The notes under the pieces are model-generated. The model worked only from the letters and a program-made list of their open reading frames with translations, was not told where the DNA came from and ran no database searches. From Actinopolyspora alba (GTDB lineage: Bacteria; Actinomycetota; Actinomycetes; Mycobacteriales; Pseudonocardiaceae), in contig NZ_FOMZ01000010.1 in assembly GCF_900112765.1 (NCBI RefSeq), positions 1-64,000 on the forward strand: 64,000 nucleotides of DNA, written 5' to 3'. Each line of letters starts with the position of its first letter. Within the stretch, counting starts at the first letter, position 1. This document shows positions 1-64,000 of this stretch, one piece after another. A program made the translations under genes and the position numbers.

Positions 1-357
1 CCAGCCAGCGGAAATTCCCGAATGCTTTTCCGTTGTTCACCGCATTCACCGTAGCACCCCAACCAACCCCCCACTCACCGGGGGGTCACCCACCCGCCAA
101 CTCACCACTCACCCCAACAAGGCAAGCCCGAGCCAGCAAGCACCAGGCACCACATGCAGTTCTTCAAACAACCAGCCACCACCACGAACCGAAACCCGAA
201 AACCACCGAACAAACCAGAACCACGTCCCAGCTCATCCACCCTCGTGATTTCCAGCCCGGCACCGCCGTGCTGACAACAACCACTCTAAACCCCCACCAC
301 ACCACCCCACACACCCACCCCCACCAACCACCAAAACACCAGGTGAACACGGGGTTA
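1..357. other. C/A-rich non-coding spacer
   Basis: From about 55 to 345 the plus strand is made almost entirely of C and A, with short runs such as ACCACC and CCAACC and very little G or T. Reading frames across it give low-complexity His/Pro/Thr-rich peptides with no family resemblance, so I call it non-coding. It lies downstream of the minus-strand HAD gene, so on that strand it is G/T-rich. No promoter or terminator stands out. The base asymmetry is unlike any other spacer in the window. Confidence 0.6.
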
Positions 358-798
358 TCAGGACTGCTCGTCCAACTCCGGGGCGAAAAGCACGGAAAGC
401 TCGTGCAGCGTCGACTCGACGCCGGAGTGCACTATCCCCACCATGCCCGTCTCGACGGCCGCGGCAACGTTGCGCGGTTCGTCATCCAGGAAGGCACACC
501 GCTCGGCGGGAACCCCCAGCTGTCCGAGCACGTGCCGAAAGCTCGCGGCAGCGGGTTTCCGAAACCCGGTCTCGGCCGATACGGCCACGGCGTCGAACAA
601 CCGGTCGCAGTCGATCGCCGTGGGCCGACTGTCCCCGTTCGACAACAAAGCGACGGACACGCCACGAAGGCGCAACCACTCCAGCGCCCGTACCACCGGC
701 GCTGTTTCCACCTCGGTATCGACCGCCTGTCCCGACGAACGCTCACCGAAGTCGTCCAGGACTCCACCGAAATCGACCACGAGCGCCGACAAAGTCAT
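358..798 (-). CDS. Small HAD-superfamily hydrolase
   Basis: A 146-aa protein with the HAD motifs in order: DFGGVLDD near residue 9 (motif I), LLSNGD near 51 (motif II), GFRKP near 78 (motif III lysine) and FLDDEPRNV near 103 (motif IV). It is shorter than typical HAD-IA phosphatases because almost no cap domain lies between motifs I and II, so a small or phosphorylated-protein substrate is possible. The substrate cannot be inferred. It stands alone, divergent from the plus-strand Rv3235-family gene at 931. The function is probably a phosphatase; an alternative is a haloacid-dehalogenase-like protein of unknown activity. Confidence 0.8.
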   Translation of the reverse strand: MTLSALVVDFGGVLDDFGERSSGQAVDTEVETAPVVRALEWLRLRGVSVALLSNGDSRPTAIDCDRLFDAVAVSAETGFRKPAAASFRHVLGQLGVPAERCAFLDDEPRNVAAAVETGMVGIVHSGVESTLHELSVLFAPELDEQS

Positions 799-930
799 TA
801 CGACAACCTAACTCGCGATCGCTCGAACGGCCGAGCTCATCCCATCGGGTGGTTGCCCGGTTCGGAGCGAACGTGCGGCGGAGGCCACCCACTCCTAATC
901 CGTGAAGCCACCGGAAGGGAGAACACCGTC

Positions 931-1293
931 ATGCGCGAGGGAACCACCGTGCTCGCCGACAACGAGAACCGCACCCCGCCGTCCTACTCGGCATCGGCAC
1001 TGGCTCACGGCGCGGCCAGAAGCATGGTGGAGGTACTGACCGGGCGAAGGCCACTCCATCAGATACGTCGGTGGTTGAGCAGACCGGTGGCCGGCCTGCT
1101 GACGACCCTCACCCGACGCGAGACCCCGCTGGACTTCCGTACCCGGATGAACTCGGTACACGCCTGCCCCACCAACTCCAGCACCGTGGAGGTCTGCGTG
1201 ATCATCCACGAACCGAACCGGCACCGCGCCATGACGCTCCGCCTGGAACGACTGGACGCCGGATGGTGGTGCACCCTGCTTTCCTTGCTCTGA
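931..1293 (+). CDS. Rv3235-family conserved protein
   Basis: A 120-aa protein that resembles the actinobacterial Rv3235 family, known only as a companion gene of secA1. Recognisable pieces are the EVLTGRRPLHQIRRWL segment about one third in, RMNSVHACPTN in the middle, and the C-terminal MTLRLERLDAGWWCTLL. I chose the ATG at 931 because GGAAGGGAG lies about 10 nt upstream; the frame stays open to 154, but that extension crosses the C/A-rich spacer and antisense of the HAD gene and is not credible. It converges on secA across a strong hairpin. Function is unknown; no signal peptide or membrane segment is visible. Confidence 0.75.
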   Translation: MREGTTVLADNENRTPPSYSASALAHGAARSMVEVLTGRRPLHQIRRWLSRPVAGLLTTLTRRETPLDFRTRMNSVHACPTNSSTVEVCVIIHEPNRHRAMTLRLERLDAGWWCTLLSLL

Positions 1294-1324
1294 TCCCGGA
1301 AGGTGCGTGTGGACGGCCGCTCGG

Positions 1325-1360
1325 GACGGGATCCCACTCGAGCGAGAGCGGGATCCCGTC
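1325..1360. terminator. Bidirectional hairpin between convergent genes
   Basis: Two perfect 11-bp arms, GACGGGATCCC (1325-1335) and GGGATCCCGTC (1350-1360), flank a 14-nt loop. It sits between the stop of the Rv3235-family gene (1293) and the stop of secA (1399), which converge. There is no clear T-tract, as is common for terminators in high-GC actinomycetes. Function as a terminator is inference from position and structure. Confidence 0.6.
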
Positions 1361-1398
1361 GAGCCGAGCACCACGTCGGCGAGTTCGGGGAACCTCGC

Positions 1399-4266
<2,868 letters not shown>

Positions 4267-4602
4267 CCGGTCGACCTCACTTGCTGATCGTGACGCGCCC
4301 GTCACGGACGCTTTACGGCCATAGTATTAGAAGCCCACCTCCGCACGGTTCGCTCAGGCACCGTCGGCCGATGCTCACTGCGCGAACGCGGGAAGTGGCC
4401 ACGGACCACGAACGTTTCCGGCACGCACGTGTGTTCCCGCCACACCCGATCGTGCGGTGGCAGGGGGAATCTGGCCGCCCGTCGGCTGCGTCGAACCACA
4501 GACGTGGCCGTCCCCGCGCACCACGGTACGCGGCGGACGGCCACGATGGTTATGGTCCGTACCAAATCGGTACGGCTGGAGTAGCCGCCAGGGCCACCCG
4601 GG
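4267..4602. other. secA upstream region / hpf downstream spacer
   Basis: 336 bp between hpf (upstream on the minus strand) and secA. Near the hpf end there is an imperfectly supported hairpin at 4557-4575 (CCGTACC-N5-GGTACGG) without a T-tract. The rest should hold the secA promoter, but no convincing -35/-10 pair is visible. Frames here look non-coding. Confidence 0.4.
4557..4575 (-). terminator. Hairpin downstream of hpf
   Basis: Perfect 7-bp inverted repeat CCGTACC / GGTACGG with a 5-nt loop, 28 nt after the hpf stop on the minus strand. There is no U-tract, so the terminator role is tentative. Confidence 0.35.
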
Positions 4603-5358
4603 TCAGGCCAGTCTGATCACTCCGTAGTCGAATCCCTTGCGGCGGTAAACCACGCTGGGCTTGTCGGCCTCCGCGTCGAAGAACAGGTAGAAGTCGTGTC
4701 CCACCAACTCCATCTCGTAGAGGGCTTGGTCCACGGTCATCGGTGTGGCGGGGTGTTCCTTCTCGCGGACGATTCGACCGGGTTCGTAGTCGCTGCTTTC
4801 CTCACGCTGTTGCGGGAATCCGGCGCCGCCCGCGGGAGGTTCGGTTGTCCGGGAAGCCCGCTGATTGCTCACGGCGCTGTCGCTCACGGTGCTGTTCCCC
4901 TCCGCGCTGTCGTATCGCAGCTGGTCGGCCGGCGGTTCCAGGAGTGTCGTGCGTGTGCGGCCGCCGGTCGTGCCACCGGCACCGGCGACGGCGACCGGAC
5001 GATCCGCCATCGCGGCGGTGGCCTGCGCCACGGAACGAGGGTTGCGCCGACCGTAGTGCACCTTCCGGCGGTCGTGCATCTTGCGTAGCCGGTTCTCCAG
5101 CTTCGTCGACGCGGCATCCAGGGCGGCGTAGAAATCGACCGCGCTGGCCTCGGCTCGTACCGCCGGTCCGCGTCCCTTGAGAGTGATTTCGACCCGCTGG
5201 CAGTTCTTCGCCTGGCGTGGATTACGCTCGTGCCGGAGCTCCACGTCGGCCCGCATGGCCTTCCTGTCGTAACGGTCGAGGCGGCTCAGCTTCTCGTCGA
5301 CGTGCTGCTGGTAATGCGTGGGCACCTCGACGTTGCGGCCCTTGACGACGATGTCCAT
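4603..5358 (-). CDS. hpf: Long-form ribosome hibernation promoting factor
   Basis: A 251-aa long HPF. The N-terminal S30AE domain (about 1-100) begins MDIVVKGRNVEVP and binds the 30S A/P site region; the C-terminal domain (about 190-251, with MTVDQALYEMELVGHDFYLF and ending YRRKGFDYGVIRLA) dimerises to make 100S ribosomes in stationary or hypoxic cells. A low-complexity Ala/Thr/Glu linker of about 90 residues joins them. GGAGG lies 6 nt upstream of the ATG. Position between comF and secA matches Rv3241c. The family assignment is firm; the regulation is not visible in the sequence. Confidence 0.93.
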   Translation of the reverse strand: MDIVVKGRNVEVPTHYQQHVDEKLSRLDRYDRKAMRADVELRHERNPRQAKNCQRVEITLKGRGPAVRAEASAVDFYAALDAASTKLENRLRKMHDRRKVHYGRRNPRSVAQATAAMADRPVAVAGAGGTTGGRTRTTLLEPPADQLRYDSAEGNSTVSDSAVSNQRASRTTEPPAGGAGFPQQREESSDYEPGRIVREKEHPATPMTVDQALYEMELVGHDFYLFFDAEADKPSVVYRRKGFDYGVIRLA

Positions 5359-5845
5359 TCACGACCTCCGTTGCTCAGCGTGCTTCCGTGAATGACGATC
5401 ACGGCGACACCGGAGTGAGCGTGCTCAGCTCGTTTCCGGCGTCAGGGTCATCACTGCCTCACCTCATTCCACTGCCGGAAAACGGCTTGATGGGAACGCA
5501 CGTTAGCTCGCGTTGCGGAGTTGTGACACCCCCCGAGTCGGGTGAAGTCAATCGGACACCCTGAGTAATTGGCATGGTCCCGGGTTCGCAATGACACACC
5601 TCCGCCCGGCGCAGGGCCGGTCCCGACGACAGCAGTAGCACGGCCGTGTCCCGTGCTCGCCCTTTCGGACCTGTACCCGGACGTCCGCACCGTGCCCGCG
5701 CCGGGCGGTACGGCCATCCGCGTATACCCGGCAAACGCATGAGACAAACCATCGGTTCCCGTCGGGGCGGAATCCGTTTCTCCTGGCGGGACGTACCGGG
5801 GTGGGCAACGGGACGCTCCGGACAAACCGGGCGGACACGGGCCGG
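5359..5845. other. hpf upstream region
   Basis: 487 bp between comF and hpf on the minus strand. It should carry the hpf promoter. A TTGACT hexamer on the minus strand at 5551-5546 could be a -35, but no good -10 follows at 16-19 nt. A 124-codon minus-strand frame (5451-5825) is Gly/Arg/Thr-rich, ends in no known motif and is not called. Confidence 0.35.
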
Positions 5846-6589
5846 TCAGGACTCCCGGCAGGCGCTCGCCAGCACCAGCACGGCCACCACCGGGAGCCCG
5901 GCCTCGGAGAGCGCTCGTAGGCAGTTGAGCACCGTGGCACCGGTGGTGAGGACGTCGTCGAGCAGCAGCACGGGAGTGCCCGGCGGCGGCAGACGACCGG
6001 GGCGCGACAGCACCCCGCCACGCAGGTTCTCGAAACGCCTTCCGCTGTTCAGCCCCACCGAATCGCGCACTCGCGGACTCAACCGAAGGCAGTCAGCCGT
6101 GCGCACGCCGGGCAACCTCCGCTCCGCGCGGTGGGTGAGCCGCGCCAGGTGCGCCCTGCCTCTGCGCCGCACGGCCGCGTCCCTCGACGGGGCCGGCACC
6201 AGACGGGGCGAGTCGGTTTCGGTGATCGAGCCGGATGCGGCGAGAACGGCCCGGACCGCGGTGGCCACGTGTTCTCCCAGTGGTCTCTCCAGGTCACGAC
6301 GACCGCCCTCCTTGTAGGCCAGCAGCGTCGTACGCACCCGACCGCGATAACGGGCCAAGGCGTGAATCGGCGGTTCCCGGACCAGCGCGGGAGGACGGAT
6401 CACGCGCGGCTCGTGGAACCAACTGTGGCACTCGGCGCACAGCACGGCCCCGGCGAGACCACAGCCCGCACAGCGCAATGGCAGCAGCAGATCCACCAGC
6501 CCCGACGGAACGACAGAGCGGGAGTAGCGATCGAATGACACGCCGACGAGGTTGACTCGCGCGTGGGCCGGTGCGGGTCGCCCCGCCAC
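5846..6589 (-). CDS. comF: ComF-family amidophosphoribosyltransferase-like protein
   Basis: A 247-aa ComF/GntX protein. A four-Cys zinc knuckle (LRCAGCGLAGAVLCAEC) sits near residue 40, followed by the ALARYRGRVRTTLLAYKEGG segment, and near the C-terminus the PRPP-binding loop LLLDDVLTTGAT. ComF proteins are tied to DNA uptake in naturally competent bacteria; in actinomycetes the role is unproven and a purine-salvage-like activity is possible. The first 25 or so residues have no family match, so a downstream GTG start is possible. It lies between lpqB and hpf as in Rv3242c. Confidence 0.88.
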   Translation of the reverse strand: MAGRPAPAHARVNLVGVSFDRYSRSVVPSGLVDLLLPLRCAGCGLAGAVLCAECHSWFHEPRVIRPPALVREPPIHALARYRGRVRTTLLAYKEGGRRDLERPLGEHVATAVRAVLAASGSITETDSPRLVPAPSRDAAVRRRGRAHLARLTHRAERRLPGVRTADCLRLSPRVRDSVGLNSGRRFENLRGGVLSRPGRLPPPGTPVLLLDDVLTTGATVLNCLRALSEAGLPVVAVLVLASACRES

Positions 6590-6696
6590 CGGCGGCTCGG
6601 CGTGTCGGCCTTACACGCTGTCAGTGCCGATCGCTCGTACCGCCCGGGACGCACGGGGCGCGGGAGCCGCCGACCGAACCGCCGGGAAAACCTCGA

Positions 6697-8433
6697 TCAC
6701 CCCGGGTAGAAGGGGATCGAGTTCGCCTTGATCGGGATCTCCCGCAGCACCTCCCAGTAATCGGACAGATCCTTGGCCTGCCAGAGGTAGGACTCATCGG
6801 CGACTATGACCCGTTGGTCCGGCCCCACGGTCACCAGTTTGGGGTTGCGCAGGTTGGAGGGCCGGTAGGAGTCCCAGTTGAAACCGTCGACCGAGACCCT
6901 GACCGCGGGCTGACTGTCCCTGCCGGTGATGGCCACCAGCGAATCGCCGGTGAGCCAGTCGACCCCCTTGATCTCGGAATCCCCGGTGCCGCCGCTCAAC
7001 GTCACGGGCTGTTGCAGTGACACGTCCGAATCGCCACCCGCTATACCCGCGACGACTATTCGCCCGTCGACGACGGCGGCGAGCCGGGTACCGCCTCGGG
7101 AGATCCGCAGGGCTTCGATATTCCCCTCGCCCGGGAACTCGCTCGCGTCGATCCGGCTGACCGACCAGAAGCCGTTCTCGTCCCGGGTCGCCCGCATCAC
7201 CCGTTCACCGTCGACGACGGTCCAGAACTCGGACTCGCTGCGCCAGGTGGGTCTGCTCATGAAACTGCCTCGGGTCCCGAGTCTCCGCAGCTCGCCACCG
7301 TATGGACCCACACGCAGCTCGACTCCGCTGTCGCCTCGGCGTACCACAGCGGCCACTCGGGAACCGTCGTCGGAACGAGCGGCGGTGGTGATCCGGTAGC
7401 TCCCGTTGCCCGCGGGTCCGGGGACTTGAGGAGCGTTCTCGCTGAACACCAGCAGTCGTTCATCGACGACCGCGAGTGGTTTCACGTCCCGGGGGACCTC
7501 GTTCCGCTGCTCGTAATCACTCACGTCGGAGGGACGCAGCACCTCGATGTTCGACAGCAACGACGCGCCCTCGTGCTGCAGCTTCACTCGGGCGGTGCGG
7601 ACTCCGCGCAGCGTCAGCACCACTTGGGCCGCGATCAGCCGCTTCTTCTTGTCGCTCAGATCACCGAGGTCGCGTAGATTGACGAGCAGCGCACCGTTGT
7701 TCGTCTCGCTCACGTTGCTCGCCGTGGTGGTGCCCTCCGGTATGGCGGTCTTCATCGCCAGGTCGAACCCCTCGGACGGGCCCGACAGCAGCAGGCTGAT
7801 GACCCGCGAGGGCAGGGTGCTCTTCGGGTTCTGCCGCACCCACCGGATGTCGGGGATCACCCCCTCGCGCTGGTGATCCAGGAAGTAGACCGATACGGCT
7901 CGGTAGCGGGACTTGAAGGCGCCGCTGGCGACCAGCAGCTTGCGAGGCGGATCGACTATCCGCCACTGCCCGTCGGAACGCTGCCGGACCTTGACCCGCA
8001 GACTGAGGTCCTTCTCCTCGGGAACGTAGGACTGATCCTGTCGGAGTTTGCCGAGCTGGTGCACGTCCAGACCGACTATTCGGACGGAGTCGGCGGTTTC
8101 CGGTTCCGACTTCGGCACGGTGTTGACGCTGTCGACGATGAACCGTTCCGAGGGGGCCTGCCACGAGTCGGCCGCCTGCTCGGTCAGGTGCAGTCGAGCC
8201 GCCGCGTAGTCGTTGGCGGGCTCCGCGGTGGCCTCCAGGAAACTGCGGACGAGGTCCGTGTCGTTGAGGTTCTCGGGTGGTGGCTGGGCCTCGGTGCTCG
8301 TTTCGGGAGCCTCCTCGACCTGGCTGATCACCCCGGCGTTGGTCTCCTCCGGTATCGAGGCGCAACCGGTGAGCGGAACGGACAGCACCAGCAGCAGAGT
8401 CACCACTCGGACGAGTCGCCGTCGCAACGTCAT
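6697..8433 (-). CDS. lpqB: Lipoprotein LpqB, MtrB accessory factor
   Basis: A 578-aa lipoprotein. The signal peptide (about 1-23) ends in the lipobox LTGC, so Cys24 would be lipidated and anchor the protein outside the membrane. A GerMN-like domain (about 170-310, with PSRVISLLLSGPSEG) is followed by a C-terminal beta-propeller-like half with repeated short beta segments. In mycobacteria LpqB interacts with the sensor domain of MtrB and tunes MtrA phosphorylation. Its start codon overlaps the end of mtrB by 4 nt, so the two are translationally coupled. Assignment is firm from both sequence and operon. Confidence 0.95.
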   Translation of the reverse strand: MTLRRRLVRVVTLLLVLSVPLTGCASIPEETNAGVISQVEEAPETSTEAQPPPENLNDTDLVRSFLEATAEPANDYAAARLHLTEQAADSWQAPSERFIVDSVNTVPKSEPETADSVRIVGLDVHQLGKLRQDQSYVPEEKDLSLRVKVRQRSDGQWRIVDPPRKLLVASGAFKSRYRAVSVYFLDHQREGVIPDIRWVRQNPKSTLPSRVISLLLSGPSEGFDLAMKTAIPEGTTTASNVSETNNGALLVNLRDLGDLSDKKKRLIAAQVVLTLRGVRTARVKLQHEGASLLSNIEVLRPSDVSDYEQRNEVPRDVKPLAVVDERLLVFSENAPQVPGPAGNGSYRITTAARSDDGSRVAAVVRRGDSGVELRVGPYGGELRRLGTRGSFMSRPTWRSESEFWTVVDGERVMRATRDENGFWSVSRIDASEFPGEGNIEALRISRGGTRLAAVVDGRIVVAGIAGGDSDVSLQQPVTLSGGTGDSEIKGVDWLTGDSLVAITGRDSQPAVRVSVDGFNWDSYRPSNLRNPKLVTVGPDQRVIVADESYLWQAKDLSDYWEVLREIPIKANSIPFYPG

Positions 8434-10184
8434 CGTTTCTCCTGCTCGCCGGGACCGGGGCTTCGGGCCGGTCCCTGATCGCTCTGGTCGGATCCCTCGT
8501 CCGGGGGTGTGGAACCGTTGTCCGTCGCGTCCCCGGGCACGGCCAGCAACGCCTCGGGCGCGGCGATGCTGCGGGTACTCGGCAGCGACAACGGGCTCGT
8601 GTCGACCCGGTCGCCCGAGTCGCGCGGCAGGGTGAGCCGGAAGCAGGACCCCTTACCGGATTCGCCCCAGGCGTCGAGCCAGCCACCGTGCAGCCGAGCG
8701 TCCTCGGCCGCGATGGAGAGTCCGAGCCCCGTCCCGCCGGTCTGTCGATCCCGCGAGGGATCGGCTCGCCAGAACCTGGTGAACACGAGTTCGGCCTCAC
8801 CGGGTCGCAGCCCGACACCGTAGTCGCGCACGGTGACCGCCACCGAGCGGTCGTCCGCGGCGAAGTTGATGTCCACCGGCCTGCCTTCCGCGTGGTCGAT
8901 GGCGTTGGCGACGAGATTTCGGACGATGCGTTCGACCCGCCGAGCGTCCGCGAGGATGTGAACACCCTCGGTGGGCAAGTCGCCACGCAGCTCGACTCCG
9001 CCGGTCCTGGCGATGGGCAGCAGCGAATCCATGACGCGACGCACCAGGTCCGGCGCGTCGAGCGATTCGGTGGACAGATCGGCGACCCCGGCGTCGAGCC
9101 GGGATATCTCCAGCAGATCGCCGAGCAGCGACTCGAACCTGTCGAGCTCGTCGACGAGCAGCTCGGCGGAGCGCTCCAGTCCGTCCGGCAGGTCGTCGCG
9201 GGAGGCGTGCAGCACGTCCGCGGCCATCCGCACGGTGGTCAGCGGAGTACGCAGCTCGTGCGAGACGTCCGAGGTGAAGCGCCGCTGGAGTTGGCCGAAC
9301 TCCTCGAGCTGCTGAATCTGCTGCTTGAGACTGTCGGCCATCTCGTTGAACGAGTCCGCGAGTCGGGCCATGTCGTCCTCGCCGATGACCCGCATCCGTT
9401 CGTCGAGATTGCCCGCTGCCAGCCGCTCGGCGGTGTGGGCGGCCTGCCGGACGGGACGCACCACCTGCCGGGTGACGAGATTGGTGATGGCGCCGAGCAG
9501 CACGAGCAGCGCCAGACCGCCCACCAGCAGGGTGCTCTGCACCAGCCCCAGTGTTTTGCGCTCCGACTCCAGCGGGAACAGGAAATAGGCCTGCAACGGT
9601 CGGGTGGCGGTTCCGGCCGGGCTGCCGATGATGAGCATGGTGACCGTCTCACCGTCGCGCCTGACCGTCTCGATCTTGCTCGCCAGGTTGTCCTCCTTGA
9701 CGAGCTTGCGCAGCGATTGCGGAACGCTGTCGACGGGCCCGGCGGAAGGTTGTTCCCCGTTCTCGGTGATGGCTTGACCGTCCACCAGGGCGGGCACGTA
9801 GTTCCCGGCGAGCGAGTCGGTCTCGGTCTTGTCCGCGGTGCTGGTGGTCAGCTGGTTCAGCGCGGCTTCCAGCCGCTCGGCGACATCGCCGGAATTGGGA
9901 TCGACCGCCGTCAGCTGGTACTCCAGGATCGGCAGGTTCTGCTCGACCTGCCGGACCGCGGCGTCCTCCTTGTTCTGCAGCAGTCTGTTGGTGATCTGCG
10001 TCTGCAGCACCATCCCCAGTACGAAGACCACGGCCGAGGACAGCGCCAGGGTGCTGACGACGACACGCAGCTGCATCGAGCGGCGCCAGGTCGATTCGAA
10101 CCAGTGCCAGCGCCTGCGGACGTCATCCCGGAGCCGGCCCGGGAAGGAACGATCGGCGCCGGCACGAGACTGCTCACCGTTCAC
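8430..10184 (-). CDS. mtrB: Sensor histidine kinase MtrB
   Basis: A 584-aa membrane kinase. TM1 is at about 41-62 and TM2 at 213-235, enclosing a ~150-aa extracytoplasmic domain. Then come a HAMP domain (about 237-290), the dimerisation/phospho-acceptor box SDVSHELRTP with His309, and a HATPase_c domain with N-box NLVANAIDHA, DYGVGL and GGTGLGLSIA. It phosphorylates MtrA and controls cell-wall hydrolases, division and osmotic response in actinobacteria. The C-terminal ~60 residues are Pro/Ser/Asp-rich and look disordered. mtrA ends 43 nt upstream, and lpqB overlaps its stop. Confidence 0.97.
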   Translation of the reverse strand: MNGEQSRAGADRSFPGRLRDDVRRRWHWFESTWRRSMQLRVVVSTLALSSAVVFVLGMVLQTQITNRLLQNKEDAAVRQVEQNLPILEYQLTAVDPNSGDVAERLEAALNQLTTSTADKTETDSLAGNYVPALVDGQAITENGEQPSAGPVDSVPQSLRKLVKEDNLASKIETVRRDGETVTMLIIGSPAGTATRPLQAYFLFPLESERKTLGLVQSTLLVGGLALLVLLGAITNLVTRQVVRPVRQAAHTAERLAAGNLDERMRVIGEDDMARLADSFNEMADSLKQQIQQLEEFGQLQRRFTSDVSHELRTPLTTVRMAADVLHASRDDLPDGLERSAELLVDELDRFESLLGDLLEISRLDAGVADLSTESLDAPDLVRRVMDSLLPIARTGGVELRGDLPTEGVHILADARRVERIVRNLVANAIDHAEGRPVDINFAADDRSVAVTVRDYGVGLRPGEAELVFTRFWRADPSRDRQTGGTGLGLSIAAEDARLHGGWLDAWGESGKGSCFRLTLPRDSGDRVDTSPLSLPSTRSIAAPEALLAVPGDATDNGSTPPDEGSDQSDQGPARSPGPGEQEKR

Positions 10185-10227
10185 CCCGTCCGTCCTGCCG
10201 TGTCGAGACGATCATCGTGTTCGGCGA

Positions 10228-10914
10228 TCATGGCGGCCCGGCCTTGTACCCGACGCCCCGAACCGTCAGCACGACCTCCGGGTGCTCCGGATCCTTCTCG
10301 ATCTTCGACCGGAGTCGCTGTACGTGTACGTTGACCAACCGGGTGTCGGCCGCGTGCCGGTAGCCCCACACCTGCTCGAGTAACACCTCACGGGTGAAGA
10401 CCTGGCGGGGCTTGCGCGCGAGCGCGACCAGCAGGTCGAACTCCAACGGCGTCAGCGAGATCGGAACTCCGTCGCGCGTGACCTCGTGCCCGGGGACGTC
10501 GACCGTAAGATCACCGATGGAGAGCACCTCGGCGGGTTCCGCCTCCGTGCGGCGCAGCCGCACCCGCAGCCGTGCCACCAGCTCCTTCGGTTTGAACGGT
10601 TTGACGATGTAGTCGTCGGCACCGGACTCCAGCCCGAGGACGACGTCAACGGTGTCACTCTTCGCGGTGAGCATGACGACGGGGACCATCGACTCGGCGC
10701 GAATGGCCTTGCACACGTCGATGCCGTTCATGCCCGGCAACATCAGGTCGAGCAGCACCAGATCGGGTTTGAGTTCACGCAGCGCGGGCATCGCCTTGGT
10801 GCCGTCGTTGACGACGGCGGTATCGAACCCTTCACCACGGAGTACGATGGTCAGCATCTCCGCCAGGGCAGGGTCGTCGTCCACCACGAGCACGCGTGAC
10901 TTCATGCCCCACAT
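10228..10914 (-). CDS. mtrA: Response regulator MtrA
   Basis: A 228-aa OmpR/PhoB-type regulator. The receiver domain has the acidic pocket VDDDP and phospho-acceptor Asp56 in LLDLMLPGMNG, then the conserved Lys in IVKPFKPKELVARLR. The winged helix holds LTPLEFDLLVALARKPRQVF and VNVHVQRLRSKIEKDP, ending VRGVGYKAGPP exactly as in M. tuberculosis MtrA. I chose ATG 10914 (MWGMKSRVLVV) because it reproduces the family length and places the Asp at 56; ATG 10905 is an alternative. The ribosome-binding site is weak. The reading frame is open further upstream only across tmk antisense. Confidence 0.97.
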   Translation of the reverse strand: MWGMKSRVLVVDDDPALAEMLTIVLRGEGFDTAVVNDGTKAMPALRELKPDLVLLDLMLPGMNGIDVCKAIRAESMVPVVMLTAKSDTVDVVLGLESGADDYIVKPFKPKELVARLRVRLRRTEAEPAEVLSIGDLTVDVPGHEVTRDGVPISLTPLEFDLLVALARKPRQVFTREVLLEQVWGYRHAADTRLVNVHVQRLRSKIEKDPEHPEVVLTVRGVGYKAGPP

Positions 10915-11032
10915 GGTTGCACTTTGCACCACGGGGGCAAGCACCACCCGGTATTCATCACCGCAGGTCGTCGGATCATTGCCCAGTGCGAGGGCTACGG
11001 TACCGCCGAACGGAGCACTACGGTGGAGTAGG

Positions 11033-11674
11033 TTACGCGAGCACGCGGTCGGCCAGTCCCGCCGGATCCGTGGTGGCGGCGTCGTCCACCACGTGCCAGG
11101 GTGACCACCACGACATATCGGCGAGTTCCAGATAAACCGCCGCACAGCGGTCCTGCAGTCCCGAGTCCGACTCGAACCTGTCCCTGCCGTCCGCCGTGCC
11201 GGATCGTTCCCGGCGTTCGGCCCGGTCCGCGGCGACTTCACTGGGAACGCGTAGCAGGATCTGCAGTTCCGGCTCCGGCAGTCCGAATCGGGTGACCTCG
11301 AGCTGGTAGGCCCAGGAGACGAACTCACCGTCGGCGTGCTGCCACAACCGGGCCGCCCCGTAGGCGGCGTTGGAGGCCACGTACCGGTCGAGCAACAGCA
11401 CGTCGTGTTCGGCGAGCCGTGCTCGCAGCCATTCCGCGGCGCGCTGCCGATCCAGTGCGTAGAGCACGGCCATGCCGTACACGGACTCGGCCAGGTCGCC
11501 GTGCGCACCCCGCAACGCCTCGGCGACGAGATCGGCGTGCACGTCCTGGCCGTAACGCGGAAAGGCCGCGCGGCCCACCGACAGCCCCCTGGCCGTCAAC
11601 TCGCCGCTCAACGCGTCGGTCAGCGTCTGCTTTCCCGCCCCGTCCAGCCCTTCGATCACGATCAGTCGCCCCAT
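11033..11674 (-). CDS. tmk: Thymidylate kinase
   Basis: A 213-aa dTMP kinase that makes dTDP. The P-loop EGLDGAGKQT is at 8-17, the substrate-binding segment FPRYGQDVHADLVAEALRG near 40-58, and the conserved DRYVASNAAYGAARL in the middle. Starting at MGRLIVIEG (ATG 11674) gives the same length as mycobacterial Tmk; the longer in-frame extension to 11914 runs antisense into the promoter of the plus-strand gene and has no family match. It lies upstream of mtrA on the same strand, 118 nt away, as in Rv3247c-Rv3246c. Confidence 0.95.
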   Translation of the reverse strand: MGRLIVIEGLDGAGKQTLTDALSGELTARGLSVGRAAFPRYGQDVHADLVAEALRGAHGDLAESVYGMAVLYALDRQRAAEWLRARLAEHDVLLLDRYVASNAAYGAARLWQHADGEFVSWAYQLEVTRFGLPEPELQILLRVPSEVAADRAERRERSGTADGRDRFESDSGLQDRCAAVYLELADMSWWSPWHVVDDAATTDPAGLADRVLA

Positions 11675-11927
11675 GGTGCGAACCCTACGCAGTCCATCCA
11701 CCGGAGTAGCGACCGCATGGGCCACCCGGCCGCACGCCTCTTCGGGACGACGGGAAAGTATCGATGAAAGGATTCCGGGAAGTAGGTCGCGACAGGACCG
11801 TCGAGAAGAGACAATCGAACCGGGAGAATCAGCTCCCACAGGACCGAGGCGGGAGCCGCTCGTCCGTCGTGAATGGACTCGCGAACTCCGCGGAGAACGC
11901 GGACTCCCCCGCACCGCACCGACCCAC

Positions 11928-11933
11928 AGGAGG
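11928..11933 (+). promoter_or_regulatory. Shine-Dalgarno AGGAGG that decides the start at 11938
   Basis: A perfect AGGAGG ends 4 nt before GTG 11938. It is the strongest ribosome-binding site in the 5' part of this frame and argues against the earlier in-frame ATG at 11764, whose first 58 codons give a polar, low-complexity peptide. Confidence 0.6.
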
Positions 11934-11937
11934 AACA

Positions 11938-14604
11938 GTGCACGTACCCGGGCCGGACACTCGCGTGGTCGAGCTGCGGGTACACGGCGTCCTCGGGACG
12001 GAACCGCGGGACCTGACCGATTCGGTGGCTTCGGTGGACGTGGCAGGCGACGGCACCGGACGAATCGTCAGTCCCGCTGACCGACTGCTGCGCCCGATCC
12101 CGGGGCCAGACCTCACCGCGGGGGAACGAACCGTCCCCCGTTCGGTCGAGGGTTATGTCTGGGGCGGTATGACCTCCGGACGCGGCAAGGCACTGTGGGC
12201 ACTGCTGTTCCCGTTCGCGCTGGCGAACCTGGCGCACTGGATGCTGCCGCCGGTCGACCGGGACAGCCACTGGTCGCGCTCGCTGGGAGCGCTGCTCCGT
12301 GCTGGACTGCGCCTGGCGGGGCTGCTGCTGACGATGCTGTTCACCGCGCAGCTGACCGTGCTGAGCCTGGATCTGGTGGCGGCCCAGTGCCTGCGCGCGG
12401 GGACCGGGTGTCTGAGCGCCGTCCCCGACGAGCTGCGTGCGTTCGAACCGCTGCGTTCGGTCCCGGCCCTGCTCTTCGTGGTGGCCGCCGTGTTCGGCAT
12501 GTACCGCCTGTCCGCGATGTCCTGGCAGGTTCGGAACCCGAGCGGTTCCGGGGACGAGCACAGCGCGCAGGCACCGAGACTGCCGGGGGCCGGAGTGGTG
12601 CGCGATCCGAGCACTCCCGCCCTGCGGACGCTGCACGCGGTGGCCGCGCTGTGCACGGTGGTGCTGCTGGCTCTCGGCGGACCGACCGCCGCCACTGATC
12701 CACGCTGGGTGGCGGCAGCGGCCGTAACCGCGCTGTGCGTACTGGGAACGTTGCTGTTGGACGACCCGACCGGTTCGGGAGATTCCGAGAGCGGTTTCCG
12801 CCACTCCGTGCACCCGCTGGTGGGGCGCTACGCGCGAATCCTGCTGCTGGGCACGAGCGGGCTGCTGTTGCTGCTCACAGCGCTCTTCCCGACTCACCTG
12901 TCCGGCCCGCTCCCCGGCTCGGGACCGGTGACCGACTCGCTGACTCTCGGCCTGCTGGCACTGTGCGGCTGCATCGGGGCGCTGCTGCTACCAGCCGCGT
13001 TGCTGGCTCGTCGCTCGTGGCGTCGTCTCCCCTCCAGACTGCGCCCGTGGGCCGGTGGCTGGTTCGCCGCGCCGGTACTGCTGATCGCGTGCCTGCTCGG
13101 CGCGGGTTTCGGCGCGGGTCTGACGCTGAGTGCGCGGCAGGTGCTCGGTACGGATCTACTGCTACCGGCTTCCTACGACACCGTGACGCTGTTGTGGGGG
13201 GCGGCGACGGCCGCGCTCGTACTCGCGGGGCTCGTCGTGGTGCCGTGGGCGTGGTTGCGCTGGTGGCGGGCGATCCGCACGGACGGGGTCTCCCCCGAGG
13301 TGGAGCTGCTGCACGCCGGGCGCCCCGCGGATCAACGCAGCGCCGAACGCGCGTGGAAATGGGCCGAGCTGCAACGCCGCCACGGGCATCGGCTGGTGCT
13401 GCTGCTGGCGGGTGCCTTGACGGTGGGAGCGGCCCTGGCGCTGGTGCTGCGCCTCGGCGGTCCCGAACCTCCCTTCTGGGGACGTTGGTTGCTGCTGCTG
13501 GGCGTGGGAACGCTCGCTACCCTGGCGGCGACGCTGCTGCGAATGGTTCACCTGGCGGTGCGTCGTCCGAACGCGGGACGGCAGTTGAGTCTGCTGTGCG
13601 ATCTGACCCTGTTCTGGCCGCGGGATTCTCATCCGATCGTGCCGCCGTGCTACGCGCTGAAGGTAATCCCCGAACTGGTCGACCGGGCGTGTGAGCACTT
13701 GGCGGACCCGAACACCCGCGTGGTGCTCTCCGGCCACAGCCAGGGCAGCCTGCTCGCCTCCGTCGCCGCCGCCAGATTGCTCGGCAGGCTCGACGAACAG
13801 GACCACGAACGGATCGGCCTGGTCACGGCCGGTTCACAGTTGCAGTGGGCGTACGCTCGCGGATTTCCCGGCTTCCTCGGCCACGAGGCGCAGCGCTCCC
13901 TGGCGGGCTCGCTGGCCGGGCAGTGGCGCTCACTGTGCCGAGGGACTGATCCGATCGGTGGTGCGGTCGGGACGTGGAACCGGCAGGTCCACGACGGCAA
14001 GCTGCTGGGGGTGGGATTCCGCCCGGACGGCAGCGAGGGGCCGCTGCCCGCCGCCGCACGCGGTCCCACGGGTGCGCTGGTGCTCGGTAGCGATCACTGG
14101 TTGCCCGATCCGCAGCGCGGACCGTTCGAGCATCGACGTTGGACGGCCGGGTTGTCGCGGCACTCCGAGTACAGCGGCGACCCCGAGTGGGACAGGGCCG
14201 TGTCGATGGCGGCGGCCCTGGAGGTCCCGGCGCGTGGCACGAACCTCCCGCTGCGCACGACGATGGTCGACCCAGCGGGAAGCTCCCGGAACGGCAAGAC
14301 CCATCGCACGGACACCTCCGAGGACCGCGCGGCGAACCGTCCCACCGGTGGGTCTTCGACGAAGGTGGGCTCGCACCCCGTAACGGGTGGGGACACCGTC
14401 CGACGGGAGGAAGGGGTCGCCGCCGCGGCCACCGAGCTCACGGTGGAGGACGATCCGGACGGGCAGGAGGGTCACACCGCCGAAACCACCGGGACCGAAG
14501 AGCCCACTCGGCTCCCGCACACCGAACTTCCGGAGATCATCGACCTGCCCGGGATGACGCCGCCATGGGAACGCGGTCCCGCCCTGCGTCCGTCGAGCCA
14601 GTGA
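11938..14604 (+). CDS. Polytopic membrane protein with lipase-type serine hydrolase motif
   Basis: An 888-aa protein of unknown substrate. The N-terminus, RVVELRVHGVLGTEPRDL, is typical of an actinobacterial family of integral membrane proteins. About ten hydrophobic segments lie between residues 80 and 540. They are followed by a soluble domain with VVLSGHSQGSLLASVAAARLL, where Ser601 sits in the G-H-S-Q-G nucleophile elbow of alpha/beta hydrolases; GSDHWLPDP about 115 residues later could hold the catalytic His. The last ~150 residues are Thr/Gly/Pro/Glu-rich and probably disordered. Such an enzyme would act on lipid or acyl substrates at the membrane (inference). It is divergent from tmk and convergent with the APC transporter, with the repeat cluster at its 3' end. 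Confidence 0.75.
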   Translation: MHVPGPDTRVVELRVHGVLGTEPRDLTDSVASVDVAGDGTGRIVSPADRLLRPIPGPDLTAGERTVPRSVEGYVWGGMTSGRGKALWALLFPFALANLAHWMLPPVDRDSHWSRSLGALLRAGLRLAGLLLTMLFTAQLTVLSLDLVAAQCLRAGTGCLSAVPDELRAFEPLRSVPALLFVVAAVFGMYRLSAMSWQVRNPSGSGDEHSAQAPRLPGAGVVRDPSTPALRTLHAVAALCTVVLLALGGPTAATDPRWVAAAAVTALCVLGTLLLDDPTGSGDSESGFRHSVHPLVGRYARILLLGTSGLLLLLTALFPTHLSGPLPGSGPVTDSLTLGLLALCGCIGALLLPAALLARRSWRRLPSRLRPWAGGWFAAPVLLIACLLGAGFGAGLTLSARQVLGTDLLLPASYDTVTLLWGAATAALVLAGLVVVPWAWLRWWRAIRTDGVSPEVELLHAGRPADQRSAERAWKWAELQRRHGHRLVLLLAGALTVGAALALVLRLGGPEPPFWGRWLLLLGVGTLATLAATLLRMVHLAVRRPNAGRQLSLLCDLTLFWPRDSHPIVPPCYALKVIPELVDRACEHLADPNTRVVLSGHSQGSLLASVAAARLLGRLDEQDHERIGLVTAGSQLQWAYARGFPGFLGHEAQRSLAGSLAGQWRSLCRGTDPIGGAVGTWNRQVHDGKLLGVGFRPDGSEGPLPAAARGPTGALVLGSDHWLPDPQRGPFEHRRWTAGLSRHSEYSGDPEWDRAVSMAAALEVPARGTNLPLRTTMVDPAGSSRNGKTHRTDTSEDRAANRPTGGSSTKVGSHPVTGGDTVRREEGVAAAATELTVEDDPDGQEGHTAETTGTEEPTRLPHTELPEIIDLPGMTPPWERGPALRPSSQ

Positions 14605-14693
14605 GCCGAGCCGGTGAGCCGGTGAGCCGCGCTCGTCGATCAGCGGCCCGCTCGCGGAGCGATTACTGCCACGCCGTGGGCACGCCCCGCGTA

Positions 14694-14710
14694 CATTTCG
14701 CGGGAAATTG
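14694..14710. repeat. Degenerate palindrome copy
   Basis: CATTTCGCGGGAAATTG is a decayed version of the CGATTTC-N4-GAAATCG palindrome found nearby; the arms no longer pair fully. It lies 90 nt after the stop at 14604. Confidence 0.5.
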
Positions 14711-14745
14711 ACGGTGACCGGACGGCTACCCCACCACAGGTGCGG

Positions 14746-14763
14746 CGATTTCGCGAGAAATCG
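14746..14763. repeat. Dispersed 18-bp palindrome, copy 1
   Basis: CGATTTCGCGAGAAATCG, with 7-bp perfect arms and loop GCGA. Identical or near-identical copies occur at 22587, 31007, 35582, 36404 and 53063, all just downstream of stop codons. Function is unknown; a 3'-end hairpin is the simplest reading. Confidence 0.8.
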
Positions 14764-14793
14764 ACGTCCCAGCACGGCGGTGTGCCCCCGGAT

Positions 14794-14819
14794 CCGGCGA
14801 TTTCCCACGAAATCGCCGG
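14794..14819. repeat. Palindrome variant with 11-bp arms
   Basis: CCGGCGATTTC - CCAC - GAAATCGCCGG, a longer perfect version of the dispersed palindrome only 30 bp after copy 1. The arm core GATTTC/GAAATC is unchanged while the loop differs. Confidence 0.75.
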
Positions 14820-14893
14820 GACGCCAACACCGACGAGCGGCCGGGCTCCGACCACTCCCGCAGCTCGAGCTCCGACCACCCCCGCAGACCGCA

Positions 14894-15000
14894 CCACCGC
14901 GGGTTCTCACGGGTCGTCTCGCGAGGACAGCCTCGACGTGGCGTAGTAACTACTCGATGTCGAGGATCCCGCAGCGAGACGGCCCGTGAGGTTCCGCCAC
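14894..15000 (+). repeat. Nested-hairpin element, copy A
   Basis: About 107 bp with nested inverted repeats: CACGGG/CCCGTG (14908-14913 with 14983-14988), CGTCTCGC/GCGAGACG (14915-14922 with 14974-14981), CCTCGAC/GTCGAGG (14931-14937 with 14959-14965) and the apical GTAGT-A-ACTAC (14943-14953). It ends GAGGTTCCGCCAC like copies B and D. The same stems appear at 22407-22502 in the opposite orientation with compensatory base changes. Non-coding; function unknown. Confidence 0.75.
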
Positions 15001-15004
15001 GCAA

Positions 15005-15020
15005 CCAGCTCAGCAGCTGG
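15005..15020. terminator. Short hairpin downstream of the APC gene
   Basis: Perfect CCAGCT-CAGC-AGCTGG, 22 nt from the APC stop codon on the minus strand and at the edge of repeat copy A. No T-tract. Possible terminator for either convergent gene. Confidence 0.35.
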
Positions 15021-15041
15021 CACGGCCGACCTCTCCAAACG

Positions 15042-16550
15042 TCAGTCGGGGAGGTTGTCGGCCCTCTCCCGCTGCCCGAGCACCGAGTGGGTGCGGCTGT
15101 AAAGGGCGTAGATGATCACACCCGCGAGCATCCACACGAGGAACCTGATCCAGGTGAACGCGGTCAGGTTGATCATCAGCCACAGGCAGGCCAGCACCGC
15201 CAGGATCGGAACCGCCGGAACCAGTGGTGCGCGGAAGCCGCGTGGCAGGTCGGGACGCTTGCGACGCAGCACGATCACGCCGACCGAAACCAGCACGAAC
15301 GCGAACAGAGTACCGATGTTGACCATCTCGGCCAGGCTGGAGAACGAGAAGAAGCCGGAAGCGACGAACACCACCGCTCCCACCAGCACGGTGGTGCGCA
15401 CCGGAGTTCCGCGGTGCGGGTCGGTCTTGGCCAGGCCGCGAGGCAGCAGCCCGTCCCTGGCCATGGCGAACAGCACCCTGGTCTGGCCGAGAAGCAACAC
15501 CATCACCACGGTGATGAGACCGATCAGTGCTCCCACCGAGATCAGTGTGGCGGCCCAGTTCACGCCGTTGATCTCGAAAGCGGTCGCGAGGGTGGCGCTC
15601 TGCCCGTCGGGGCCGGTGGCCAGCTCGGTGTAGCGCACCATGCCGGTCAGCACGAGTGAGACTCCCACGTACAGCACGGTGGTGATCACCACCGAACCGA
15701 GGATGCCGCGCGGCGCGTTGCGCTGCGGATCGCGGGTCTCCTCCGCGGTAGTAGCCACCACGTCGAAGCCGATGAAGGCGAAGAACACCACCGAGGCCCC
15801 CGCCAGCAGCCCGTAGATGCCGAACGTGCTGGATTCACCCCCGAGCAGCAGCGAGAGCAGCGACTGGTGCAGGGCGGGACCGCCTTCGGACGTGCTTTGC
15901 CCCTCCGGGATGAACGGGGTGTAGTTGTCCGGTTTGATGTAGGCGATCCCGGCGATGATGATGAACAGCACCACCCCGACCTTGATGGCAGTGATCACCA
16001 TGCTGACCCGCGCCGAGAGCTTGGTTCCGGTGATCAGCACCGCGATCAGCACCGCGACGAGCAGCATGGCTCCCCAGTCGAACTGCAGCGGCCCCAGCGG
16101 GAGCTTGGTGTCCAGCGAGATCCCGATGCCGGACATGACCTGCTGCAGGTAGGACGACCAGCTCTTGGCGACGGCCGAAGCCGCGATGGAGAACTCCAGG
16201 ATCAGGTCCCAGCCGATTATCCAGGCTAAGAACTCGCCGAACGTGGCGTAGGAGTACGTGTAGGCGCTGCCTGCCACCGGAACGGTGGAGGCGAATTCGG
16301 CGTAGCACAGTGCCGCGAGGGCGCAGGCGATCGCGGCGAGCACGAAGGCGAGTGATACGGCGGGACCGGTGGTGTCACCCGCTACCTGTGCGGTGAGCGT
16401 GAAGATCCCCGCACCGATTACCACCGAAACACCGAAAACGATCAGATCCCAGGTACCGAGATTCTTCCGTAGTCTGGTGTCGGGTTCATCGGTGTCCAGG
16501 ATCGATTGTTCAACCGTTTTGGTCCGCCAGATTCCGTTTCCTGGCACCAC
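15042..16550 (-). CDS. APC-family cationic amino acid permease
   Basis: A 502-aa transporter with about 12-13 hydrophobic segments. The start of TM1, VFGVSVVIGAGIFTLTA, holds the G-A-G-I-F substrate-binding turn of APC permeases, and PVAGSAYTYSYATFGEF follows in TM3. The N-terminal WRTKTVEQSILDTDEPDTRLRK is nearly the same as in Rv3253c, the predicted cationic amino acid transporter at this point of the mycobacterial locus. Start is the GTG at 16550, with AGAGGAGG 3-4 nt upstream; a second GTG at 16547 gives better spacing. Substrate is probably lysine or arginine (family inference). Confidence 0.88.
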   Translation of the reverse strand: MVPGNGIWRTKTVEQSILDTDEPDTRLRKNLGTWDLIVFGVSVVIGAGIFTLTAQVAGDTTGPAVSLAFVLAAIACALAALCYAEFASTVPVAGSAYTYSYATFGEFLAWIIGWDLILEFSIAASAVAKSWSSYLQQVMSGIGISLDTKLPLGPLQFDWGAMLLVAVLIAVLITGTKLSARVSMVITAIKVGVVLFIIIAGIAYIKPDNYTPFIPEGQSTSEGGPALHQSLLSLLLGGESSTFGIYGLLAGASVVFFAFIGFDVVATTAEETRDPQRNAPRGILGSVVITTVLYVGVSLVLTGMVRYTELATGPDGQSATLATAFEINGVNWAATLISVGALIGLITVVMVLLLGQTRVLFAMARDGLLPRGLAKTDPHRGTPVRTTVLVGAVVFVASGFFSFSSLAEMVNIGTLFAFVLVSVGVIVLRRKRPDLPRGFRAPLVPAVPILAVLACLWLMINLTAFTWIRFLVWMLAGVIIYALYSRTHSVLGQRERADNLPD

Positions 16551-16919
16551 TGCCTCCTCTGATCATGCTTACTGGTGGCACCGCACGATAACGGGCGCGA
16601 GACCGTTGCCGATGGTGGTTGAGAGCACAATCTACTAACGAGCCGCCGAATCCGCGCGAATCGGGACCGCGAGGTCCGGAAAAGTTGCGCGACACCACTA
16701 ATTGCTCGTGAAAAATACTCTTTTAATGCGAGCACCGCTCCGCGAGACCGAGTTCTCCCGGAGCGTGAGTCGGCCCGAGTGCGATTCCGGCGTACCGCGA
16801 GACGGCGAGGCATGCGGTGCGGCCACTCGATGTCGGGCACCGCTGTCGAGAGCGGGCGGGAACGAACGGCGGCTCCGTCCGAACACGCCCGCCGGGACGA
16901 CCCCGGCTGAAAACCTCGG
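16551..16919. other. APC promoter region and manA downstream spacer
   Basis: 369 bp between manA (which ends at 16920 reading left) and the APC start. Around 16690-16735 it is locally AT-rich, which would suit a promoter, but no clear hexamer pair reads toward APC. Frames on both strands are Arg/Pro-rich and not credible as genes. Confidence 0.35.
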
Positions 16920-18203
16920 TCAGACAGCGCCGGGGGCCGCCCGGAACAGCTGCACCCCTTCGCCCGCCTCACCGAGCGGCTGCGCCAGCACACAGGGGTC
17001 CGAAGCAGCGAGCCAGACCGAGTCCCCGCGCGAGAGCTCCAGTTCGCGAGCGTTACCGGAGCCACCGCTGTGGCTGCCGTTCCCGTTGGTACCGACTCCC
17101 GCTGCGTAGGGGGACAACCTGACCTTGCCCTCGGTGCACAACAGGATCTGCGGTCCCGCGGAGTCGAGCAGGACGCCGGACCGGTCACCGTGACGCCATT
17201 CCACTCTGGACAGTTCGAACTCGTCGGCCTCGGTGCGGTATACCGTCAGATTGGTGTCGCGCCGTTCACCGTTGAGTATTCGCAGTTCACCGTTCTCGAA
17301 GTCGAGAACCCGCAGCAGTTCGGCCACGTCGACGTGCTTGGGGGTCAGGCCGCACCGAAGGATGTTGTCCGAATTGGCCAGTATCTCCACCCCGGTCCCG
17401 CGCAGATAGGCGTGCAGGTTCCCGGGTGCGAGATAGATGGCCTCCCCCGGACGCAGCACGATTCGGTTCAGCAGCAGACTCGCCAGCACCCCGGCGTCGT
17501 TCGGGTAGTCCTCGCCCAGTTCGAGAACCGTGCGGCACTCCTCGGTGAATTCACCCCCGGAACGCACGTGCTCGGCACACGCCCGCAACAGATCCGGCAT
17601 CAGCGCACGGAGGGTGTCCTCCGGAAGGGTGATCCACGTGGTGAACAACGCACGCAGCCCGTCCCGATCCGGCTGATCGGCCAACAGGCGGGTGTGCGCC
17701 CGCAGACTCGGCACGTCGAGCTGGTGCAGCAACCGAACGGTGGTTTCGGCGGCGCGGAATCCGGCGAGCGCGTGGAACTCGGTCAACGCACAGATCAACT
17801 CGGGTTTCGCGGTGGGATCCGGGTAGTTGCGGTCGGCGGCACCGCGCGGGACCCCGTCCGCCTCCTCCCGGGCGAACCCGTCGGCCGCCTGCTCGGCGGA
17901 GGGGTGGGCCTGCAGGCTCAACGGCTCGTCCGCGGCGAGCACCTTCATCAGGTAGGGCAGCCGATTGCCCCATATGTCGGTGCACGCCCGCCCCAGCTGA
18001 TGGGTCGGCTCCGCGTCCAACAAGCGCACCAGCGAAATCTCCGATCCGTCCTGACACAGCAACCGCGAGGAATCTCCGGGATGGGCACCCATCCAGAGTT
18101 CGGCTTCGGGATGTGGCGCGGGGACGGGACGGCCGAGTAGCTCCGCGATCGCGGTCCGGGACCCCCATGCATACGGGCGTACCGCGTTGCGCAGTAACTC
18201 CAC
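16920..18203 (-). CDS. manA: Mannose-6-phosphate isomerase
   Basis: A 427-aa type I phosphomannose isomerase that interconverts fructose-6-P and mannose-6-P, the entry step to GDP-mannose. Zinc-site residues are visible: Gln98 and His100 in LSLQAHPS, Glu in TAKPELICAL (about 134), and His in YLAPGNLHAYL in the cupin domain. The N-terminal RNAVRPYAWGSRTAIAELLG is diagnostic. A Gly/Ser/Asn-rich insert (about 370-385) interrupts the last beta domain. With the SIS protein and manB on the same strand it forms a mannose-supply group, matching Rv3255c-Rv3257c. Confidence 0.95.
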   Translation of the reverse strand: MELLRNAVRPYAWGSRTAIAELLGRPVPAPHPEAELWMGAHPGDSSRLLCQDGSEISLVRLLDAEPTHQLGRACTDIWGNRLPYLMKVLAADEPLSLQAHPSAEQAADGFAREEADGVPRGAADRNYPDPTAKPELICALTEFHALAGFRAAETTVRLLHQLDVPSLRAHTRLLADQPDRDGLRALFTTWITLPEDTLRALMPDLLRACAEHVRSGGEFTEECRTVLELGEDYPNDAGVLASLLLNRIVLRPGEAIYLAPGNLHAYLRGTGVEILANSDNILRCGLTPKHVDVAELLRVLDFENGELRILNGERRDTNLTVYRTEADEFELSRVEWRHGDRSGVLLDSAGPQILLCTEGKVRLSPYAAGVGTNGNGSHSGGSGNARELELSRGDSVWLAASDPCVLAQPLGEAGEGVQLFRAAPGAV

Positions 18204-18360
18204 AGTCGTTCTCGCTTCCTCGTCTAACCGCGTCTCCCCGACGGAACCGATACCGCCCGGCGGGAGTACAACGAATGGTGTCCCGCCCGCGCTTCGCAGG
18301 AGAACACCGGAAACTCCGTGCGAATCGGCCGGGGATGCGGGCGCCGAAGCACCCAGGTCC

Positions 18361-19440
18361 TCAGCGCGCCGCCGACACCGGTCTGTCGTCCCCGTTCAAC
18401 GAGTCCGAAGCCAACCCGATGTAGACCGCGGCCATGTCGAACCCGACGGCGAGGCACAGCGAACTCCGGACCCCGTCCCCCTGCTGGGACTCGTTCGGGG
18501 CGAGCACGTCGGCGCCGGGCAGTGCCGCTGTGGCGGTTCGCTCGGTGAACCGCGCCCGTTCACCGTCGCGGGTGCTCAGCAGCACGACGCGCCACCCGGC
18601 CGTGGTTTCCTCCGTGGGATCGGCGAACAGATCGGCCTCGCTGCCGACCGTCGCGGCGGCGCGGTACAACGCCGCACGATGCACCGACTGCTGATAGTCG
18701 GTGACATCGCACGGTATCCCCGCGTAACGCCCGAGCACGAAGGAGCCGTGCTCGGCGACCGCCGTGGACGGTCCGTCCACTCCCCACAGCAGCGGGATGC
18801 GGTCGGCCAGCCGCAACGCCAGTGTCTTGGCGGGATTCTCCGAGATCTCGTGTCGTGGGTGGGAACGCTCCGCCTGCTCGTCCAACGCGTCCGCCAACGC
18901 GTCGGTGTCGGTGTCGAGCAGTCCCAATGCCGTGAGAACCCTCACCCCCGCCGTGAAGGCGTGCGCGATGCTCAACGGCTCGGGCACCGGAATCCTGGGG
19001 GATATCGTTTTCGCCCGCCCCGCGGCGGCGGCCCCCACGGGGCCCTCGTCCGGAGCGGCGAGAATCACGCTCGCCCCGCGCCTGGTGGCCAGTTCCAGCG
19101 ACTCGGCCAGCGACGTGTCCCCACCGTCCGCTCCGTAGGCGAAGACCACGTCCAACGGACCGACCCAGGTGGGCACGACGTCGGTGGTCACCACGGGAAC
19201 CGGACAGGAGGAACCGAGCAGGGCCGCCAGCAACCGACACGTGGCGGGCCCGACACCGGATGTGGACAGCAGCACCAGAGCACGCGGTTTGTAACCGGCG
19301 AGGTCGTCCACACCCGCTTCCGAGGCGGCGGAGGCGGCCGCGCGAACCTGCGCGCCCCCCAGGGCGGCCATGCGGAGCAGACCCCCGGTGTCCAGCTCGA
19401 AGATTCGCCGCTGGTCATCGAGGACGCTGTCGTCCAACAC
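18361..19440 (-). CDS. TobH-like SIS-domain protein (Rv3256c family)
   Basis: A ~359-aa protein with a sugar isomerase (SIS) fold: YKPRALVLLSTSGVGPATCRLLAAL and VVFAYGADGGDTSLAESLELATRRGA resemble phosphoglucose/phosphomannose isomerase C-terminal domains. It sits between manA and manB exactly as Rv3256c does. A sugar-phosphate role in mannose metabolism is likely but unproven, and key catalytic residues of true isomerases are not evident to me. Start: GTG 19440 with GGGGAGG about 10 nt upstream; GTG 19449 overlaps the stop of the upstream Trm112-like gene and is an alternative. The two genes are surely co-translated. Confidence 0.82.
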   Translation of the reverse strand: MLDDSVLDDQRRIFELDTGGLLRMAALGGAQVRAAASAASEAGVDDLAGYKPRALVLLSTSGVGPATCRLLAALLGSSCPVPVVTTDVVPTWVGPLDVVFAYGADGGDTSLAESLELATRRGASVILAAPDEGPVGAAAAGRAKTISPRIPVPEPLSIAHAFTAGVRVLTALGLLDTDTDALADALDEQAERSHPRHEISENPAKTLALRLADRIPLLWGVDGPSTAVAEHGSFVLGRYAGIPCDVTDYQQSVHRAALYRAAATVGSEADLFADPTEETTAGWRVVLLSTRDGERARFTERTATAALPGADVLAPNESQQGDGVRSSLCLAVGFDMAAVYIGLASDSLNGDDRPVSAAR

Positions 19441-19445
19441 CGTCC

Positions 19446-19673
19446 TCACCCCTCCCCTGGCTCGTCGGGGGTGGGACCGGTTCCGGGGGCGGGAAGCGCC
19501 TCCTCCAGCAGGAGGACGGGAATTCCCTCCCGGACGGGGAAGCCGCGCCCGCAGGAGGTGCAGCTCAGGTATTCGGCGTCCGGATCGTCCGGCAGACCGT
19601 CCCGCAGCGGCGCGTGTCGGGGGCACGGGCACACCAGGATCTCCCGCAGTCGGGGATCGATCGCCACAGTCAC
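19446..19673 (-). CDS. Trm112-like small zinc protein
   Basis: A 75-aa protein of the Trm112/UPF0434 family. LREILVCPCPRHAPL and LSCTSCGRGFPVREGIPVLL give four Cys positions for a small zinc-binding beta fold, with the typical V-R-[ED]-G-I-P-V-L-L ending. Eukaryotic and archaeal relatives activate methyltransferases; the bacterial role is unclear. Its stop overlaps or touches the start of the SIS gene, and manB lies upstream. The ~20 C-terminal residues are Pro/Gly-rich. Confidence 0.85.
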   Translation of the reverse strand: MTVAIDPRLREILVCPCPRHAPLRDGLPDDPDAEYLSCTSCGRGFPVREGIPVLLLEEALPAPGTGPTPDEPGEG

Positions 19674-19778
19674 TCTTCCTCCCTGGAATCACACCGCACC
19701 ATCGCTCGGACGGTCCACAACCGGCCGGAACACCAAGACGCATCGGCCAAGACACCGCTCGTCCCGCCCGGGGCGGGA

Positions 19779-21128
19779 TTACTTCCGCAGTACAGTCAGC
19801 ACCTCGTCGCGCAACGCGACCATGCTCGTCGAGTCGCCACCCTCCACGTTCAATCGAAGGACCGGCTCGGTGTTGGACGGGCGAAGATTGAACCACGACC
19901 CGTCCGACAACTCCACGGTAAGCCCGTCGAGCTCGTCGATACGAGCACCGTTGCGGTTGCGAAACGTCTCGATCACCGCACGCATCCGGGCCGAGGGGTC
20001 GTCGACCGTCGAGTTGACCTCGCCGGAGGCCGCGTAACGGGTGTAGCTCGCCATCAGGTCCGCGAGAGAACCGGACTGGCCACCCAGCGCCGCCAACACG
20101 TGCAGTGCGGCCAGCATCCCCGAATCGGCGCGCCAGAAGTCGCGGAAGTAGTAGTGCGCCGAGTGCTCTCCACCGAAGATCGCGCCGGTCTCGGCCATGG
20201 TCTGCTTGATGAAGGAATGACCGACCCTGGTGCGTACGGGTTTGCCGCCCTGTTCGGTGACGATCTCGGGCACGGCCTTCGAGGTGATCAGGTTGTGGAT
20301 GACGGCGGCGCCGGGTTCCTTCGCCAGCTCCCGCGTGGCGACCAGAGCGGTGATCGCGCTGGGGGAGACCGGTTCACCCGCCGCGTCGACCACGAAGCAC
20401 CGGTCGGCGTCCCCGTCGAAGGCCAGACCCGCGTCCGCCCCGACCTCACGCACCTTGGCCTGGAGATCCACGAGGTTGGCGGGCTCCAGCGGATTCGCCT
20501 CGTGGTTGGGGAACGTGCCGTCGAGTTCGAAGTACATGGGCACGAGTTCGACGGGCAGACCGTCGAAAACGCTGGGGACGGTGTGTCCGGCCATGCCGTT
20601 GCCCGCGTCGACGACGATCTTCAGCGGTCGGATCGCGGTCAGGTCGACCAGTCCGCGCAGGTAGTGCGCGTACTCGCCGAGCATGTCGCGTTCGGTGACC
20701 GTGCCCTGCGCACCGAGGAACTCGGGCACGCCGTGCCCCACGAGCTCCTTGATCTCGGACAGCCCGCTGTCCTGCCCGACGGGGGCGGCTCCGGCACGGC
20801 ACAGCTTGATCCCGTTGTACTGGGCCGGGTTGTGGCTGGCCGTGAACATCGCTCCCGGAAGATCCAGCTGCCCCGAGGCGAAGTAGAGCATGTCGGTGCC
20901 GGCCAGACCGATGTGAATCACATCGATTCCCTGCCCGGTCACTCCCTCGGAGAACGCCGCCGCCAGCTCGGGAGAGGAATCCCGCATGTCGTGCCCCACC
21001 ACCACCGCGGGGCCACCGACCAGTCTCGTGAACGCGGCACCGACTTCGCGGGCCACATCCGTGTTCAGATCATCGCCCACCAAACCCCGGATGTCATACG
21101 CCTTGACGATCCCCGACAGGTCCCGCAC
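19779..21128 (-). CDS. manB: Phosphomannomutase/phosphoglucomutase
   Basis: A 449-aa alpha-D-phosphohexomutase converting mannose-6-P to mannose-1-P. The phosphoserine loop is MFTASHNPAQYNG with Ser98; the metal loop FDGDADRCFVVD lies near 235-245; GEHSAHYYFRDF is the sugar-binding loop of domain 3 and RPSNTEPVLRLNVE the phosphate-binding loop of domain 4. This is the full PMM/PGM set. It works between ManA and ManC (51009-52112) to make GDP-mannose for lipomannan and glycoprotein synthesis. Corresponds to Rv3257c. Confidence 0.96.
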   Translation of the reverse strand: MRDLSGIVKAYDIRGLVGDDLNTDVAREVGAAFTRLVGGPAVVVGHDMRDSSPELAAAFSEGVTGQGIDVIHIGLAGTDMLYFASGQLDLPGAMFTASHNPAQYNGIKLCRAGAAPVGQDSGLSEIKELVGHGVPEFLGAQGTVTERDMLGEYAHYLRGLVDLTAIRPLKIVVDAGNGMAGHTVPSVFDGLPVELVPMYFELDGTFPNHEANPLEPANLVDLQAKVREVGADAGLAFDGDADRCFVVDAAGEPVSPSAITALVATRELAKEPGAAVIHNLITSKAVPEIVTEQGGKPVRTRVGHSFIKQTMAETGAIFGGEHSAHYYFRDFWRADSGMLAALHVLAALGGQSGSLADLMASYTRYAASGEVNSTVDDPSARMRAVIETFRNRNGARIDELDGLTVELSDGSWFNLRPSNTEPVLRLNVEGGDSTSMVALRDEVLTVLRK

Positions 21129-21268
21129 GCTGCACTCTCCCGTAATGACGGCATCCTTTGCCTGCGTGCCGCAGCTTACCCGCGAACGGCTCGGCCGTGG
21201 TGTCCGCCGACTGCCATCGGGATTCAGCGGGAAAGACGAGAACGTGGCGACGACGAGCTCGCCGGGCG

Positions 21269-21637
21269 CTACTCGTTGCCCGGATCGGGCAGCGCACGCA
21301 GGTGGCCTCGTTTGCTTCCGCCGCCGTGGAACCCCGGTGAGTCGGCGGGATCGGCACGGCCCGCCTCCCGAACCGCCTCGGCGAGCGCCGTGAGGTCATC
21401 ACCGGAAGGCTGATCGGCGCTGAACTCCCCCTCGTGCCGTACGACGTGCCAGCCCTTGGGAACCGTCAGTCGGAGGGCGTGTTCCTCGCACAGGTCGTAA
21501 CTGTGGGGTTCGGCATAAGTGGCCAGCGGGCCGACCACCGCGGTCGAATCCGCATAGGCATAGGTCAGCGTCGCTACCGCCGGGTCGGTGCACCCGGTTC
21601 GAGAGCAACGCCTCACGCTCCGCACGCCTGGCACCAT
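21269..21637 (-). CDS. DUF3499 conserved actinobacterial protein
   Basis: A 122-aa protein with a strongly conserved N-terminal half: RRCSRTGCTDPAVATLTYAYADST, then EPHSYDLCEEHALRLTVPKGW. Cys residues in C-x4-C and C-x2-H patterns suggest a small zinc-binding domain. The C-terminal 40 residues are Gly/Asp/Ser-rich. Family known as DUF3499 (Rv3258c), always near manB and whiB2; function unknown. The start may be the GTG five codons after ATG 21637. It is divergent from the plus-strand gene at 21891. Confidence 0.85.
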   Translation of the reverse strand: MVPGVRSVRRCSRTGCTDPAVATLTYAYADSTAVVGPLATYAEPHSYDLCEEHALRLTVPKGWHVVRHEGEFSADQPSGDDLTALAEAVREAGRADPADSPGFHGGGSKRGHLRALPDPGNE

Positions 21638-21890
21638 AGCGCTCTTGTCACGTCGGTACTCGACGGCACGCGGAAAAACCGGGCGGAATAACCCGATGTG
21701 GGAACTGCCGTCCGGCGTTCATCCGGACATGGCGATCCGTTGCGCTGCATTGATCATCCTGTTGGTGAAGTTGCGCACGATAGCGAAACTACGCGGACGA
21801 ATTATCCGAAACGTATCGCACGAACACGTTCGGTAGCTACTGGTGCGGGCACGATTCCGTATCCCGTTTCGGGCGGAGTATCCTCACCGC

Positions 21891-22364
21891 GTGGTGACCA
21901 CACGGCAGGCTCGACAGCGCACCGGAAAGCGACGGGACCGACGAGGCCGCGGCATGCGCGGTCCGCTCTACCCGTCCTCGGTTCCTGCCGCCCGGAGCCG
22001 CTCGCAGCGCTTCGACGCGCTGGTGCTCGACGCCCTCGAACCGATCGAGCAGCGGTGGCACACCGAACTCACCCAGCTCGACGTGGCGGTCGACGAGGTA
22101 CCGGAAGTCGATGTGACGTCACCCGAGTCCGTGGTGTGGGGCGACGACATGGTCGTGGACTCCAATGTGCCACTGGCGCGTCTCGTCCCGGAGAGCACCG
22201 ACCGGCGCGGCAATCCCACCAGGGCGCGAATCGTGCTGTATCGGCGTCCGCTCGAGGCCAGGGCCGGCAACGGCACGGACATGACGGACCTGATACACGA
22301 CGTGCTCGTGGAGCAGATCGCCAGCTACCTCGGGCTCGATCCCGGAGTGATCGACGGCAACTGA
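21891..22364 (+). CDS. Rv3259-family zincin-like protein lacking HEXXH
   Basis: A ~157-aa protein of the metallopeptidase/DUF1025-like family next to whiB2 (Rv3259). The N-terminal KRRDRRGRGMRGPLYP and RFDALVLDALEPIEQRW match the family. Where true members carry a HExxH zinc motif this one reads DLIHDVLVEQIASYLGL, so the catalytic Glu and second His are missing and it is probably not a protease. GTG 21891 is preferred because upstream codons to 21843 do not match the family; its Shine-Dalgarno (GGAG) is about 12 nt away, so the start is uncertain. Confidence 0.75.
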   Translation: MVTTRQARQRTGKRRDRRGRGMRGPLYPSSVPAARSRSQRFDALVLDALEPIEQRWHTELTQLDVAVDEVPEVDVTSPESVVWGDDMVVDSNVPLARLVPESTDRRGNPTRARIVLYRRPLEARAGNGTDMTDLIHDVLVEQIASYLGLDPGVIDGN

Positions 22365-22406
22365 CCTGATTGTGGCTGTATCGCCTCGGTTTGGCGGGGT
22401 GGTTCC

Positions 22407-22502
22407 GTGGCGGAACCTCTCGCGGGCTCTCGCTGCGGGTCCCCCGACATCGAGTAGGTACTACGCCACGTCGGGGGCGTCCTCGCGAGAGCACCACGAG
22501 AG
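22407..22502 (-). repeat. Nested-hairpin element, copy B
   Basis: Inverted-orientation copy of the element at 14894. Stems on the plus strand: CTCTCG/CGAGAG (22417-22422 with 22497-22502), GCTCTCGC/GCGAGAGC (22426-22433 with 22485-22492), CCCCCGAC/GTCGGGGG (22441-22448 with 22470-22477), apical GTAG/CTAC (22454-22457 with 22461-22464). Compared with copy A, two stems change on both sides so that pairing is kept. An additional GGTTCC-GTGGC-GGAACC hairpin lies at its edge (22401-22417). Confidence 0.75.
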
Positions 22503-22586
22503 AACCCACGGCGGTGCCGGTGGCGAGGGTGGTCGGAGTTCGCCCTGCGAGGGTGCTCGGACTCGGCCTGCGTCGATGGGGCGCCG

Positions 22587-22604
22587 CGATTTCGCGAGAA
22601 ATCG
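22587..22604. repeat. Dispersed 18-bp palindrome, copy 2
   Basis: CGATTTCGCGAGAAATCG, identical to the copy at 14746, 25 bp after the glycosyltransferase stop at 22629 (minus strand). Reading that strand, palindrome then nested-hairpin element follow the gene, the same order as at 14746/14894. Confidence 0.8.
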
Positions 22605-22628
22605 ACACCGGGCGGGGATCGCGCCGTC

Positions 22629-25600
22629 TCAGTGTTCCGTGGAGTCGTCCCGCTGCCGTCGACCACGACCGGGGAACGCACCGATCAGCGTGAACAGGAT
22701 CGCGGCGGCCTGGAACGCGAGCAGACTGGTACGTGGCACGGCGGTGAAACCGATCCTCACCTGCCCACCCGTCTCGGGCAGCGGCACGGCCACCTGCTCG
22801 CCCCAACCAGTGGCGAGGCCCACGCTCGAACCGTCGATGTACGCCCGCCAACCGGACTCCCGCTGGGCCGCGAGCAGCAGCACCCTTCCGGGACCGCCCT
22901 TGGAGACCCGAATCGTCACGTGCGGCAATCGGGTGGATATCCCTATCGGTCGGGTTCTGGGGCGCGGTGAGACGTCCTCCCGAGCGTTGCGCGCCAGCGC
23001 GGGGCCGAGCAGCGTCACGGGGGTGTGGGGAAGCAGCACCCGGAACACCCGCCGCCCGCTCACGGACTCCCCGGTAGCCGCGACGGTTCGGCCCGAGAGT
23101 TCCACGAACTGCCCCGAGCCGGTGTCACCGGGAATCGCGATGCGCCCCGCTCCCCTGGAAGCGGCAGCGGCCACCCCGGAACGCACCCGCTCCGCCTCAC
23201 CCGACAGCAGATCGGCCTGGATGCGCGAGAGCGCCGCGACGGCGCCGGGAGCCGGCGCCAGCGAAGCACTTCCGAACCGGGGCCGCGGCCGGGGTGTGAG
23301 GCTCGGCACTCCGGAATCGGGGCGCAGGGTCAGCCAGTAGCCGGTGTCGTCCGCCGCGGTCGACGTCTCGGGAACCGGACGCAGCGGACCGGACCGTGCC
23401 GTGAAAAGCGTCCCGAGCGCCAGCGACAGCAGCACCACGACGGCGACGGCCCCCATCGGTCGCCACGAGGGCACACCCGCCGACCACCTCCGAGGTCCGG
23501 CGAGGCAGGCCAGCACGACCCAGAGCAGGCCGCACGCCGTCAGCAACGACGCTCCACCGGCCCACCCGACGCTCTCGGTCCCACCGAGCAGCGGTGGCAG
23601 GGCGATCCGTGCGACCAGCAGACTCGCGCCCCAGCCGAAACAGGCCACCACCAACCCGGGCAACGCGGCACGACCTGGCGTCCGGAACAGCAGGAGCAGC
23701 GCCGCACCCACCGGCAGTGAAACGGCGACCCAGCCCCACGCGGTGTCTCCGGAGTGCAACGCCAGCAGCGAGAGCCCGGCGGGGTGCTCGGTCACCGGGA
23801 CGCCGGGACCGTGCCACAGCAGCTCCGGATGCCGCAGCGCCACCACCGGCCACGGCAGCAGACAGGCGACGGGAAGCAGCACGAAGGAGGCCAGCCCGGC
23901 CAGCCTGCGCACCGCACCCGCGGGCGCGAAGGGTGGGCAGAGGAAGCCCAGCACCGCGAGCAGCACCAGCAGTACGTACACGCCGGGGGCGAACGCGGCC
24001 AGCACCGCCGCCGCGAGTGCGGTGCGGCACGCCGTGCCCAACCAGTTGGGCCGCCCGCCCCGGTATCGCGGCACCAGTCCCAACAACCCGGCGAGTCCCG
24101 CCAGCAGCGGCGGAAGAAGTACATGCGCCAGCACAGCGTCGAGACGTCCCTGCACGACCCCCGCCATCGCGACCGGAAGCAGCGCGTAGGCCGCGGCGGC
24201 CGACGCCAGCCAACTCCGGGGAACCGGGATCGAACGGCCCGCCAGATAGGCGGACAGACCGGCGGCGGGCAACTGCGCCAGCAGCAACAGGGCGACCGCG
24301 GCGGGTGGACCGCCGAAGGGGGCGAGCAGCCCGCCCAACAACCCCAGCACCAGCAGGGTCGGCGGTGCGGGGGCTCCGGTTCCGCCGTGGATCGGGTGCC
24401 ACGCGGCGAGGTAGTTCGACCACGTCTGCTCGAGCCCCGCCGCGGGCAGCAGCCTGCCACCGTGCAGTTCCGTCCCCAGCCGGGAGGTCTCGGCGAACGG
24501 GCCGTGCGCGAGCAGGGCCAGCAGTACCAGTCCGACGAACAGCACGAGCGGCGGGTTCAGCAGCAGCTCGCGCAGCACCCGCCGCCGGTCGACCGGCACG
24601 AACAGCAGTTCCGCCGCGGCCGGCGAGGTGTCGGCGGCGCCGTCGCGGGGGGTCGGGGTGGGGCGTGCCCGCGTTTCGGTTCCGTCGCCTACCTCGTCAG
24701 CTCCGGCCTCGGCCTCCCGTGCGGCGGAGTGGTGCTCGGGCACGGCGACCACAACCGGATCGGTGGGTCTGCGCAGCCCCATCGCGGAGCGTCGGCGGGT
24801 ACCCGCGTGCCCCAGCGCTCCGCTCGGCAACGCGTCCGGTCCGTGCTTGGCGGGATTCGGCACGTCGGGCACCCGGGCGGGCGACGCACTCGACCGGTCG
24901 AGGCCGATCCGGGCGTCGTGCCGCACCCGGTTACGCACCAACCGGGCGTATCCGCTCAGCACGAGATCGCGTGTCCGGTCGCCCCTGCCGGTCAACAGGC
25001 CGTCGACCCCGCTGCCCGCCGTGGCGGCTCTGCCGTGGTCGAGTCGCGCGTCACGGAGCCGCAGTCTTCCCGTGAGCAGTCGGATTCCCACCACGAGCTC
25101 CGCGAACGCCTCCGGTGCCCGTCCCGTCACGAGCCGTACGAAGCTCCGAGGAAGCGCCAGCAGCACCAGCCGCGGTACGCCGAAGCGGTAGGCGCGGTTG
25201 CCCACATTCGCGAGGTAGGTGAGTACCTCGCCCTGGCGCCGAACGGTGGCGGCGGTGCGGGAGTCCGCACCCTCGTCGCGCGGTTCACCCCGCTCGCCGG
25301 CGCGCGCGGCGACCACGCGCCGCATGCGGGCCTCCGGCACGCACAGCACGAGGTGTCCCGCGGCGTTGGTCCGCCAACCCAGGTCGACCTCCGCGCAGCC
25401 CGGTGGCAGTCGCTCGTCGAATCCACCGAGCTCGTCGAAGACCTCGCGCCGCACCAGCGCACACGCCCCGGAGACCGCCAGCACCTCGGACACCTGCAGC
25501 GCGGAGCCCGCACCGCCCGGGGTGTTGCCGAGCGCCGGATCGAGTCCCGGGGATCGGGAACCGGTACGCACCCGGCCCGACGTGTCCATCGACAGGCCCG

Positions 25601-26126
25601 CATCGACGATCAGCCGCGGATCGTCCCGGTCGAGTCCCAGCGGGCCGAGCACGGCCGCCGAGGAATCGTTGGCGGCCACCCGCAGCAGCGTGTCCAAGCA
25701 GTCGGGCTCGGGAACGGCGTCGTCGCGCAGCAGCCACAGCCAGCTACCGGGATCGCCCCAGCGCTGCTCGGCGTGCGCCACGGCGTGCGCCACTGCCGCG
25801 CCGAAGCCGGTGTCGCTTCCGACGGTGAGCACACCGTCCAGCGATCCCGCGACGTCGGTCGCGGCACCGTCCATGGCAGCACCGTCCGGAGCGGCACCGT
25901 CGGTCGCCGACAGCGCTGCCTCCGCCGCGAGCGGTTCGACGGTTTCCTCGTCCGAGCCGATCTCCACCGCCAGGAAGTGGCGCGGCAACACCGTCAGGCG
26001 CCGCAGCGCCGTCAGCATCTCCGGCAACGACTCCGCGCCCCGATGACACACCAGCACCGCCAGCACAGGTGCCGTGCTCGGGTGGTGCTCACCGCTCGTT
26101 TCCCCGGCGGAACGTAATGCGGCCAC
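22629..26126 (-). CDS. Very large membrane glycosyltransferase (GT2 plus polytopic domain)
   Basis: A 1165-aa protein. The N-terminal GT2 domain (about 20-320) starts VLAVLVCHRGAESLPEMLTAL, has WLWLLRDDAVPEPD as the DxD-like donor site, and LGGFDERLPPGCAEVDLGWR as the acceptor loop. A polar linker with repeated Pro/Arg/Asp-rich sequence (about 400-500) leads to 12 or more hydrophobic segments (about 515-960), then a C-terminal extracytoplasmic domain and one last TM before PGRGRRQRDDSTEH. The layout suggests transfer to a lipid-linked or exported glycan in the envelope. It sits between the Rv3259 and whiB2 homologs; there is no counterpart at that point in M. tuberculosis as I recall it. Confidence 0.85.
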   Translation of the reverse strand: MAALRSAGETSGEHHPSTAPVLAVLVCHRGAESLPEMLTALRRLTVLPRHFLAVEIGSDEETVEPLAAEAALSATDGAAPDGAAMDGAATDVAGSLDGVLTVGSDTGFGAAVAHAVAHAEQRWGDPGSWLWLLRDDAVPEPDCLDTLLRVAANDSSAAVLGPLGLDRDDPRLIVDAGLSMDTSGRVRTGSRSPGLDPALGNTPGGAGSALQVSEVLAVSGACALVRREVFDELGGFDERLPPGCAEVDLGWRTNAAGHLVLCVPEARMRRVVAARAGERGEPRDEGADSRTAATVRRQGEVLTYLANVGNRAYRFGVPRLVLLALPRSFVRLVTGRAPEAFAELVVGIRLLTGRLRLRDARLDHGRAATAGSGVDGLLTGRGDRTRDLVLSGYARLVRNRVRHDARIGLDRSSASPARVPDVPNPAKHGPDALPSGALGHAGTRRRSAMGLRRPTDPVVVAVPEHHSAAREAEAGADEVGDGTETRARPTPTPRDGAADTSPAAAELLFVPVDRRRVLRELLLNPPLVLFVGLVLLALLAHGPFAETSRLGTELHGGRLLPAAGLEQTWSNYLAAWHPIHGGTGAPAPPTLLVLGLLGGLLAPFGGPPAAVALLLLAQLPAAGLSAYLAGRSIPVPRSWLASAAAAYALLPVAMAGVVQGRLDAVLAHVLLPPLLAGLAGLLGLVPRYRGGRPNWLGTACRTALAAAVLAAFAPGVYVLLVLLAVLGFLCPPFAPAGAVRRLAGLASFVLLPVACLLPWPVVALRHPELLWHGPGVPVTEHPAGLSLLALHSGDTAWGWVAVSLPVGAALLLLFRTPGRAALPGLVVACFGWGASLLVARIALPPLLGGTESVGWAGGASLLTACGLLWVVLACLAGPRRWSAGVPSWRPMGAVAVVVLLSLALGTLFTARSGPLRPVPETSTAADDTGYWLTLRPDSGVPSLTPRPRPRFGSASLAPAPGAVAALSRIQADLLSGEAERVRSGVAAAASRGAGRIAIPGDTGSGQFVELSGRTVAATGESVSGRRVFRVLLPHTPVTLLGPALARNAREDVSPRPRTRPIGISTRLPHVTIRVSKGGPGRVLLLAAQRESGWRAYIDGSSVGLATGWGEQVAVPLPETGGQVRIGFTAVPRTSLLAFQAAAILFTLIGAFPGRGRRQRDDSTEH

Positions 26127-26309
26127 CGTGTCCTCCCGCGTGCCGTGGTCCGATCACCGCACGACGGTAATGGACGGCCACGCGTTCCGGGACATGCTCT
26201 TACCGACGAGTAGGAATTCGTTACCGCAGCGGACGACGTGGCGAACGATCGAGTTGATCATCGGATGGCGGTGTACTCGGTGTGACAGCAGCGGAAACCG
26301 CCCGAGCAG

Positions 26310-26424
26310 CCGCCACCGCGGCGGGTTCTCCCGCGTGCGCTCCCGAGGACGCCCCCGACGTGAGACGGCACCCGTTCGGTGTCAGAGCATCCCGAGGTGA
26401 GAGCTCGCGGGAGGCCCCCGCCAC
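26310..26424 (+). repeat. Nested-hairpin element, divergent copy C
   Basis: Related to the element at 14894: shares GCGGGTTCTC, GAGGACGCCCCCGACGTG and an outer pairing CCCGCG/CGCGGG, but the inner CCCCGAC/GTCGGGG stem is lost and replaced by a CACC-CGTT-CGGTG-like hairpin. It lies between the whiB2 stop (26459) and the glycosyltransferase start. No 18-bp palindrome accompanies it. Confidence 0.5.
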
Positions 26425-26458
26425 CCGACCCCTCGACGACCGGAACCGAAGAGTCCGG

Positions 26459-26770
26459 TCAACTGGCCTGCCGTTTGAGCCTGCGCCGCTCCCGTTCGGA
26501 AAGTCCTCCCCAAATACCGAACCTTTCATCGTGTTCCAGGGCGTATTCGAGACATTCCGAACGTACTTCACATCCGGCGCAAATACGTTTCGCCTCGCGA
26601 GTGGAACCGCCTTTTTCCGGAAAGAACGCCTCCGGATCGGTTTGGGCGCACAGCGCGCGTTCCTGCCAGTCCTGATCTTCCTCCGCCTCGATCAGTCCGG
26701 CCAGAACGTCGAGCTCGGCGACGCGAGCGTCCTCCCCCGCTGTCAGACCTTCCTGCTCGGTCCGCAACAT
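26459..26770 (-). CDS. whiB2: WhiB2-type iron-sulfur transcription factor
   Basis: A 103-aa Wbl protein. The four cluster ligands are Cys41, Cys64, Cys67 and Cys73 (CAGCEVRSEC gives C-x2-C-x5-C), followed by the GIWGG turn at 85-89 and basic tail RERRRLKR. WhiB2/WhmD controls septation and sporulation genes with WhiA. ATG 26770 is chosen because GGGGGAGG lies 5 nt upstream; a longer frame to 26920 has no family match. Synteny (Rv3260c, next to fbiA) supports WhiB2. Confidence 0.93.
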   Translation of the reverse strand: MLRTEQEGLTAGEDARVAELDVLAGLIEAEEDQDWQERALCAQTDPEAFFPEKGGSTREAKRICAGCEVRSECLEYALEHDERFGIWGGLSERERRRLKRQAS

Positions 26771-27218
26771 TTGAACCTCCCCCGTTAAATTTTTCCGTTC
26801 CCGCGGCCCTCCCCAGGACTCACGGGACGTGATGAACCGGACAACCGGTTCGACGTGGCCGGAATACCGACCGCCGGACGAAATCGCGATCACGCCATCG
26901 CGGCTCCTCCGACCGTGCACTAACCGGGCCTCCCGTTACCCGGCACCGCCGATCAGGTGATCGATTTCCCCATCCCACCGAGTCAACCGATCAATCTTTC
27001 CAGCGGTAAATAACACCAATGTGATTACACCCGTGTAGCCCGCCACGGTCAAGCGGAGACCATCCCGTAGAGGGACGGTTCCACCTACCGAAGGAGCAGA
27101 ACGGGGTAACCGGAACAGTCCAACGGGGATCCCCCGTCCGAACCGCTCAAGATCCTCGGACCCAGGAATACCACCGATGCGGCGACAATGCCCGGCGAGC
27201 GACCGGGAGACTGGTGGG
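26771..27218. other. Divergent promoter region of whiB2 and the M50 gene
   Basis: 448 bp between divergent starts. The part 26960-27020 is locally AT-rich (AATCTTTCC, GGTAAATAACACC, AATGTGATTACACC) and is the likely promoter zone. I cannot assign hexamers with confidence. An alternative, earlier ATG for the M50 gene is at 27177. Confidence 0.4.
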
Positions 27219-27968
27219 GTGCGAAACACCCCGACACGTATCAGCCCACTGTTCCTCGCCCTGCTGGCGGTCACGGTCCTCGGCGGCGTGCTGGCCACCT
27301 CGGACAACCGGGCGCTGATCATCACCGGAGTCGTGCTCCTCGTGCTCGGTGGCTGGGCCACCTCGCTGTGCCTGCACGAGTTCGGGCACGCCGTCGCCGC
27401 GCTGCGCGGCGGTGACCGCGAGGTGCGGGAGAAGGGCTATCTCACCCTCGACCCGAGGCGCTACACCGATCCGGTGCTGAGCCTGTTGCTGCCGATCCTG
27501 TTCGTGCTCATCGGCGGCATCCCGCTGCCCGGCGGCGCGGTGTGGATCAACCACGGGGCGCTGCGGTCCAAACGGGACGAGGCGAACGTCTCACTGGCCG
27601 GTCCGGCGATGAACCTGCTGCTGGGGATCGGGCTGACCGCCTCGGTGGCCACGATCGAGATGCCGTTCGGGCTGGCCGCCGGGCTGTCCTACCTGGCCTT
27701 CCTGCAGGTGATCGCCTTCGTGCTCAACATCCTGCCGGTTCCCGGCCTGGACGGCTACGGCGCCATCGAACCCTGGCTCTCGCCCAAGGCTCGGCACTTC
27801 GGTGAACAGGCCCGACCGTGGGCGCCGCTGGGGATCGTGCTGATCCTGTTCGTGATCCCCGGAGCGAGCTACGTCTTCTTCAACGGCGCGGACGCGTTGT
27901 TCAACGCGGTCGGTGGTAACACCCGCCTCTACGCGTACGGCAATCTGTACTTCCGCTTCTGGGAGTGA
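27219..27968 (+). CDS. M50-family intramembrane zinc metalloprotease
   Basis: A 249-aa site-2-protease-like protein with about six membrane segments. The zinc motif HEFGH is at 53-57 inside TM2 and the second metal motif NILPVPGLDGYGAIEP lies about 125 residues later, so both catalytic elements are present. The family cleaves membrane-bound regulators or signal peptides inside the bilayer; the substrate here is unknown. GTG 27219 has GGGAG 9 nt upstream; ATG 27177 would add 14 polar residues. Divergent from whiB2, upstream of the F420 genes but separated from fbiA by 131 bp. Confidence 0.85.
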   Translation: MRNTPTRISPLFLALLAVTVLGGVLATSDNRALIITGVVLLVLGGWATSLCLHEFGHAVAALRGGDREVREKGYLTLDPRRYTDPVLSLLLPILFVLIGGIPLPGGAVWINHGALRSKRDEANVSLAGPAMNLLLGIGLTASVATIEMPFGLAAGLSYLAFLQVIAFVLNILPVPGLDGYGAIEPWLSPKARHFGEQARPWAPLGIVLILFVIPGASYVFFNGADALFNAVGGNTRLYAYGNLYFRFWE

Positions 27969-28099
27969 CGCTCGTCGCGTGACCCGCCACGGGCGAGCAC
28001 GCCGGACGGCTCAGCGCTCCACCCGGCACCGGTTGTCGCGGGCGGGGTTCACCGAGCCGCGGGACAGCCCCCGCCCCTGCCCGTGGGAGGATTCGGGAC

Positions 28100-29110
28100 G
28101 TGAAGGTCGCAGTACTGGTCGGCGGAGTCGGTGGAGCGCAGTTCCTGCTCGGCGTCAAGAGGGCCCTGGGGCTACCCGCGGTCGGCGAACCCGAGGAATC
28201 CGCACCGCACGAGATCTCCGCGATAGTCAACATCGCCGACGACGTCTGGATGCACGGTCTGCGGGTGTGCCCGGACCTGGACACCTGCATGTACACCCTC
28301 GGTGGTGGCATCGACACCGCCAAGGGGTGGGGTCGTGAGGCGGAGACCTGGTCGGTCGCGGAGGAGTTGGCCGCCTACGAGGCCGAACCCACCTGGTTCG
28401 GCCTGGGGGACCGCGACATCGCCACCCACCTGATCCGCACCAGGATGCTGCGGGCCGGGTATCCGCTCTCGGAGATCACCGAGGCGCTGTGCGACCGGTG
28501 GCGACCGGGCGTGCGGCTGCTGCCGGTTACCGACGACCGCGTCGAGACGCACGTGGCGATCGAGGACCCCTCCGGCTCGGGTGCGCGAGCGGTGCACTTC
28601 CAGGAGTGGTGGGTGCGCTACGGCGCCAGGCCCGAGGCCAACGCGATCGTTCCGGTCGGCGCGGACGAGGCGACCGCCCACGAGGGGGCTACCGAGGCGA
28701 TCAACGAGGCCGACATCGTGCTGGTGGCGCCGTCCAACCCGGTGGTCAGCATCGGGACGATGCTGGCCGTGCCGGGGGTGCGTGCGGCGCTGCGCGAGAC
28801 CACGGCGGCCGTGGTCGGGCTCTCCCCGATCATCAGCGGCGGGGCGGTGCGCGGCATGGCCGACGCCTGCCTGCGCGCGATCGGGGTGAGCAGCACCGCC
28901 CAGGCGGTGGGCGAGCACTACGGTTCCCGCTCCACCTCCGGGGAAGGCATCCTGGACGCCTGGCTGGTCCACAGCACCGACACCGCCCAGGTGCCGGGCG
29001 TGGCGACCCGTTCGGTGCCGCTGCTCATGTCGGACACCGCGGCGAGCGCGGAGATGGCGCGAGCGGCCTTCGACATCGGCGGGGTGGCCGCTCCGGAGGT
29101 GACCGCATGA
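28100..29110 (+). CDS. fbiA: Phosphoenolpyruvate/2-phospholactate transferase (FbiA/CofD)
   Basis: A 336-aa CofD-family enzyme that joins the phosphoenolpyruvyl (or lactyl) guanylate donor to the deazaflavin Fo, giving (dehydro-)F420-0. The N-terminal nucleotide loop is [40 protein letters not shown] and LTGGxD-like [13 protein letters not shown] follow; [13 protein letters not shown] lies near residue 240. GGGAGG is 8 nt before the GTG start. The stop overlaps fbiB by 4 nt (ATGA). Confidence 0.95.
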
Positions 29111-30450
29111 ACGACCACGCCGCAGACGAGGAACTGCGGGTCCACTCCGTTCCGGGACTGCCGGAATTCGCGGAGGGTGACGATCTCGCGGGCGCGTTGC
29201 TGACGGCGGCGCCCTGGCTGCGCGACGACGACGTCCTGGTGATCACCAGCAAGATCGTGTCCAAGATCGAAGGACGGGTCATGGACACGCCGCCGGATCC
29301 CGAGGAGCGGGACGCACTGCGGCGCGAACAGGTGCTGGCCGAGGCCGAGCACGTGCTGGCCCGCAAGGGCAGGACGCTGATCACGCAGAACAAGCTCGGC
29401 ATAGTGCAGGCCGCGTCCGGGGTGGACGCGTCCAACGTGGCCACCGACCAGATCGCGCTGCTGCCCCGCGATCCCGACGCCACGGCGGAGCGGTTGCGCG
29501 CCGAGCTGGCCGAGCGGGCCGGGATCCGGGTGGCCGTGGTGATCACCGACACGATGGGGCGAGCCTGGCGGGTCGGTCAGACCGACGTGGCGATCGGTTC
29601 GGCGGGCGTGGCGGTGCTGCACCGCTACGCGGGCAGCACGGATTCGCTCGGCAACGCGCTGGAGGTCACCGAGGTGGCGGTGGCCGACGAGATCGCGGGC
29701 GCCGCCGACCTGGTCAAGGGCAAACTGGGCAGAACCCCGGTGGCGGTGGTTCGCGGGATCGACGAGCGCGACGACGGTTCACGAGCGGGTGATCTGGTGC
29801 GCACCGTCGAGGAGGACCTGTTCCGGCTGGGCACCGCCGAGGCGATCGCGCGGGGACGCGGCGAGGCGGTGCTGCTGCGCCGCTCGGTGCGCGAGTTCGC
29901 CGACACACCGGTGGACGCCGAGGCGCTGCGCCGGGCGGTCGGGGCGGCGCTGACCGCGCCCGCCCCGCACCACACCCGACCGGTCAGATTCGTGTGGCTG
30001 CGGGACCGCGCGCTGCGCGGCAAGCTGCTGGACGCGATGCGGACCGCTTGGCTGGAGGACCTGCGCGCGGACGGGCTCTCCGAGGAGCGGGCCCGCCGCA
30101 GGGTCGGCCGGGGCGATCTGCTCTACGAGGCGCCGGAGCTGGTGGTGCCGTTCCTGCTCCGGGACGGCGCGCACGACTACCCGGACGAGCGTCGAACCGA
30201 CGCCGAGCGCTCGATGTTCGTGGTCGCGGGCGGAGCCGCCGTGCAGAACCTGCTGGTCTCGCTCGCCGCCGAGGACATCGGCTCCTGCTGGGTGTCCTCC
30301 ACGCTGTTCTGCCCCGAGGTGGTGCGGAACACGCTGGAACTGCCCGAGCACTGGGAGCCGCTGGGGGCGGTGGCCGTGGGGTATCCGGCCGAGCCGCACG
30401 AGGGGCCGCGAGAACCGCGCGATCCGGAAGAGGGATTGGTGGAGCTTTGA
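29107..30450 (+). CDS. fbiB: Bifunctional F420 gamma-glutamyl ligase / FMN reductase (FbiB)
   Basis: A 447-aa two-domain protein. The N-terminal CofE domain (about 1-245) adds glutamates to F420-0: [36 protein letters not shown] and [16 protein letters not shown] are family blocks. The C-terminal nitroreductase-fold domain (about 250-447) begins [15 protein letters not shown] and holds [21 protein letters not shown], binding FMN and reducing dehydro-F420-0. The fusion is the actinobacterial form. Start ATG overlaps the fbiA stop; the stop overlaps the NUDIX start. Confidence 0.95.
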
Positions 30451-31025
30451 ACGGGCCGCACACCGACGCGTTGCACACGCTGGAGGACTGGACACCGCCC
30501 ACAGTGGTCGGCGGGGTCCCCGATCCGGGGCAGGAGGCGCTGCGGCACGCCTTCGTGGGGCTGCTGCGGGCGCGTGGCGACTCCTGCCTGCGCGAGTGCG
30601 AACCGGGCCACGTGACCTCCTCGGCGCTGGTGCTGGACCACAGCGGCGAGCACACCATGCTGACGCTGCACCCCAGGGTCGGACGCTGGTTGCAGCTGGG
30701 CGGGCACTGCGAGCCCGCGGACGAGACGTTGGCCGCGGCGGCGCTGCGGGAGGCCACCGAGGAGTCCGGCATCGAGGGGCTGGTGGTCGATCCCGACCCG
30801 GTGCACCTGGACGTGCACCCGGTCAACTGCTCCCTGGGCAAACCGACGCGGCACTTCGACGTGCGGTTCGTGGTGCGCGCTCCCTCCGGAGCCGTGCCGC
30901 GCCGCAGCGAGGAGTCGGTGGACCTGCGCTGGTGGCCGCTGGACTCGCTGCCCGGGGGCGGCGATCTCACGCCGCTGGTGACGGCCGCGTCCTCCCGCCT
31001 GGGCGGCGATTTCGCGAGAAATTGA
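30447..31025 (+). CDS. NUDIX hydrolase coupled to the F420 genes
   Basis: A 192-aa NUDIX protein. The box is present as [29 protein letters not shown] in the middle, with the REATEES core needed for metal binding. Start is TTG 30447 inside TTGA, overlapping the fbiB stop, with GGTGGAG just upstream; the spacing is short, as often in coupled genes. The substrate is unknown; house-cleaning of a nucleotide or GDP-activated donor in F420 synthesis is possible. The last residues (GGDFARN) and the stop are encoded by a copy of the dispersed palindrome, so the repeat has probably replaced the native end. Confidence 0.88.
31007..31024. repeat. Dispersed palindrome overlapping a stop codon, copy 3
   Basis: CGATTTCGCGAGAAATTG, one mismatch from the consensus. 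It encodes the C-terminal Asp-Phe-Ala-Arg-Asn of the NUDIX protein and contributes the TGA stop at 31023-31025. Confidence 0.75.
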
Positions 31026-31085
31026 CGGCCGCGCGACTACGGTGAGCCCCGGCGGCCGAGTAGCGTCGCCGAGATCATCGCCTTA

Positions 31086-31120
31086 CCCCAACTCCGTCCG
31101 ACTGTGACGGACTTCCGGGG
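31086..31120. terminator. Hairpin between convergent NUDIX and hypothetical genes
   Basis: CCCC...TCCGTC (31093-31098) pairs with GACGGA (31106-31111)...GGGG around a 7-nt loop. It lies 61 nt after the NUDIX stop and 23 nt from the stop of the minus-strand gene at 31143, so it could terminate both. Confidence 0.5.
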
Positions 31121-31142
31121 ATTAGTAGCAAGATCCAGAACC

Positions 31143-31475
31143 TCACGGGGTGTCGGCTTCGACACCGAGGCGGATCAGGTGCATCGGCCGCCCGCCTGAG
31201 AGCAGGCGCAGCGCCGACTCCGGGCTGCGGAACCTCCCGTTGACACCGCCGTACGGCGCGAACACCTCGGTTCCGTCCTCGTGGGACAGCCCCCAGTAGC
31301 GCACCACGCCGTCGGCACGGTCCCCGATCTCCTCGCACAGCGCGAACACCTCGGGCGCGCTCGCCTGCACCAGGTCAACCAGCAGTTCACGGAACTCCTC
31401 GTGAGTGCCGAGCGGGGCGAGCTCGGACTCGTCCACCGCGATCTCCGCTGCGTTCACCGCGCCACCGTCGATCAT
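31143..31475 (-). CDS. Hypothetical acidic protein
   Basis: A 110-aa acidic protein I do not recognise. It is rich in Glu/Ala/Leu with a plausible helical part (THEEFRELLVDLVQASAPEVFALCEEIG) and an RYWGLSHEDGTEVFAPYGGVNGRFRSPE middle. No membrane segment or metal motif. GAGGAGACGGCG precedes the ATG. It is divergent from the XRE regulator across the palindrome cluster and so may be its target. Such single genes beside XRE/DUF397 pairs are common in actinomycetes and mostly uncharacterised. Confidence 0.6.
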   Translation of the reverse strand: MIDGGAVNAAEIAVDESELAPLGTHEEFRELLVDLVQASAPEVFALCEEIGDRADGVVRYWGLSHEDGTEVFAPYGGVNGRFRSPESALRLLSGGRPMHLIRLGVEADTP

Positions 31476-31519
31476 CGCCGTCTCCTCGGGTCGTTGTAAT
31501 CGATGACACAGTAGACGCT

Positions 31520-31557
31520 ATAGCTATGGCTATAGCTATGCGATCGCCCGATCGCAT
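31520..31557. promoter_or_regulatory. Cluster of three palindromes in a divergent promoter
   Basis: Two exact copies of the self-complementary octamer ATAGCTAT (31520-31527 and 31532-31539), 12 bp apart, run directly into a 20-bp inverted repeat ATGCGATCG-CC-CGATCGCAT (31538-31557). All lie in the 157-bp gap between the hypothetical gene and the XRE regulator. The AT-rich octamers are unusual in this GC-rich genome. A binding site for the adjacent XRE protein is a natural guess but unproven. Confidence 0.6.
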
Positions 31558-31621
31558 GAGGACAGTGGATTACACCCGATTGGGGGCAGCAGCAAGAGAT
31601 CGTCAGACTTGATGTGAGGTC

Positions 31622-31627
31622 AGGAGG
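31622..31627 (+). promoter_or_regulatory. Shine-Dalgarno AGGAGG that favours GTG 31633
   Basis: AGGAGG is 2 nt from TTG 31630 and 5 nt from GTG 31633; the second spacing is normal, so the GTG is the more likely start of the XRE regulator. Confidence 0.55.
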
Positions 31628-31632
31628 TATTG

Positions 31633-32472
31633 GTGGAACGTAGTGACCCCTCAGCGCTTCGCTGGCTGATCGGCAACGAGCTTCGGCACTACCGGAACGA
31701 AGCGGGCAAGACGGCCGCATCAGCGGCGAAAACAATCGGTTGTTCCGCGGGAAAGATCACCCACTTGGAGACGGGGCGATACCAGCAGCAACCGGATGAG
31801 ATCAGTGCGCTGCTCGACTTCTACGGAGTGGCCCGGCACGACATCGAGCGCTTGACTTCACTCGCCGCCAGCTCCAACTCGCACACCTGGTGGGCTCCGT
31901 GGGCGAACGTGGTCCCGGACTGGCTCAAGACTTTCGTAGGCTTGGAAGGCTTGGCACGTTCCGAGTTCAACTACGAAACAGCCCTGTTGCCGGGGCTGAT
32001 GCAAACAGCGGCTTACGCGCACGCCGCCACCAACTCGACCGGATTCGTACGACCGGACCACAGCGAACGGTTCGTTTCCTTCCGAGTGACACGCGCGCAA
32101 CGGCTATCGCAGGAGGATCCACTCAACCTGCACGCTGTCATCGAGGAATCGGCTCTACGACGCCGGATCGGTGACAGCGATACACGTCGCGAGCAGTACC
32201 GCCACCTACTCGAACTCGGCGACCAACCGAACGTGACCATCCAGGTCATCCGAGCACAGGATGGCGCGCACGCGGGTGTGTGCGGCCCGTTCTTCCTGCT
32301 TCACTTCGATGCCGCACGCCCCATCGTCTACAACGAACTCCTCGAAGGAGCCGTGTATCTGCAGAACCCCGACCAGGTAAGCACGTATACGATGGCAGCG
32401 AGGAATCTTCAGGAAGTCGCGATGCAGCCCGAGGACTCCCTCGCGCTGATCGAGGAGCTGCTCCACGACTGA
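31633..32472 (+). CDS. XRE-family regulator with DUF5753 domain
   Basis: A 279-aa protein. The N-terminal helix-turn-helix (about 10-65) includes LRWLIGNELRHYRNEAGK and AKTIGCSAGKITHLETGR, typical of the XRE class. The rest matches the DUF5753 ligand/sensor-like domain: NYETALLPGLMQTAAYAHA, LHAVIEESALRRRIG, and the ending of about 40 residues with YNELLEGAVYLQNPDQV. It is followed at 14 nt by a DUF397 gene, the classic actinomycete XRE/DUF397 pair related to BldB/AbaA-orfD modules. These pairs affect development and antibiotic production in Streptomyces; the target here is unknown. Confidence 0.9.
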   Translation: MERSDPSALRWLIGNELRHYRNEAGKTAASAAKTIGCSAGKITHLETGRYQQQPDEISALLDFYGVARHDIERLTSLAASSNSHTWWAPWANVVPDWLKTFVGLEGLARSEFNYETALLPGLMQTAAYAHAATNSTGFVRPDHSERFVSFRVTRAQRLSQEDPLNLHAVIEESALRRRIGDSDTRREQYRHLLELGDQPNVTIQVIRAQDGAHAGVCGPFFLLHFDAARPIVYNELLEGAVYLQNPDQVSTYTMAARNLQEVAMQPEDSLALIEELLHD

Positions 32473-32486
32473 CCGAAAGGTGAACG

Positions 32487-32672
32487 ATGACCGGCAAGGA
32501 CCACCGTCTCGACTGGCGGGTATCCAGCTACAGCGGCAACAACGGTGCTTGCGTCGAAGTCGCCGCGCTGCCCGGCGCGGTCGCCGCCCGCGACTCCAAG
32601 GACCGCCAGGGCGCGGTGCTGACCTTCGACCACCAGCAGTGGCGGAACTTCCTGTACAGCCTGCGCGGCTGA
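32487..32672 (+). CDS. DUF397 small protein partner of XRE regulator
   Basis: A 61-aa DUF397 protein: WRVSSYSGNNGACVEVA near the start, VAARDSKDRQGAVLTF in the middle, and the typical W-x2-F ending QQWRNFLYSLRG. AAAGGTG precedes the ATG. DUF397 proteins are thought to antagonise or modulate the adjacent XRE protein. Length and motifs are complete. Confidence 0.9.
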   Translation: MTGKDHRLDWRVSSYSGNNGACVEVAALPGAVAARDSKDRQGAVLTFDHQQWRNFLYSLRG

Positions 32673-33001
32673 TCGACACCGCACCTCGGGCGTGGTTCGT
32701 GCGGCACGCACCGCCACCACGCCCGAACCCGTTCCGACGCGCGTGCGGATCTCGCCGGAGACCACCGGGGTCGGGCACCGAATCACTTCGGGCAGCGCCG
32801 AGAGCACCACAGCACCCGAACGCACCGATCGACGATTCGGGGAATGATCTCGCGCGTGGCGGCACGAATCGCGTCGTGCCACCATCTCGCTGTGACACGC
32901 CACACGAAACCGCTCATCCTGAGTAGTCCCACCCTGTCGATCTCGCCCTTCAGAGTGACACCCTGCCGAATGATTCACTTTCGGCCGGCTGGGGAGGACC
33001 G
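32673..33001. other. Intergenic spacer before the ESX-type module
   Basis: 329 bp after the DUF397 stop. I see no gene, hairpin or repeat of note. It should contain a promoter for the four-gene module that starts at 33002; GGGGAGG at its end is that module's ribosome-binding site. Confidence 0.4.
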
Positions 33002-33373
33002 TTGGCGATCGGCGACGAACACGTGTTTCGGCAGCACGAGTCGGAGGCTCCGGCGGTAATCGGCGCGGACTACATCGCCGAACGCGAAGGTGTGGAACCG
33101 ACTACCGCCTATCTCCCGTCGAAGCGGGTGCTGAAACAGGACACCGAAGTCACCCTCGACCTGCGCAGGCTGGCCGACGGCAGGTTGGCGGTGCTGGCCT
33201 ACTCCTCGCTGGACTCGCTGGTCGCCTGCTGCGGGGAACTACAGCCCTGGGCCTCGCTGCCGATGGACAAGGTCGAGGAGATACAGCGGCGCAGCGGCGC
33301 GGACCTCGTGCTCTGGGACGCTCGGCTTCCCGAGGAGCAGCGCAACGACGGCGAGGAGGAGGCTCGGCAGTGA
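33002..33373 (+). CDS. Hypothetical protein heading the ESX-type module
   Basis: A 123-aa protein with TTG start 5 nt after GGGGAGG. The central part, TTAYLPSKRVLKQDTEVTLDLRRLADGRLAVLAYSSLDSL, followed by CGELQPWASLPMD, resembles short SseB-like proteins that sit beside type VII substrates in many actinomycetes. No signal or membrane segment. Its stop overlaps the next start by 4 nt (GTGA), so it is co-translated with the EspC-like gene. A chaperone or accessory role is inference. Confidence 0.65.
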   Translation: MAIGDEHVFRQHESEAPAVIGADYIAEREGVEPTTAYLPSKRVLKQDTEVTLDLRRLADGRLAVLAYSSLDSLVACCGELQPWASLPMDKVEEIQRRSGADLVLWDARLPEEQRNDGEEEARQ

Positions 33374-33648
33374 GCGGGACGCACGTGGATCCGGAAGAAC
33401 TCACCGGAGTCGCAAACAAGCTGCGCAACGCCGCGACGAGTCTGGACGACACTTCGTCACCCCCGCCCGCACCCGACGTGGGCGAAGCGACCGAGGCGGT
33501 CGCGGGCGCGATGGCGCTGCTGACCAGTTCCACCGCGGGAATCGTCGAGGGGCTCGGCGCGGCCGGTGACGCCGTCGCCGAGGGACGCGATCTCTACGAG
33601 GAGACGGATCGTTCCAACGCCGAACGGTTCGACGAGCAACCGGGCTGA
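33370..33648 (+). CDS. EspC-like type VII secretion target protein
   Basis: A 92-aa helical protein with VDPEELTGVANKLRNAATSL at the start and an Ala/Gly-rich second helix, the layout of the small ESX/EspC family. No canonical W-x-G turn is present; D-x2-Y-E-E-T-D (DLYEETD) near the C-terminus fits a YxxxD/E-like export signal loosely. GTG start overlaps the upstream stop. Likely secreted, or a partner of the larger substrate at 33668. Confidence 0.65.
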   Translation: MSGTHVDPEELTGVANKLRNAATSLDDTSSPPPAPDVGEATEAVAGAMALLTSSTAGIVEGLGAAGDAVAEGRDLYEETDRSNAERFDEQPG

Positions 33649-33667
33649 CCGCTGGGGAGCGACACAC

Positions 33668-34915
33668 ATGCCACTCGACCTGGAGATCCGGGGAAACCCG
33701 TCGAGCATTCGGGAGAGCGCCCGCTGGATGAGCACCGTGTCCGAGTCCGTTCACGAGACCGGTACGCAGCTAACTCGCGCTCACAACGGCTCAGAGAGCG
33801 CCTGGTCCGGCGAGGCCGGGGACTCGTTCCGCGCTGTGATGAGCAAGGTTGGCCCCGAAGTCGACGAGGTCGCCGAGGACCACGCGGCGATGTGCCGGGA
33901 ACTGAACAAGTACGCGGACGAGCTGGACACCGCCCAGAAACGGATGCGGCGTGCTCGCGAGATCGCGCGAGAAGCCGGTCTGACGGTGACCGAGCAACGC
34001 GTCATGGAGCCGGGACCGGAACCGGCCGCTCCGAAACCGCTGCCCGAGAATCGTGCGGCCACTCCGGAGGAACAGCGGGCCCACGCCTCGGCCACCCAGG
34101 CGCAGGCCGCCTACGCGCGCAAGGTCCGCGCGTACCAGGAGTGCAGTCAGATCGTCACCGAAGCCCGCGAGCAGCACAACAGTGCACTCGGCGTGCTCAA
34201 CAGGTTCGTCTCCGGGCTCGTGGAGAAGAGCCCCTTCACCATCACCGACTTCACCACCGGGCTGGCGGGTGCGGTGGCCGGAAGCACCAGCGCGATGCGG
34301 GCAGCGGCGGTCGAGATCGCCGACAGCGGCAAGATCGCGCGGGCGGAGAAGCTGATGCACAGCCCCAACCTGGGACTGCGCAACCAGACCCGCGCCGCCG
34401 CCATCCACGTCCGCAACCAGCTGAACAAGACGGCGATGGAGAACAAGGCCACCGCTACCCGGACCGCGCGGCTGGTCGACAAGCTGAGTCCGAGCGTGAA
34501 GAAGGCTCTCCAGCTGAACATGAACTTCGGCGTGCGTCCGGAGAACGTCGGCAACAAGTTACTCCGGGGCAGTCTCCGCACCGCGAGCAGACTCCCCGTT
34601 GTCGGGCTGGGGATAACCGGGTTCAGTATCGGCTACGACGTCCAAACCTCGGACAAATCGGTGGGCGAGAGCGCCGCCGTCAACCTCGGCGGCTACGCTG
34701 CCGGTTCCGCTGCCACCGCCGGACTGCTCGCCATGAGCACCCCGGTCGGCTGGGCCGTGGCCGGAGGTGTCGTGGTCAGCGTCGGTGTCGGCTTCGCCAT
34801 CGACGAATGGGGCGACGACGCCGTGGACGCGGTGGGCGACGCCGCCAGCTGGACCGGCGACAAGCTCGGCGACGCGGCGGACGCGGTCGGCGACTTCGTC
34901 GGCGACATCTTCTGA
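33668..34915 (+). CDS. WXG100-like N-terminus large ESX substrate, putative effector
   Basis: A 415-aa protein. Residues 1-100 form a WXG100-like helical hairpin: ARWMSTVSESVHETG, then SAWSGEAGDSFRAVM with W-S-G at the turn. A charged linker with PEPAAPKPLPE follows (about 118-140), then a helical middle with many Arg/Asn, and a C-terminal ~110-residue hydrophobic, Gly/Ala-rich region (GLGITGFSIGYDV to GWAVAGGVVVSVGVGFAID) ending in an acidic repeat of AVGD and DAVGDFVGD. The design resembles secreted polymorphic toxins with a membrane-active tail, but no known toxin domain is recognisable. ATG 33668 has GGGGAG 7 nt upstream. Confidence 0.7.
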   Translation: MPLDLEIRGNPSSIRESARWMSTVSESVHETGTQLTRAHNGSESAWSGEAGDSFRAVMSKVGPEVDEVAEDHAAMCRELNKYADELDTAQKRMRRAREIAREAGLTVTEQRVMEPGPEPAAPKPLPENRAATPEEQRAHASATQAQAAYARKVRAYQECSQIVTEAREQHNSALGVLNRFVSGLVEKSPFTITDFTTGLAGAVAGSTSAMRAAAVEIADSGKIARAEKLMHSPNLGLRNQTRAAAIHVRNQLNKTAMENKATATRTARLVDKLSPSVKKALQLNMNFGVRPENVGNKLLRGSLRTASRLPVVGLGITGFSIGYDVQTSDKSVGESAAVNLGGYAAGSAATAGLLAMSTPVGWAVAGGVVVSVGVGFAIDEWGDDAVDAVGDAASWTGDKLGDAADAVGDFVGDIF

Positions 34916-34926
34916 AACGAGCACCC

Positions 34927-35556
34927 ATGAGCCACACAGCCGGACTGCCACCCAAACCCGACCCCCACACCGGGCAACCACGACCACCACGCGCACCGCT
35001 GGAACCCGAATGGAAACGAGCCGAGAAGAAACGTTCGGGTGGGGAGAACAAAGCCCCGCAAGCTCCGGAAGATGAGTCCCCCGTCCTCGAGTGGTTCTAT
35101 CCGGCCCGGGGCCAATCGTTCGGTATCGGACTGACGATATCCCTCGTTGTCCTCGTGTTCGGTGTCATCAGAGACAGCGGGTTCGGATGGATGACGACGT
35201 GGTGGCTCTGGTTGTTCATAGTTCCGTGGCCGTTCATCACGTTGCTGACAGGGCGCAACACGCGCATGTCGGCAGGAGCGGACTGGCTTCGTTACGGGAA
35301 GAACGGCTTCATCAGAACGTACGAACTCACCTCGGTGAAGGTAACCACGGAAGGCGCTTCCCGAATACTACAGCTGAACGACGACGCGGGACGGGAGCTT
35401 TCCGCACAGCTCAACGATCTCCAGCGGAACCGCGAGCTGTGGGACCTCGTCTACAACGGCATCCTGCACTCGGTGCGCGGCAACGGCGCCGAGACCAACA
35501 AGCTCGCCCGAACCTTCCTCGACCTCGACAACCCGCTGCGGTTCCGGGGAGAGTGA
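34927..35556 (+). CDS. Two-TM membrane protein, putative partner of the ESX substrate
   Basis: A 209-aa protein. The first 50 residues are Pro/Lys-rich and cytosolic; two adjacent hydrophobic segments (about 68-85 and 90-108, GIGLTISLVVLVFGVI and WWLWLFIVPWPFITLL) anchor it; the rest (RMSAGADWLRYGKNGFIRTYELTSVKVTTEG and onward) looks like a small PH-like beta domain. It begins 11 nt after the large substrate gene. Position and topology suit an immunity protein, which is inference only. Confidence 0.65.
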   Translation: MSHTAGLPPKPDPHTGQPRPPRAPLEPEWKRAEKKRSGGENKAPQAPEDESPVLEWFYPARGQSFGIGLTISLVVLVFGVIRDSGFGWMTTWWLWLFIVPWPFITLLTGRNTRMSAGADWLRYGKNGFIRTYELTSVKVTTEGASRILQLNDDAGRELSAQLNDLQRNRELWDLVYNGILHSVRGNGAETNKLARTFLDLDNPLRFRGE

Positions 35557-35581
35557 GCGGCGCGATTCCCGGCGCGGGCGT

Positions 35582-35599
35582 CGATTTCTCGCGAAATCG
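35582..35599. repeat. Dispersed 18-bp palindrome, copy 4
   Basis: CGATTTCTCGCGAAATCG, the inverse orientation of the copy at 14746, 25 bp after the stop at 35556 and between convergent genes. Confidence 0.8.
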
Positions 35600-35679
35600 T
35601 CGGGCGCGAAAGACGACGGGAGCACTTCGCGTACCACCCGAATCGGTTTCCCGACACCCCAGCGCTCCGGGATCCTCAA

Positions 35680-36078
35680 CTACCGCACCAGGCGAATCTC
35701 GCAGCGCAGTCGAGGAGCGCTCGCCAGCCGCGTGTCGCCGGTGACCAGCACCGATTCGTGCGACTCCGCGACGGCGACATACGCGGCGTCGTAGGCGGAG
35801 AGGTTGTCCCGCAGTTCCCAGATCCGCCCGTTCACCGGTGTCGTGAAATCGAGCGTCTCCACCGCGGCGCAGGCCCAGCGATCCAGGACCGTGCTCGCGT
35901 CGCGCTCGGAGATCTTGCGGCCCCGCACCAGACCGCGGAGCACGTTCAGCATCTCGACCGGCTGGTGCGGTGGTGCCGCCCAGTGCGGGTCGGTCCCCAA
36001 CGTCTTTCGCACCATCGGACTAGTGTGGCCGGCCCCCAGGAAGAACGCGACGAGCGTGGAAGTGTCTACGACCAGCAA
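35680..36078 (-). CDS. VapC-type PIN-domain ribonuclease toxin
   Basis: A 132-aa PIN-domain protein. The acidic metal-binding residues are Asp5 (VVDTSTLVAFF), Glu42 (QPVEMLNVL), Asp97 (LSAYDAAYVAVAE) and Asp115 (VTGDTRLA), so the active site looks intact. VapC toxins cleave tRNA or rRNA. It overlaps the antitoxin gene by 13 nt, with the antitoxin first, the normal order. Gene lies at the 3' side of the ESX module, in the accessory block. Confidence 0.88.
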   Translation of the reverse strand: MLVVDTSTLVAFFLGAGHTSPMVRKTLGTDPHWAAPPHQPVEMLNVLRGLVRGRKISERDASTVLDRWACAAVETLDFTTPVNGRIWELRDNLSAYDAAYVAVAESHESVLVTGDTRLASAPRLRCEIRLVR

Positions 36079-36332
36079 GCCGTCCCCGCTTGATCCTCCG
36101 GCCCCGGTGCCTCCCCGCGCGCCTCGTGCACGGCCTCGACGATCTCGTCCATGCTGAGCAGACCACCACCGACCGGTTGCAGCTCGGTCAGTTCGACGTT
36201 GCGCGCGAACCGCGCCTCCCGCTCGAACACCCGCAGCAGGTAGCTCTGCAGCGACTGGCCACTGCGTCGTGCGGCATCGGCGAGCAAGTCGCGGACCTCT
36301 TCGGGAACGTTACGCACGGTAACCGTAGTCAT
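36066..36332 (-). CDS. VapB-type ribbon-helix-helix antitoxin
   Basis: An 88-aa protein. The N-terminal MTTVTVRNVPEEVRDLLADAARRSGQSLQSYLLR is a FitA/Arc-like ribbon-helix-helix, which binds DNA as a dimer and normally autoregulates the pair. The C-terminal half should wrap VapC. A short AT-rich palindromic stretch (ATGCATGCAT) lies around the start codon and may be part of the operator. Overlap with vapC supports tight coupling. Confidence 0.87.
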   Translation of the reverse strand: MTTVTVRNVPEEVRDLLADAARRSGQSLQSYLLRVFEREARFARNVELTELQPVGGGLLSMDEIVEAVHEARGEAPGPEDQAGTACWS

Positions 36333-36403
36333 GCATGCATTCTAGCTGCATTTTGCCATCCCAACAACAGCGTCGAAGCAGCAGCGCTGTCCGACGCGGG
36401 CGT

Positions 36404-36421
36404 CGATTTCCCGCGAAATCA
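36404..36421. repeat. Dispersed palindrome, copy 5
   Basis: CGATTTCCCGCGAAATCA, one arm base off consensus. It lies 81 nt past the MFS stop codon (36502) on the minus strand, at the left edge of the cyclitol cluster. Confidence 0.7.
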
Positions 36422-36501
36422 CCGGGCCGCGGTGCTCGGGAACGGACAAGGGCTTGACGACGGACCGGACCGTCCGACGGTCGTAGCGGGGGAGCGGCTT
36501 C

Positions 36502-37725
36502 TCAACCGGCCTCACCGACGGAAAGCTCCGACTCGGCGGTTCGGTGCGCCACGGGTGCCGAGCCCGAGGTTCTGCTCAACCGATCGATGAGCCAGGCCAG
36601 CGAAAGCGCCACCAGGGTGATCGCTCCGGCCACGAGAAGCACGTTTCGCACACCCCACTGCAGCTCGATCACGGTCCCGCCCATCCAGGCGCCGAACCCG
36701 TTACCGAGGTTGAAGGCCGAGACGTTGGCCGAGAGCGCGAGGATCGGAGCGGCTGCCGACAACCGCAGAATACGAGTCTGCAGCGCCGGTATGATCGCGA
36801 ATCCCGCCGCTCCGAACAGGAAAAGCACAACGGGAACGGCCGGTGACACCGGCAGGAAACCCCAGAACACAACGAGCATGACGGTGAGCACACCGAGACT
36901 GCCGAAAACTCCCACGCTGGTACTACGGTCAGTGACACGTCCGCCGAGAAAGTTTCCGCAGACCGACCCGGCACCGAACACCAGAAGCAGCAGACTCACC
37001 GAGGACGCCGGGTAATCCGCGACGAACCGAAGCAGGGGGGATATGTAGGTGGAGACGGCGAAAACCGAACCCTGGGCGAGCACCGTCACCAGGACCGTGC
37101 CGAGCACGACGGGACGAAGCAACACCCGTGTCTCGGCTTTCACACCGCCCGCTGCCAACTCGGTGGAGCCGCCACGCACGTCCTTCCGGGGAACCTGCCA
37201 GGCGACCAGACCAGTGGCCAGGACCGCCGCCAGCGTGATTGCGGCGAAGGTCATTCGCCAACCGAACGCCTGCCCGATCATCGTCGTCAACGGGACGCCC
37301 AGCACATTCGCCAGGTTGAACCCCAGCGATATGTTGGCTATCGCGGAGGCCTCCTTGCCCGGCGGCGCCATCCCGGCCGCGACGAAGCCGGCCATCGCGA
37401 CGAACGTCCCGTGGCTGAGGGCCGTCAGGAGTCGCGCTCCGACGAGTAGTTCGTAGTTGGCGGCGAACGCGGAGAGGGCGTTGCCGACCAGGAAGACCCC
37501 CATCAGTCCGAGCATGAGCTTTCTGCTGGACACCTTCAGGGTACCGAGCGTGACCAGTGGGCCGAAGACGGCCACACCCACGGCGTAGGCCGTCACGAGC
37601 AACCCGGCCGAGGGAATCGAGACCGAGAGGTCCGCGGCCACTTCGGGGAGGATGCCCGAGAGCGCCACTTCCGCGGTTCCCAGACAGAACACACAGAGCA
37701 TCAGGGCGAGGACGGCGAAAGACAT
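36502..37725 (-). CDS. MFS efflux transporter (DHA1/AraJ-like), cluster exporter 1
   Basis: A 407-aa, 12-TM drug:H+ antiporter-type MFS protein. The N-terminus (LGTAEVALSGILPEVAADLSVS) and TM4-5 region (LTALSHGTFVAMAGFVAAG, GVPLTTMIGQAFGWRMTF) match the arabinose-efflux/CmlA/PbuE group. It is last in the cluster and separated from the hydrolase gene by a strong hairpin, so it may be transcribed at a lower level or separately. It is related to the second MFS protein at 39978. Likely role: export of the cyclitol product or self-protection. Confidence 0.85.
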   Translation of the reverse strand: MSFAVLALMLCVFCLGTAEVALSGILPEVAADLSVSIPSAGLLVTAYAVGVAVFGPLVTLGTLKVSSRKLMLGLMGVFLVGNALSAFAANYELLVGARLLTALSHGTFVAMAGFVAAGMAPPGKEASAIANISLGFNLANVLGVPLTTMIGQAFGWRMTFAAITLAAVLATGLVAWQVPRKDVRGGSTELAAGGVKAETRVLLRPVVLGTVLVTVLAQGSVFAVSTYISPLLRFVADYPASSVSLLLLVFGAGSVCGNFLGGRVTDRSTSVGVFGSLGVLTVMLVVFWGFLPVSPAVPVVLFLFGAAGFAIIPALQTRILRLSAAAPILALSANVSAFNLGNGFGAWMGGTVIELQWGVRNVLLVAGAITLVALSLAWLIDRLSRTSGSAPVAHRTAESELSVGEAG

Positions 37726-37817
37726 CTCCGCGATTCAACTCCCACCAGGTCGTTCGTACGATAGGTCCGACGGACGCGGGGCCGACCGAGGGCCGGCCCC
37801 GGACCGCCGCTTCGACC

Positions 37818-37853
37818 GGGTGGGGGCGGCGTTCGGCGACACCGCCCCCACCC
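37818..37853 (-). terminator. Strong hairpin downstream of the hydrolase gene
   Basis: Perfect 12-bp arms GGGTGGGGGCGG (37818-37829) and CCGCCCCCACCC (37842-37853) with a 12-nt loop, 18 nt past the hydrolase stop on the minus strand. It would stop or attenuate transcription before the last MFS gene. Confidence 0.6.
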
Positions 37854-37871
37854 GTCCACCGAGCCGGTCCG

Positions 37872-38654
37872 TCACTTGAGGAACTCGGAAATGCGCTTGA
37901 CGAGTTCGTCGGATTTTTCCACCACGACCAGATGACCACTCTCCAGCTCGACGTAGTCACTTTGGCCGATGGACTGATGCAGCTGCTTCGCGTGTTCGAC
38001 GGGGATGAGCTGATCGTGTGAACAGCCGATGACCAGTGTGGGAGCGATCACGTCCCCCACCGAATCGCTGATGTCGATCCTGCTGTTCAGCTCGATCTGC
38101 CGCAGTGTCGCCGGAGTGAAACCGGTACCGGAAGCCGCTTCCTCCAGACCCGCGTCGCCGAGACCGTTCATGAACGACCTGGTGAAAAGCAGCATGGTTA
38201 CGAACCGCGAGTACGCTTGCGGATCGGTGTCGGCCAGCCTGCGCCACAGGTCGAAGACCAGCCGCTGCCTCGGGTCCATGGTGACCCATCCCGCAACGAG
38301 AACTACTCGGCGGAACAGGTTCGGATACTTGGCAGCCGCCGCCGCGGTGACAACAGCGCCCAGCGAATACCCCACCACGTCCACGGGTTCGTCGAGTTCG
38401 GCCGCGCGGGCCGCGGCCACAACCTGTTCCACCAGCTGATCCAGATCGAGTTCCCCCGGATCGACGGTGTCGTCATCGCTTCCGGCGTAGTCCGGCACGA
38501 TCGTGGTGTGATCGGGGGTGAAACTTTCCAGCAGGTGTCCGAAGTTGGCGTCCCCCGTCGCTCCGGTGCCGTGCACCAACAGCAGACCGGGGCCTTCCCC
38601 CTCGATACGCACCGGCACCCGCTTACCAGCCGCTTCAACGTACTGCACGTTCAT
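37872..38654 (-). CDS. Alpha/beta hydrolase in the cyclitol cluster
   Basis: A 260-aa alpha/beta hydrolase: oxyanion region LLLVHGTGATG near 26-36, nucleophile elbow VVGYSLGAVV with Ser97, acid in GCSHDQLIPV and His in LESGHLVVVE near the end, so the triad is complete. ATG 38654 has AGGAGG 8 nt upstream; a TTG two codons earlier is less likely. In this context it may remove or move an acyl group placed by the two membrane acyltransferases, or act as an esterase for product release. Substrate unknown. Confidence 0.82.
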   Translation of the reverse strand: MNVQYVEAAGKRVPVRIEGEGPGLLLVHGTGATGDANFGHLLESFTPDHTTIVPDYAGSDDDTVDPGELDLDQLVEQVVAAARAAELDEPVDVVGYSLGAVVTAAAAAKYPNLFRRVVLVAGWVTMDPRQRLVFDLWRRLADTDPQAYSRFVTMLLFTRSFMNGLGDAGLEEAASGTGFTPATLRQIELNSRIDISDSVGDVIAPTLVIGCSHDQLIPVEHAKQLHQSIGQSDYVELESGHLVVVEKSDELVKRISEFLK

Positions 38655-38734
38655 TTCCAAAACCTCCTAGAGAAACAGAGTTCAATCGTCCGCAAAAGAC
38701 GTGTCGCGAAACACGGGCAGGCGTAAAACCTACG

Positions 38735-39937
38735 TCAGAGCCGTGCTTTCTCCCCGGCAGGGGAATCCGATTCCCGTCCCACCATGGGCTTGGCGAGAAA
38801 ACTTCCGCCGCCGCCACGAGGACGTCCCCAACGACGCATGGCGGGCTTCTCCACGAATTTGTGCACCAGCCATCCGACCAACAGCGTGACAAAGAAGAGC
38901 CCCAATAGGACGAGAGTGCCCACGGGAGTGCTGAACAGACGGGCATCCATCTGCTGTCGCAGATAATATATCACAACGTACTGCGCGAGATAAAAACCGA
39001 AGGAAACCTCACCGAGCCAAATCATGGTGCGACTGCGCAACACGCTCGGCCGCCCCTCTATGTCCGCGGTCGCGGCGGTACACACCAGTACGACGATCGG
39101 AACGATGGTGGCCACGTTGAGCCCGTACAACCACGGCACGACCATGGCGAGCGCGTATCCCGCCACCGCCAGTACCGTCGCGTGAACGAATCCGACCGAG
39201 CGGAACCACATTCCGGACATCACGATTCGCGCCAACAGCATCCCCAGCACGAACTCGAAAAGTCGCACGGGAGGGAAGTTGTAACCGAACCAGAACTGCC
39301 AGACCGACACCGGAAACCCTTCGGGGGTCTGCGGGGTGTCGGGAAGCACGAACTGGGTGAAAACCTGGACACCCACCATCCCCAGGATCATCAGCCCGGC
39401 GTACGACCAGAGGCGTTCCTGCCTGATCCGCACGACGCCCTTGATGATGAACGGGAAGCACATGTAGAAGAGCAGCTCGCTGCACAACGACCAGCTCGGC
39501 GGGTTCACGCTGATGAAGATCTCGTGCTGCGGGAACCAGGAGTGGATCAGGAAGAGGTTCGGCAACCACTGGTGTGGATCGGAGGCAGCGGCGGCGAACA
39601 GTATCATGGCCAGCGCCCAGGTGACCACGTGCGCCGGGAAAATCTTCACCAGACGCCTTCGCCAAAATCCTCCCATCGTGTCAGTGGAACGCGCTGACCA
39701 CGTCAGCACGAAGCCACTGAGCACGAAGAAGAAGGACACTCCCATCCAACCCGCCTTACTGAAGAGCGTCTGATAGAGATCGGACGCGAACGGGTCTGCG
39801 TATGGGTTCTGCGGCGGATCCGTCAGCGAGGCGTGGAAGAAAAACACCATAGCCGCCGCTATGAATCTCATCCCGGTGAGCGAGGGTAACCTCGAATAAG
39901 CCGAGTAGGCTCTCTCACCAATTACCGAGGACGACAT
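38735..39937 (-). CDS. Membrane acyltransferase, OafA/YrhL family (1)
   Basis: A 400-aa acyltransferase-3 protein with about 10 TM segments. It starts RLPSLTGMRFIAAAMVFFFHASL, where the family catalytic His lies, and contains NPPSWSLCSELLFYMCFPF and TMIWLGEVSFGFYLAQY. The family transfers acetyl or other acyl groups from inside to sugars or natural products at the membrane. A close paralog lies at 41256 with the same motifs. No extra SGNH domain is attached, so it is the short form. Likely O-acylates the cyclitol (inference). Confidence 0.88.
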   Translation of the reverse strand: MSSSVIGERAYSAYSRLPSLTGMRFIAAAMVFFFHASLTDPPQNPYADPFASDLYQTLFSKAGWMGVSFFFVLSGFVLTWSARSTDTMGGFWRRRLVKIFPAHVVTWALAMILFAAAASDPHQWLPNLFLIHSWFPQHEIFISVNPPSWSLCSELLFYMCFPFIIKGVVRIRQERLWSYAGLMILGMVGVQVFTQFVLPDTPQTPEGFPVSVWQFWFGYNFPPVRLFEFVLGMLLARIVMSGMWFRSVGFVHATVLAVAGYALAMVVPWLYGLNVATIVPIVVLVCTAATADIEGRPSVLRSRTMIWLGEVSFGFYLAQYVVIYYLRQQMDARLFSTPVGTLVLLGLFFVTLLVGWLVHKFVEKPAMRRWGRPRGGGGSFLAKPMVGRESDSPAGEKARL

Positions 39938-39977
39938 ATCGCTCCCTTATCAGCATTTTCTGCGACTCGAACCAAAA

Positions 39978-41177
39978 TCAAGTGACTTCTTTTTCCGTCA
40001 TCCTGCTTCGCGAATCAGCACGAGAGGCGTCGGTGTCCCCGCGCTCCAGAAGCACGGTTATCACGATCACCGACATTCCCGCGATCGCGAGAACCGCGGC
40101 ACCGATCGGAACGGTCCGCACACCGACACCGAGCTCGATTATCTTTCCGCCGTACCAGGAACCGATCGCGGCACCCAGACCGAATGCCGACATGTTCACG
40201 GTCAACGAAAGGGTCGGAGCCTCCTCCGCAGTTTTCACCACTCTCGTCTGCAGGCACGGGATCAGCGCGAACGTCACCAGCGCGAACACCAGCAGCACCG
40301 GAATCATGGCACTTCGCGAGAAGGTTCCCAGCCAGCAGAGGAGGCAGGTCAGTGTCAGCGACCCCGACAGAACCGCCGTCGCCGCGGACAGGGACTTGTC
40401 CGCCAGCTTGCCTCCGACGGAGTTGCCGATCACGGAACCGGCCCCGTAACCCAGCAACAGCAGGGGAACCACCTCGGCCGGAAACCCCGCTCCCCTGGTC
40501 AGCAACGGGGCCAAGTACGTGATGATCGTGAACATTCCGGCTGAGCACAGCACGGTCGCGACCACCGTGGTGACGACGTTCCACCTGCTGAACGCCCGGA
40601 CCTCGGACCGCACGCTCGAGGACTCGGGCGTGCCCGAGTCCGGTACCGTGATCATGATGAGCACGGCGGCCAGTACCGCTATGACGCACACCGCCGCGAA
40701 ACTCGAACGCCAACTGAGCCGTTGTGCCAGCAACGTCCCGAACGGAACCCCCAGCACGGTCGCCAGATTGATACCCAGCTGCACCCCGGCCACGGCGCTT
40801 CCGGACTTGTGAGCCGGGACCATGCTGCCCGCGGTGACGACGCTGACGGCCATGAAGGTTCCATGGGTAAGAGCCGTCAGCACCCGGCCGATCAGGACCA
40901 CCGTGTATCCGGGGGCCGCGGCTATGATGCCGTTGCCGAGCACGAAGATCCCGAGCAGTAACAGCAGGATCCTCTTCCGCGTCATCGCCGTGGTGGCCGC
41001 CGAGACCAGCGGACCACCGACAGCCATCGTCAGGGCATAAACGGTCACGGACAGTCCGGCGGTCGCCAGACTGATGTCGAGTCCTCCCGCCAACTGTTCG
41101 AGCATTCCGCTCGGCATGAGTTCCGACGTACCCACCCCGAAGATGGCCACGATCAGACCGACTATCCGCAGATACAC
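39978..41177 (-). CDS. MFS efflux transporter, cluster exporter 2
   Basis: A 399-aa, 12-TM MFS protein of the same DHA1 subfamily as the one at 36502: VGTSELMPSGMLEQLAGGLDISLATAGLSV parallels that protein's start, and LTALTHGTFMAVSVVTAG parallels its TM4. It sits between the two acyltransferase genes, 40 nt from one and 78 nt from the other. Each acyltransferase is therefore paired with an exporter, suggesting an ancient duplication of an acyltransferase-MFS unit. Confidence 0.85.
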   Translation of the reverse strand: MYLRIVGLIVAIFGVGTSELMPSGMLEQLAGGLDISLATAGLSVTVYALTMAVGGPLVSAATTAMTRKRILLLLLGIFVLGNGIIAAAPGYTVVLIGRVLTALTHGTFMAVSVVTAGSMVPAHKSGSAVAGVQLGINLATVLGVPFGTLLAQRLSWRSSFAAVCVIAVLAAVLIMITVPDSGTPESSSVRSEVRAFSRWNVVTTVVATVLCSAGMFTIITYLAPLLTRGAGFPAEVVPLLLLGYGAGSVIGNSVGGKLADKSLSAATAVLSGSLTLTCLLCWLGTFSRSAMIPVLLVFALVTFALIPCLQTRVVKTAEEAPTLSLTVNMSAFGLGAAIGSWYGGKIIELGVGVRTVPIGAAVLAIAGMSVIVITVLLERGDTDASRADSRSRMTEKEVT

Positions 41178-41255
41178 GAGGTCCCCTTGTCACATCTCGT
41201 AACGTTCCACGAGAACAGCCGAGGCGATTCAGCCTACAACCGAATTTCCGCCCGG

Positions 41256-42512
41256 TCACCGATCAGCGGTCGCCGAGCTCCTGCTCTCGTTCTCTCCGAC
41301 AGCGGAATCCACTGTCCTTTCGTTCCGGGAATCCCCAGCTCCCAAGCTTTCCGCGGCAGTTGAGTTCCTCTTGCCGAAACCCTTCTTCTTCGGTTTCGAC
41401 CAGTGTTTCGTCGTGGGCTTTTCCACGAACTCGTACAGCGCCCAGGCGAGCAGGATGCTCAGCACGAGATAGAGCAGGAGAACTCCGGTCGCCAACGGAG
41501 TACCGAAGTAACTGTCTCCCAACAACTCGCGTCCCGTGACGAGCACTATGGCGTGCACCAGGTAGAAGGCGAAGGAGATCTCACCGAGCCATACCATGGT
41601 GCGGCCGCGGAGGAACGAACGCTCACCTCGAACATCGGACGTCGCGACCGCCGGGATCAGCAGTGCCAGCGGAACGATGCACACCGCGCGCATACCGTAG
41701 AGGTAGGGCACGAACAGGGAAACGGTATAGCAACCGAGCAGCGCCAACACCAGTGGACCGATCCCGACACGCACCCACCTTCCGGCCAGCACGATGCGGG
41801 CCAGCAGTATGCCGAGGAAGAAATCGAACAACCGCAGCGGCGGAAAGACGTAGTTCACCCAGTACTGGTAAGTGGAGATCGGGAGGCCGTCCGGTGGACG
41901 CGGATGCTCCGGCAACAGGACGTAGGCCACCAGGGCGGTGATCGCCACCAACGCCACGGTCAGCCAGACGAACCACCACAGATACTGCTCGCGAATTTTG
42001 CGCGCGACCGCGAACACCAGCGGAAAGAGCAGGTAGAAGGCCACTTCGGTGGACAACGACCAGCTCGGCGGATTGACGCTGAGGTAGGTGTCGTACTCCG
42101 GGATCCACGCCTGCACGAGAAACAGGTTGGCCACGGCCTGGTAGGGGTGCGTGTAGACGGCCGCGAACAGCAGCAGCGCAACAGCCCACGTCACCACGTG
42201 ATTCGGGTAGATCTTGACCAGCCTGCGGCGCCAGAAATCCACGTTGCGGTCGTGCGGCTTGTACGACCAGGTCATCACGAAGCCGCTCAACACGAAGAAG
42301 AACGTGACGCCCGCCGCACCGGCCTGGGACATGATCTTCTGGTACGTGTCGGCCACCCCGTCGTGCGCGAACACCGAATTGGCGGGTATCTGCAGTGAAG
42401 AATGGAACCCGAAAACCGCCAGCGCCGCGAGGAAACGCATCCCGGTCAAGGAGGGTAATCGAGATCTACGTCGATCCGATTCCGACTTGGCTTTTTCTTC
42501 CACAACCGTCAT
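41256..42512 (-). CDS. Membrane acyltransferase, OafA/YrhL family (2)
   Basis: A 418-aa acyltransferase-3 protein. RLPSLTGMRFLAALAVFGFHSSLQ, NPPSWSLSTEVAFYLLFPLVFA and TMVWLGEISFAFYLVHAI match the paralog at 38735 in the same order. About 10 TM segments, ending in a basic, Ser/Glu-rich tail of ~45 residues. I chose ATG 42512 (MTVVEEKAKSE) with AGAAGTGAAAG before it; the in-frame start at 42551 lacks a good ribosome site. Probably acts on the same product as its paralog, on another position or with another acyl donor. Confidence 0.87.
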   Translation of the reverse strand: MTVVEEKAKSESDRRRSRLPSLTGMRFLAALAVFGFHSSLQIPANSVFAHDGVADTYQKIMSQAGAAGVTFFFVLSGFVMTWSYKPHDRNVDFWRRRLVKIYPNHVVTWAVALLLFAAVYTHPYQAVANLFLVQAWIPEYDTYLSVNPPSWSLSTEVAFYLLFPLVFAVARKIREQYLWWFVWLTVALVAITALVAYVLLPEHPRPPDGLPISTYQYWVNYVFPPLRLFDFFLGILLARIVLAGRWVRVGIGPLVLALLGCYTVSLFVPYLYGMRAVCIVPLALLIPAVATSDVRGERSFLRGRTMVWLGEISFAFYLVHAIVLVTGRELLGDSYFGTPLATGVLLLYLVLSILLAWALYEFVEKPTTKHWSKPKKKGFGKRNSTAAESLGAGDSRNERTVDSAVGENESRSSATADR

Positions 42513-42560
42513 ACTTTCACTTCTTTCGTGTAGTAATTCCAGGAATCCCACCCGGGGTTC

Positions 42561-43463
42561 TCAGGGAACCAGAATCAGTTTTCCCCTGGTTCCACCGTTT
42601 TCGAGTGTCCGATGTGCCCAAGCTGCTCGCTCGAAGTCGACGACAGCCGAGGGTTTACCCGGTTCGACAATTCCCTCGTCGACGAGAGTTCCGAGTCGGG
42701 CGAGTTCGTCACCGTCCTGCTCCACACCGATCAGCACGATCCGCACTCCTCGACTCGGTTCCGGTTGCGCGAACGGTGTCGTCGTGAGGTATCTCCCCTC
42801 GTCGCACACCGACCGAAGGTGTTCCGGGACTCCAGCGGTGTCGACGACCGCGGCGAAACCGGCGGGAGGTGGTGGGTGTTCCTCGGAGTACTGCCGCAAC
42901 ACACCCCGGGGCGGTTTCCGGGTCACGTCGCTCGGCCGCACGAAAGTCGAGATCCGCCAGCCGTTCAGCCGGGCCAGTTGAACCACGAGGCTGCCTACCG
43001 CGCCCTGTGCCCCCACGACCAGCAATTCCTCCGCTCCGTTCGAGGGGGAACCGAGCTCGGCCACGGTCTGGGAAGCGGTCAGTCCCGCCAACGGCAAGGC
43101 AGCCGCTTCCACCTGATCGAGCTCACGTGGTGCGGGCGCCAGGAGACTCTCGGGCAGCGCCACGTACTCGGCGTGGGTTCCCCGTCCGGTGGCTGCCTGC
43201 GCGGACATGGCGATGACCGGATCCCCCACGTCGAACCGCGTCACGTCCTTCCCCGCATCGCGTACCGTCCCGGAGACGTCCCACCCCAGTAAGGCCGGGA
43301 GGTCGGTCGGCACCGTGCCGTTTCGCGTCGCCACGTCTATCGGGTTCACCCCGGCGGCTACCACCTCGATCAGAACGTCACCGGCACCGACAGCGGGGGC
43401 CTCGACCCGCTCGACGCCGACAACCTCCGGGCCCCCGGTTTCCTCGATTCTTACCGCACGCAT
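42561..43463 (-). CDS. Zinc-free MDR oxidoreductase (quinone oxidoreductase-like)
   Basis: A 300-aa medium-chain dehydrogenase/reductase without zinc ligands. AAGVNPIDVATRNG and LLGWDVSGTVRDAG are typical of NADPH:quinone oxidoreductases; the coenzyme loop is VVGAQGAVGSLVVQLARL. Families like this reduce quinones or enones. In a cyclitol pathway an enone reductase acting on a dehydrated ring ketone is one possibility (inference). GGGGA lies 5 nt before the ATG. Its upstream neighbour is the zinc dehydrogenase, 25 nt away. Confidence 0.85.
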   Translation of the reverse strand: MRAVRIEETGGPEVVGVERVEAPAVGAGDVLIEVVAAGVNPIDVATRNGTVPTDLPALLGWDVSGTVRDAGKDVTRFDVGDPVIAMSAQAATGRGTHAEYVALPESLLAPAPRELDQVEAAALPLAGLTASQTVAELGSPSNGAEELLVVGAQGAVGSLVVQLARLNGWRISTFVRPSDVTRKPPRGVLRQYSEEHPPPPAGFAAVVDTAGVPEHLRSVCDEGRYLTTTPFAQPEPSRGVRIVLIGVEQDGDELARLGTLVDEGIVEPGKPSAVVDFERAAWAHRTLENGGTRGKLILVP

Positions 43464-43488
43464 TTCATCCCCGTTCGTGAGATACGTT

Positions 43489-44538
43489 TCAACGGATATT
43501 CAGCAGAACCTTCGGGCGGTCCCGCCCGCTGTCGTTCAGTCTTTCGAATGCCTTGTCCGCTTCGTGAAAAGAGAACGCTCGATCGATCATCGGTTCCAAC
43601 CGGAGATTTCCCGAAGCGACCTCTTCCAGTAACTGCGGCCAGTGGTCCGCTCCGGACAGAACATTGTGCGTCACCAGGTTTTTCCCCACCGCTTCGTCGA
43701 CGGGGACGGCATCGACCGGCCCGTGGGGCGTACCGAGTTGCGCCAACCGGGCGTTCTGGCCGCAGAGCCGGATCGCTTGACGCACCGCCTCGCTCGCACC
43801 GGATGCCTCGACAACCACGTCGTAGTTACCGCTGCGCACCTCGTCGGGAGCCGCGACGCGGTCTGTCCCCAGTTCGGCTGCCAGGGAGGCGAGCCGGGGA
43901 TTGGGGTCGAGAACCGTCACACTCGCACCTCGCGAAACGGCCAACTGGGCGGCCGCCAAGCCGAGTGTTCCGGCTCCGAGAATCGCGACGCTGTCCGCTC
44001 CGGAAATCGCGAGCCGTCGCAGGGCGTGTACCGATGCGGAGCACGGCTCCAGCAGGGCAGCAGCACGATTGTCTACTCCGTCCGGGATCCGGTGGACCGT
44101 CTCGGCGGGCACGGAGAGATACTCCGACGCGGCGCCCGGCTCCTCGCCGACAACCCCCATCTCGGTGCGGTACGGGCAGTGAAAGGTCCCGCCCGCCGCA
44201 CAAACGGCACAGCTTCCACAACGTCTGAAGTTGTGCCCGGACACCCGATCGCCTTCCCGCAGGCCGGTAACGCCCTCGCCGGTGAGGACGATTTCTCCGC
44301 TCCACTCGTGACCGAGTACGAACGGATAGCTCTTGCGACCGGTGTGCAGGTAACTACTGGTACCCGTGTAGAAACCCAGATCCGTGCCGCAGAGACCGAC
44401 GTGTTCCACCGCGACGAGACAATGGCCCGGCGCGGGCTCGTGCACTGGCAAACTGCGGTGCGCGAGCCGTCCCGGAGATTCCAACACGAGAGAAACCGTG
44501 GCGGTCGACAGCCGACCGGAAGGTGTTTTTTGAGTCAT
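43489..44538 (-). CDS. Zinc-dependent alcohol/polyol dehydrogenase (complete zinc sites)
   Basis: A 349-aa MDR enzyme. Catalytic zinc ligands: Cys50 (GLCGTD), His77-Glu78 (LGHEWSGE); structural zinc: Cys107, Cys110, Cys113 and Cys121. The NAD loop is AILGAGTLGLAAAQLA. It resembles sorbitol/threonine-type dehydrogenases and could oxidise a ring hydroxyl of the cyclitol. ATG 44538 chosen; GGGGAG is only 2 nt upstream, so the start could be the ATG at 44571. A 102-nt gap separates it from the coupled six-gene core, leaving room for an internal promoter. Confidence 0.88.
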   Translation of the reverse strand: MTQKTPSGRLSTATVSLVLESPGRLAHRSLPVHEPAPGHCLVAVEHVGLCGTDLGFYTGTSSYLHTGRKSYPFVLGHEWSGEIVLTGEGVTGLREGDRVSGHNFRRCGSCAVCAAGGTFHCPYRTEMGVVGEEPGAASEYLSVPAETVHRIPDGVDNRAAALLEPCSASVHALRRLAISGADSVAILGAGTLGLAAAQLAVSRGASVTVLDPNPRLASLAAELGTDRVAAPDEVRSGNYDVVVEASGASEAVRQAIRLCGQNARLAQLGTPHGPVDAVPVDEAVGKNLVTHNVLSGADHWPQLLEEVASGNLRLEPMIDRAFSFHEADKAFERLNDSGRDRPKVLLNIR

Positions 44539-44640
44539 GTCTCCCCACAAATGGTTTACGAACCGATCCATGCGAAGAATCGTCACCTACCGCAGCGATC
44601 GGTCCGACTCAGCGGAACCGAACAGGCATGAATCGAGTAA

Positions 44641-45297
44641 TCATTCGAACGATATTCCGACCCGCCCGTCCTCGTCGAAACCGGCGACACTTATCGCGTG
44701 GAAATCCCTTATTCCGATACGTCCCGCGGCGGAGGCGCGGTCGTGGGATCCCACGACCACCGGAGTCGTGCCGGCCGCCTCCGCTGCCAACAGGCCGGAT
44801 TCGGCATCCTCGAACACGACCGTGGAGGACGGCGGCACTCCCAGCAGCTCCGCCGCCTTGAGGTATCCCTCGGGGTCCGGTTTTCCGGAGGAGATGTCGT
44901 CGGCGGTCACCAGTACGTTCGGGAGTGGTATTCCCGCTGCCTCCATCCGCCGTACGGCCAGCTCGCGGCTGGCTGAAGTAACCACCGCCATGCGGGATTC
45001 GGGAACGTGGCGGAGGAACTCCGCCGCCCCCGGCACCTGAACCACACCCTCGATGTCCTCGACTTCCTCGGCCACGAGGGTCGCGGTCTCACGCGCCACG
45101 TCCGCCCCGTCGGGGGCGAAACGCAGCACGGTCTCACCGGTGGGGCGCCCGTGCGCGTCGGCCAGCACTTCCGAGGCGTCGATTCCGTGCCTACGGGCGA
45201 AACGTCGCCAAGTGCGTTCGACCACGACCGTTGAGTCGACCAATGTACCGTCCATGTCGAACAACAGGGCGGAGAAATTCAGAAACACGTGCATCAC
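44641..45297 (-). CDS. HAD-IA phosphatase of the cyclitol core operon
   Basis: A 218-aa HAD protein with a helical cap: motif I LLFDMDGTLVDS (nucleophile Asp14, acid Asp16), motif II VVTSAS, Lys in SSGKPDPEGY, motif IV VVFEDAESGLLAA. It belongs to the sugar-phosphate phosphatase/beta-phosphoglucomutase-like group; the cap lacks obvious mutase hallmarks, so a phosphatase is likelier. It starts within the TIM-barrel stop (ATGA). With the ROK kinase at the other end of the operon it suggests a phosphorylated intermediate that is later dephosphorylated, as in known C7-cyclitol routes (inference). Confidence 0.87.
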   Translation of the reverse strand: MMHVFLNFSALLFDMDGTLVDSTVVVERTWRRFARRHGIDASEVLADAHGRPTGETVLRFAPDGADVARETATLVAEEVEDIEGVVQVPGAAEFLRHVPESRMAVVTSASRELAVRRMEAAGIPLPNVLVTADDISSGKPDPEGYLKAAELLGVPPSSTVVFEDAESGLLAAEAAGTTPVVVGSHDRASAAGRIGIRDFHAISVAGFDEDGRVGISFE

Positions 45298-46127
45298 CCG
45301 CTGTCTCCGGTCTTCGTTGGAACAATCCGATCCGCGAACCGACGAGCGGCCGCTACATCGAGGCCGATCACACGGGGATCGGCGACGCGATAGTCGTTCT
45401 CGAGAATCAGCCAGTTCACCGACACCCCGCTTCGCGCGAATGCGCGCGACAGTTCAGTGGAGCGGATTTCTCCGGAACCACGCCACTCGTCTCCGAGTCC
45501 GAGCGGCCCGTCCTTCAGGTGAACCTGGTCCGCGATACGCGGCCCCAGGGTTCGGACGAGTCCCGGTACGTCCGTCCCTTCCACGTCCGGGTTCCCGGTG
45601 TCCAGCACGAGCCTGAACGAGTCCGATCCGACCCGCTCGAACAGTTCGACCGCCGTCGTGGGCGACAGCACGTTCTCGTTGGCCAGCACCAGGTTCCGGG
45701 TCCGAGCCTCCTCGGCCGCCCACCGCAGTACGCTGACCGTCCGATCCAACGCTTCCGGACCGTCGATCGTGCTGGCACGAAAGCTCGGCACAAGGACCAG
45801 TCGCACGCCGAGAGCCACGGCCGAGTCGAGCAACGCGATCACCGCGCCGCGGGCACTCCGTGCCGCCCGGCTTCTCTCCGGCGCGGTGAGGCCGATGTCG
45901 TTGAGCAGGTTTCCCGCCACCGCCAACAACTCGACTCCCGAACCGTTGGCTTCCCGGCGAAGCGAGCGCGCCCTGCCGGGGGTGTCCAGCGGCACCCCAC
46001 GCCCCGAACCTCCGAAGTCGAGTTGGATCCCCCGGACACCGTAGGAGGCGGCCAGCTCGACCGCTTCGGCCCCACGAACCGGCAGACGCCACTCGGCCAG
46101 CCCGATCGCTGGATTCCCGCCGGTCAC
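45294..46127 (-). CDS. TIM-barrel sugar-phosphate isomerase/epimerase
   Basis: A 277-aa protein of the xylose-isomerase-like/AP-endonuclease-2 fold: GIQLDFGGSGRG (strand 2), LVLVPSF, LANENVLSP with metal-binding Glu, LVLDTGNPD with Asp, and DQVHLKDG with His. These positions match the divalent-metal site of the family. Substrates are sugars or inositols. In this operon a C2- or C5-epimerisation or isomerisation of the cyclitol or its phosphate is likely. It overlaps both neighbours by 4 nt. Confidence 0.83.
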   Translation of the reverse strand: MTGGNPAIGLAEWRLPVRGAEAVELAASYGVRGIQLDFGGSGRGVPLDTPGRARSLRREANGSGVELLAVAGNLLNDIGLTAPERSRAARSARGAVIALLDSAVALGVRLVLVPSFRASTIDGPEALDRTVSVLRWAAEEARTRNLVLANENVLSPTTAVELFERVGSDSFRLVLDTGNPDVEGTDVPGLVRTLGPRIADQVHLKDGPLGLGDEWRGSGEIRSTELSRAFARSGVSVNWLILENDYRVADPRVIGLDVAAARRFADRIVPTKTGDSG

Positions 46128-46891
46128 GATCCCGCTCTCCGACTCTGCGAGACGGGAGCCCCCGAGGACAGCGAGCGCCAGTCGCCTCCGGAACCGACCA
46201 CGAGGCTGTCTCCCTGGAATTCGACTCCCCTGGTTCGCACGAGCTCAGCGGCGAGCGGCGCGAAGGTGTCGGGAGTCATGTAGGAGCTGAAGTCGAAATC
46301 CGAGGACCGCCTGCGGCGTATGCCGGGGGTGTCCACCATCCCCTCGGGCAACACCTGAACGATCCGGATCTCGTCCGTGCTCTCCTCCAACCGAACCGAA
46401 TCGAGCAGGGCCGCCCCTGCCGCCTTCGTCGCGGCGTAGCCGGACCGCATCGGTCCGGCATTGTGGACGACTTCGGAGGAAACCCCCACGAAGAGCCCCG
46501 GAGCTGAGGCACGCAACGCGGGCAGCGTCGCGCTCAGGGTCAGCCACAGCCCGTGGAGGTTTATCTCGAACTGGGTTCGCCATTCCGCTTCGGTGACCTC
46601 GCCGAGCGGAGCGCGCTTCGCCCCGTAGTCGACGGCGGAGAAACACACCGCCCACAACGGATCGACCGCGAGGTCGGCGAGCCGCTCCTTCGTCTTCGCG
46701 GCATCGAGGAGGTCCAACGGTTCCCAGCGAAGGTTCGAGCTCGACGCATCGGAGGGTTCACTTCGGCTGAGTACGACGACATCCATTCCTTCGGCGGCCC
46801 AGGCGTCGGCTATTCCCCTGCCGATACCGGTGGAGCCGCCGACAACCAGGGCGCGCTTCCCTGCGGGGGATTCGTCATCGGACTGCGTCAT
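46124..46891 (-). CDS. Short-chain dehydrogenase/reductase
   Basis: A 255-aa classical SDR. Coenzyme loop VVGGSTGIGRG (16-26); catalytic Ser138/139 in GVSSEVVHNAG, Tyr152 and Lys156 in YAATK. The usual NNAG motif is replaced by FSAVDYGAK near residue 84. LSRS at the end of the second strand suggests NADP preference. It begins at ATG 46891 that shares one base with the upstream dehydrogenase stop (TGATG). A ketone/alcohol step on the carbocycle is expected. A longer frame to 47311 is antisense noise of the dehydrogenase. Confidence 0.88.
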   Translation of the reverse strand: MTQSDDESPAGKRALVVGGSTGIGRGIADAWAAEGMDVVVLSRSEPSDASSSNLRWEPLDLLDAAKTKERLADLAVDPLWAVCFSAVDYGAKRAPLGEVTEAEWRTQFEINLHGLWLTLSATLPALRASAPGLFVGVSSEVVHNAGPMRSGYAATKAAGAALLDSVRLEESTDEIRIVQVLPEGMVDTPGIRRRRSSDFDFSSYMTPDTFAPLAAELVRTRGVEFQGDSLVVGSGGDWRSLSSGAPVSQSRRAGS

Positions 46892-48027
46892 CAGTCGTTT
46901 CCTTTTCGACAGGTCGGTGACATCCGGACAGCCAGCTTGATCATTCTTCGGCCCTCGGCGATTCGTTCGTTGCCGCAAGCGAGGTCGCTCATGATTCGTG
47001 ACGCGTATTCGAGATCCCCGATATGGGTGATCAGCTCCCGGTATCGCTCCGGGCTGCGGACCAGTTCGGAGACAGCCGTGCCGAGGTGAGCGTTGGACAC
47101 CCCCCGATGGCCGAACAAGTTGATCCGACTTCCCGTTGTCGCGGTGCGTTCGACAGTCAAGGGGACATCGGGCCGCCCGGCGAGGTTCGCCGCCCGGATT
47201 CCCGCTAGATCGGTTCCGGGAAGGCTTTTCACGGTAAGTCCGGGGGGTACTCCGCCGATGACGTCGATGACCGAACCGTCCCCGACGGAACGCAGCACTC
47301 GTTCCAGGCAAGGCCCCGTGCTCTCCCGCGGGGTGGCCAGCAGGACTCCGACCGGCCCATCGTGCAGCACCCCCGTCATATCCTCGCCGTCCACGAGAGA
47401 GTCATCGGGTGGAAGTCCGGAGCGCAGTGTCCACTGCCTGCCCGATTCACCGTGGTGCACCAACACGGTCCGCTTCACGGTCGTCGCCCATCTTGCGGCT
47501 GAGCGAACGGCCAGCTGCCCGATGGTTCCGTCCCCGACCACCAGCAGTGTCGACGGCCGAAACCGGCTCAGCGCCCGTAGCGCGTAGTTGACCACCGCCA
47601 GTGGCTCCACCAGCGCGGCGAGCTCAGCTTCGGGGCGCTGATCCAGTCCGAGGACCAGGCCTGCTCGTGTCGCGGTGGCGGGCACGAGGGTCCGTCGCTG
47701 CAACAACCCGTCCACGTTGTGTCCGAGGAGGAAACCCGGATCGTTCGGATGGGTGGGGTTGATCACGACAGCATCCCCCGGCGAGAACGAGTCCCGGATC
47801 CCCTCTCCGACCGAGACCACCGTCGCTATCCCTTCGTGCCCCAGCACGGAGGCCGATTCCTTCCGGGAACCGCGCAGTATCTGGATATCGGTGCCGCAGA
47901 GTCCCGCGACCTCGGTGGCCACCACCAACTCGCCCGCGGCCGGGACCGGGGTCGGACGTTGCCGTACCGTGACGCGAGCTCCCGCTCGGACGAGTGCGTT
48001 GTTGCGGGGTTGTGCGTTTCCCGTCAC
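46891..48027 (-). CDS. MDR dehydrogenase lacking the structural zinc cysteines
   Basis: A 378-aa MDR protein. Catalytic zinc residues remain (Cys44 in GLCGTD; His64-Glu65 in LGHEGI), but where the four-Cys structural lobe should be it reads NPTHPNDPGFLLGHNVDG, without any Cys. The coenzyme loop is VVGDGTIGQLAVRSA. A ~20-residue tail has RRMIKLAVRMSP. GTG 48027 overlaps the ROK stop (GTGA); the frame upstream to 48138 has no family match. Substrate is probably a cyclitol; related proteins with the same deletion are known among sugar-alcohol dehydrogenases. Confidence 0.85.
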   Translation of the reverse strand: MTGNAQPRNNALVRAGARVTVRQRPTPVPAAGELVVATEVAGLCGTDIQILRGSRKESASVLGHEGIATVVSVGEGIRDSFSPGDAVVINPTHPNDPGFLLGHNVDGLLQRRTLVPATATRAGLVLGLDQRPEAELAALVEPLAVVNYALRALSRFRPSTLLVVGDGTIGQLAVRSAARWATTVKRTVLVHHGESGRQWTLRSGLPPDDSLVDGEDMTGVLHDGPVGVLLATPRESTGPCLERVLRSVGDGSVIDVIGGVPPGLTVKSLPGTDLAGIRAANLAGRPDVPLTVERTATTGSRINLFGHRGVSNAHLGTAVSELVRSPERYRELITHIGDLEYASRIMSDLACGNERIAEGRRMIKLAVRMSPTCRKGND

Positions 48028-49115
48028 GATTCCACCCCGATCCTGGCCGAACGTCCGGATCCGACCGCGGCGACACCGGCTCCCACCAGGCCATCGGCCT
48101 CGGAACTGTCGCAGCGCACGAGGCGCTCGGCTAGCCATTCCGGGTGAAATCGACTCGTCAGGTAAACACCGTCCCTGGTCAACCGCTCAGCCAGCGCGCG
48201 GTGATAGTGCTCGCCGAGACCGTCCACGACTCCCCCGGTGAGCGCGATCCGATCTATGGAGGGATCCAGACACCAGGCGGTTCGCAGTACATCCGCCAAC
48301 GGCGACGTGGCCGCGTCGAGGATCTCCCGGGCGAGCGGATCATCGTCGTCCAGGAGTCGGCGGAACGTACTTTCGAACTCGATGTCCTCGTCGAACAGCG
48401 GTGAGACGGCACAGCGCCGCGGTTCCAGCTCGCGGAGTCGTTCGGCCAGCCGGCGGATCCCGGGCCCCGAGGCGAACGCGGCCAGATGGTCCGGGCTCCC
48501 GCAGTCACAGTTCAGCTCCACCCGATTTCCCGCGAGAGTGGTGCCGGAGGGGATATGACCGATCTCCCCCTGGAGACCGCAGACGTCGACCGGGATGGTT
48601 CGCAGTCGACGATCCACCAGCCTGCACGCGATACCACTGCTCACCGTAACGAGGAGGAGCCGACGAAACCCGTCGAACCGCGGCGTCTCCCCCAGTCCGA
48701 GCAGTGCCGCTGTCACGTCGTTGACCAGGTGCCAATCGACGTCCGGCCTTCGCTCTCGCAACCCGGCCAGCAGGTCGAATCGAGTCACGCTGTCACCCCA
48801 GAGCGGAGCGGAAGCATATACCACACCACTGCGCTGATCCAGCGCCGCTCCCAACGAGATACCGGCTGTGGTGCCCTTTTCCTGGCCCACCCCGGCGCAT
48901 ATCTCGTCGATCAGCCGCGTTCGAAGTTCGTCGGCGCCCGCGTCCGGGTGAACGAGAACGCTCGGCGAAGGCTTGGACCACATCCGACGCACTCCCGATT
49001 CGGGAGACCAACGGGCACACCGGAAGTGAGTACCACCGATGTCGAACACCACGGCCTCACGCGCGGCACTCGCGGCGCCCGTATGTTCGTCCTGGAACGT
49101 CTCCGGCACTGTCAT
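48024..49115 (-). CDS. ROK-family sugar/cyclitol kinase
   Basis: A 363-aa ROK kinase. The ATP phosphate loop is VVFDIGGTHFRCARW (23-37); VNDVTAALLG carries the catalytic Asp; GEIGHIPSG and NCDCGSPDHLAAFASG give the zinc-binding signature, here C-x-C-G with the third Cys replaced by Asp-His. TGGVVDGLG is the adenosine loop. In acarbose biosynthesis AcbM, a kinase of this superfamily, phosphorylates 2-epi-5-epi-valiolone at C7; the same role here follows from its place right after the cyclase. Both ends overlap neighbours by 4 nt. Confidence 0.87.
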   Translation of the reverse strand: MTVPETFQDEHTGAASAAREAVVFDIGGTHFRCARWSPESGVRRMWSKPSPSVLVHPDAGADELRTRLIDEICAGVGQEKGTTAGISLGAALDQRSGVVYASAPLWGDSVTRFDLLAGLRERRPDVDWHLVNDVTAALLGLGETPRFDGFRRLLLVTVSSGIACRLVDRRLRTIPVDVCGLQGEIGHIPSGTTLAGNRVELNCDCGSPDHLAAFASGPGIRRLAERLRELEPRRCAVSPLFDEDIEFESTFRRLLDDDDPLAREILDAATSPLADVLRTAWCLDPSIDRIALTGGVVDGLGEHYHRALAERLTRDGVYLTSRFHPEWLAERLVRCDSSEADGLVGAGVAAVGSGRSARIGVES

Positions 49116-50341
49116 CGCGCGCTCTCCAGCACATCCGAGTCAGCCGCTCGATGATCCCGATGGGCCACGAACGACAACGCCGCTTGCAGCTCGTCGGCGG
49201 TGATGTCGTTCACGAACACCGCTGAACCGATACCTGCCGTCAGCGGCATGCGCTGGTAGCCATCCCTGTGTTTGACGGCGTCCTCCAGCGCACGTTCCAA
49301 CAACTCCGCGGTGAATACGGGATGAGTGAGCGGCAGTCCCGCCGCGTTCATGAGCGTGAGTGCCCGGTCGGCATCCTGCTCCGACAGCAGGCCGCGGTTG
49401 CGGGCCAAAGCGACGCAGATGGCCATGTCCACGGCCACCGCTTCCCCGTGCAGCAGCGGAGGGTCGGCACGGAGTTCGAGCGAGGGACTGAAAGTGTGGC
49501 CGTAGTCGACGGCCCTTTCGAGTACCTTCTCCCACAGGTTCGGCTCGAGTTCGTCCAACATTCCCGCGATCGAGCGGGACAGGATCTCACCACCGGCCGG
49601 ACCGCAGTCGGCGAGCGTTTCCGGATCGATCGACGCGACGGTGGCTTCGAGCAGATCGAACAGCTGGGAGTCCTTGATCAGTGCCATCTTGATGATCTCG
49701 GCCAGCCCGTTGTTGATGTGCCTACGATCCACGGTGCGCAGGAACTCGGGGTCGATGAGAGCCGTTTCCGGAGCACAGTACGTTCCGAGTCGATTCTTGT
49801 GCTGCCCGTGATTTATGCCGGTCTTGACGCCGATTCCCGCGTCGACCTGGCCGATCAGAGTGGTGGGAACCCGAATGTAGGGAACACCTCGGCGGTACAG
49901 GCTCGCGGTCATACCGACCACGTCGAGCACCACTCCGCCGCCGATCGCCACGATCTTCTCGGCACGGCGGAGTATGCCCATCGAACTCATGTCGTCCACG
50001 AGCCCGAGAGCCGTGTCGAGTTGCTTCGTGTTCTCGTCGCCGGGGACGACTCTCCAATTGTGTGCTATCCGCCAAGCCGAGAAGTAGGCACGTAACCGTT
50101 CGCCGTAGAGCTGCTCCACGGCATCATCCACCACCACCAGACAACGAGTCCTGCGCTTTCCATCGGCACCGCAGGCATGGGCGAACGTGGAGTTCGATGT
50201 GGACAGCAGTCCACGGGTCATGCTCACTTCGTAATCCACCACCTGCTGGGACCGGACTCGCCAGCTGACCCCCGGGGGCTTGGGAAGGTCGAACGCGGCG
50301 GTGATGCTCGTCGGTGTTGGATTGACAGTGGGAATGGACAT
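49112..50341 (-). CDS. Sedoheptulose-7-phosphate cyclase, 2-epi-5-epi-valiolone synthase type
   Basis: A 409-aa protein of the dehydroquinate-synthase superfamily. The NAD loop is IGGGVVLDVVG (133-143). Metal ligands are Glu215 (NGLAEIIKMALIKD), His282 (VDYGHTFSPSLE) and His298 (LLHGEAVAVDM). VDAGIGVKTGINHGQHKNRL and the LYRRGVPYIRVPTTL segment are nearly those of AcbC and ValA, not of AroB. It converts sedoheptulose-7-P to a C7 cyclitol. 2-epi-valiolone synthase is a close sister family that I cannot exclude by eye. The ATG has only a weak ribosome site; the operon promoter should lie in the AT-rich spacer upstream. Confidence 0.9.
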   Translation of the reverse strand: MSIPTVNPTPTSITAAFDLPKPPGVSWRVRSQQVVDYEVSMTRGLLSTSNSTFAHACGADGKRRTRCLVVVDDAVEQLYGERLRAYFSAWRIAHNWRVVPGDENTKQLDTALGLVDDMSSMGILRRAEKIVAIGGGVVLDVVGMTASLYRRGVPYIRVPTTLIGQVDAGIGVKTGINHGQHKNRLGTYCAPETALIDPEFLRTVDRRHINNGLAEIIKMALIKDSQLFDLLEATVASIDPETLADCGPAGGEILSRSIAGMLDELEPNLWEKVLERAVDYGHTFSPSLELRADPPLLHGEAVAVDMAICVALARNRGLLSEQDADRALTLMNAAGLPLTHPVFTAELLERALEDAVKHRDGYQRMPLTAGIGSAVFVNDITADELQAALSFVAHRDHRAADSDVLESAR

Positions 50342-50560
50342 CGAGAGCTCACAATCCGTTGAAAGTCGATTCGTACAACTGTCCGATCACGGGGTAATCA
50401 CCCCGCACGCGCTCGACCCGCGAACACGGGCGAGACAGGTAACGGAGCGGATCAGTCCCCCATCGCTCGTCCGGTGGGCTCCACGGGCGAACGGGCTTCG
50501 CTCCCGTTACCGCGGGCTCCCTCGCGGCCGCCTCCGGGGTTTCCGGCTGCCGCACCGCCT

Positions 50561-50585
50561 CAACAAAAATAAAACCGCTCGGTTT
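50561..50585 (-). terminator. Small hairpin with T-rich tail, minus strand
   Basis: On the minus strand AAACC-GAGC-GGTTT is followed by TATTTTTGTTG, the layout of an intrinsic terminator with a weak stem. It could end transcription from manC before the cyclitol operon begins. Confidence 0.4.
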
Positions 50586-50606
50586 GTTTGTTCAAGACAA
50601 AAAAAC

Positions 50607-50620
50607 GTGATATAAATCAC
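50607..50620. promoter_or_regulatory. AT-rich inverted repeat, candidate operator
   Basis: GTGAT-ATAA-ATCAC, a perfect 5-bp inverted repeat, 266 bp upstream of the cyclase start. It is the only such AT-rich dyad facing this operon and could bind a regulator encoded elsewhere. Confidence 0.4.
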
Positions 50621-50769
50621 TATTTACTACAGCTTTCAGCAGGTCGCGAAGAGCGCCCCGCGAGCCTGCGTCGACACCGCAAGTCAGCGGAATTAGCAGC
50701 AAAAAACAGCTATAACAGGCACTCCGCGCACGACCCGACGTCAAGAGTTACCCGAAGATGAACCACAAG

Positions 50770-50797
50770 AAAAAAATACCTAACAGTATGTTTTTTT
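50770..50797. terminator. A-run/T-run hairpin
   Basis: AAAAAAATAC, a 6-nt loop, then GTATG and TTTTTTT; the stem ATAC/GTAT plus A/T pairs with one bulge can act as a terminator on either strand. It lies about 210 nt past the manC stop. Confidence 0.4.
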
Positions 50798-51008
50798 GAG
50801 TTAAAACCGACCGGAGCACTGAGCCTCTCTCCTGCACAGACCGGAACGGAACCCGGCGAACCGGCAGGTGGTTTCGGCTACACCCGAACCCTCACGTACC
50901 ACTGTGTGGTTCGAGAGGCCAGTCAACCCGTCGGAAACGAACTCATCGACGATGAAGGACGAAGGGCTCCGGAACGGCAAGCGGGCCTCAACCACGTCGC
51001 CCCGGAGT

Positions 51009-52112
51009 TCAGCAGTCGTGCGAGAAGCGCACCCCGCCCGCGGGCAGCTCCACGCCGGGCCAGACGCGCACGCCTTCGAGCAGTTCGCAGCCCGCGCCGA
51101 CCACGGCACCGTCGGCGACCACGGCACCACGCAGCACCGTGCCCGACCCGATCACGGCGCCCGCCCCCACGACGCTGTCGGTGATCTCGGCACCGGCGTC
51201 CACCCGGGCCCCGTCGAACAGCGTGGCCGCCGAGAGCGCGGCCCGTTCGGCCACGACGCAGTCCGCACCGACCGTGGTTCCGTCACGCAGCGAGGCGCTG
51301 TCGGCGATAGAGGCACCGGGCAGCACCAGCGACTTCCCCACCCTGCCGTCGAGCGCCTCCGTGGGAGCGACGCCCCGGACCAGATCCGCCGAGCCGCGTG
51401 CGAAAGCGGCGGGCGTCCCCAGATCCAGCCAGTAGCTGGAGTCCACGTACCCGTGCAACCGCGCTCCGGACTCCAGCAGCCCCGGGAACGTCTCGCGTTC
51501 CACCGAGACGGGACGGCCGGCGGGAATCCCGTCGATCACCTCACGCCGGAAGACGTAACACCCCGCGTTGACCTGGTCCACCGGCGGATTCGGCGTCTTC
51601 TCCAGGAAAGCGGTCACCCTGCCGTTCTCGTCGGTGGGCACGCAGCCGAACCGGCCGGGATCGTCCACCCTGACCAGGTGCAGTGTGACGTCGGCCGCAT
51701 CCGCGCGGTGCTCGCCCAGCAGCGCGGGCAGGTCCACGCCGGAGAGGATGTCCCCGTTGAACACCAGCACATCGGGTTCCCGCAGCCGGTCCGCCACGTT
51801 GCGGATCGCACCGGCGGTGTCCAGCGGCTCGTGCTCCACCACGTACTCCAGCTCCAGCCCCATGCCGGAACCGTCACCGAAGTACTCGGTGAAGGTCTCG
51901 GCCCGGTAGGAGGTGCTGAGTATCACCCTGGTGACCCCCGCCGCCCGGATCCGCGAGAGCAGGTGGGTCAGGAACGGGACTCCGGCAGTGGGCAGCATCG
52001 GTTTGGGGGCGGAAAGGGTCAGCGGACGCAACCGCGTGCCTCGGCCCCCCACGAGCACCACGGCCTCCGCACCGCTCGTCGGCGCGTGGTCGTCGGGACT
52101 CGTCATCGCCAT
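51009..52112 (-). CDS. manC: Mannose-1-phosphate guanylyltransferase
   Basis: A 367-aa nucleotidyltransferase with a left-handed beta-helix tail. The N-terminal donor loop VVLVGGRGTRLRPLTLSAPKPMLP and FNGDILSGVDL (metal site) match ManC/RmlA2 (Rv3264c). Hexapeptide repeats (VGADCVVAERAALS, GAVIGSGTVLRGAVV) fill about 260-350. It makes GDP-mannose from the product of ManB. Synteny with wbbL points to the envelope locus, not to the cyclitol cluster, although it is on the same strand. GGGGAGG precedes two ATGs (52112 and 52106). Confidence 0.92.
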   Translation of the reverse strand: MAMTSPDDHAPTSGAEAVVLVGGRGTRLRPLTLSAPKPMLPTAGVPFLTHLLSRIRAAGVTRVILSTSYRAETFTEYFGDGSGMGLELEYVVEHEPLDTAGAIRNVADRLREPDVLVFNGDILSGVDLPALLGEHRADAADVTLHLVRVDDPGRFGCVPTDENGRVTAFLEKTPNPPVDQVNAGCYVFRREVIDGIPAGRPVSVERETFPGLLESGARLHGYVDSSYWLDLGTPAAFARGSADLVRGVAPTEALDGRVGKSLVLPGASIADSASLRDGTTVGADCVVAERAALSAATLFDGARVDAGAEITDSVVGAGAVIGSGTVLRGAVVADGAVVGAGCELLEGVRVWPGVELPAGGVRFSHDC

Positions 52113-52450
52113 GCACCTCCCCGGACCGAGGGTCCGCTCGATACGACTCGCAAGGGTGATCGTCGACTACGACACGGCGACTTCGTTCGGTCGTCGAATT
52201 CGACCAACTCATCACCCTGACGTAGGAATCCATGAGGAATACTCTGGCAGTAGCAGCACCCACCTGGCATGGCGCCCCTGGTCGGCACGGTCCGCCAATG
52301 CGAAACCACGCGGTGTCGAACACTCTGTCACGATGGACCTGCCACCACGGGGTCGAGCCGTGAGGTCGGCCGACTCGGGACCGGCTAATCCACCGGACGG
52401 ACGGGCCACGCTGCGGCTGAAAATCCACCGGCCAGCATTGAGAGGGACCC
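52113..52450. other. Divergent promoter region of manC and the 52451 gene
   Basis: 338 bp between divergent genes. It contains the perfect 12-bp palindrome GTCGAATTCGAC (52193-52204), a possible operator. No -35/-10 pair is convincing. No gene is seen. Confidence 0.4.
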
Positions 52451-52933
52451 ATGGACCCCCGCAACCGAGCCGACGAATCACTTGCTCGTGCGCGGGCACG
52501 AGGAGCGTTCGTCGTCACACCGGACAGCGCCACCTCACCGATGGACGCGGCGCAGACCGTGCGCATCCCGCGCGACTCGGTGCGTGACGTGGAGCGGGAC
52601 GATCCGAACTCCACTCAGCTCATCCCGGACTCGACGGGACAGTCCTCCCAGCGGGAGCAGCGGAGCAACCAGCAGGAGCAGCAGAACCCCCGACGGGAAC
52701 AGCCCAACCAGTGGGACCAGGGTCCCCGACAAGGGGAGCAGGAGAGCACCCGGCAGCCGGAGCCGCAACGGCCCGAGCAGTACCCCCCGTCGGAACAGCC
52801 AACAGCCGAGCAGCCCGCGGCCGAACAGCGGGCCTGGCCTACCTACGACTCCGACTCTCCCACCACACCGCACCGGATCGACAACGCCGCCTACCAGCAC
52901 GATCCCAGGCGCGGTCCACAGCGGTTCGACTGA
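52451..52933 (+). CDS. Conserved disordered protein next to manC/wbbL
   Basis: A 160-aa protein. The N-terminal 45 residues, MDPRNRADESLARARARGAF then VVTPDSATSPMDAAQTVRIP, look conserved as in a short actinobacterial family linked to this locus. The rest is almost only Gln/Glu/Pro/Arg/Ser with QREQ, QQEQ and GEQE runs, so disordered. No catalytic motif. GAGAGGG precedes the ATG. Function unknown; a scaffold or regulatory adaptor for envelope enzymes would fit. Confidence 0.75.
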   Translation: MDPRNRADESLARARARGAFVVTPDSATSPMDAAQTVRIPRDSVRDVERDDPNSTQLIPDSTGQSSQREQRSNQQEQQNPRREQPNQWDQGPRQGEQESTRQPEPQRPEQYPPSEQPTAEQPAAEQRAWPTYDSDSPTTPHRIDNAAYQHDPRRGPQRFD

Positions 52934-53008
52934 CTCGGCGTCCCGGCAGAACCCCTCGCTCGGGAAAGAAGCTCACCGAACGGTCGTACGCCGCAGCGCT
53001 CCCGAGCC

Positions 53009-53155
53009 GAACTCCGACCACCCTCGCGATCGGCATCGTCGCGGGGGTCCCCGCAGCGGCGTCGATTTCTCGCGAAATCGCCGCCCCCGACGTTGTGTAG
53101 TACCTACCCGATGTCGGGGCACCCACAGCGAGAGCCGTGCGAGAGGTTCCGCCAC
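53009..53155 (+). repeat. Nested-hairpin element, copy D
   Basis: Copy of the element at 14894 and 22407: ACTCCGACCACC, then the 18-bp palindrome, then CCCCGAC/GTCGGGG (53085-53091 with 53113-53119) around GTAG/CTAC (53097-53100 with 53104-53107), ending GAGAGGTTCCGCCAC. The outer stem partner on the left is replaced by the palindrome, so this copy is rearranged relative to A and B. Confidence 0.7.
53063..53080. repeat. Dispersed 18-bp palindrome, copy 6
   Basis: CGATTTCTCGCGAAATCG, identical to the copy at 35582, 129 bp after the stop at 52933 and inside element copy D, between convergent genes. Confidence 0.8.
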
Positions 53156-53189
53156 CCGCACCGCCTGGCAGGCCGAGAGGCCCACTCGA

Positions 53190-54080
53190 TCAAGACCGGT
53201 CGGAGTTGCGCGCGACGAACCGGGCGCGTGCGCCCAGCGCGGCCCGCAACGCGACCCGCAACGGCGCCCTGGTCGGCCCGGTATTCCGGTCGGCGAGGTA
53301 CCGGTAGGCACTGCGATGGTGTTCGTGCAGCATCCGTCCCGAGGAACGGGCGGTGGCGTGCCCACCGATGTGCGTCACCTCACTGTCGGGCACGTACACG
53401 TTGAGCCAGCCCGCTCGGCCCAACCGGTCTCCGAGGTCGACGTCCTCGAAGTACATGAAGTAGCGCGGATCGAAACCGGTCACCGAATCCAGCGCGGCTC
53501 GGCGCAGCAACAGGCAGGAGCCGGACAACCACCCGGCCGTGCGCTCGGCGGAGCTGTCGGTGGACTGCCGGTAGGCTCGGCTGAACGGATTGTCGGGCCA
53601 TATCCCGCCCAGCAGGGCGTGCCCGGCACCTCGTCCCAGTGACGGCAACGAGCGGGCCGAGGGGTAGACGCTGCCGTCCGGTTCCCGGATCAACGGGCCG
53701 AACGCACCGCCGCGCGGCCAGCGTTCGGTGGCCGCCAGCAACTCGTCGAGGCTGCCCGCGCTCCACTCGACGTCGGGATTGGCGACCACCACCCAACCGA
53801 TGTCGTCGCCCAACTCGGCGATGCCGCGGTTCGCGGCCGAGCCGTAACCCAGATTGGTGCCCATCCTCGCCAGCTCCACACCTGGGCGCAGCGCGGCGCG
53901 CTCCGGGGAGCCGTCGGTGGAACCGTTGTCGGCGAGGATCACGCTGAGTTGCCGATCGGTCGCCTTGGGCAGGGTCTCCAGGAAACGGTCCAGCGTGTTG
54001 CCGGGCGAATAGGTGACGGTGACGACGGCGAGCCCCTCGCCGTAACTGTGGGAGTCGCGCACGTCGTCATTCTCACGCAT
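53190..54080 (-). CDS. wbbL: Rhamnosyltransferase WbbL (arabinogalactan linker)
   Basis: A 296-aa GT2 enzyme that adds rhamnose to decaprenyl-PP-GlcNAc, the linker between peptidoglycan and arabinogalactan. LAVVTVTYSPGNTLDRFLETL, ADNGSTDG, VVANPDVEW (DxD), GWLSGSCLLLRR and FDPRYFMYFEDVDLGDRLGRAGW closely follow mycobacterial WbbL1. ATG 54080 (MRENDD) is chosen; the upstream extension has no match. The next gene upstream ends 118 nt away. Position next to manC equals Rv3264c-Rv3265c. Confidence 0.94.
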   Translation of the reverse strand: MRENDDVRDSHSYGEGLAVVTVTYSPGNTLDRFLETLPKATDRQLSVILADNGSTDGSPERAALRPGVELARMGTNLGYGSAANRGIAELGDDIGWVVVANPDVEWSAGSLDELLAATERWPRGGAFGPLIREPDGSVYPSARSLPSLGRGAGHALLGGIWPDNPFSRAYRQSTDSSAERTAGWLSGSCLLLRRAALDSVTGFDPRYFMYFEDVDLGDRLGRAGWLNVYVPDSEVTHIGGHATARSSGRMLHEHHRSAYRYLADRNTGPTRAPLRVALRAALGARARFVARNSDRS

Positions 54081-54198
54081 GGCGCCGAACCGATCGGCCC
54101 CGGGAGCCGCCGACCGGGACGCGCGGTCCGGGACGACTCGGTCGCGACCGCACCGCACGGCGCGTCGGCCCGGAGCGGTTTCACCGGCTACAGCGGTT

Positions 54199-55329
54199 TC
54201 ACCGGTTGCGCCGGTGCAGGTACTCGGCGTGCTCGTAGGCGGCGCGATGCCTGTCCGCGCAGTCGGCCCAGGTGAACTCCTTGGCACGCTGCTGCGCCGC
54301 GCTGGACAGTTCGGAACGACGCACCGGATCGTCGAGCAGCTCAGCTATTCCGTGCGCGATCCCTCGTTCCGCCACACCGCAGTAGGCCACCGCGTCTCCG
54401 CCCACTTCCGGCAGGCTGAGTCTTCGGGTGGTGAGAACGGCCGCACCGCAGGCCATGGCTTCCAGCACCGGAAGCCCGAACCCCTCCCCGATGCTCGGAT
54501 AAGCCACCAGGGCCGCGCCGCCGAGAAAACCGGCCAATCGGTCGAACGGTTGATAACCGGCACGAATCACCCGAACGCGGTGCGGCACCGATTCGAGCGC
54601 GTTCTCCACATCGGTGTCCCACCCGGCCTGTCCTGCCAGCACCAGAGCGGGGGAATCGCGGCGGTCGGCGACCGCGCGGGCGAAACCGCGGATCAGCGCC
54701 GGGACGTTCTTGCGCGGCTCCAGCGCTCCCAGAAAGGCCACATAGGGCTGATCGCCCAGACCGAGGGAACGCCGAACGGCGGTGACCTCCTCGGGAGCGG
54801 GCGGGTGGAACCGCTCCGGATCCACCCCGTGATACATCACCCGCAGTCGCGCGGAGTCGGCTCCGGCCGCACGTACGAGTTCGTTGGAGGTCGCTCTGCT
54901 GGGCACCACGCAAACCGTGGCCCGGCGCAGCGCCGCTCTGGTCCAGGCGCGGAAGAACCGGGCCTTGACCGGCGAGTGCAGCGGCGCGTCGGAGAAGAAC
55001 GTCGCGTCGTGCAGGGTCACCACCGAGGCACTGGTGTTGGCCAGTGGCACGGTGTAGTGCGGAGAGTGCACCACACGGGCGTTCAGGCGCCTGGCCAGCC
55101 TCGGCAGGGTGGTCTGCTCCCAGGAGAGCCGGGCGGTGCGGGTGACGACCGATTCGGCGGCCGGCACTATCCGGGTGTGCGGCGCGATCCTGCCGTAGAG
55201 CTCGGCGTCGCGTGGCTGGCAGGCCACGCTCATCGGTGTTCCGGCGGTGTCCAGCGCGGCGAGCAGGGAATCGACGTATCTGCCGACTCCACCTCGGTCC
55301 GCGGGTACGGCGGTGGCGTCGATAAGCAC
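54199..55329 (-). CDS. GT4 glycosyltransferase (1)
   Basis: A ~376-aa GT-B fold enzyme. N-terminal ATAVPADRGGVGRYVDSLLA; HSPHYTVPL; TLHDATFF; C-terminal donor domain with VAFLGALEPRKNVPALIRGF and YPSIGEGFGLPVLEAMACGA, whose E-x7-E pattern binds the nucleotide-sugar. GTG 55329 has AGGAG 8 nt upstream; GTG 55350 is the earlier option. It resembles mannosyl/rhamnosyl transferases of envelope polysaccharide loci and shares its architecture with the next gene and with the one at 63265. Confidence 0.9.
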   Translation of the reverse strand: MLIDATAVPADRGGVGRYVDSLLAALDTAGTPMSVACQPRDAELYGRIAPHTRIVPAAESVVTRTARLSWEQTTLPRLARRLNARVVHSPHYTVPLANTSASVVTLHDATFFSDAPLHSPVKARFFRAWTRAALRRATVCVVPSRATSNELVRAAGADSARLRVMYHGVDPERFHPPAPEEVTAVRRSLGLGDQPYVAFLGALEPRKNVPALIRGFARAVADRRDSPALVLAGQAGWDTDVENALESVPHRVRVIRAGYQPFDRLAGFLGGAALVAYPSIGEGFGLPVLEAMACGAAVLTTRRLSLPEVGGDAVAYCGVAERGIAHGIAELLDDPVRRSELSSAAQQRAKEFTWADCADRHRAAYEHAEYLHRRNR

Positions 55330-55454
55330 GTGTGGATCTCCTCGGTGCACGCGAGCAGCCTAGGAGGTAGGCATCGGTCATTGGGGCGGGATGGTGAAAT
55401 CCACCGTCGCGAAGTCCGAAATGTGACAGCGCTCCCACCCGTCGAGGGGATCGC

Positions 55455-56618
55455 TCACCGAATGCCGGAATGCCGGTGGCGTTGCCGGGCATCCGCCGCA
55501 CCGGTGTGCAGGCGCCAGACGCGGCGGGCGGTCTCGTGCCAGTCGAACCGCCTCGCCCGCGACCTGCCGGCTTCGATCATCCCGGCCGAGCGACGTCGAT
55601 CGTCGAGCACCTCACGCAGTGCCAGCGCCAGCGCGGCCGCGTCAGTCCTGGGAACTGTGACGCCCGCTCCGTCGGCGAGTTCCACGAGCGCGGGAGCGTC
55701 GGAATGCACCACCGGTGTTCCGGCCGCCATCGCCTCCAACACCGGCAGCCCGAACCCCTCGGCCATGCTGGGTGCCACGAGCGCGGCCGAGCGGCGCAGC
55801 AGCACGGCCAGGTCGCTGTCCGCGACGGGACCGAGATACCGGAGCCTGCCGGGTGGGAGCCCGTGACGAGCCGCGAGATCCGACAACGAGACATCGCCCC
55901 AGCCGGGTGCTCCCACCACCAGCAGCGGAACGTCCGGGGCCTCCGGCGCGGCCAACGCGCGGATCAACCACTCGTAGCCCTTGCGGGGCTCGATCGTGCC
56001 CACGGCGAGCAGGTATCTCGGGGGCAGCCGCAGCCGACGCGCCGTCTCCTCCGCCGGCTCCCCTGATTCCCCTGCCTCCGCTGTGCCGGGGGAGAGCACG
56101 GCGGTGCTGACCCCTTCGCCGATCACCTCGATCCGCGTGGCACTCGGGACATTTCGCCGCAGGTCAACGGCGACCGCCTCGGTGGGCACCACCAGCGAGT
56201 CGGCTTTTCGCGCCGCCCTGGACACGGCTCGCCGGTGCCAGACCGCGCCACGAGCGGTGAGCGTCTCGGGGTGGGTCCAGGGAACCGTGTCGTGCACGGT
56301 CACGACCAACCCGCGGCCGGAAGCGACCGGCGGGAACAGCGGCGTAGGGGCGTGCACCGAATCGGCGGAGACGCGGGGCCACCGGCCGTACTGCCAGACC
56401 AGGGTCAACGCCCTTCTCGGCAGTGGCAACACCTCCGGGCCGCCCACACCGTCGACCTCGGCGCGGGCCGGATCACCGTCGGAGCTGACGACCGTACTCA
56501 CTTCCCACCCGGCCGGAGCCGTGGCCGCCAACGAGCGCAGCAGCTCGCGGGTGTAACGCCCGGTGCCGCCCGGTACCGGTGCCAGTAACTGCTCGGCCAC
56601 GACCACCAGTCCCGGCAC
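55455..56618 (-). CDS. GT4 glycosyltransferase (2)
   Basis: A ~387-aa GT4 enzyme: LVVVAEQLLAPVPGGTGRYTRELLRSL, VVTVHDTVPWTHPE, LLAVGTIEPRKGYEWLIRAL and APSMAEGFGLPVLEAMAAGTP (E-x7-E). GTG 56618 fits the family N-terminus; the frame upstream to 56900 is antisense of the divergent GT2 gene. It is related to the gene at 54199 and probably acts in the same glycan pathway. Two GT4 genes in a row followed by a divergent GT2 gene suggest stepwise assembly of one polymer. Confidence 0.9.
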   Translation of the reverse strand: MPGLVVVAEQLLAPVPGGTGRYTRELLRSLAATAPAGWEVSTVVSSDGDPARAEVDGVGGPEVLPLPRRALTLVWQYGRWPRVSADSVHAPTPLFPPVASGRGLVVTVHDTVPWTHPETLTARGAVWHRRAVSRAARKADSLVVPTEAVAVDLRRNVPSATRIEVIGEGVSTAVLSPGTAEAGESGEPAEETARRLRLPPRYLLAVGTIEPRKGYEWLIRALAAPEAPDVPLLVVGAPGWGDVSLSDLAARHGLPPGRLRYLGPVADSDLAVLLRRSAALVAPSMAEGFGLPVLEAMAAGTPVVHSDAPALVELADGAGVTVPRTDAAALALALREVLDDRRRSAGMIEAGRSRARRFDWHETARRVWRLHTGAADARQRHRHSGIR

Positions 56619-56703
56619 AGCCGCCCCCAGTCCACGCGTTTCACCGACCGCTGCCCGACAGCCAACCACATCCGTGACCGGTCCGAGGCGATAGGCTGCG
56701 AAG

Positions 56704-57633
56704 GTGACCGTGGAGCGGGCCCGCAGCACGATCGTGGTGGTGACCTGGCGCGGTGCCGAGCACATCGGAGCGTGTCTGGACGCGCTCGCCCGGCAGCGGA
56801 ACCACCGGCTGGTGGTGGTGGACAACGCCTCCGACGACGGCACGAGCGAGCTGCTGGCCCGACATCCCTCGGCTCCGGAGGTTCTCCGGCTACCCCGCAA
56901 CCTCGGCTACGCGGGCGGTCTCGCGGCCGCCTTCGGGCTGGTGCGGACACCCTACTTCGGCTGGCTCAACGACGACGCCGCACCGGAAGCGGACTGGCTG
57001 GCCACACTGGAGGATTCGTTGGACCGCGATCCGGGTGCCGGTGCGGCGGCGAGCCGGATGTGGAACCGGTGGGGGCCGCTCTCCAGTGGTGTTCGGCTGA
57101 CCGGCACGGGGTATGGCGCCGACACCGTGGCGGAGGACGAGGTGTTCGGGTTCTGCGGCGGCGCAGCCCTGCTGCGCACCTCGGCGCTCTCGACGGTCGG
57201 CGGCATCCCGGCCGACTACTTCTGCTACTACGAGGACACCGACACCTCCTGGCGCCTGCGGCTGGCCGGATACGGGATCACGCGGAGCGCCGCGAGCTGC
57301 GAGCACTCGCACGGCTCGTCCTCCGATCCCGGATCGGCACGGTTCCACCGCTGGAACGAGCGCAACCGGCTGCTGACGCTGCTGCGCTGTGCGCCTGGGG
57401 AGATCGCCCTGCGGGAACTGCTGCGGTTCGGCGCGATCACCCTCGCGCTGCCCTGGCGCAGACTGCGACAGCGACAAGTCCCGGACGCCGCGAACTTCCG
57501 GGTGCCGCTGCGGCTGGGAGTGCTGGCGGAAGTGGCCGCGCGGACACCGACGACCCTGCGGCAGCGACGCAGGATCACCGAGGCGTGTGCCGTCGATCGC
57601 CGCCACCTCTGGCGGAGCTGGGCCGGGAAGTGA
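56704..57633 (+). CDS. GT2 glycosyltransferase, rhamnosyltransferase-like
   Basis: A 309-aa GT2 enzyme. STIVVVTWRGAEHIGACLDAL, VVDNASDDGTSELL, GWLNDDAAPEADWL (DxD) and FGFCGGAALLRTSAL then ADYFCYYEDTDTSWRLRLAG are the donor and acceptor blocks. GTG start, divergent from the GT4 gene with 85 bp between. The C-terminal 90 residues are Arg-rich (RRLRQRQVP), possibly membrane-associated. Likely adds a deoxy-hexose to an envelope glycan. Confidence 0.9.
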   Translation: MTVERARSTIVVVTWRGAEHIGACLDALARQRNHRLVVVDNASDDGTSELLARHPSAPEVLRLPRNLGYAGGLAAAFGLVRTPYFGWLNDDAAPEADWLATLEDSLDRDPGAGAAASRMWNRWGPLSSGVRLTGTGYGADTVAEDEVFGFCGGAALLRTSALSTVGGIPADYFCYYEDTDTSWRLRLAGYGITRSAASCEHSHGSSSDPGSARFHRWNERNRLLTLLRCAPGEIALRELLRFGAITLALPWRRLRQRQVPDAANFRVPLRLGVLAEVAARTPTTLRQRRRITEACAVDRRHLWRSWAGK

Positions 57634-57664
57634 GGGACGGAGGCCCGCCTTCCCGGCCGGGAGA

Positions 57665-58183
57665 TCAGGTTACGGCGGGCTCTTTCCTGCTGAACGTCTG
57701 GTAGAGCCGGGAACAGGCGGGCCCTCCCACCACGAGCCCGAACAGCATCACGGCCAGCATCACGGGCACCCCGAGCCACCTGTTCGGCTCGTAGTCGGCC
57801 CGATAGACCTCAGGACGAGTGTCAATGCTCCCGGAACCACCGATTTTAATGGCCCGCCGGACCACCGCGACCTCCTCACCGACATCGCCGGGCTTGAGCT
57901 GCGAACCCGATACCTCCCACATCTCCGTGGTGCCGTCCCGCCAGGTCACCCGCGCCTGACAGATGTAACCGAAACCGACGATGTTGCCCCGCTTCGGAGC
58001 GTCCGACTCCGTGATCGGGCCGTCGAACCGGCACTGCTGCGCCACAGCCGTACCACGAGCCGTCACCTCCGAACCGGCAACCATGATGCCGAAGAACGGG
58101 ATCACCACGAAGATCCCCGACAGGAACAACACTATCCCGATGGGAATCAGCAACACGTCACGGACAACACGAACAATACGCAC
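57665..58183 (-). CDS. Two-TM membrane protein, tandem paralog 1 (putative immunity)
   Basis: A 172-aa protein: TM1 at about 10-35 (LLIPIGIVLFLSGIFVVIPFFGIM), an extracytoplasmic-like domain with ARGTAVAQQCRFDGPI and ICQARVTWRDGT, and TM2 at about 138-158. Cys pairs (QQC, YIC) may form a disulfide. It shares at least 40% by eye with the gene at 58235, including GTAVAQQCR, VSGSQL and a YRAD-x-EP box. Both lie just downstream of an ESX-type substrate gene, so an immunity role is plausible but unproven. The family may be DUF6346. Confidence 0.7.
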   Translation of the reverse strand: MRIVRVVRDVLLIPIGIVLFLSGIFVVIPFFGIMVAGSEVTARGTAVAQQCRFDGPITESDAPKRGNIVGFGYICQARVTWRDGTTEMWEVSGSQLKPGDVGEEVAVVRRAIKIGGSGSIDTRPEVYRADYEPNRWLGVPVMLAVMLFGLVVGGPACSRLYQTFSRKEPAVT

Positions 58184-58234
58184 GCCGAACTCTTCCTACC
58201 CAGTTTTTCAGCGACCGAGCCGAACGAACTCCAC

Positions 58235-58738
58235 TCACTCGACCGGAACGCCCTTCCTCGAGAAAATCCGGGACAGCCCGGAAATTCCGAGAGCGGCGAA
58301 CACGAATCCCAACAGACACGTAGCCACGACCGAACTCCACGCCAAGAGCACGTGTGGTTCGAAGTCGGCACGGTAGATCTGCGGACGCGTGTCGCTGCCC
58401 TTGGAGTAGTCGATCTGCCGCTCGACAACGTCCACCCTGTTCCCGACATCGTCCCCGGTCAGTTGTGAACCGCTCACTTCGCGCGTCTCCACACTGCCGT
58501 CGTTCCAGTGAACCCGAGCTCGACAGATCCAACCGAAACCGATCACGTTCTCCTGTTTCGGGGCACTCGACTTCGCGATCGGCCCCGCGAAGCGGCACTG
58601 CTGCGCGACAGCAGTACCGCGCGCCGAGACCTCGGTCCCCGCCGCGCCGGTTCCGAAGTACGGAAACACCACGAAGATCGCCGCGAAGAACAACGAAACG
58701 CCGAGCAACAGGAAAAGCAGGTCGCGCAACAAGCGCAA
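58235..58738 (-). CDS. Two-TM membrane protein, tandem paralog 2 (putative immunity)
   Basis: A 167-aa paralog of the 57665 product: same TM-domain-TM layout, ARGTAVAQQCRFAGPI, ICRARVHWNDGS, VSGSQLTGDDVGNRV and YRADFEPH. It is 51 nt upstream of its paralog and 82 nt downstream of the substrate gene. Tandem immunity duplicates are common beside polymorphic toxins (known), and this arrangement fits. No function can be assigned from sequence alone. Confidence 0.7.
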   Translation of the reverse strand: MRLLRDLLFLLLGVSLFFAAIFVVFPYFGTGAAGTEVSARGTAVAQQCRFAGPIAKSSAPKQENVIGFGWICRARVHWNDGSVETREVSGSQLTGDDVGNRVDVVERQIDYSKGSDTRPQIYRADFEPHVLLAWSSVVATCLLGFVFAALGISGLSRIFSRKGVPVE

Positions 58739-58820
58739 AACAATCCTCCGAGAAAAGTCTCCGTGTCATTTCCGAGAGCGAGCCGAAAAGGACACGGAGA
58801 GCCAACGCTACTGGAAAGAC

Positions 58821-59762
58821 CTAGGCATCAGCGTGTTCGTCATCACCGAAAACATGTTGCGCGTACGCCTGATCGTCATTGGTCGGGGTTATCGCGCTGG
58901 TGTTGCGGGCCGTGTGGAACACGGCCTCGTCCGCGAAGCTCATGTCGTGCAGCCCCGGTTTCCGCGCGAGGTCGCCCACCTTCCCACCGGCCTTCTTGAC
59001 CGGTTGCATCGCTTCGTCGACCTTGGACAGTGCGGGTTTGACACGTTCGACGATCTGGGCGAGCTTCTTGAACGAACTGACGATCTTGTCCAACCACTCG
59101 GCGACCCGTGTCGACCACTTCGCCACCAGTCGTATGCCATCGGCGACGAGAGCCGGGGTCGCCGCACCGAGCGTGAGGAACATCGCGGCGGCCCACTCGA
59201 CGAGTTTGGTCGTCAAATCCGCCATCGCGGACGCGATCAGATCACGGACGATGGTGCGGACTATCTGTACCGCGGTCCCCGCCCCTGAAACGGCCGCGCC
59301 GACCGCCGAAGCCGAGTGTGCCGCTCCCTCGATCAGCGTGGCCTCGCCCGCCCCCATGAGGCGGTAAGTCTCGGCGGCCGCTCCCTGCCAGCCCGAAGTG
59401 TCGGATTCCACCGTCCGAGACATCTCCTCGGAGGCCTGCTTGAGGTGATCCGAGATCCTCGCCCAGGTGTGCGCGTTGACATGCACCACATCCGGATTAC
59501 CGGCGATGGAATTCAGCATCTCGGGCAGCGGCGATACGTGTTCCATCATCCACGCGTACGCCGAGGAGAGCAGCGTGCCGAACGGATCGGCTGCGAGCAT
59601 AACGGTGTCCAGCGCTCCCGCGCCCAGATCGATACCCGCCTCGCACCAGTCCCCTCGGTCGGCGGCGGCGAAGGCGTCGTGCCCGAAATCGACCACCGCC
59701 AGGCCGTCCTCCTTACTGACCAGGGGTTTCGGCGCCTCCACCAGCGGATTGTCCTGGCTCAC
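58821..59762 (-). CDS. WXG100-like ESX substrate, putative effector (2)
   Basis: A 313-aa protein. After an N-terminal region with ALDTVMLAADPFGTLLSSAYAWMMEHVSPLPEMLNSIAG comes a WXG-type hairpin: HTWARISDHLKQASEEMSRTV, then DTSGWQGAAAETYRLMG with W-Q-G at the turn. An Ala/Gly-rich amphipathic or membrane-active part (VGAAVSGAGTAVQIVRTIV, AAAMFLTLGAATPALVADG) follows, and a charged tail with YAQHVFGDDEHADA. GTG 59762 has GGGGAG 8 nt upstream. Genes upstream encode EspC- and YbaB-like proteins, the standard ESX-accessory set. Confidence 0.72.
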   Translation of the reverse strand: MSQDNPLVEAPKPLVSKEDGLAVVDFGHDAFAAADRGDWCEAGIDLGAGALDTVMLAADPFGTLLSSAYAWMMEHVSPLPEMLNSIAGNPDVVHVNAHTWARISDHLKQASEEMSRTVESDTSGWQGAAAETYRLMGAGEATLIEGAAHSASAVGAAVSGAGTAVQIVRTIVRDLIASAMADLTTKLVEWAAAMFLTLGAATPALVADGIRLVAKWSTRVAEWLDKIVSSFKKLAQIVERVKPALSKVDEAMQPVKKAGGKVGDLARKPGLHDMSFADEAVFHTARNTSAITPTNDDQAYAQHVFGDDEHADA

Positions 59763-59763
59763 G

Positions 59764-60096
59764 TCAGATCTCCCCCAACTCGTTGCGCACCGACTCCAGC
59801 AGTTCGGAGACGTGCTGGTCCACGGCGTCGTAGGTCGCTGCGGCTCCCTCGATCCCGGTGGCCGTCGCCTCCACAGCCGCGTTGGCCGTCGCGATGGCCG
59901 CCATGCCCTGCACCTCGATCGCACCGATCAACGGCGTGAGGATGGGGCTGCACAGAATCCCGTACGCGTCCGTGCCGTTCAGCGAGACCTCACCAGCGGC
60001 GTCCTGCGCCGTGCCGATCCGGTCGGTCACCTGCTGCAGGTGCTGCGCGTGCGCGCGAATCTCGTCGGTGTTGACGCCGAAGCGCTGTTCTCCCAA
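59764..60096 (-). CDS. EspC-like type VII secretion target
   Basis: A 110-aa helical protein: GVNTDEIRAHAQHLQQVTDRIG, then DAYGILCSPILTPLI, and YDAVDQHVSELLESVRNELG at the end, matching the ESX EspC family layout. Overlaps nothing but ends 1 nt before the start of the substrate gene. Likely secreted with the 58821 product or forms a heterodimer. Confidence 0.78.
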   Translation of the reverse strand: MGEQRFGVNTDEIRAHAQHLQQVTDRIGTAQDAAGEVSLNGTDAYGILCSPILTPLIGAIEVQGMAAIATANAAVEATATGIEGAAATYDAVDQHVSELLESVRNELGEI

Positions 60097-60099
60097 GGT

Positions 60100-60558
60100 T
60101 CACCTCCTGCGCTGGTTCAGCCAGTCGTACTCGTCGTACTGCTCCTCGCCGGAGTCCTGTCCGCCACGAGTGGACGCGGCGCCCCCCTGCTCCGGTTCCA
60201 CCGGAAACCGGTCGCGCATCCCGGACAGCACCGAATCCATCGTCTCGCTGTCCTCCCCCAGGACGGGTTCCATCGCTTCCCGCATCCGGTCCGTGAGCTG
60301 CGCCTGCGCAGAACGCACCGTGGTCAGGATCGCCTCGGACAGCTGCTCCGGTCGCTGTCGCAGCGCACCGTCCTCCAGCCGCAGGTCGGACATGTTGCCG
60401 TTCTGGTCGACGGTCACCCGCACCGAACCGTCCCCACTGCTCGCCTCGCCCGACACGGCCGAAGCAGCGTCCTGGATGCGCTGTGCCTGCTGCATCTTGT
60501 CCTGGATCTGCTGCCGGAAACCGGCCAGCATCTCGTCCGGATCGGAAGGTGTGCTCAC
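60100..60558 (-). CDS. YbaB/EbfC-family protein (EspL-like)
   Basis: A 152-aa YbaB/EbfC-type protein: DEMLAGFRQQIQDKMQQAQRIQDAAS, SVRVTVDQNGNMSDLRLEDGAL, and RPEQLSEAILTTVRSAQAQLTDRM give the family alpha-beta-beta-beta-alpha order. YbaB proteins bind DNA; in ESX loci the EspL member is thought to stabilise or regulate secreted partners. The C-terminal 40 residues are acidic and Gln/Tyr-rich. It begins the four- or five-gene module. Confidence 0.8.
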   Translation of the reverse strand: MSTPSDPDEMLAGFRQQIQDKMQQAQRIQDAASAVSGEASSGDGSVRVTVDQNGNMSDLRLEDGALRQRPEQLSEAILTTVRSAQAQLTDRMREAMEPVLGEDSETMDSVLSGMRDRFPVEPEQGGAASTRGGQDSGEEQYDEYDWLNQRRR

Positions 60559-60737
60559 TTTTCCCGTCGTCCTTTCACCCGGTCGTGCTCCGAACTCGTA
60601 CGGATACTACGGAGCGATTCGCAGCGACATGACACCAGACGAGTGACGCCGCGTTGGGCAGAACGAATCATTCCGGACAGCGGATACCCGACACCGGGTG
60701 CCTGCGCGAAGCGGTACTCACCCGATAGGGCAGTCTG

Positions 60738-63263
60738 GTGGACGTGGCTGACCCCGGGAACAGTGCCGAGCTGCCGATGGTGTCGGTGATCACCGTCAAC
60801 TACCACGGCACCGACAGCACCATCACCTGTCTGAACGCGGCGCGGGAACTGGACTACCCGCCCGACAAGCTCGAACTCATCTGCGTGGACAACGAGACCT
60901 CGGCCGACAGCGCGGAACGGCTCGGTGCGCTCGACGGGGTGAAACTGCTGACGTCCCGGGAGAACCTCGGATTCGCGGGCGGCTGCAACCTGGGGGCCCG
61001 AGAGGCGAACGGCACCGTGCTGGCGTTCCTGAACAACGACGCGGTACCGGATCCGGGGTGGTCGCGCGCGGCCGTCGGGGTACTGCGTGCCGCACCGACG
61101 GTGGGAGCCGTGGCGGGCAAGGTGCTGGATTGGCAGGGCAGCCGGATCGACTTCGTCGACGGGGGCCTGACCTGGTTCGGCATGGGTTACAAGCGCCACG
61201 CGGGCGAGCTCGACGAGGGCAGTCACGACGGCGCCCGCGACGTGTTGTTCGGCACCGGTTCCTCGCTGTTCGTACGCGCCGAGCTCTTCCGAGCGCTCGG
61301 CGGGTTCGACGAGCGGTTCTTCATGTTCTACGAGGACGTGGACCTGGGGTGGCGGCTGAACCTGCGCGGCTGGCGGGTGCGCTACGAGCCGGCCTCGGTG
61401 GCCTACCACCGGCACCACGAGTCGATGGCCGCGGTGAGTTCGGCACGCGAGCACTACCTGCTGGAACGCAACGCCCTGGCCGCGCTGTACAAGAACGTCT
61501 CCGAAGCGACCCTGGCGCGTGCGCTGCCCGCAGCGCTCGCGCTGAACGTGCGCAGGTCGACCGCGCGCGGCGAACTGGATCCGCACCAGTTGGAACTGGA
61601 CCGCAGGCCCGCTGATCCGCGCGAGGACGAAACACCCGTCCCCGTCGACCGACAGGCCCTGGCCGGGGTGCTGGCCATCGACCGGTTCGTCGACCTGTTG
61701 CCCGAGTTCAAACGCGCCCGCGAGGTCGAGCAGCGCGAGCGGATCCGCTCGGACGCCGACCTGGTTCCGCTGCTGCGCAAAGCGATGGAACCCGCCTATC
61801 CGCTACCGCGTTACCTCGCGGCGCACGACGCGCTGGTGGAGGCCTTCGAGCTGGAAACCGTCTTCGGGGGCTCGCGCCGGATCGCGGTGCTTACCGGGGA
61901 CGCGATCACCGAGCGGATGGCTGGTCCCGCCATCCGGGCCTGGCACACGGCGGAAGCGCTCGCCGTGGAGCACGAGGTGCGGCTGGTCAGCGTCAACGCC
62001 GAGGTCGCCCCCACCGAGGCGGACTTCGCGGTGCTGCGCGCCGCACCGCGCGACCTGCCGTCGCACGTGGACTGGGCGGACATCGTGGTGGTGCAGGGGC
62101 ACGTGCTGGAGATGGTGCCCGCGCTGCGGCGGCAGGACTCCGGCACGATCGTCGTCTGCGACATCTACGATCCGATGCACCTGGAACTGCTGGAGCAGGG
62201 CAGGGACACCGACGAGCAGCGCAGGGACGCGGATCTGCGCGGCACCACCGAGGTGCTCAACAAGCAGCTGCGGCGCGGCGACTTCTTCCTCTGCGCCTCG
62301 CAGCGGCAACGGCACTTCTGGCTGGGCCACCTCGCCGCGCTGGGCAGAATCACACCCTCGGTCTACGACGACGATCCGACCATGCGCTCGATGATCTCGG
62401 TGGTGCCGTTCGGACTGCCGAACAGGCCGCCGAACCGCACCGGCCCGGGCATCCGCGGGCAGCGGGAGAACATCGGGGACGGGGACAAGATCGTGCTGTG
62501 GGCGGGTGGGGTGTACAGCTGGTTCGACCCGCTCACCCTGCTGCACGCGGTGCACCGGCTGTCGGAGCACCACCCCGAACTGCGGTTGTTCTTCCTCGGG
62601 ATGCGGCATCCCAATCCCGACGTCCCGGAGATGGGCATGGCGGACCGGACCAGGGAGCTGTCCGACCGGTTGGGGCTCACCGACAAGCAGGTCTTCTTCA
62701 ACGAGACCTGGGTTCCGTACGAGCAGCGCCAGAACTACCTGTTGGACGCCGACTGCGGAGTCACCACGCACTTCGAACACGTCGAGACCACCTTCGCGTT
62801 CCGCACCAGGATGCTGGACTACCTGTGGGCGGGGCTTCCGGTCGTCACCACCGACGGCGACTCGTTCGCCGACCTGGTGCGGGACGAGCGGCTCGGCGTG
62901 GTGGTCCCCGCCGAGGATCCGGGTGCCCTGGCGGAAGCCCTGGAACGGGTGCTCTACGACGAACCGTTCATCCAGGGGTGCGAGGAGCGGATCGCCGAGG
63001 TGCGCGAACGGTTCACCTGGGAGACGGCGCTGCGACCGTTGACGGAGTTCTGCCGCGATCCGCGTCCCGCGCCGGACCGCCTACCGGCGAGTGCGCCGCT
63101 GACGCGAACACCCCGACCGTCGAGGACCGCGGCGCTGCGCGACGATGTCGGACTGCTGCGCGAATACCTGGATCAGGGCGGGATACGCGAGGTCACCAAA
63201 CGTGCGGCGGGCAGGCTGCGACGAGTCGCCGGACAACGGCTGCGTGGCAAGGGAAACCCCTGA
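60738..63263 (+). CDS. Bifunctional GT2-GT4 glycosyltransferase
   Basis: An 841-aa fusion. The N-terminal GT2 domain (about 10-300) has VSVITVNYHG, CVDNETSADS, LAFLNNDAVPDPGW and FGTGSSLFVRAELF, then DERFFMFYEDVDLGWRLNLR. A helical linker with many Arg/Glu follows (about 300-375). The C-terminal GT4-like domain (about 375-780) has LWAGGVYSWFDPLTLLHAVH and RMLDYLWAGLPVVTTDGDSF in its donor half. Two transferase activities in one chain suit assembly of a repeating disaccharide. Start is GTG 60738 with a poor ribosome site; the next gene begins 2 nt after its stop. Confidence 0.88.
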   Translation: MDVADPGNSAELPMVSVITVNYHGTDSTITCLNAARELDYPPDKLELICVDNETSADSAERLGALDGVKLLTSRENLGFAGGCNLGAREANGTVLAFLNNDAVPDPGWSRAAVGVLRAAPTVGAVAGKVLDWQGSRIDFVDGGLTWFGMGYKRHAGELDEGSHDGARDVLFGTGSSLFVRAELFRALGGFDERFFMFYEDVDLGWRLNLRGWRVRYEPASVAYHRHHESMAAVSSAREHYLLERNALAALYKNVSEATLARALPAALALNVRRSTARGELDPHQLELDRRPADPREDETPVPVDRQALAGVLAIDRFVDLLPEFKRAREVEQRERIRSDADLVPLLRKAMEPAYPLPRYLAAHDALVEAFELETVFGGSRRIAVLTGDAITERMAGPAIRAWHTAEALAVEHEVRLVSVNAEVAPTEADFAVLRAAPRDLPSHVDWADIVVVQGHVLEMVPALRRQDSGTIVVCDIYDPMHLELLEQGRDTDEQRRDADLRGTTEVLNKQLRRGDFFLCASQRQRHFWLGHLAALGRITPSVYDDDPTMRSMISVVPFGLPNRPPNRTGPGIRGQRENIGDGDKIVLWAGGVYSWFDPLTLLHAVHRLSEHHPELRLFFLGMRHPNPDVPEMGMADRTRELSDRLGLTDKQVFFNETWVPYEQRQNYLLDADCGVTTHFEHVETTFAFRTRMLDYLWAGLPVVTTDGDSFADLVRDERLGVVVPAEDPGALAEALERVLYDEPFIQGCEERIAEVRERFTWETALRPLTEFCRDPRPAPDRLPASAPLTRTPRPSRTAALRDDVGLLREYLDQGGIREVTKRAAGRLRRVAGQRLRGKGNP

Positions 63264-63264
63264 C

Positions 63265-64000
63265 GTGCGGATAGTGCTGGACGGAACTCCACTGCTGGGA
63301 ACGCGCACCGGGATCGGGCGCTACACCGCCCGTCTGAGCGAGGCGCTGGCCGAACTCCCCGAAACACGGGTGCGGCTGCTGGGACTGACCGCTCGTGGCT
63401 GGTACGCACTGCGCGGGGCGGCCCCGGCGGGAACCAGGGCGATCGGCCCGCCGCTTCCCGCCAGGCTGCTGGCGGCGTGCTGGTCGCGTTCGGAGTTCCC
63501 GCCGATCGAACCACTGGGTGGGCACGGCGACGTGGTGCACGGCACGAACTTCGTACAGCCCGCCGCGGCGCGCACCCCGGGGGTCGTCACGATTCACGAT
63601 CTCGACTTCCTGGACACATCCGCGAACGGCGCGAGCGGTGACGGGCGGGAGAGACTGGTGGCCCGCTCCGTGCGACGAGCGAGGGTGGTGTGCACCCCGA
63701 CCTCGGCGGTCGCCGAGCGTGTCGTGGCACGTTTCGGGATCAGTGCGCGGCGCACGGTGGTAACCCCGTTGGGGGTGGATCGGGAGTGGTTCGAGGCGCG
63801 ACCGCCGGACCCGCGGGTGCGGCGACAGTACGGCCTGCCGGCGAGCTACCTGCTCTTCGTGGGCCAGGACGGCCCGCGCAAGGGACTGTCCACACTGCTG
63901 GAAGCCCTGGACCCCACGCTGCCGCCACTCGTCGTGGCGGGCCCGAGCGGCGCGGGAGAGGAGGACTCGCTGCCTCCCGAGCGGGTGACGCGCACCGGCT
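63265..64000 (+). CDS. GT4 glycosyltransferase (3), truncated by window end
   Basis: The frame is open from GTG 63265 to the last base (245 codons seen). It starts VRIVLDGTPLLGTRTGIGRYTARLSEAL in pieces that match the GT4 genes at 54199 and 55455, then VVHGTNFVQPAA, VVTIHDLDFLD, CTPTSAVAERVVARFG and YLLFVGQDGPRKGLSTLLEAL. The donor-binding E-x7-E lies beyond the window. It follows the GT2-GT4 fusion by 1-2 nt, so they are co-transcribed. Confidence 0.88.
   Translation, partial: MRIVLDGTPLLGTRTGIGRYTARLSEALAELPETRVRLLGLTARGWYALRGAAPAGTRAIGPPLPARLLAACWSRSEFPPIEPLGGHGDVVHGTNFVQPAAARTPGVVTIHDLDFLDTSANGASGDGRERLVARSVRRARVVCTPTSAVAERVVARFGISARRTVVTPLGVDREWFEARPPDPRVRRQYGLPASYLLFVGQDGPRKGLSTLLEALDPTLPPLVVAGPSGAGEEDSLPPERVTRTG

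Follow-up and report, generated by a model that had tools for sequence, protein, structure and literature searches.

The window, a stretch of 64,000 nucleotides from Actinopolyspora alba, contains 13 co-directional genes on the minus strand of a 14.6-kb island. The earlier note had placed 13 open reading frames here, and all were found where it had put them, on that strand. The features are as follows.

36372..51008, no strand assigned: whole island, about 14.6 kb, the segment that 7 congeneric genomes lack between the conserved flanks
50342..51008, minus strand: intergenic region 5' of gene 1, 667 bases, putative promoter region
49112..50341, minus strand: gene 1, 2-epi-5-epi-valiolone synthase (EEVS) of the AcbC/ValA type (DHQ_synthase/DHQS_C), 51% identical to the acarbose-type EEVS
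48024..49115, minus strand: gene 2, ROK kinase, AcbM counterpart, 51% identical to the ROK protein of the acarbose-type cluster, predicted 7-O-phosphorylation
46891..48027, minus strand: gene 3, MDR dehydrogenase, AcbL counterpart (ADH_N), 52% identical to the acarbose-type MDR
46124..46891, minus strand: gene 4, SDR, AcbN counterpart (adh_short), 61% identical to the acarbose-type SDR
45294..46127, minus strand: gene 5, xylose-isomerase-like TIM barrel, AcbO counterpart (AP_endonuc_2), predicted 2-epimerase
44641..45297, minus strand: gene 6, HAD phosphatase (HAD_2 by Pfam), putative substrate valienol 7-phosphate
43489..44586, minus strand: gene 7, zinc-type MDR polyol dehydrogenase (MDR2), with CGSCAVCAAGGTFHC and GHEW in the translation
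42561..43463, minus strand: gene 8, quinone/enone-reductase-type MDR (MDR3), by Pfam
41256..42551, minus strand: gene 9, membrane acyltransferase AT3a (Acyl_transf_3, PF01757, 114 bits)
39978..41177, minus strand: gene 10, MFS exporter a, best NCBIfam model Cmx/CmrA at 273 bits, under the cut-off of 400
38735..39937, minus strand: gene 11, membrane acyltransferase AT3b (PF01757, 99 bits)
37872..38660, minus strand: gene 12, esterase-like alpha/beta hydrolase, best solved match 8qzu at 186 bits
36502..37725, minus strand: gene 13, MFS exporter b (MFS)

The listed reading frame of gene 3 extends to 48138; its start was revised to GTG 48027, the most likely one, which gives a 4-base overlap with gene 2, and gene 4 starts at ATG 46891. 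Genes 1 to 6 look translationally coupled, since neighbours among them overlap by 1-4 bases; the later gaps measure 9-146 bases. The island is present in three of ten Actinopolyspora genomes and the same site is empty in the other seven, where the flanks lie 24-468 bases apart, as against 14.6-15.4 kb in the window. Its G+C content is 63.9%, compared with 68.0 and 68.9% in the flanks. No direct or inverted repeats of at least 10 bases were found between positions 36201-36560 and 50901-51060.

Gene 1 had been read as a sedoheptulose-7-phosphate cyclase, and this identification holds. Glu215, His282, His298 and the motifs DYGHTFSP and LLHGEAV are present, and the best match among solved structures is ValA (4p53, 396 bits), ahead of 5tpr (240 bits) and of the DHQ synthases that follow (145 bits or less); 2-deoxy-scyllo-inosose synthase reaches 95 bits against gene 1. 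The entry 5tpr is deposited as a 3-dehydroquinate synthase, and we take it to be a DDGS-type sedoheptulose cyclase. Among the solved matches gene 1 is closest to a characterised EEVS, above DHQS, DDGS and DOIS. Its ELEPNL, DYGHTF and KHRDG segments align with ValA and place Leu, Asp and His at three EEVS positions, in a check that covered the metal ligands and these three positions out of 14 fingerprint sites. The corresponding EEVS-type residues of ValA are presumably Leu267, Asp281 and His360, as against Glu, Ala and Thr in DDGS. By its sequence the enzyme is an EEVS, predicted to convert sedoheptulose 7-phosphate to 2-epi-5-epi-valiolone. Gene 1 agrees with the validamycin enzyme ValA in its class, in its metal ligands and in the EEVS-type residues; validamycin joins two cyclitols through nitrogen, whereas no coupling enzyme family was matched on the island.

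Genes 1 to 5 are counterparts of AcbC, AcbM, AcbL, AcbN and AcbO, with 49-61% identity to an M-L-N-O-C block in genome G816; gene 5 (49%) also has its Pfam domain in common with the acarbose-type gene. All five families are adjacent on the island and M-L-N-O stand in acarbose order, with the EEVS at the front of the cassette rather than last as in acarbose. PDB sequence searches with the TIM-barrel (gene 5) and ROK (gene 2) proteins gave no match. Around the G816 block lie genes for a class III aminotransferase, two GT5-type transferases, an NTP transferase, a HAD protein, a GH77 protein, a PfkB kinase and an amylase, and this cluster fits the operon published for the acarbose producer, acbVUSRPIJQKMLNOC (PMC7682106). 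Reactions for AcbC, AcbM, AcbO, AcbL and AcbN are given in the literature (PMC9200736; PMC7081202), and dephosphorylation of valienol 7-phosphate to valienol is reported in one of these sources (PMC7081202).

By analogy with the acb cluster of Actinoplanes sp. SE50/110, which has the same EEVS, ROK, MDR, SDR and TIM-barrel epimerase, the island is expected to share the acarbose route to valienol 7-phosphate, and it appears to reuse the first five acarbose enzymes to make valienol (C7H12O5), a mimic of sugars. In acarbose biosynthesis valienol 7-phosphate is phosphorylated again and nucleotidylated, whereas dephosphorylation by the HAD enzyme is proposed for the island. Unlike the acarbose cluster, the 13 genes include no AcbR, AcbS/AcbI, AcbV or AcbK (PfkB) family member, and they add acyltransferases, a hydrolase, two more MDRs and MFS exporters. 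Gene 6 is not an ortholog of the acarbose-type HAD protein, because the subtypes differ (HAD_2 in gene 6, Hydrolase_3 in the acarbose-type cluster).

The view in the earlier note that the cluster matches none known is not supported: genes 1 to 5 are the acarbose cassette, a core that was also present in roughly three dozen further loci examined, some of them in Pseudomonadota. The EEVS of the window falls in a clade of 28 rows that spans Actinomycetota and Pseudomonadota. The gene order of the window, C-M-L-N-O, is found in 21 of 29 full-core loci and M-L-N-O-C in two. An AT3 gene, a hydrolase and an MDR2 gene accompany the EEVS and all four core genes in five of the 68 loci compared, from three genera (L033, L034, L035, L093 and L094); L033 and L034 nearly duplicate the window, and the set recurs in two other genera. 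L093 and L094 have two AT3 matches each by tblastn, one in each backed by Pfam; their hydrolases have 25-27% identity to gene 12, and neither EEVS belongs to the clade of the window. Because of the EEVS clade and the recurring AT3/hydrolase/MDR2 set in other bacteria the island is not a singleton; with relatives in other bacteria, it forms a new branch of a pathway already known. AT3 genes were seen in 7 of the 28 clade rows (six by tblastn, the window included, and L075 by Pfam), so the clade as a whole is not characterised by AT3 acylation. Gene content of the loci was taken from tblastn with few references, a set that misses the AT3 gene of L075 seen by Pfam, the annotated glycosyltransferases of L101 and a class IV aminotransferase near L094.

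The statement that the cluster is without aminotransferase, nucleotidyltransferase and glycosyltransferase was borne out, as Pfam matched none of these among the 13 proteins. Pseudo-oligosaccharide clusters, such as those for acarbose and validamycin, combine an aminotransferase with a cyclitol nucleotidyltransferase and a pseudoglycosyltransferase, and this combination is accordingly not found in the 13 genes. Since these classes are missing, the acylated, nitrogen-free carbasugar that had been proposed as the product is still the best guess, and the island probably encodes the biosynthesis and export of such a compound of the valienol type, with a C7 skeleton.

Genes 6 to 13 have predicted roles in this pathway. 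The EEVS would close the ring of sedoheptulose 7-phosphate to give 2-epi-5-epi-valiolone, the ROK kinase would phosphorylate O7, and the TIM-barrel epimerase would yield 5-epi-valiolone 7-phosphate. Dehydration by the AcbL-type MDR to valienone 7-phosphate and reduction by the AcbN-type SDR to valienol 7-phosphate would follow, and the HAD enzyme (gene 6) would release valienol. Like AcbL and AcbN, the MDR and the SDR would be expected to favour NADPH. The zinc-type MDR2 and the enone-reductase-like MDR3 may then adjust the oxidation state of the ring, the two AT3 enzymes would esterify hydroxyls, and the two MFS proteins would export the ester. The hydrolase, whose best solved match 8qzu is deposited as a carboxylesterase, probably trims or removes the acyl group, for activation or self-protection. 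The counterparts of five acarbose enzymes, the order of the genes, the limits of the island and the co-conservation can be read directly from sequence; we infer each reaction in Actinopolyspora, the identity and position of the acyl group, and the roles of genes 6 to 13. Envelope glycans and macrolides are further substrates of AT3 enzymes, so the AT3 sequences do not fix the substrate; a search of the PDB with AT3a (gene 9) gave no solved relative at E 0.01. MDR3 (gene 8) matches the 4ida chain, deposited as Ripening-induced protein, over residues 20-300 of 300, and 4ida is presumably a strawberry enone oxidoreductase.

A narrower form of the acylated-valienol explanation is an electrophilic cyclohexenone ester of the COTC/gabosine type. 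MDR2 would oxidise an allylic hydroxyl on the valienol ring to give an enone, AT3 would acylate the hydroxymethyl group, and tailoring or self-protection would fall to MDR3 and the hydrolase. Oxidation of the valienol hydroxyl beside the hydroxymethyl-bearing carbon would, on chemical reasoning, give the ring connectivity of COTC, and the match of MDR3 to 4ida points the same way; the stereochemistry may however not fit, and the AT3 sequence does not reveal acyl specificity. This product is an unlikely one. COTC is described as a crotonyloxymethyl trihydroxycyclohexenone from Streptomyces (PMC2635666), and the title of one reference calls KD16-U1 a precursor of a glyoxalase I inhibitor.

It is equally doubtful that valienol or a compound derived closely from it leaves the cell without acylation, with AT3 acting elsewhere, for example on the cell envelope as self-protection. 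AT3 proteins are broad in substrate, and an AT3 match is missing from 12 of the 13 full-core loci that have an MFS exporter and the other MDR (C6). Both AT3 genes are nevertheless part of the island and adjoin an MFS gene each, AT3b adjoining the hydrolase gene as well; near an EEVS, AT3 is also found in 10 of 68 loci by tblastn, plus L075 by Pfam.

Nitrogen or sugar in the final product could also be supplied in trans by enzymes encoded elsewhere, such as a housekeeping aminotransferase, an NDP-sugar enzyme or the adjacent NTP transferase. Just upstream of the island, on the strand of its genes, are an NTP transferase gene (51009-52112) and a GT2 gene (53190-54287), both of them outside it. 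The full-core locus L101 has annotated glycosyltransferase genes and L094 a class IV aminotransferase near its cluster, both loci being outside the EEVS clade. Against this, the NTP transferase occurs in all ten Actinopolyspora genomes searched, seven of them without the island, and is presumably housekeeping for that reason; it and the GT2 gene were rejected as cluster genes. AcbR-type matches in the clade are confined to two Actinopolyspora loci, at the position of this NTP transferase gene. The reference proteins covered a limited set of transferase types; those for GT5 and for aminotransferases of class III and the DegT type were unmatched at E 1e-3 in the 29 EEVS-clade loci, and a contribution in trans is improbable. 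That gene 1 makes 3-dehydroquinate in a shikimate-type pathway was rejected and has next to no chance of being right: it carries the DHQ_synthase Pfam domain, but ValA leads the solved matches by about 250 bits over 3zok, the best DHQ synthase after 5tpr, the aroB model TIGR01357 scores 226.5 against a cut-off of 305, Leu, Asp and His occupy the three EEVS positions, and another contig of the genome carries a second gene of the DHQ-synthase family.

Acylated nitrogen-free C7 carbasugars are chemistry already known: COTC from Streptomyces is one (PMC2635666). COTC, the gabosines and KD16-U1, all from Streptomyces, are nitrogen-free C7 carbasugars, and the predicted island product is compared with them by its chemistry. 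A search of the openly licensed PMC literature found no COTC/gabosine gene cluster and no paper on a gene cluster resembling the island. The genes of the island are candidates for making COTC-like acylated carbasugars. In Candidatus Burkholderia kirkii, streptol/valienol and streptol glucoside are valienol-type C7 cyclitols associated with an EEVS-bearing plasmid (PMC8599487, PMC10131216); that cyclitol is glucosylated whereas the island product is predicted to be acylated, a comparison made by description. The plasmid pKIR01 was not among the 20 plasmid matches.

Among the loci compared, the valienol 7-phosphate cassette is a reusable module that occurs mostly outside aminocyclitol clusters, and for an orphan cluster there is now a pathway that can be tested, with valienol as its named intermediate. 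More speculatively, the acylated valienol may belong to a family of nitrogen-free valienol-ester pathways built on one EEVS clade across Actinomycetota and Pseudomonadota. The decorating enzymes would be interchangeable within the family: AT3, a second MDR, a TreT-type glycosyltransferase (seen in one EEVS-clade locus), or an enzyme of the beta-lactamase fold accompanied by genes for branched-chain keto-acid dehydrogenase. The acyl group on the allylic oxygen would be the leaving group of a glucose mimic acting as a covalent inhibitor or prodrug, from which the hydrolase and enone reductase would protect the producer. If the product is an allylic ester, it could be a covalent glycosidase inhibitor, as are synthetic allylic cyclitols with leaving groups (PMC10131216).

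All 13 open reading frames of the cluster lie on the minus strand at the coordinates of the earlier note, and the gene families listed in that note agree with the Pfam families of the 13 proteins.

36502..50341, minus strand: genes 1-13, in order 2-epi-5-epi-valiolone synthase (EEVS), ROK, MDR, SDR, TIM barrel, HAD, MDR2, MDR3, membrane acyltransferase (AT3), MFS, second AT3, hydrolase, MFS
48027, minus strand: most likely start of gene 3
46891, minus strand: most likely start of gene 4

Neighbours overlap by 1-4 bases in genes 1-6, and gaps of 9-146 bases separate genes 7-13. A 667-base intergenic region lies 5' of gene 1. Regulator families were not matched by Pfam among the 13 proteins.

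The top solved match of gene 1 in a PDB sequence search is 4p53 (396 bits), followed by 5tpr (240 bits), which is deposited as a 3-dehydroquinate (DHQ) synthase and which we take to be a DDGS-type cyclase; DHQ synthases come thereafter with at most 145 bits. In the alignment with 4p53, gene 1 carries the ValA residues at three positions that discriminate EEVS from DDGS. The structure 4p53 is ValA (PMC4426668). Glu215, His282 and His298 are in place in gene 1, and its earlier assignment as a sedoheptulose-7-phosphate cyclase holds. Another contig of the same genome contains a second DHQ-synthase-family gene, presumably aroB.

Genome G816, from a search of one family, has two EEVS loci. The order in the first (ROK, MDR, SDR, TIM barrel, EEVS) corresponds to window genes 2, 3, 4, 5 and 1, with identities of 51%, 52%, 61%, 49% and 51%, respectively. 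It is surrounded by a class III aminotransferase, two GT5-type proteins, an NTP transferase, a HAD protein, GH77, a PfkB kinase and an amylase. This content fits the acarbose operon acbVUSRPIJQKMLNOC as given in the accessible part of PMC7682106. The second locus, EEVS with adjoining ROK and MDR genes, fits the extra operon Acpl6249-6251 of strain SE50/110 (PMC3364876, in part), and we infer that G816 is SE50/110 or a close strain. Many residues of genes 2-5 are invariant in alignments that include their acarbose-type counterparts and further relatives, one of which is truncated in the gene 5 alignment. The reactions of AcbC, AcbM, AcbO, AcbL and AcbN lead to valienol 7-phosphate (excerpts of PMC9200736 and PMC7081202). 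Because genes 1-5 are similar to AcbC/M/L/N/O, the window enzymes should also make this compound, judging from sequence.

In acarbose biosynthesis, valienol 7-phosphate is converted to the 1,7-diphosphate, followed by dephosphorylation, nucleotidylation and coupling (PMC9200736, in the text available), whereas the nucleotidyl- and glycosyltransferase families of that pathway are not represented among the 13 genes, and the HAD protein (gene 6) is of a different subtype from that of the acarbose-type cluster. Downstream are a zinc-type polyol dehydrogenase (gene 7), a quinone/enone-reductase-like MDR (gene 8), an esterase-like hydrolase (gene 12; top solved match 8qzu), two AT3 acyltransferases and two MFS exporters. 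In the simplest reading of genes 6-13, the HAD protein would dephosphorylate valienol 7-phosphate to valienol, which would then undergo redox adjustment, esterification and finally export. The acylated nitrogen-free carbasugar proposed earlier is reasonable as a predicted product class.

Valienol-type C7 cyclitols uncoupled from an amine are known, such as streptol/valienol and streptol glucoside (PMC8599487, PMC10131216); COTC, KD16-U1 and gabosines are Streptomyces cyclitols of this kind, and COTC is acylated (PMC2635666), all according to partial texts. No published gene cluster resembling the island was found in openly licensed PMC papers. The claim that the island matches no known cluster was too strong, since its biosynthetic core is the already known acarbose valienol 7-phosphate module and cluster relatives exist. 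New are the acylation/export branch and the clean island in Actinopolyspora.

The upstream NTP transferase is present in all ten Actinopolyspora genomes searched with that gene. In seven, the neighbouring sequence runs on into the left flank of the window without the island, with flank matches spaced 24-468 bases apart versus 14.6-15.4 kb in the window; the other three (the window's own genome, G180 and G369) carry the island. The 13 genes thus form a single inserted stretch, about 14.6 kb long; the same comparison places the neighbouring NTP transferase and GT2 genes outside it. The window is Actinopolyspora DNA: the locus in G180 (L033) matches 13/13 of its cluster genes at 96-100% identity, and A. 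righensis is the named relative from the scan of named genomes. The G+C content is 63.9% in the island and 68.0 and 68.9% in the flanks. Shared repeats of at least 10 bases were not found near the two island ends. Beside the island (32400..36371) lies a region with a WXG100/T7SS-signal gene, parts of which occur in congeners as additional copies or in different arrangements.

Gene content was compared in 68 loci, drawn from a single scan of named genomes (26/30), from better-scoring matches of an order search (19/51 places; 49/397 genomes at its threshold), a class search (7/8 new places; 10/394 genomes) and the family search that yielded G816 (13/30 places; 27/354 genomes), and from plasmids (3/20 hits). 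The comparison excludes L036, L053 (from the genome of L033), three archaeal matches with weak scores, and matches represented only by short loci. The set is biased towards close relatives, includes the near-duplicate pairs L033/L034 and L074/L099, and has loci cut by contig ends, e.g. L061, L068 and L079. Homologues of all four of M, L, N and O (AcbM/L/N/O counterparts) occur in 29/68 loci, and of three in 8/68; gene order in the full-core loci is window-type in 21/29 and acarbose-type in 2/29. Class III or DegT aminotransferase references matched one full-core locus (1/29, acarbose-type) and 9/31 loci that have at most two core genes. Such references overlook further transferase types, as seen in the full-core plasmid locus L101, with annotated glycosyltransferases, and in L094, where a class IV aminotransferase, perhaps housekeeping, adjoins an isocitrate/isopropylmalate-dehydrogenase gene near the cluster. 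A second MDR (C6) is present in 13/29 full-core loci, and AT3 by tblastn in 7/29 (10/68 of all), plus L075 by Pfam. A separate EEVS cluster on the Streptomyces clavuligerus megaplasmid (L100), with DegT aminotransferase, ROK, MDR, ribulose-phosphate 3-epimerase, HAD and GNAT genes, is probably of the C7N type.

In a 66-row EEVS tree the window belongs to a 28-row set with support 100/99. Streptomyces, Actinokineospora, Saccharothrix, Pseudomonadota and a strain labelled Nocardia sp. are also members of this set, and the acarbose-type EEVS is placed in a different one. When 29 loci from the window's clade were scanned at a looser threshold (E 1e-3), DegT and class III aminotransferases and GT5 gave no match. 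AcbR-type matches were confined to the two Actinopolyspora loci, at the position of the upstream gene, and a TreT-type glycosyltransferase appeared in 1/29. This cross-phylum clade, its loci lacking matches to the aminotransferase and GT5 references used, is also new.

Five of the 68 loci combine AT3, hydrolase and MDR2 with EEVS and the full four-gene core: L033 and L034, both from Actinopolyspora, L035, from a second genus in that family, and L093 and L094, from one genus of a distant family. The last two each have two AT3 matches and MDR3, with a gene order different from the window and a weak hydrolase match (25-27%). In both, EEVS falls outside the clade of 28 rows, a position that suggests reassembly or exchange of the gene set. 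EEVS also lies near MDR3-like genes in L095, with AT3, and in L139, with MFS and MDR2; the rest of the valienol cassette gave no matches there.

A beta-lactamase-fold protein is found in 10/68 loci, and by Pfam also in L071 and L075. The ten are Streptomyces loci of the window's clade (L054, L057, L060, L063, L065, L067-L070, L078), with a BBE-type oxidase in 9/10, an aldo-keto reductase in 6/10 and branched-chain keto-acid dehydrogenase genes in 7/10; they could specify branched-acyl carbasugars. L135 (G859, 6639-15683) and L043 (G162) contain EEVS, the valienol cassette and a HAD gene adjoining a TreT-type glycosyltransferase, and are possible valienol/streptol-glucoside clusters of other actinomycetes. 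The Pseudomonadota loci (L099/L074, L072, L073, L076, L077 and L079, the last only as a cut-off part) have the core, an MFS exporter, a divergent LysR-type gene and mostly a second MDR; several carriers are plant- or insect-associated by name. In Agrobacterium vitis VAR03-1 the core is located on a megaplasmid. In the Pantoea insect symbiont (L076) the operon looks broken, with the ROK and SDR homologies each split into two pieces and a stop inside the EEVS slice.
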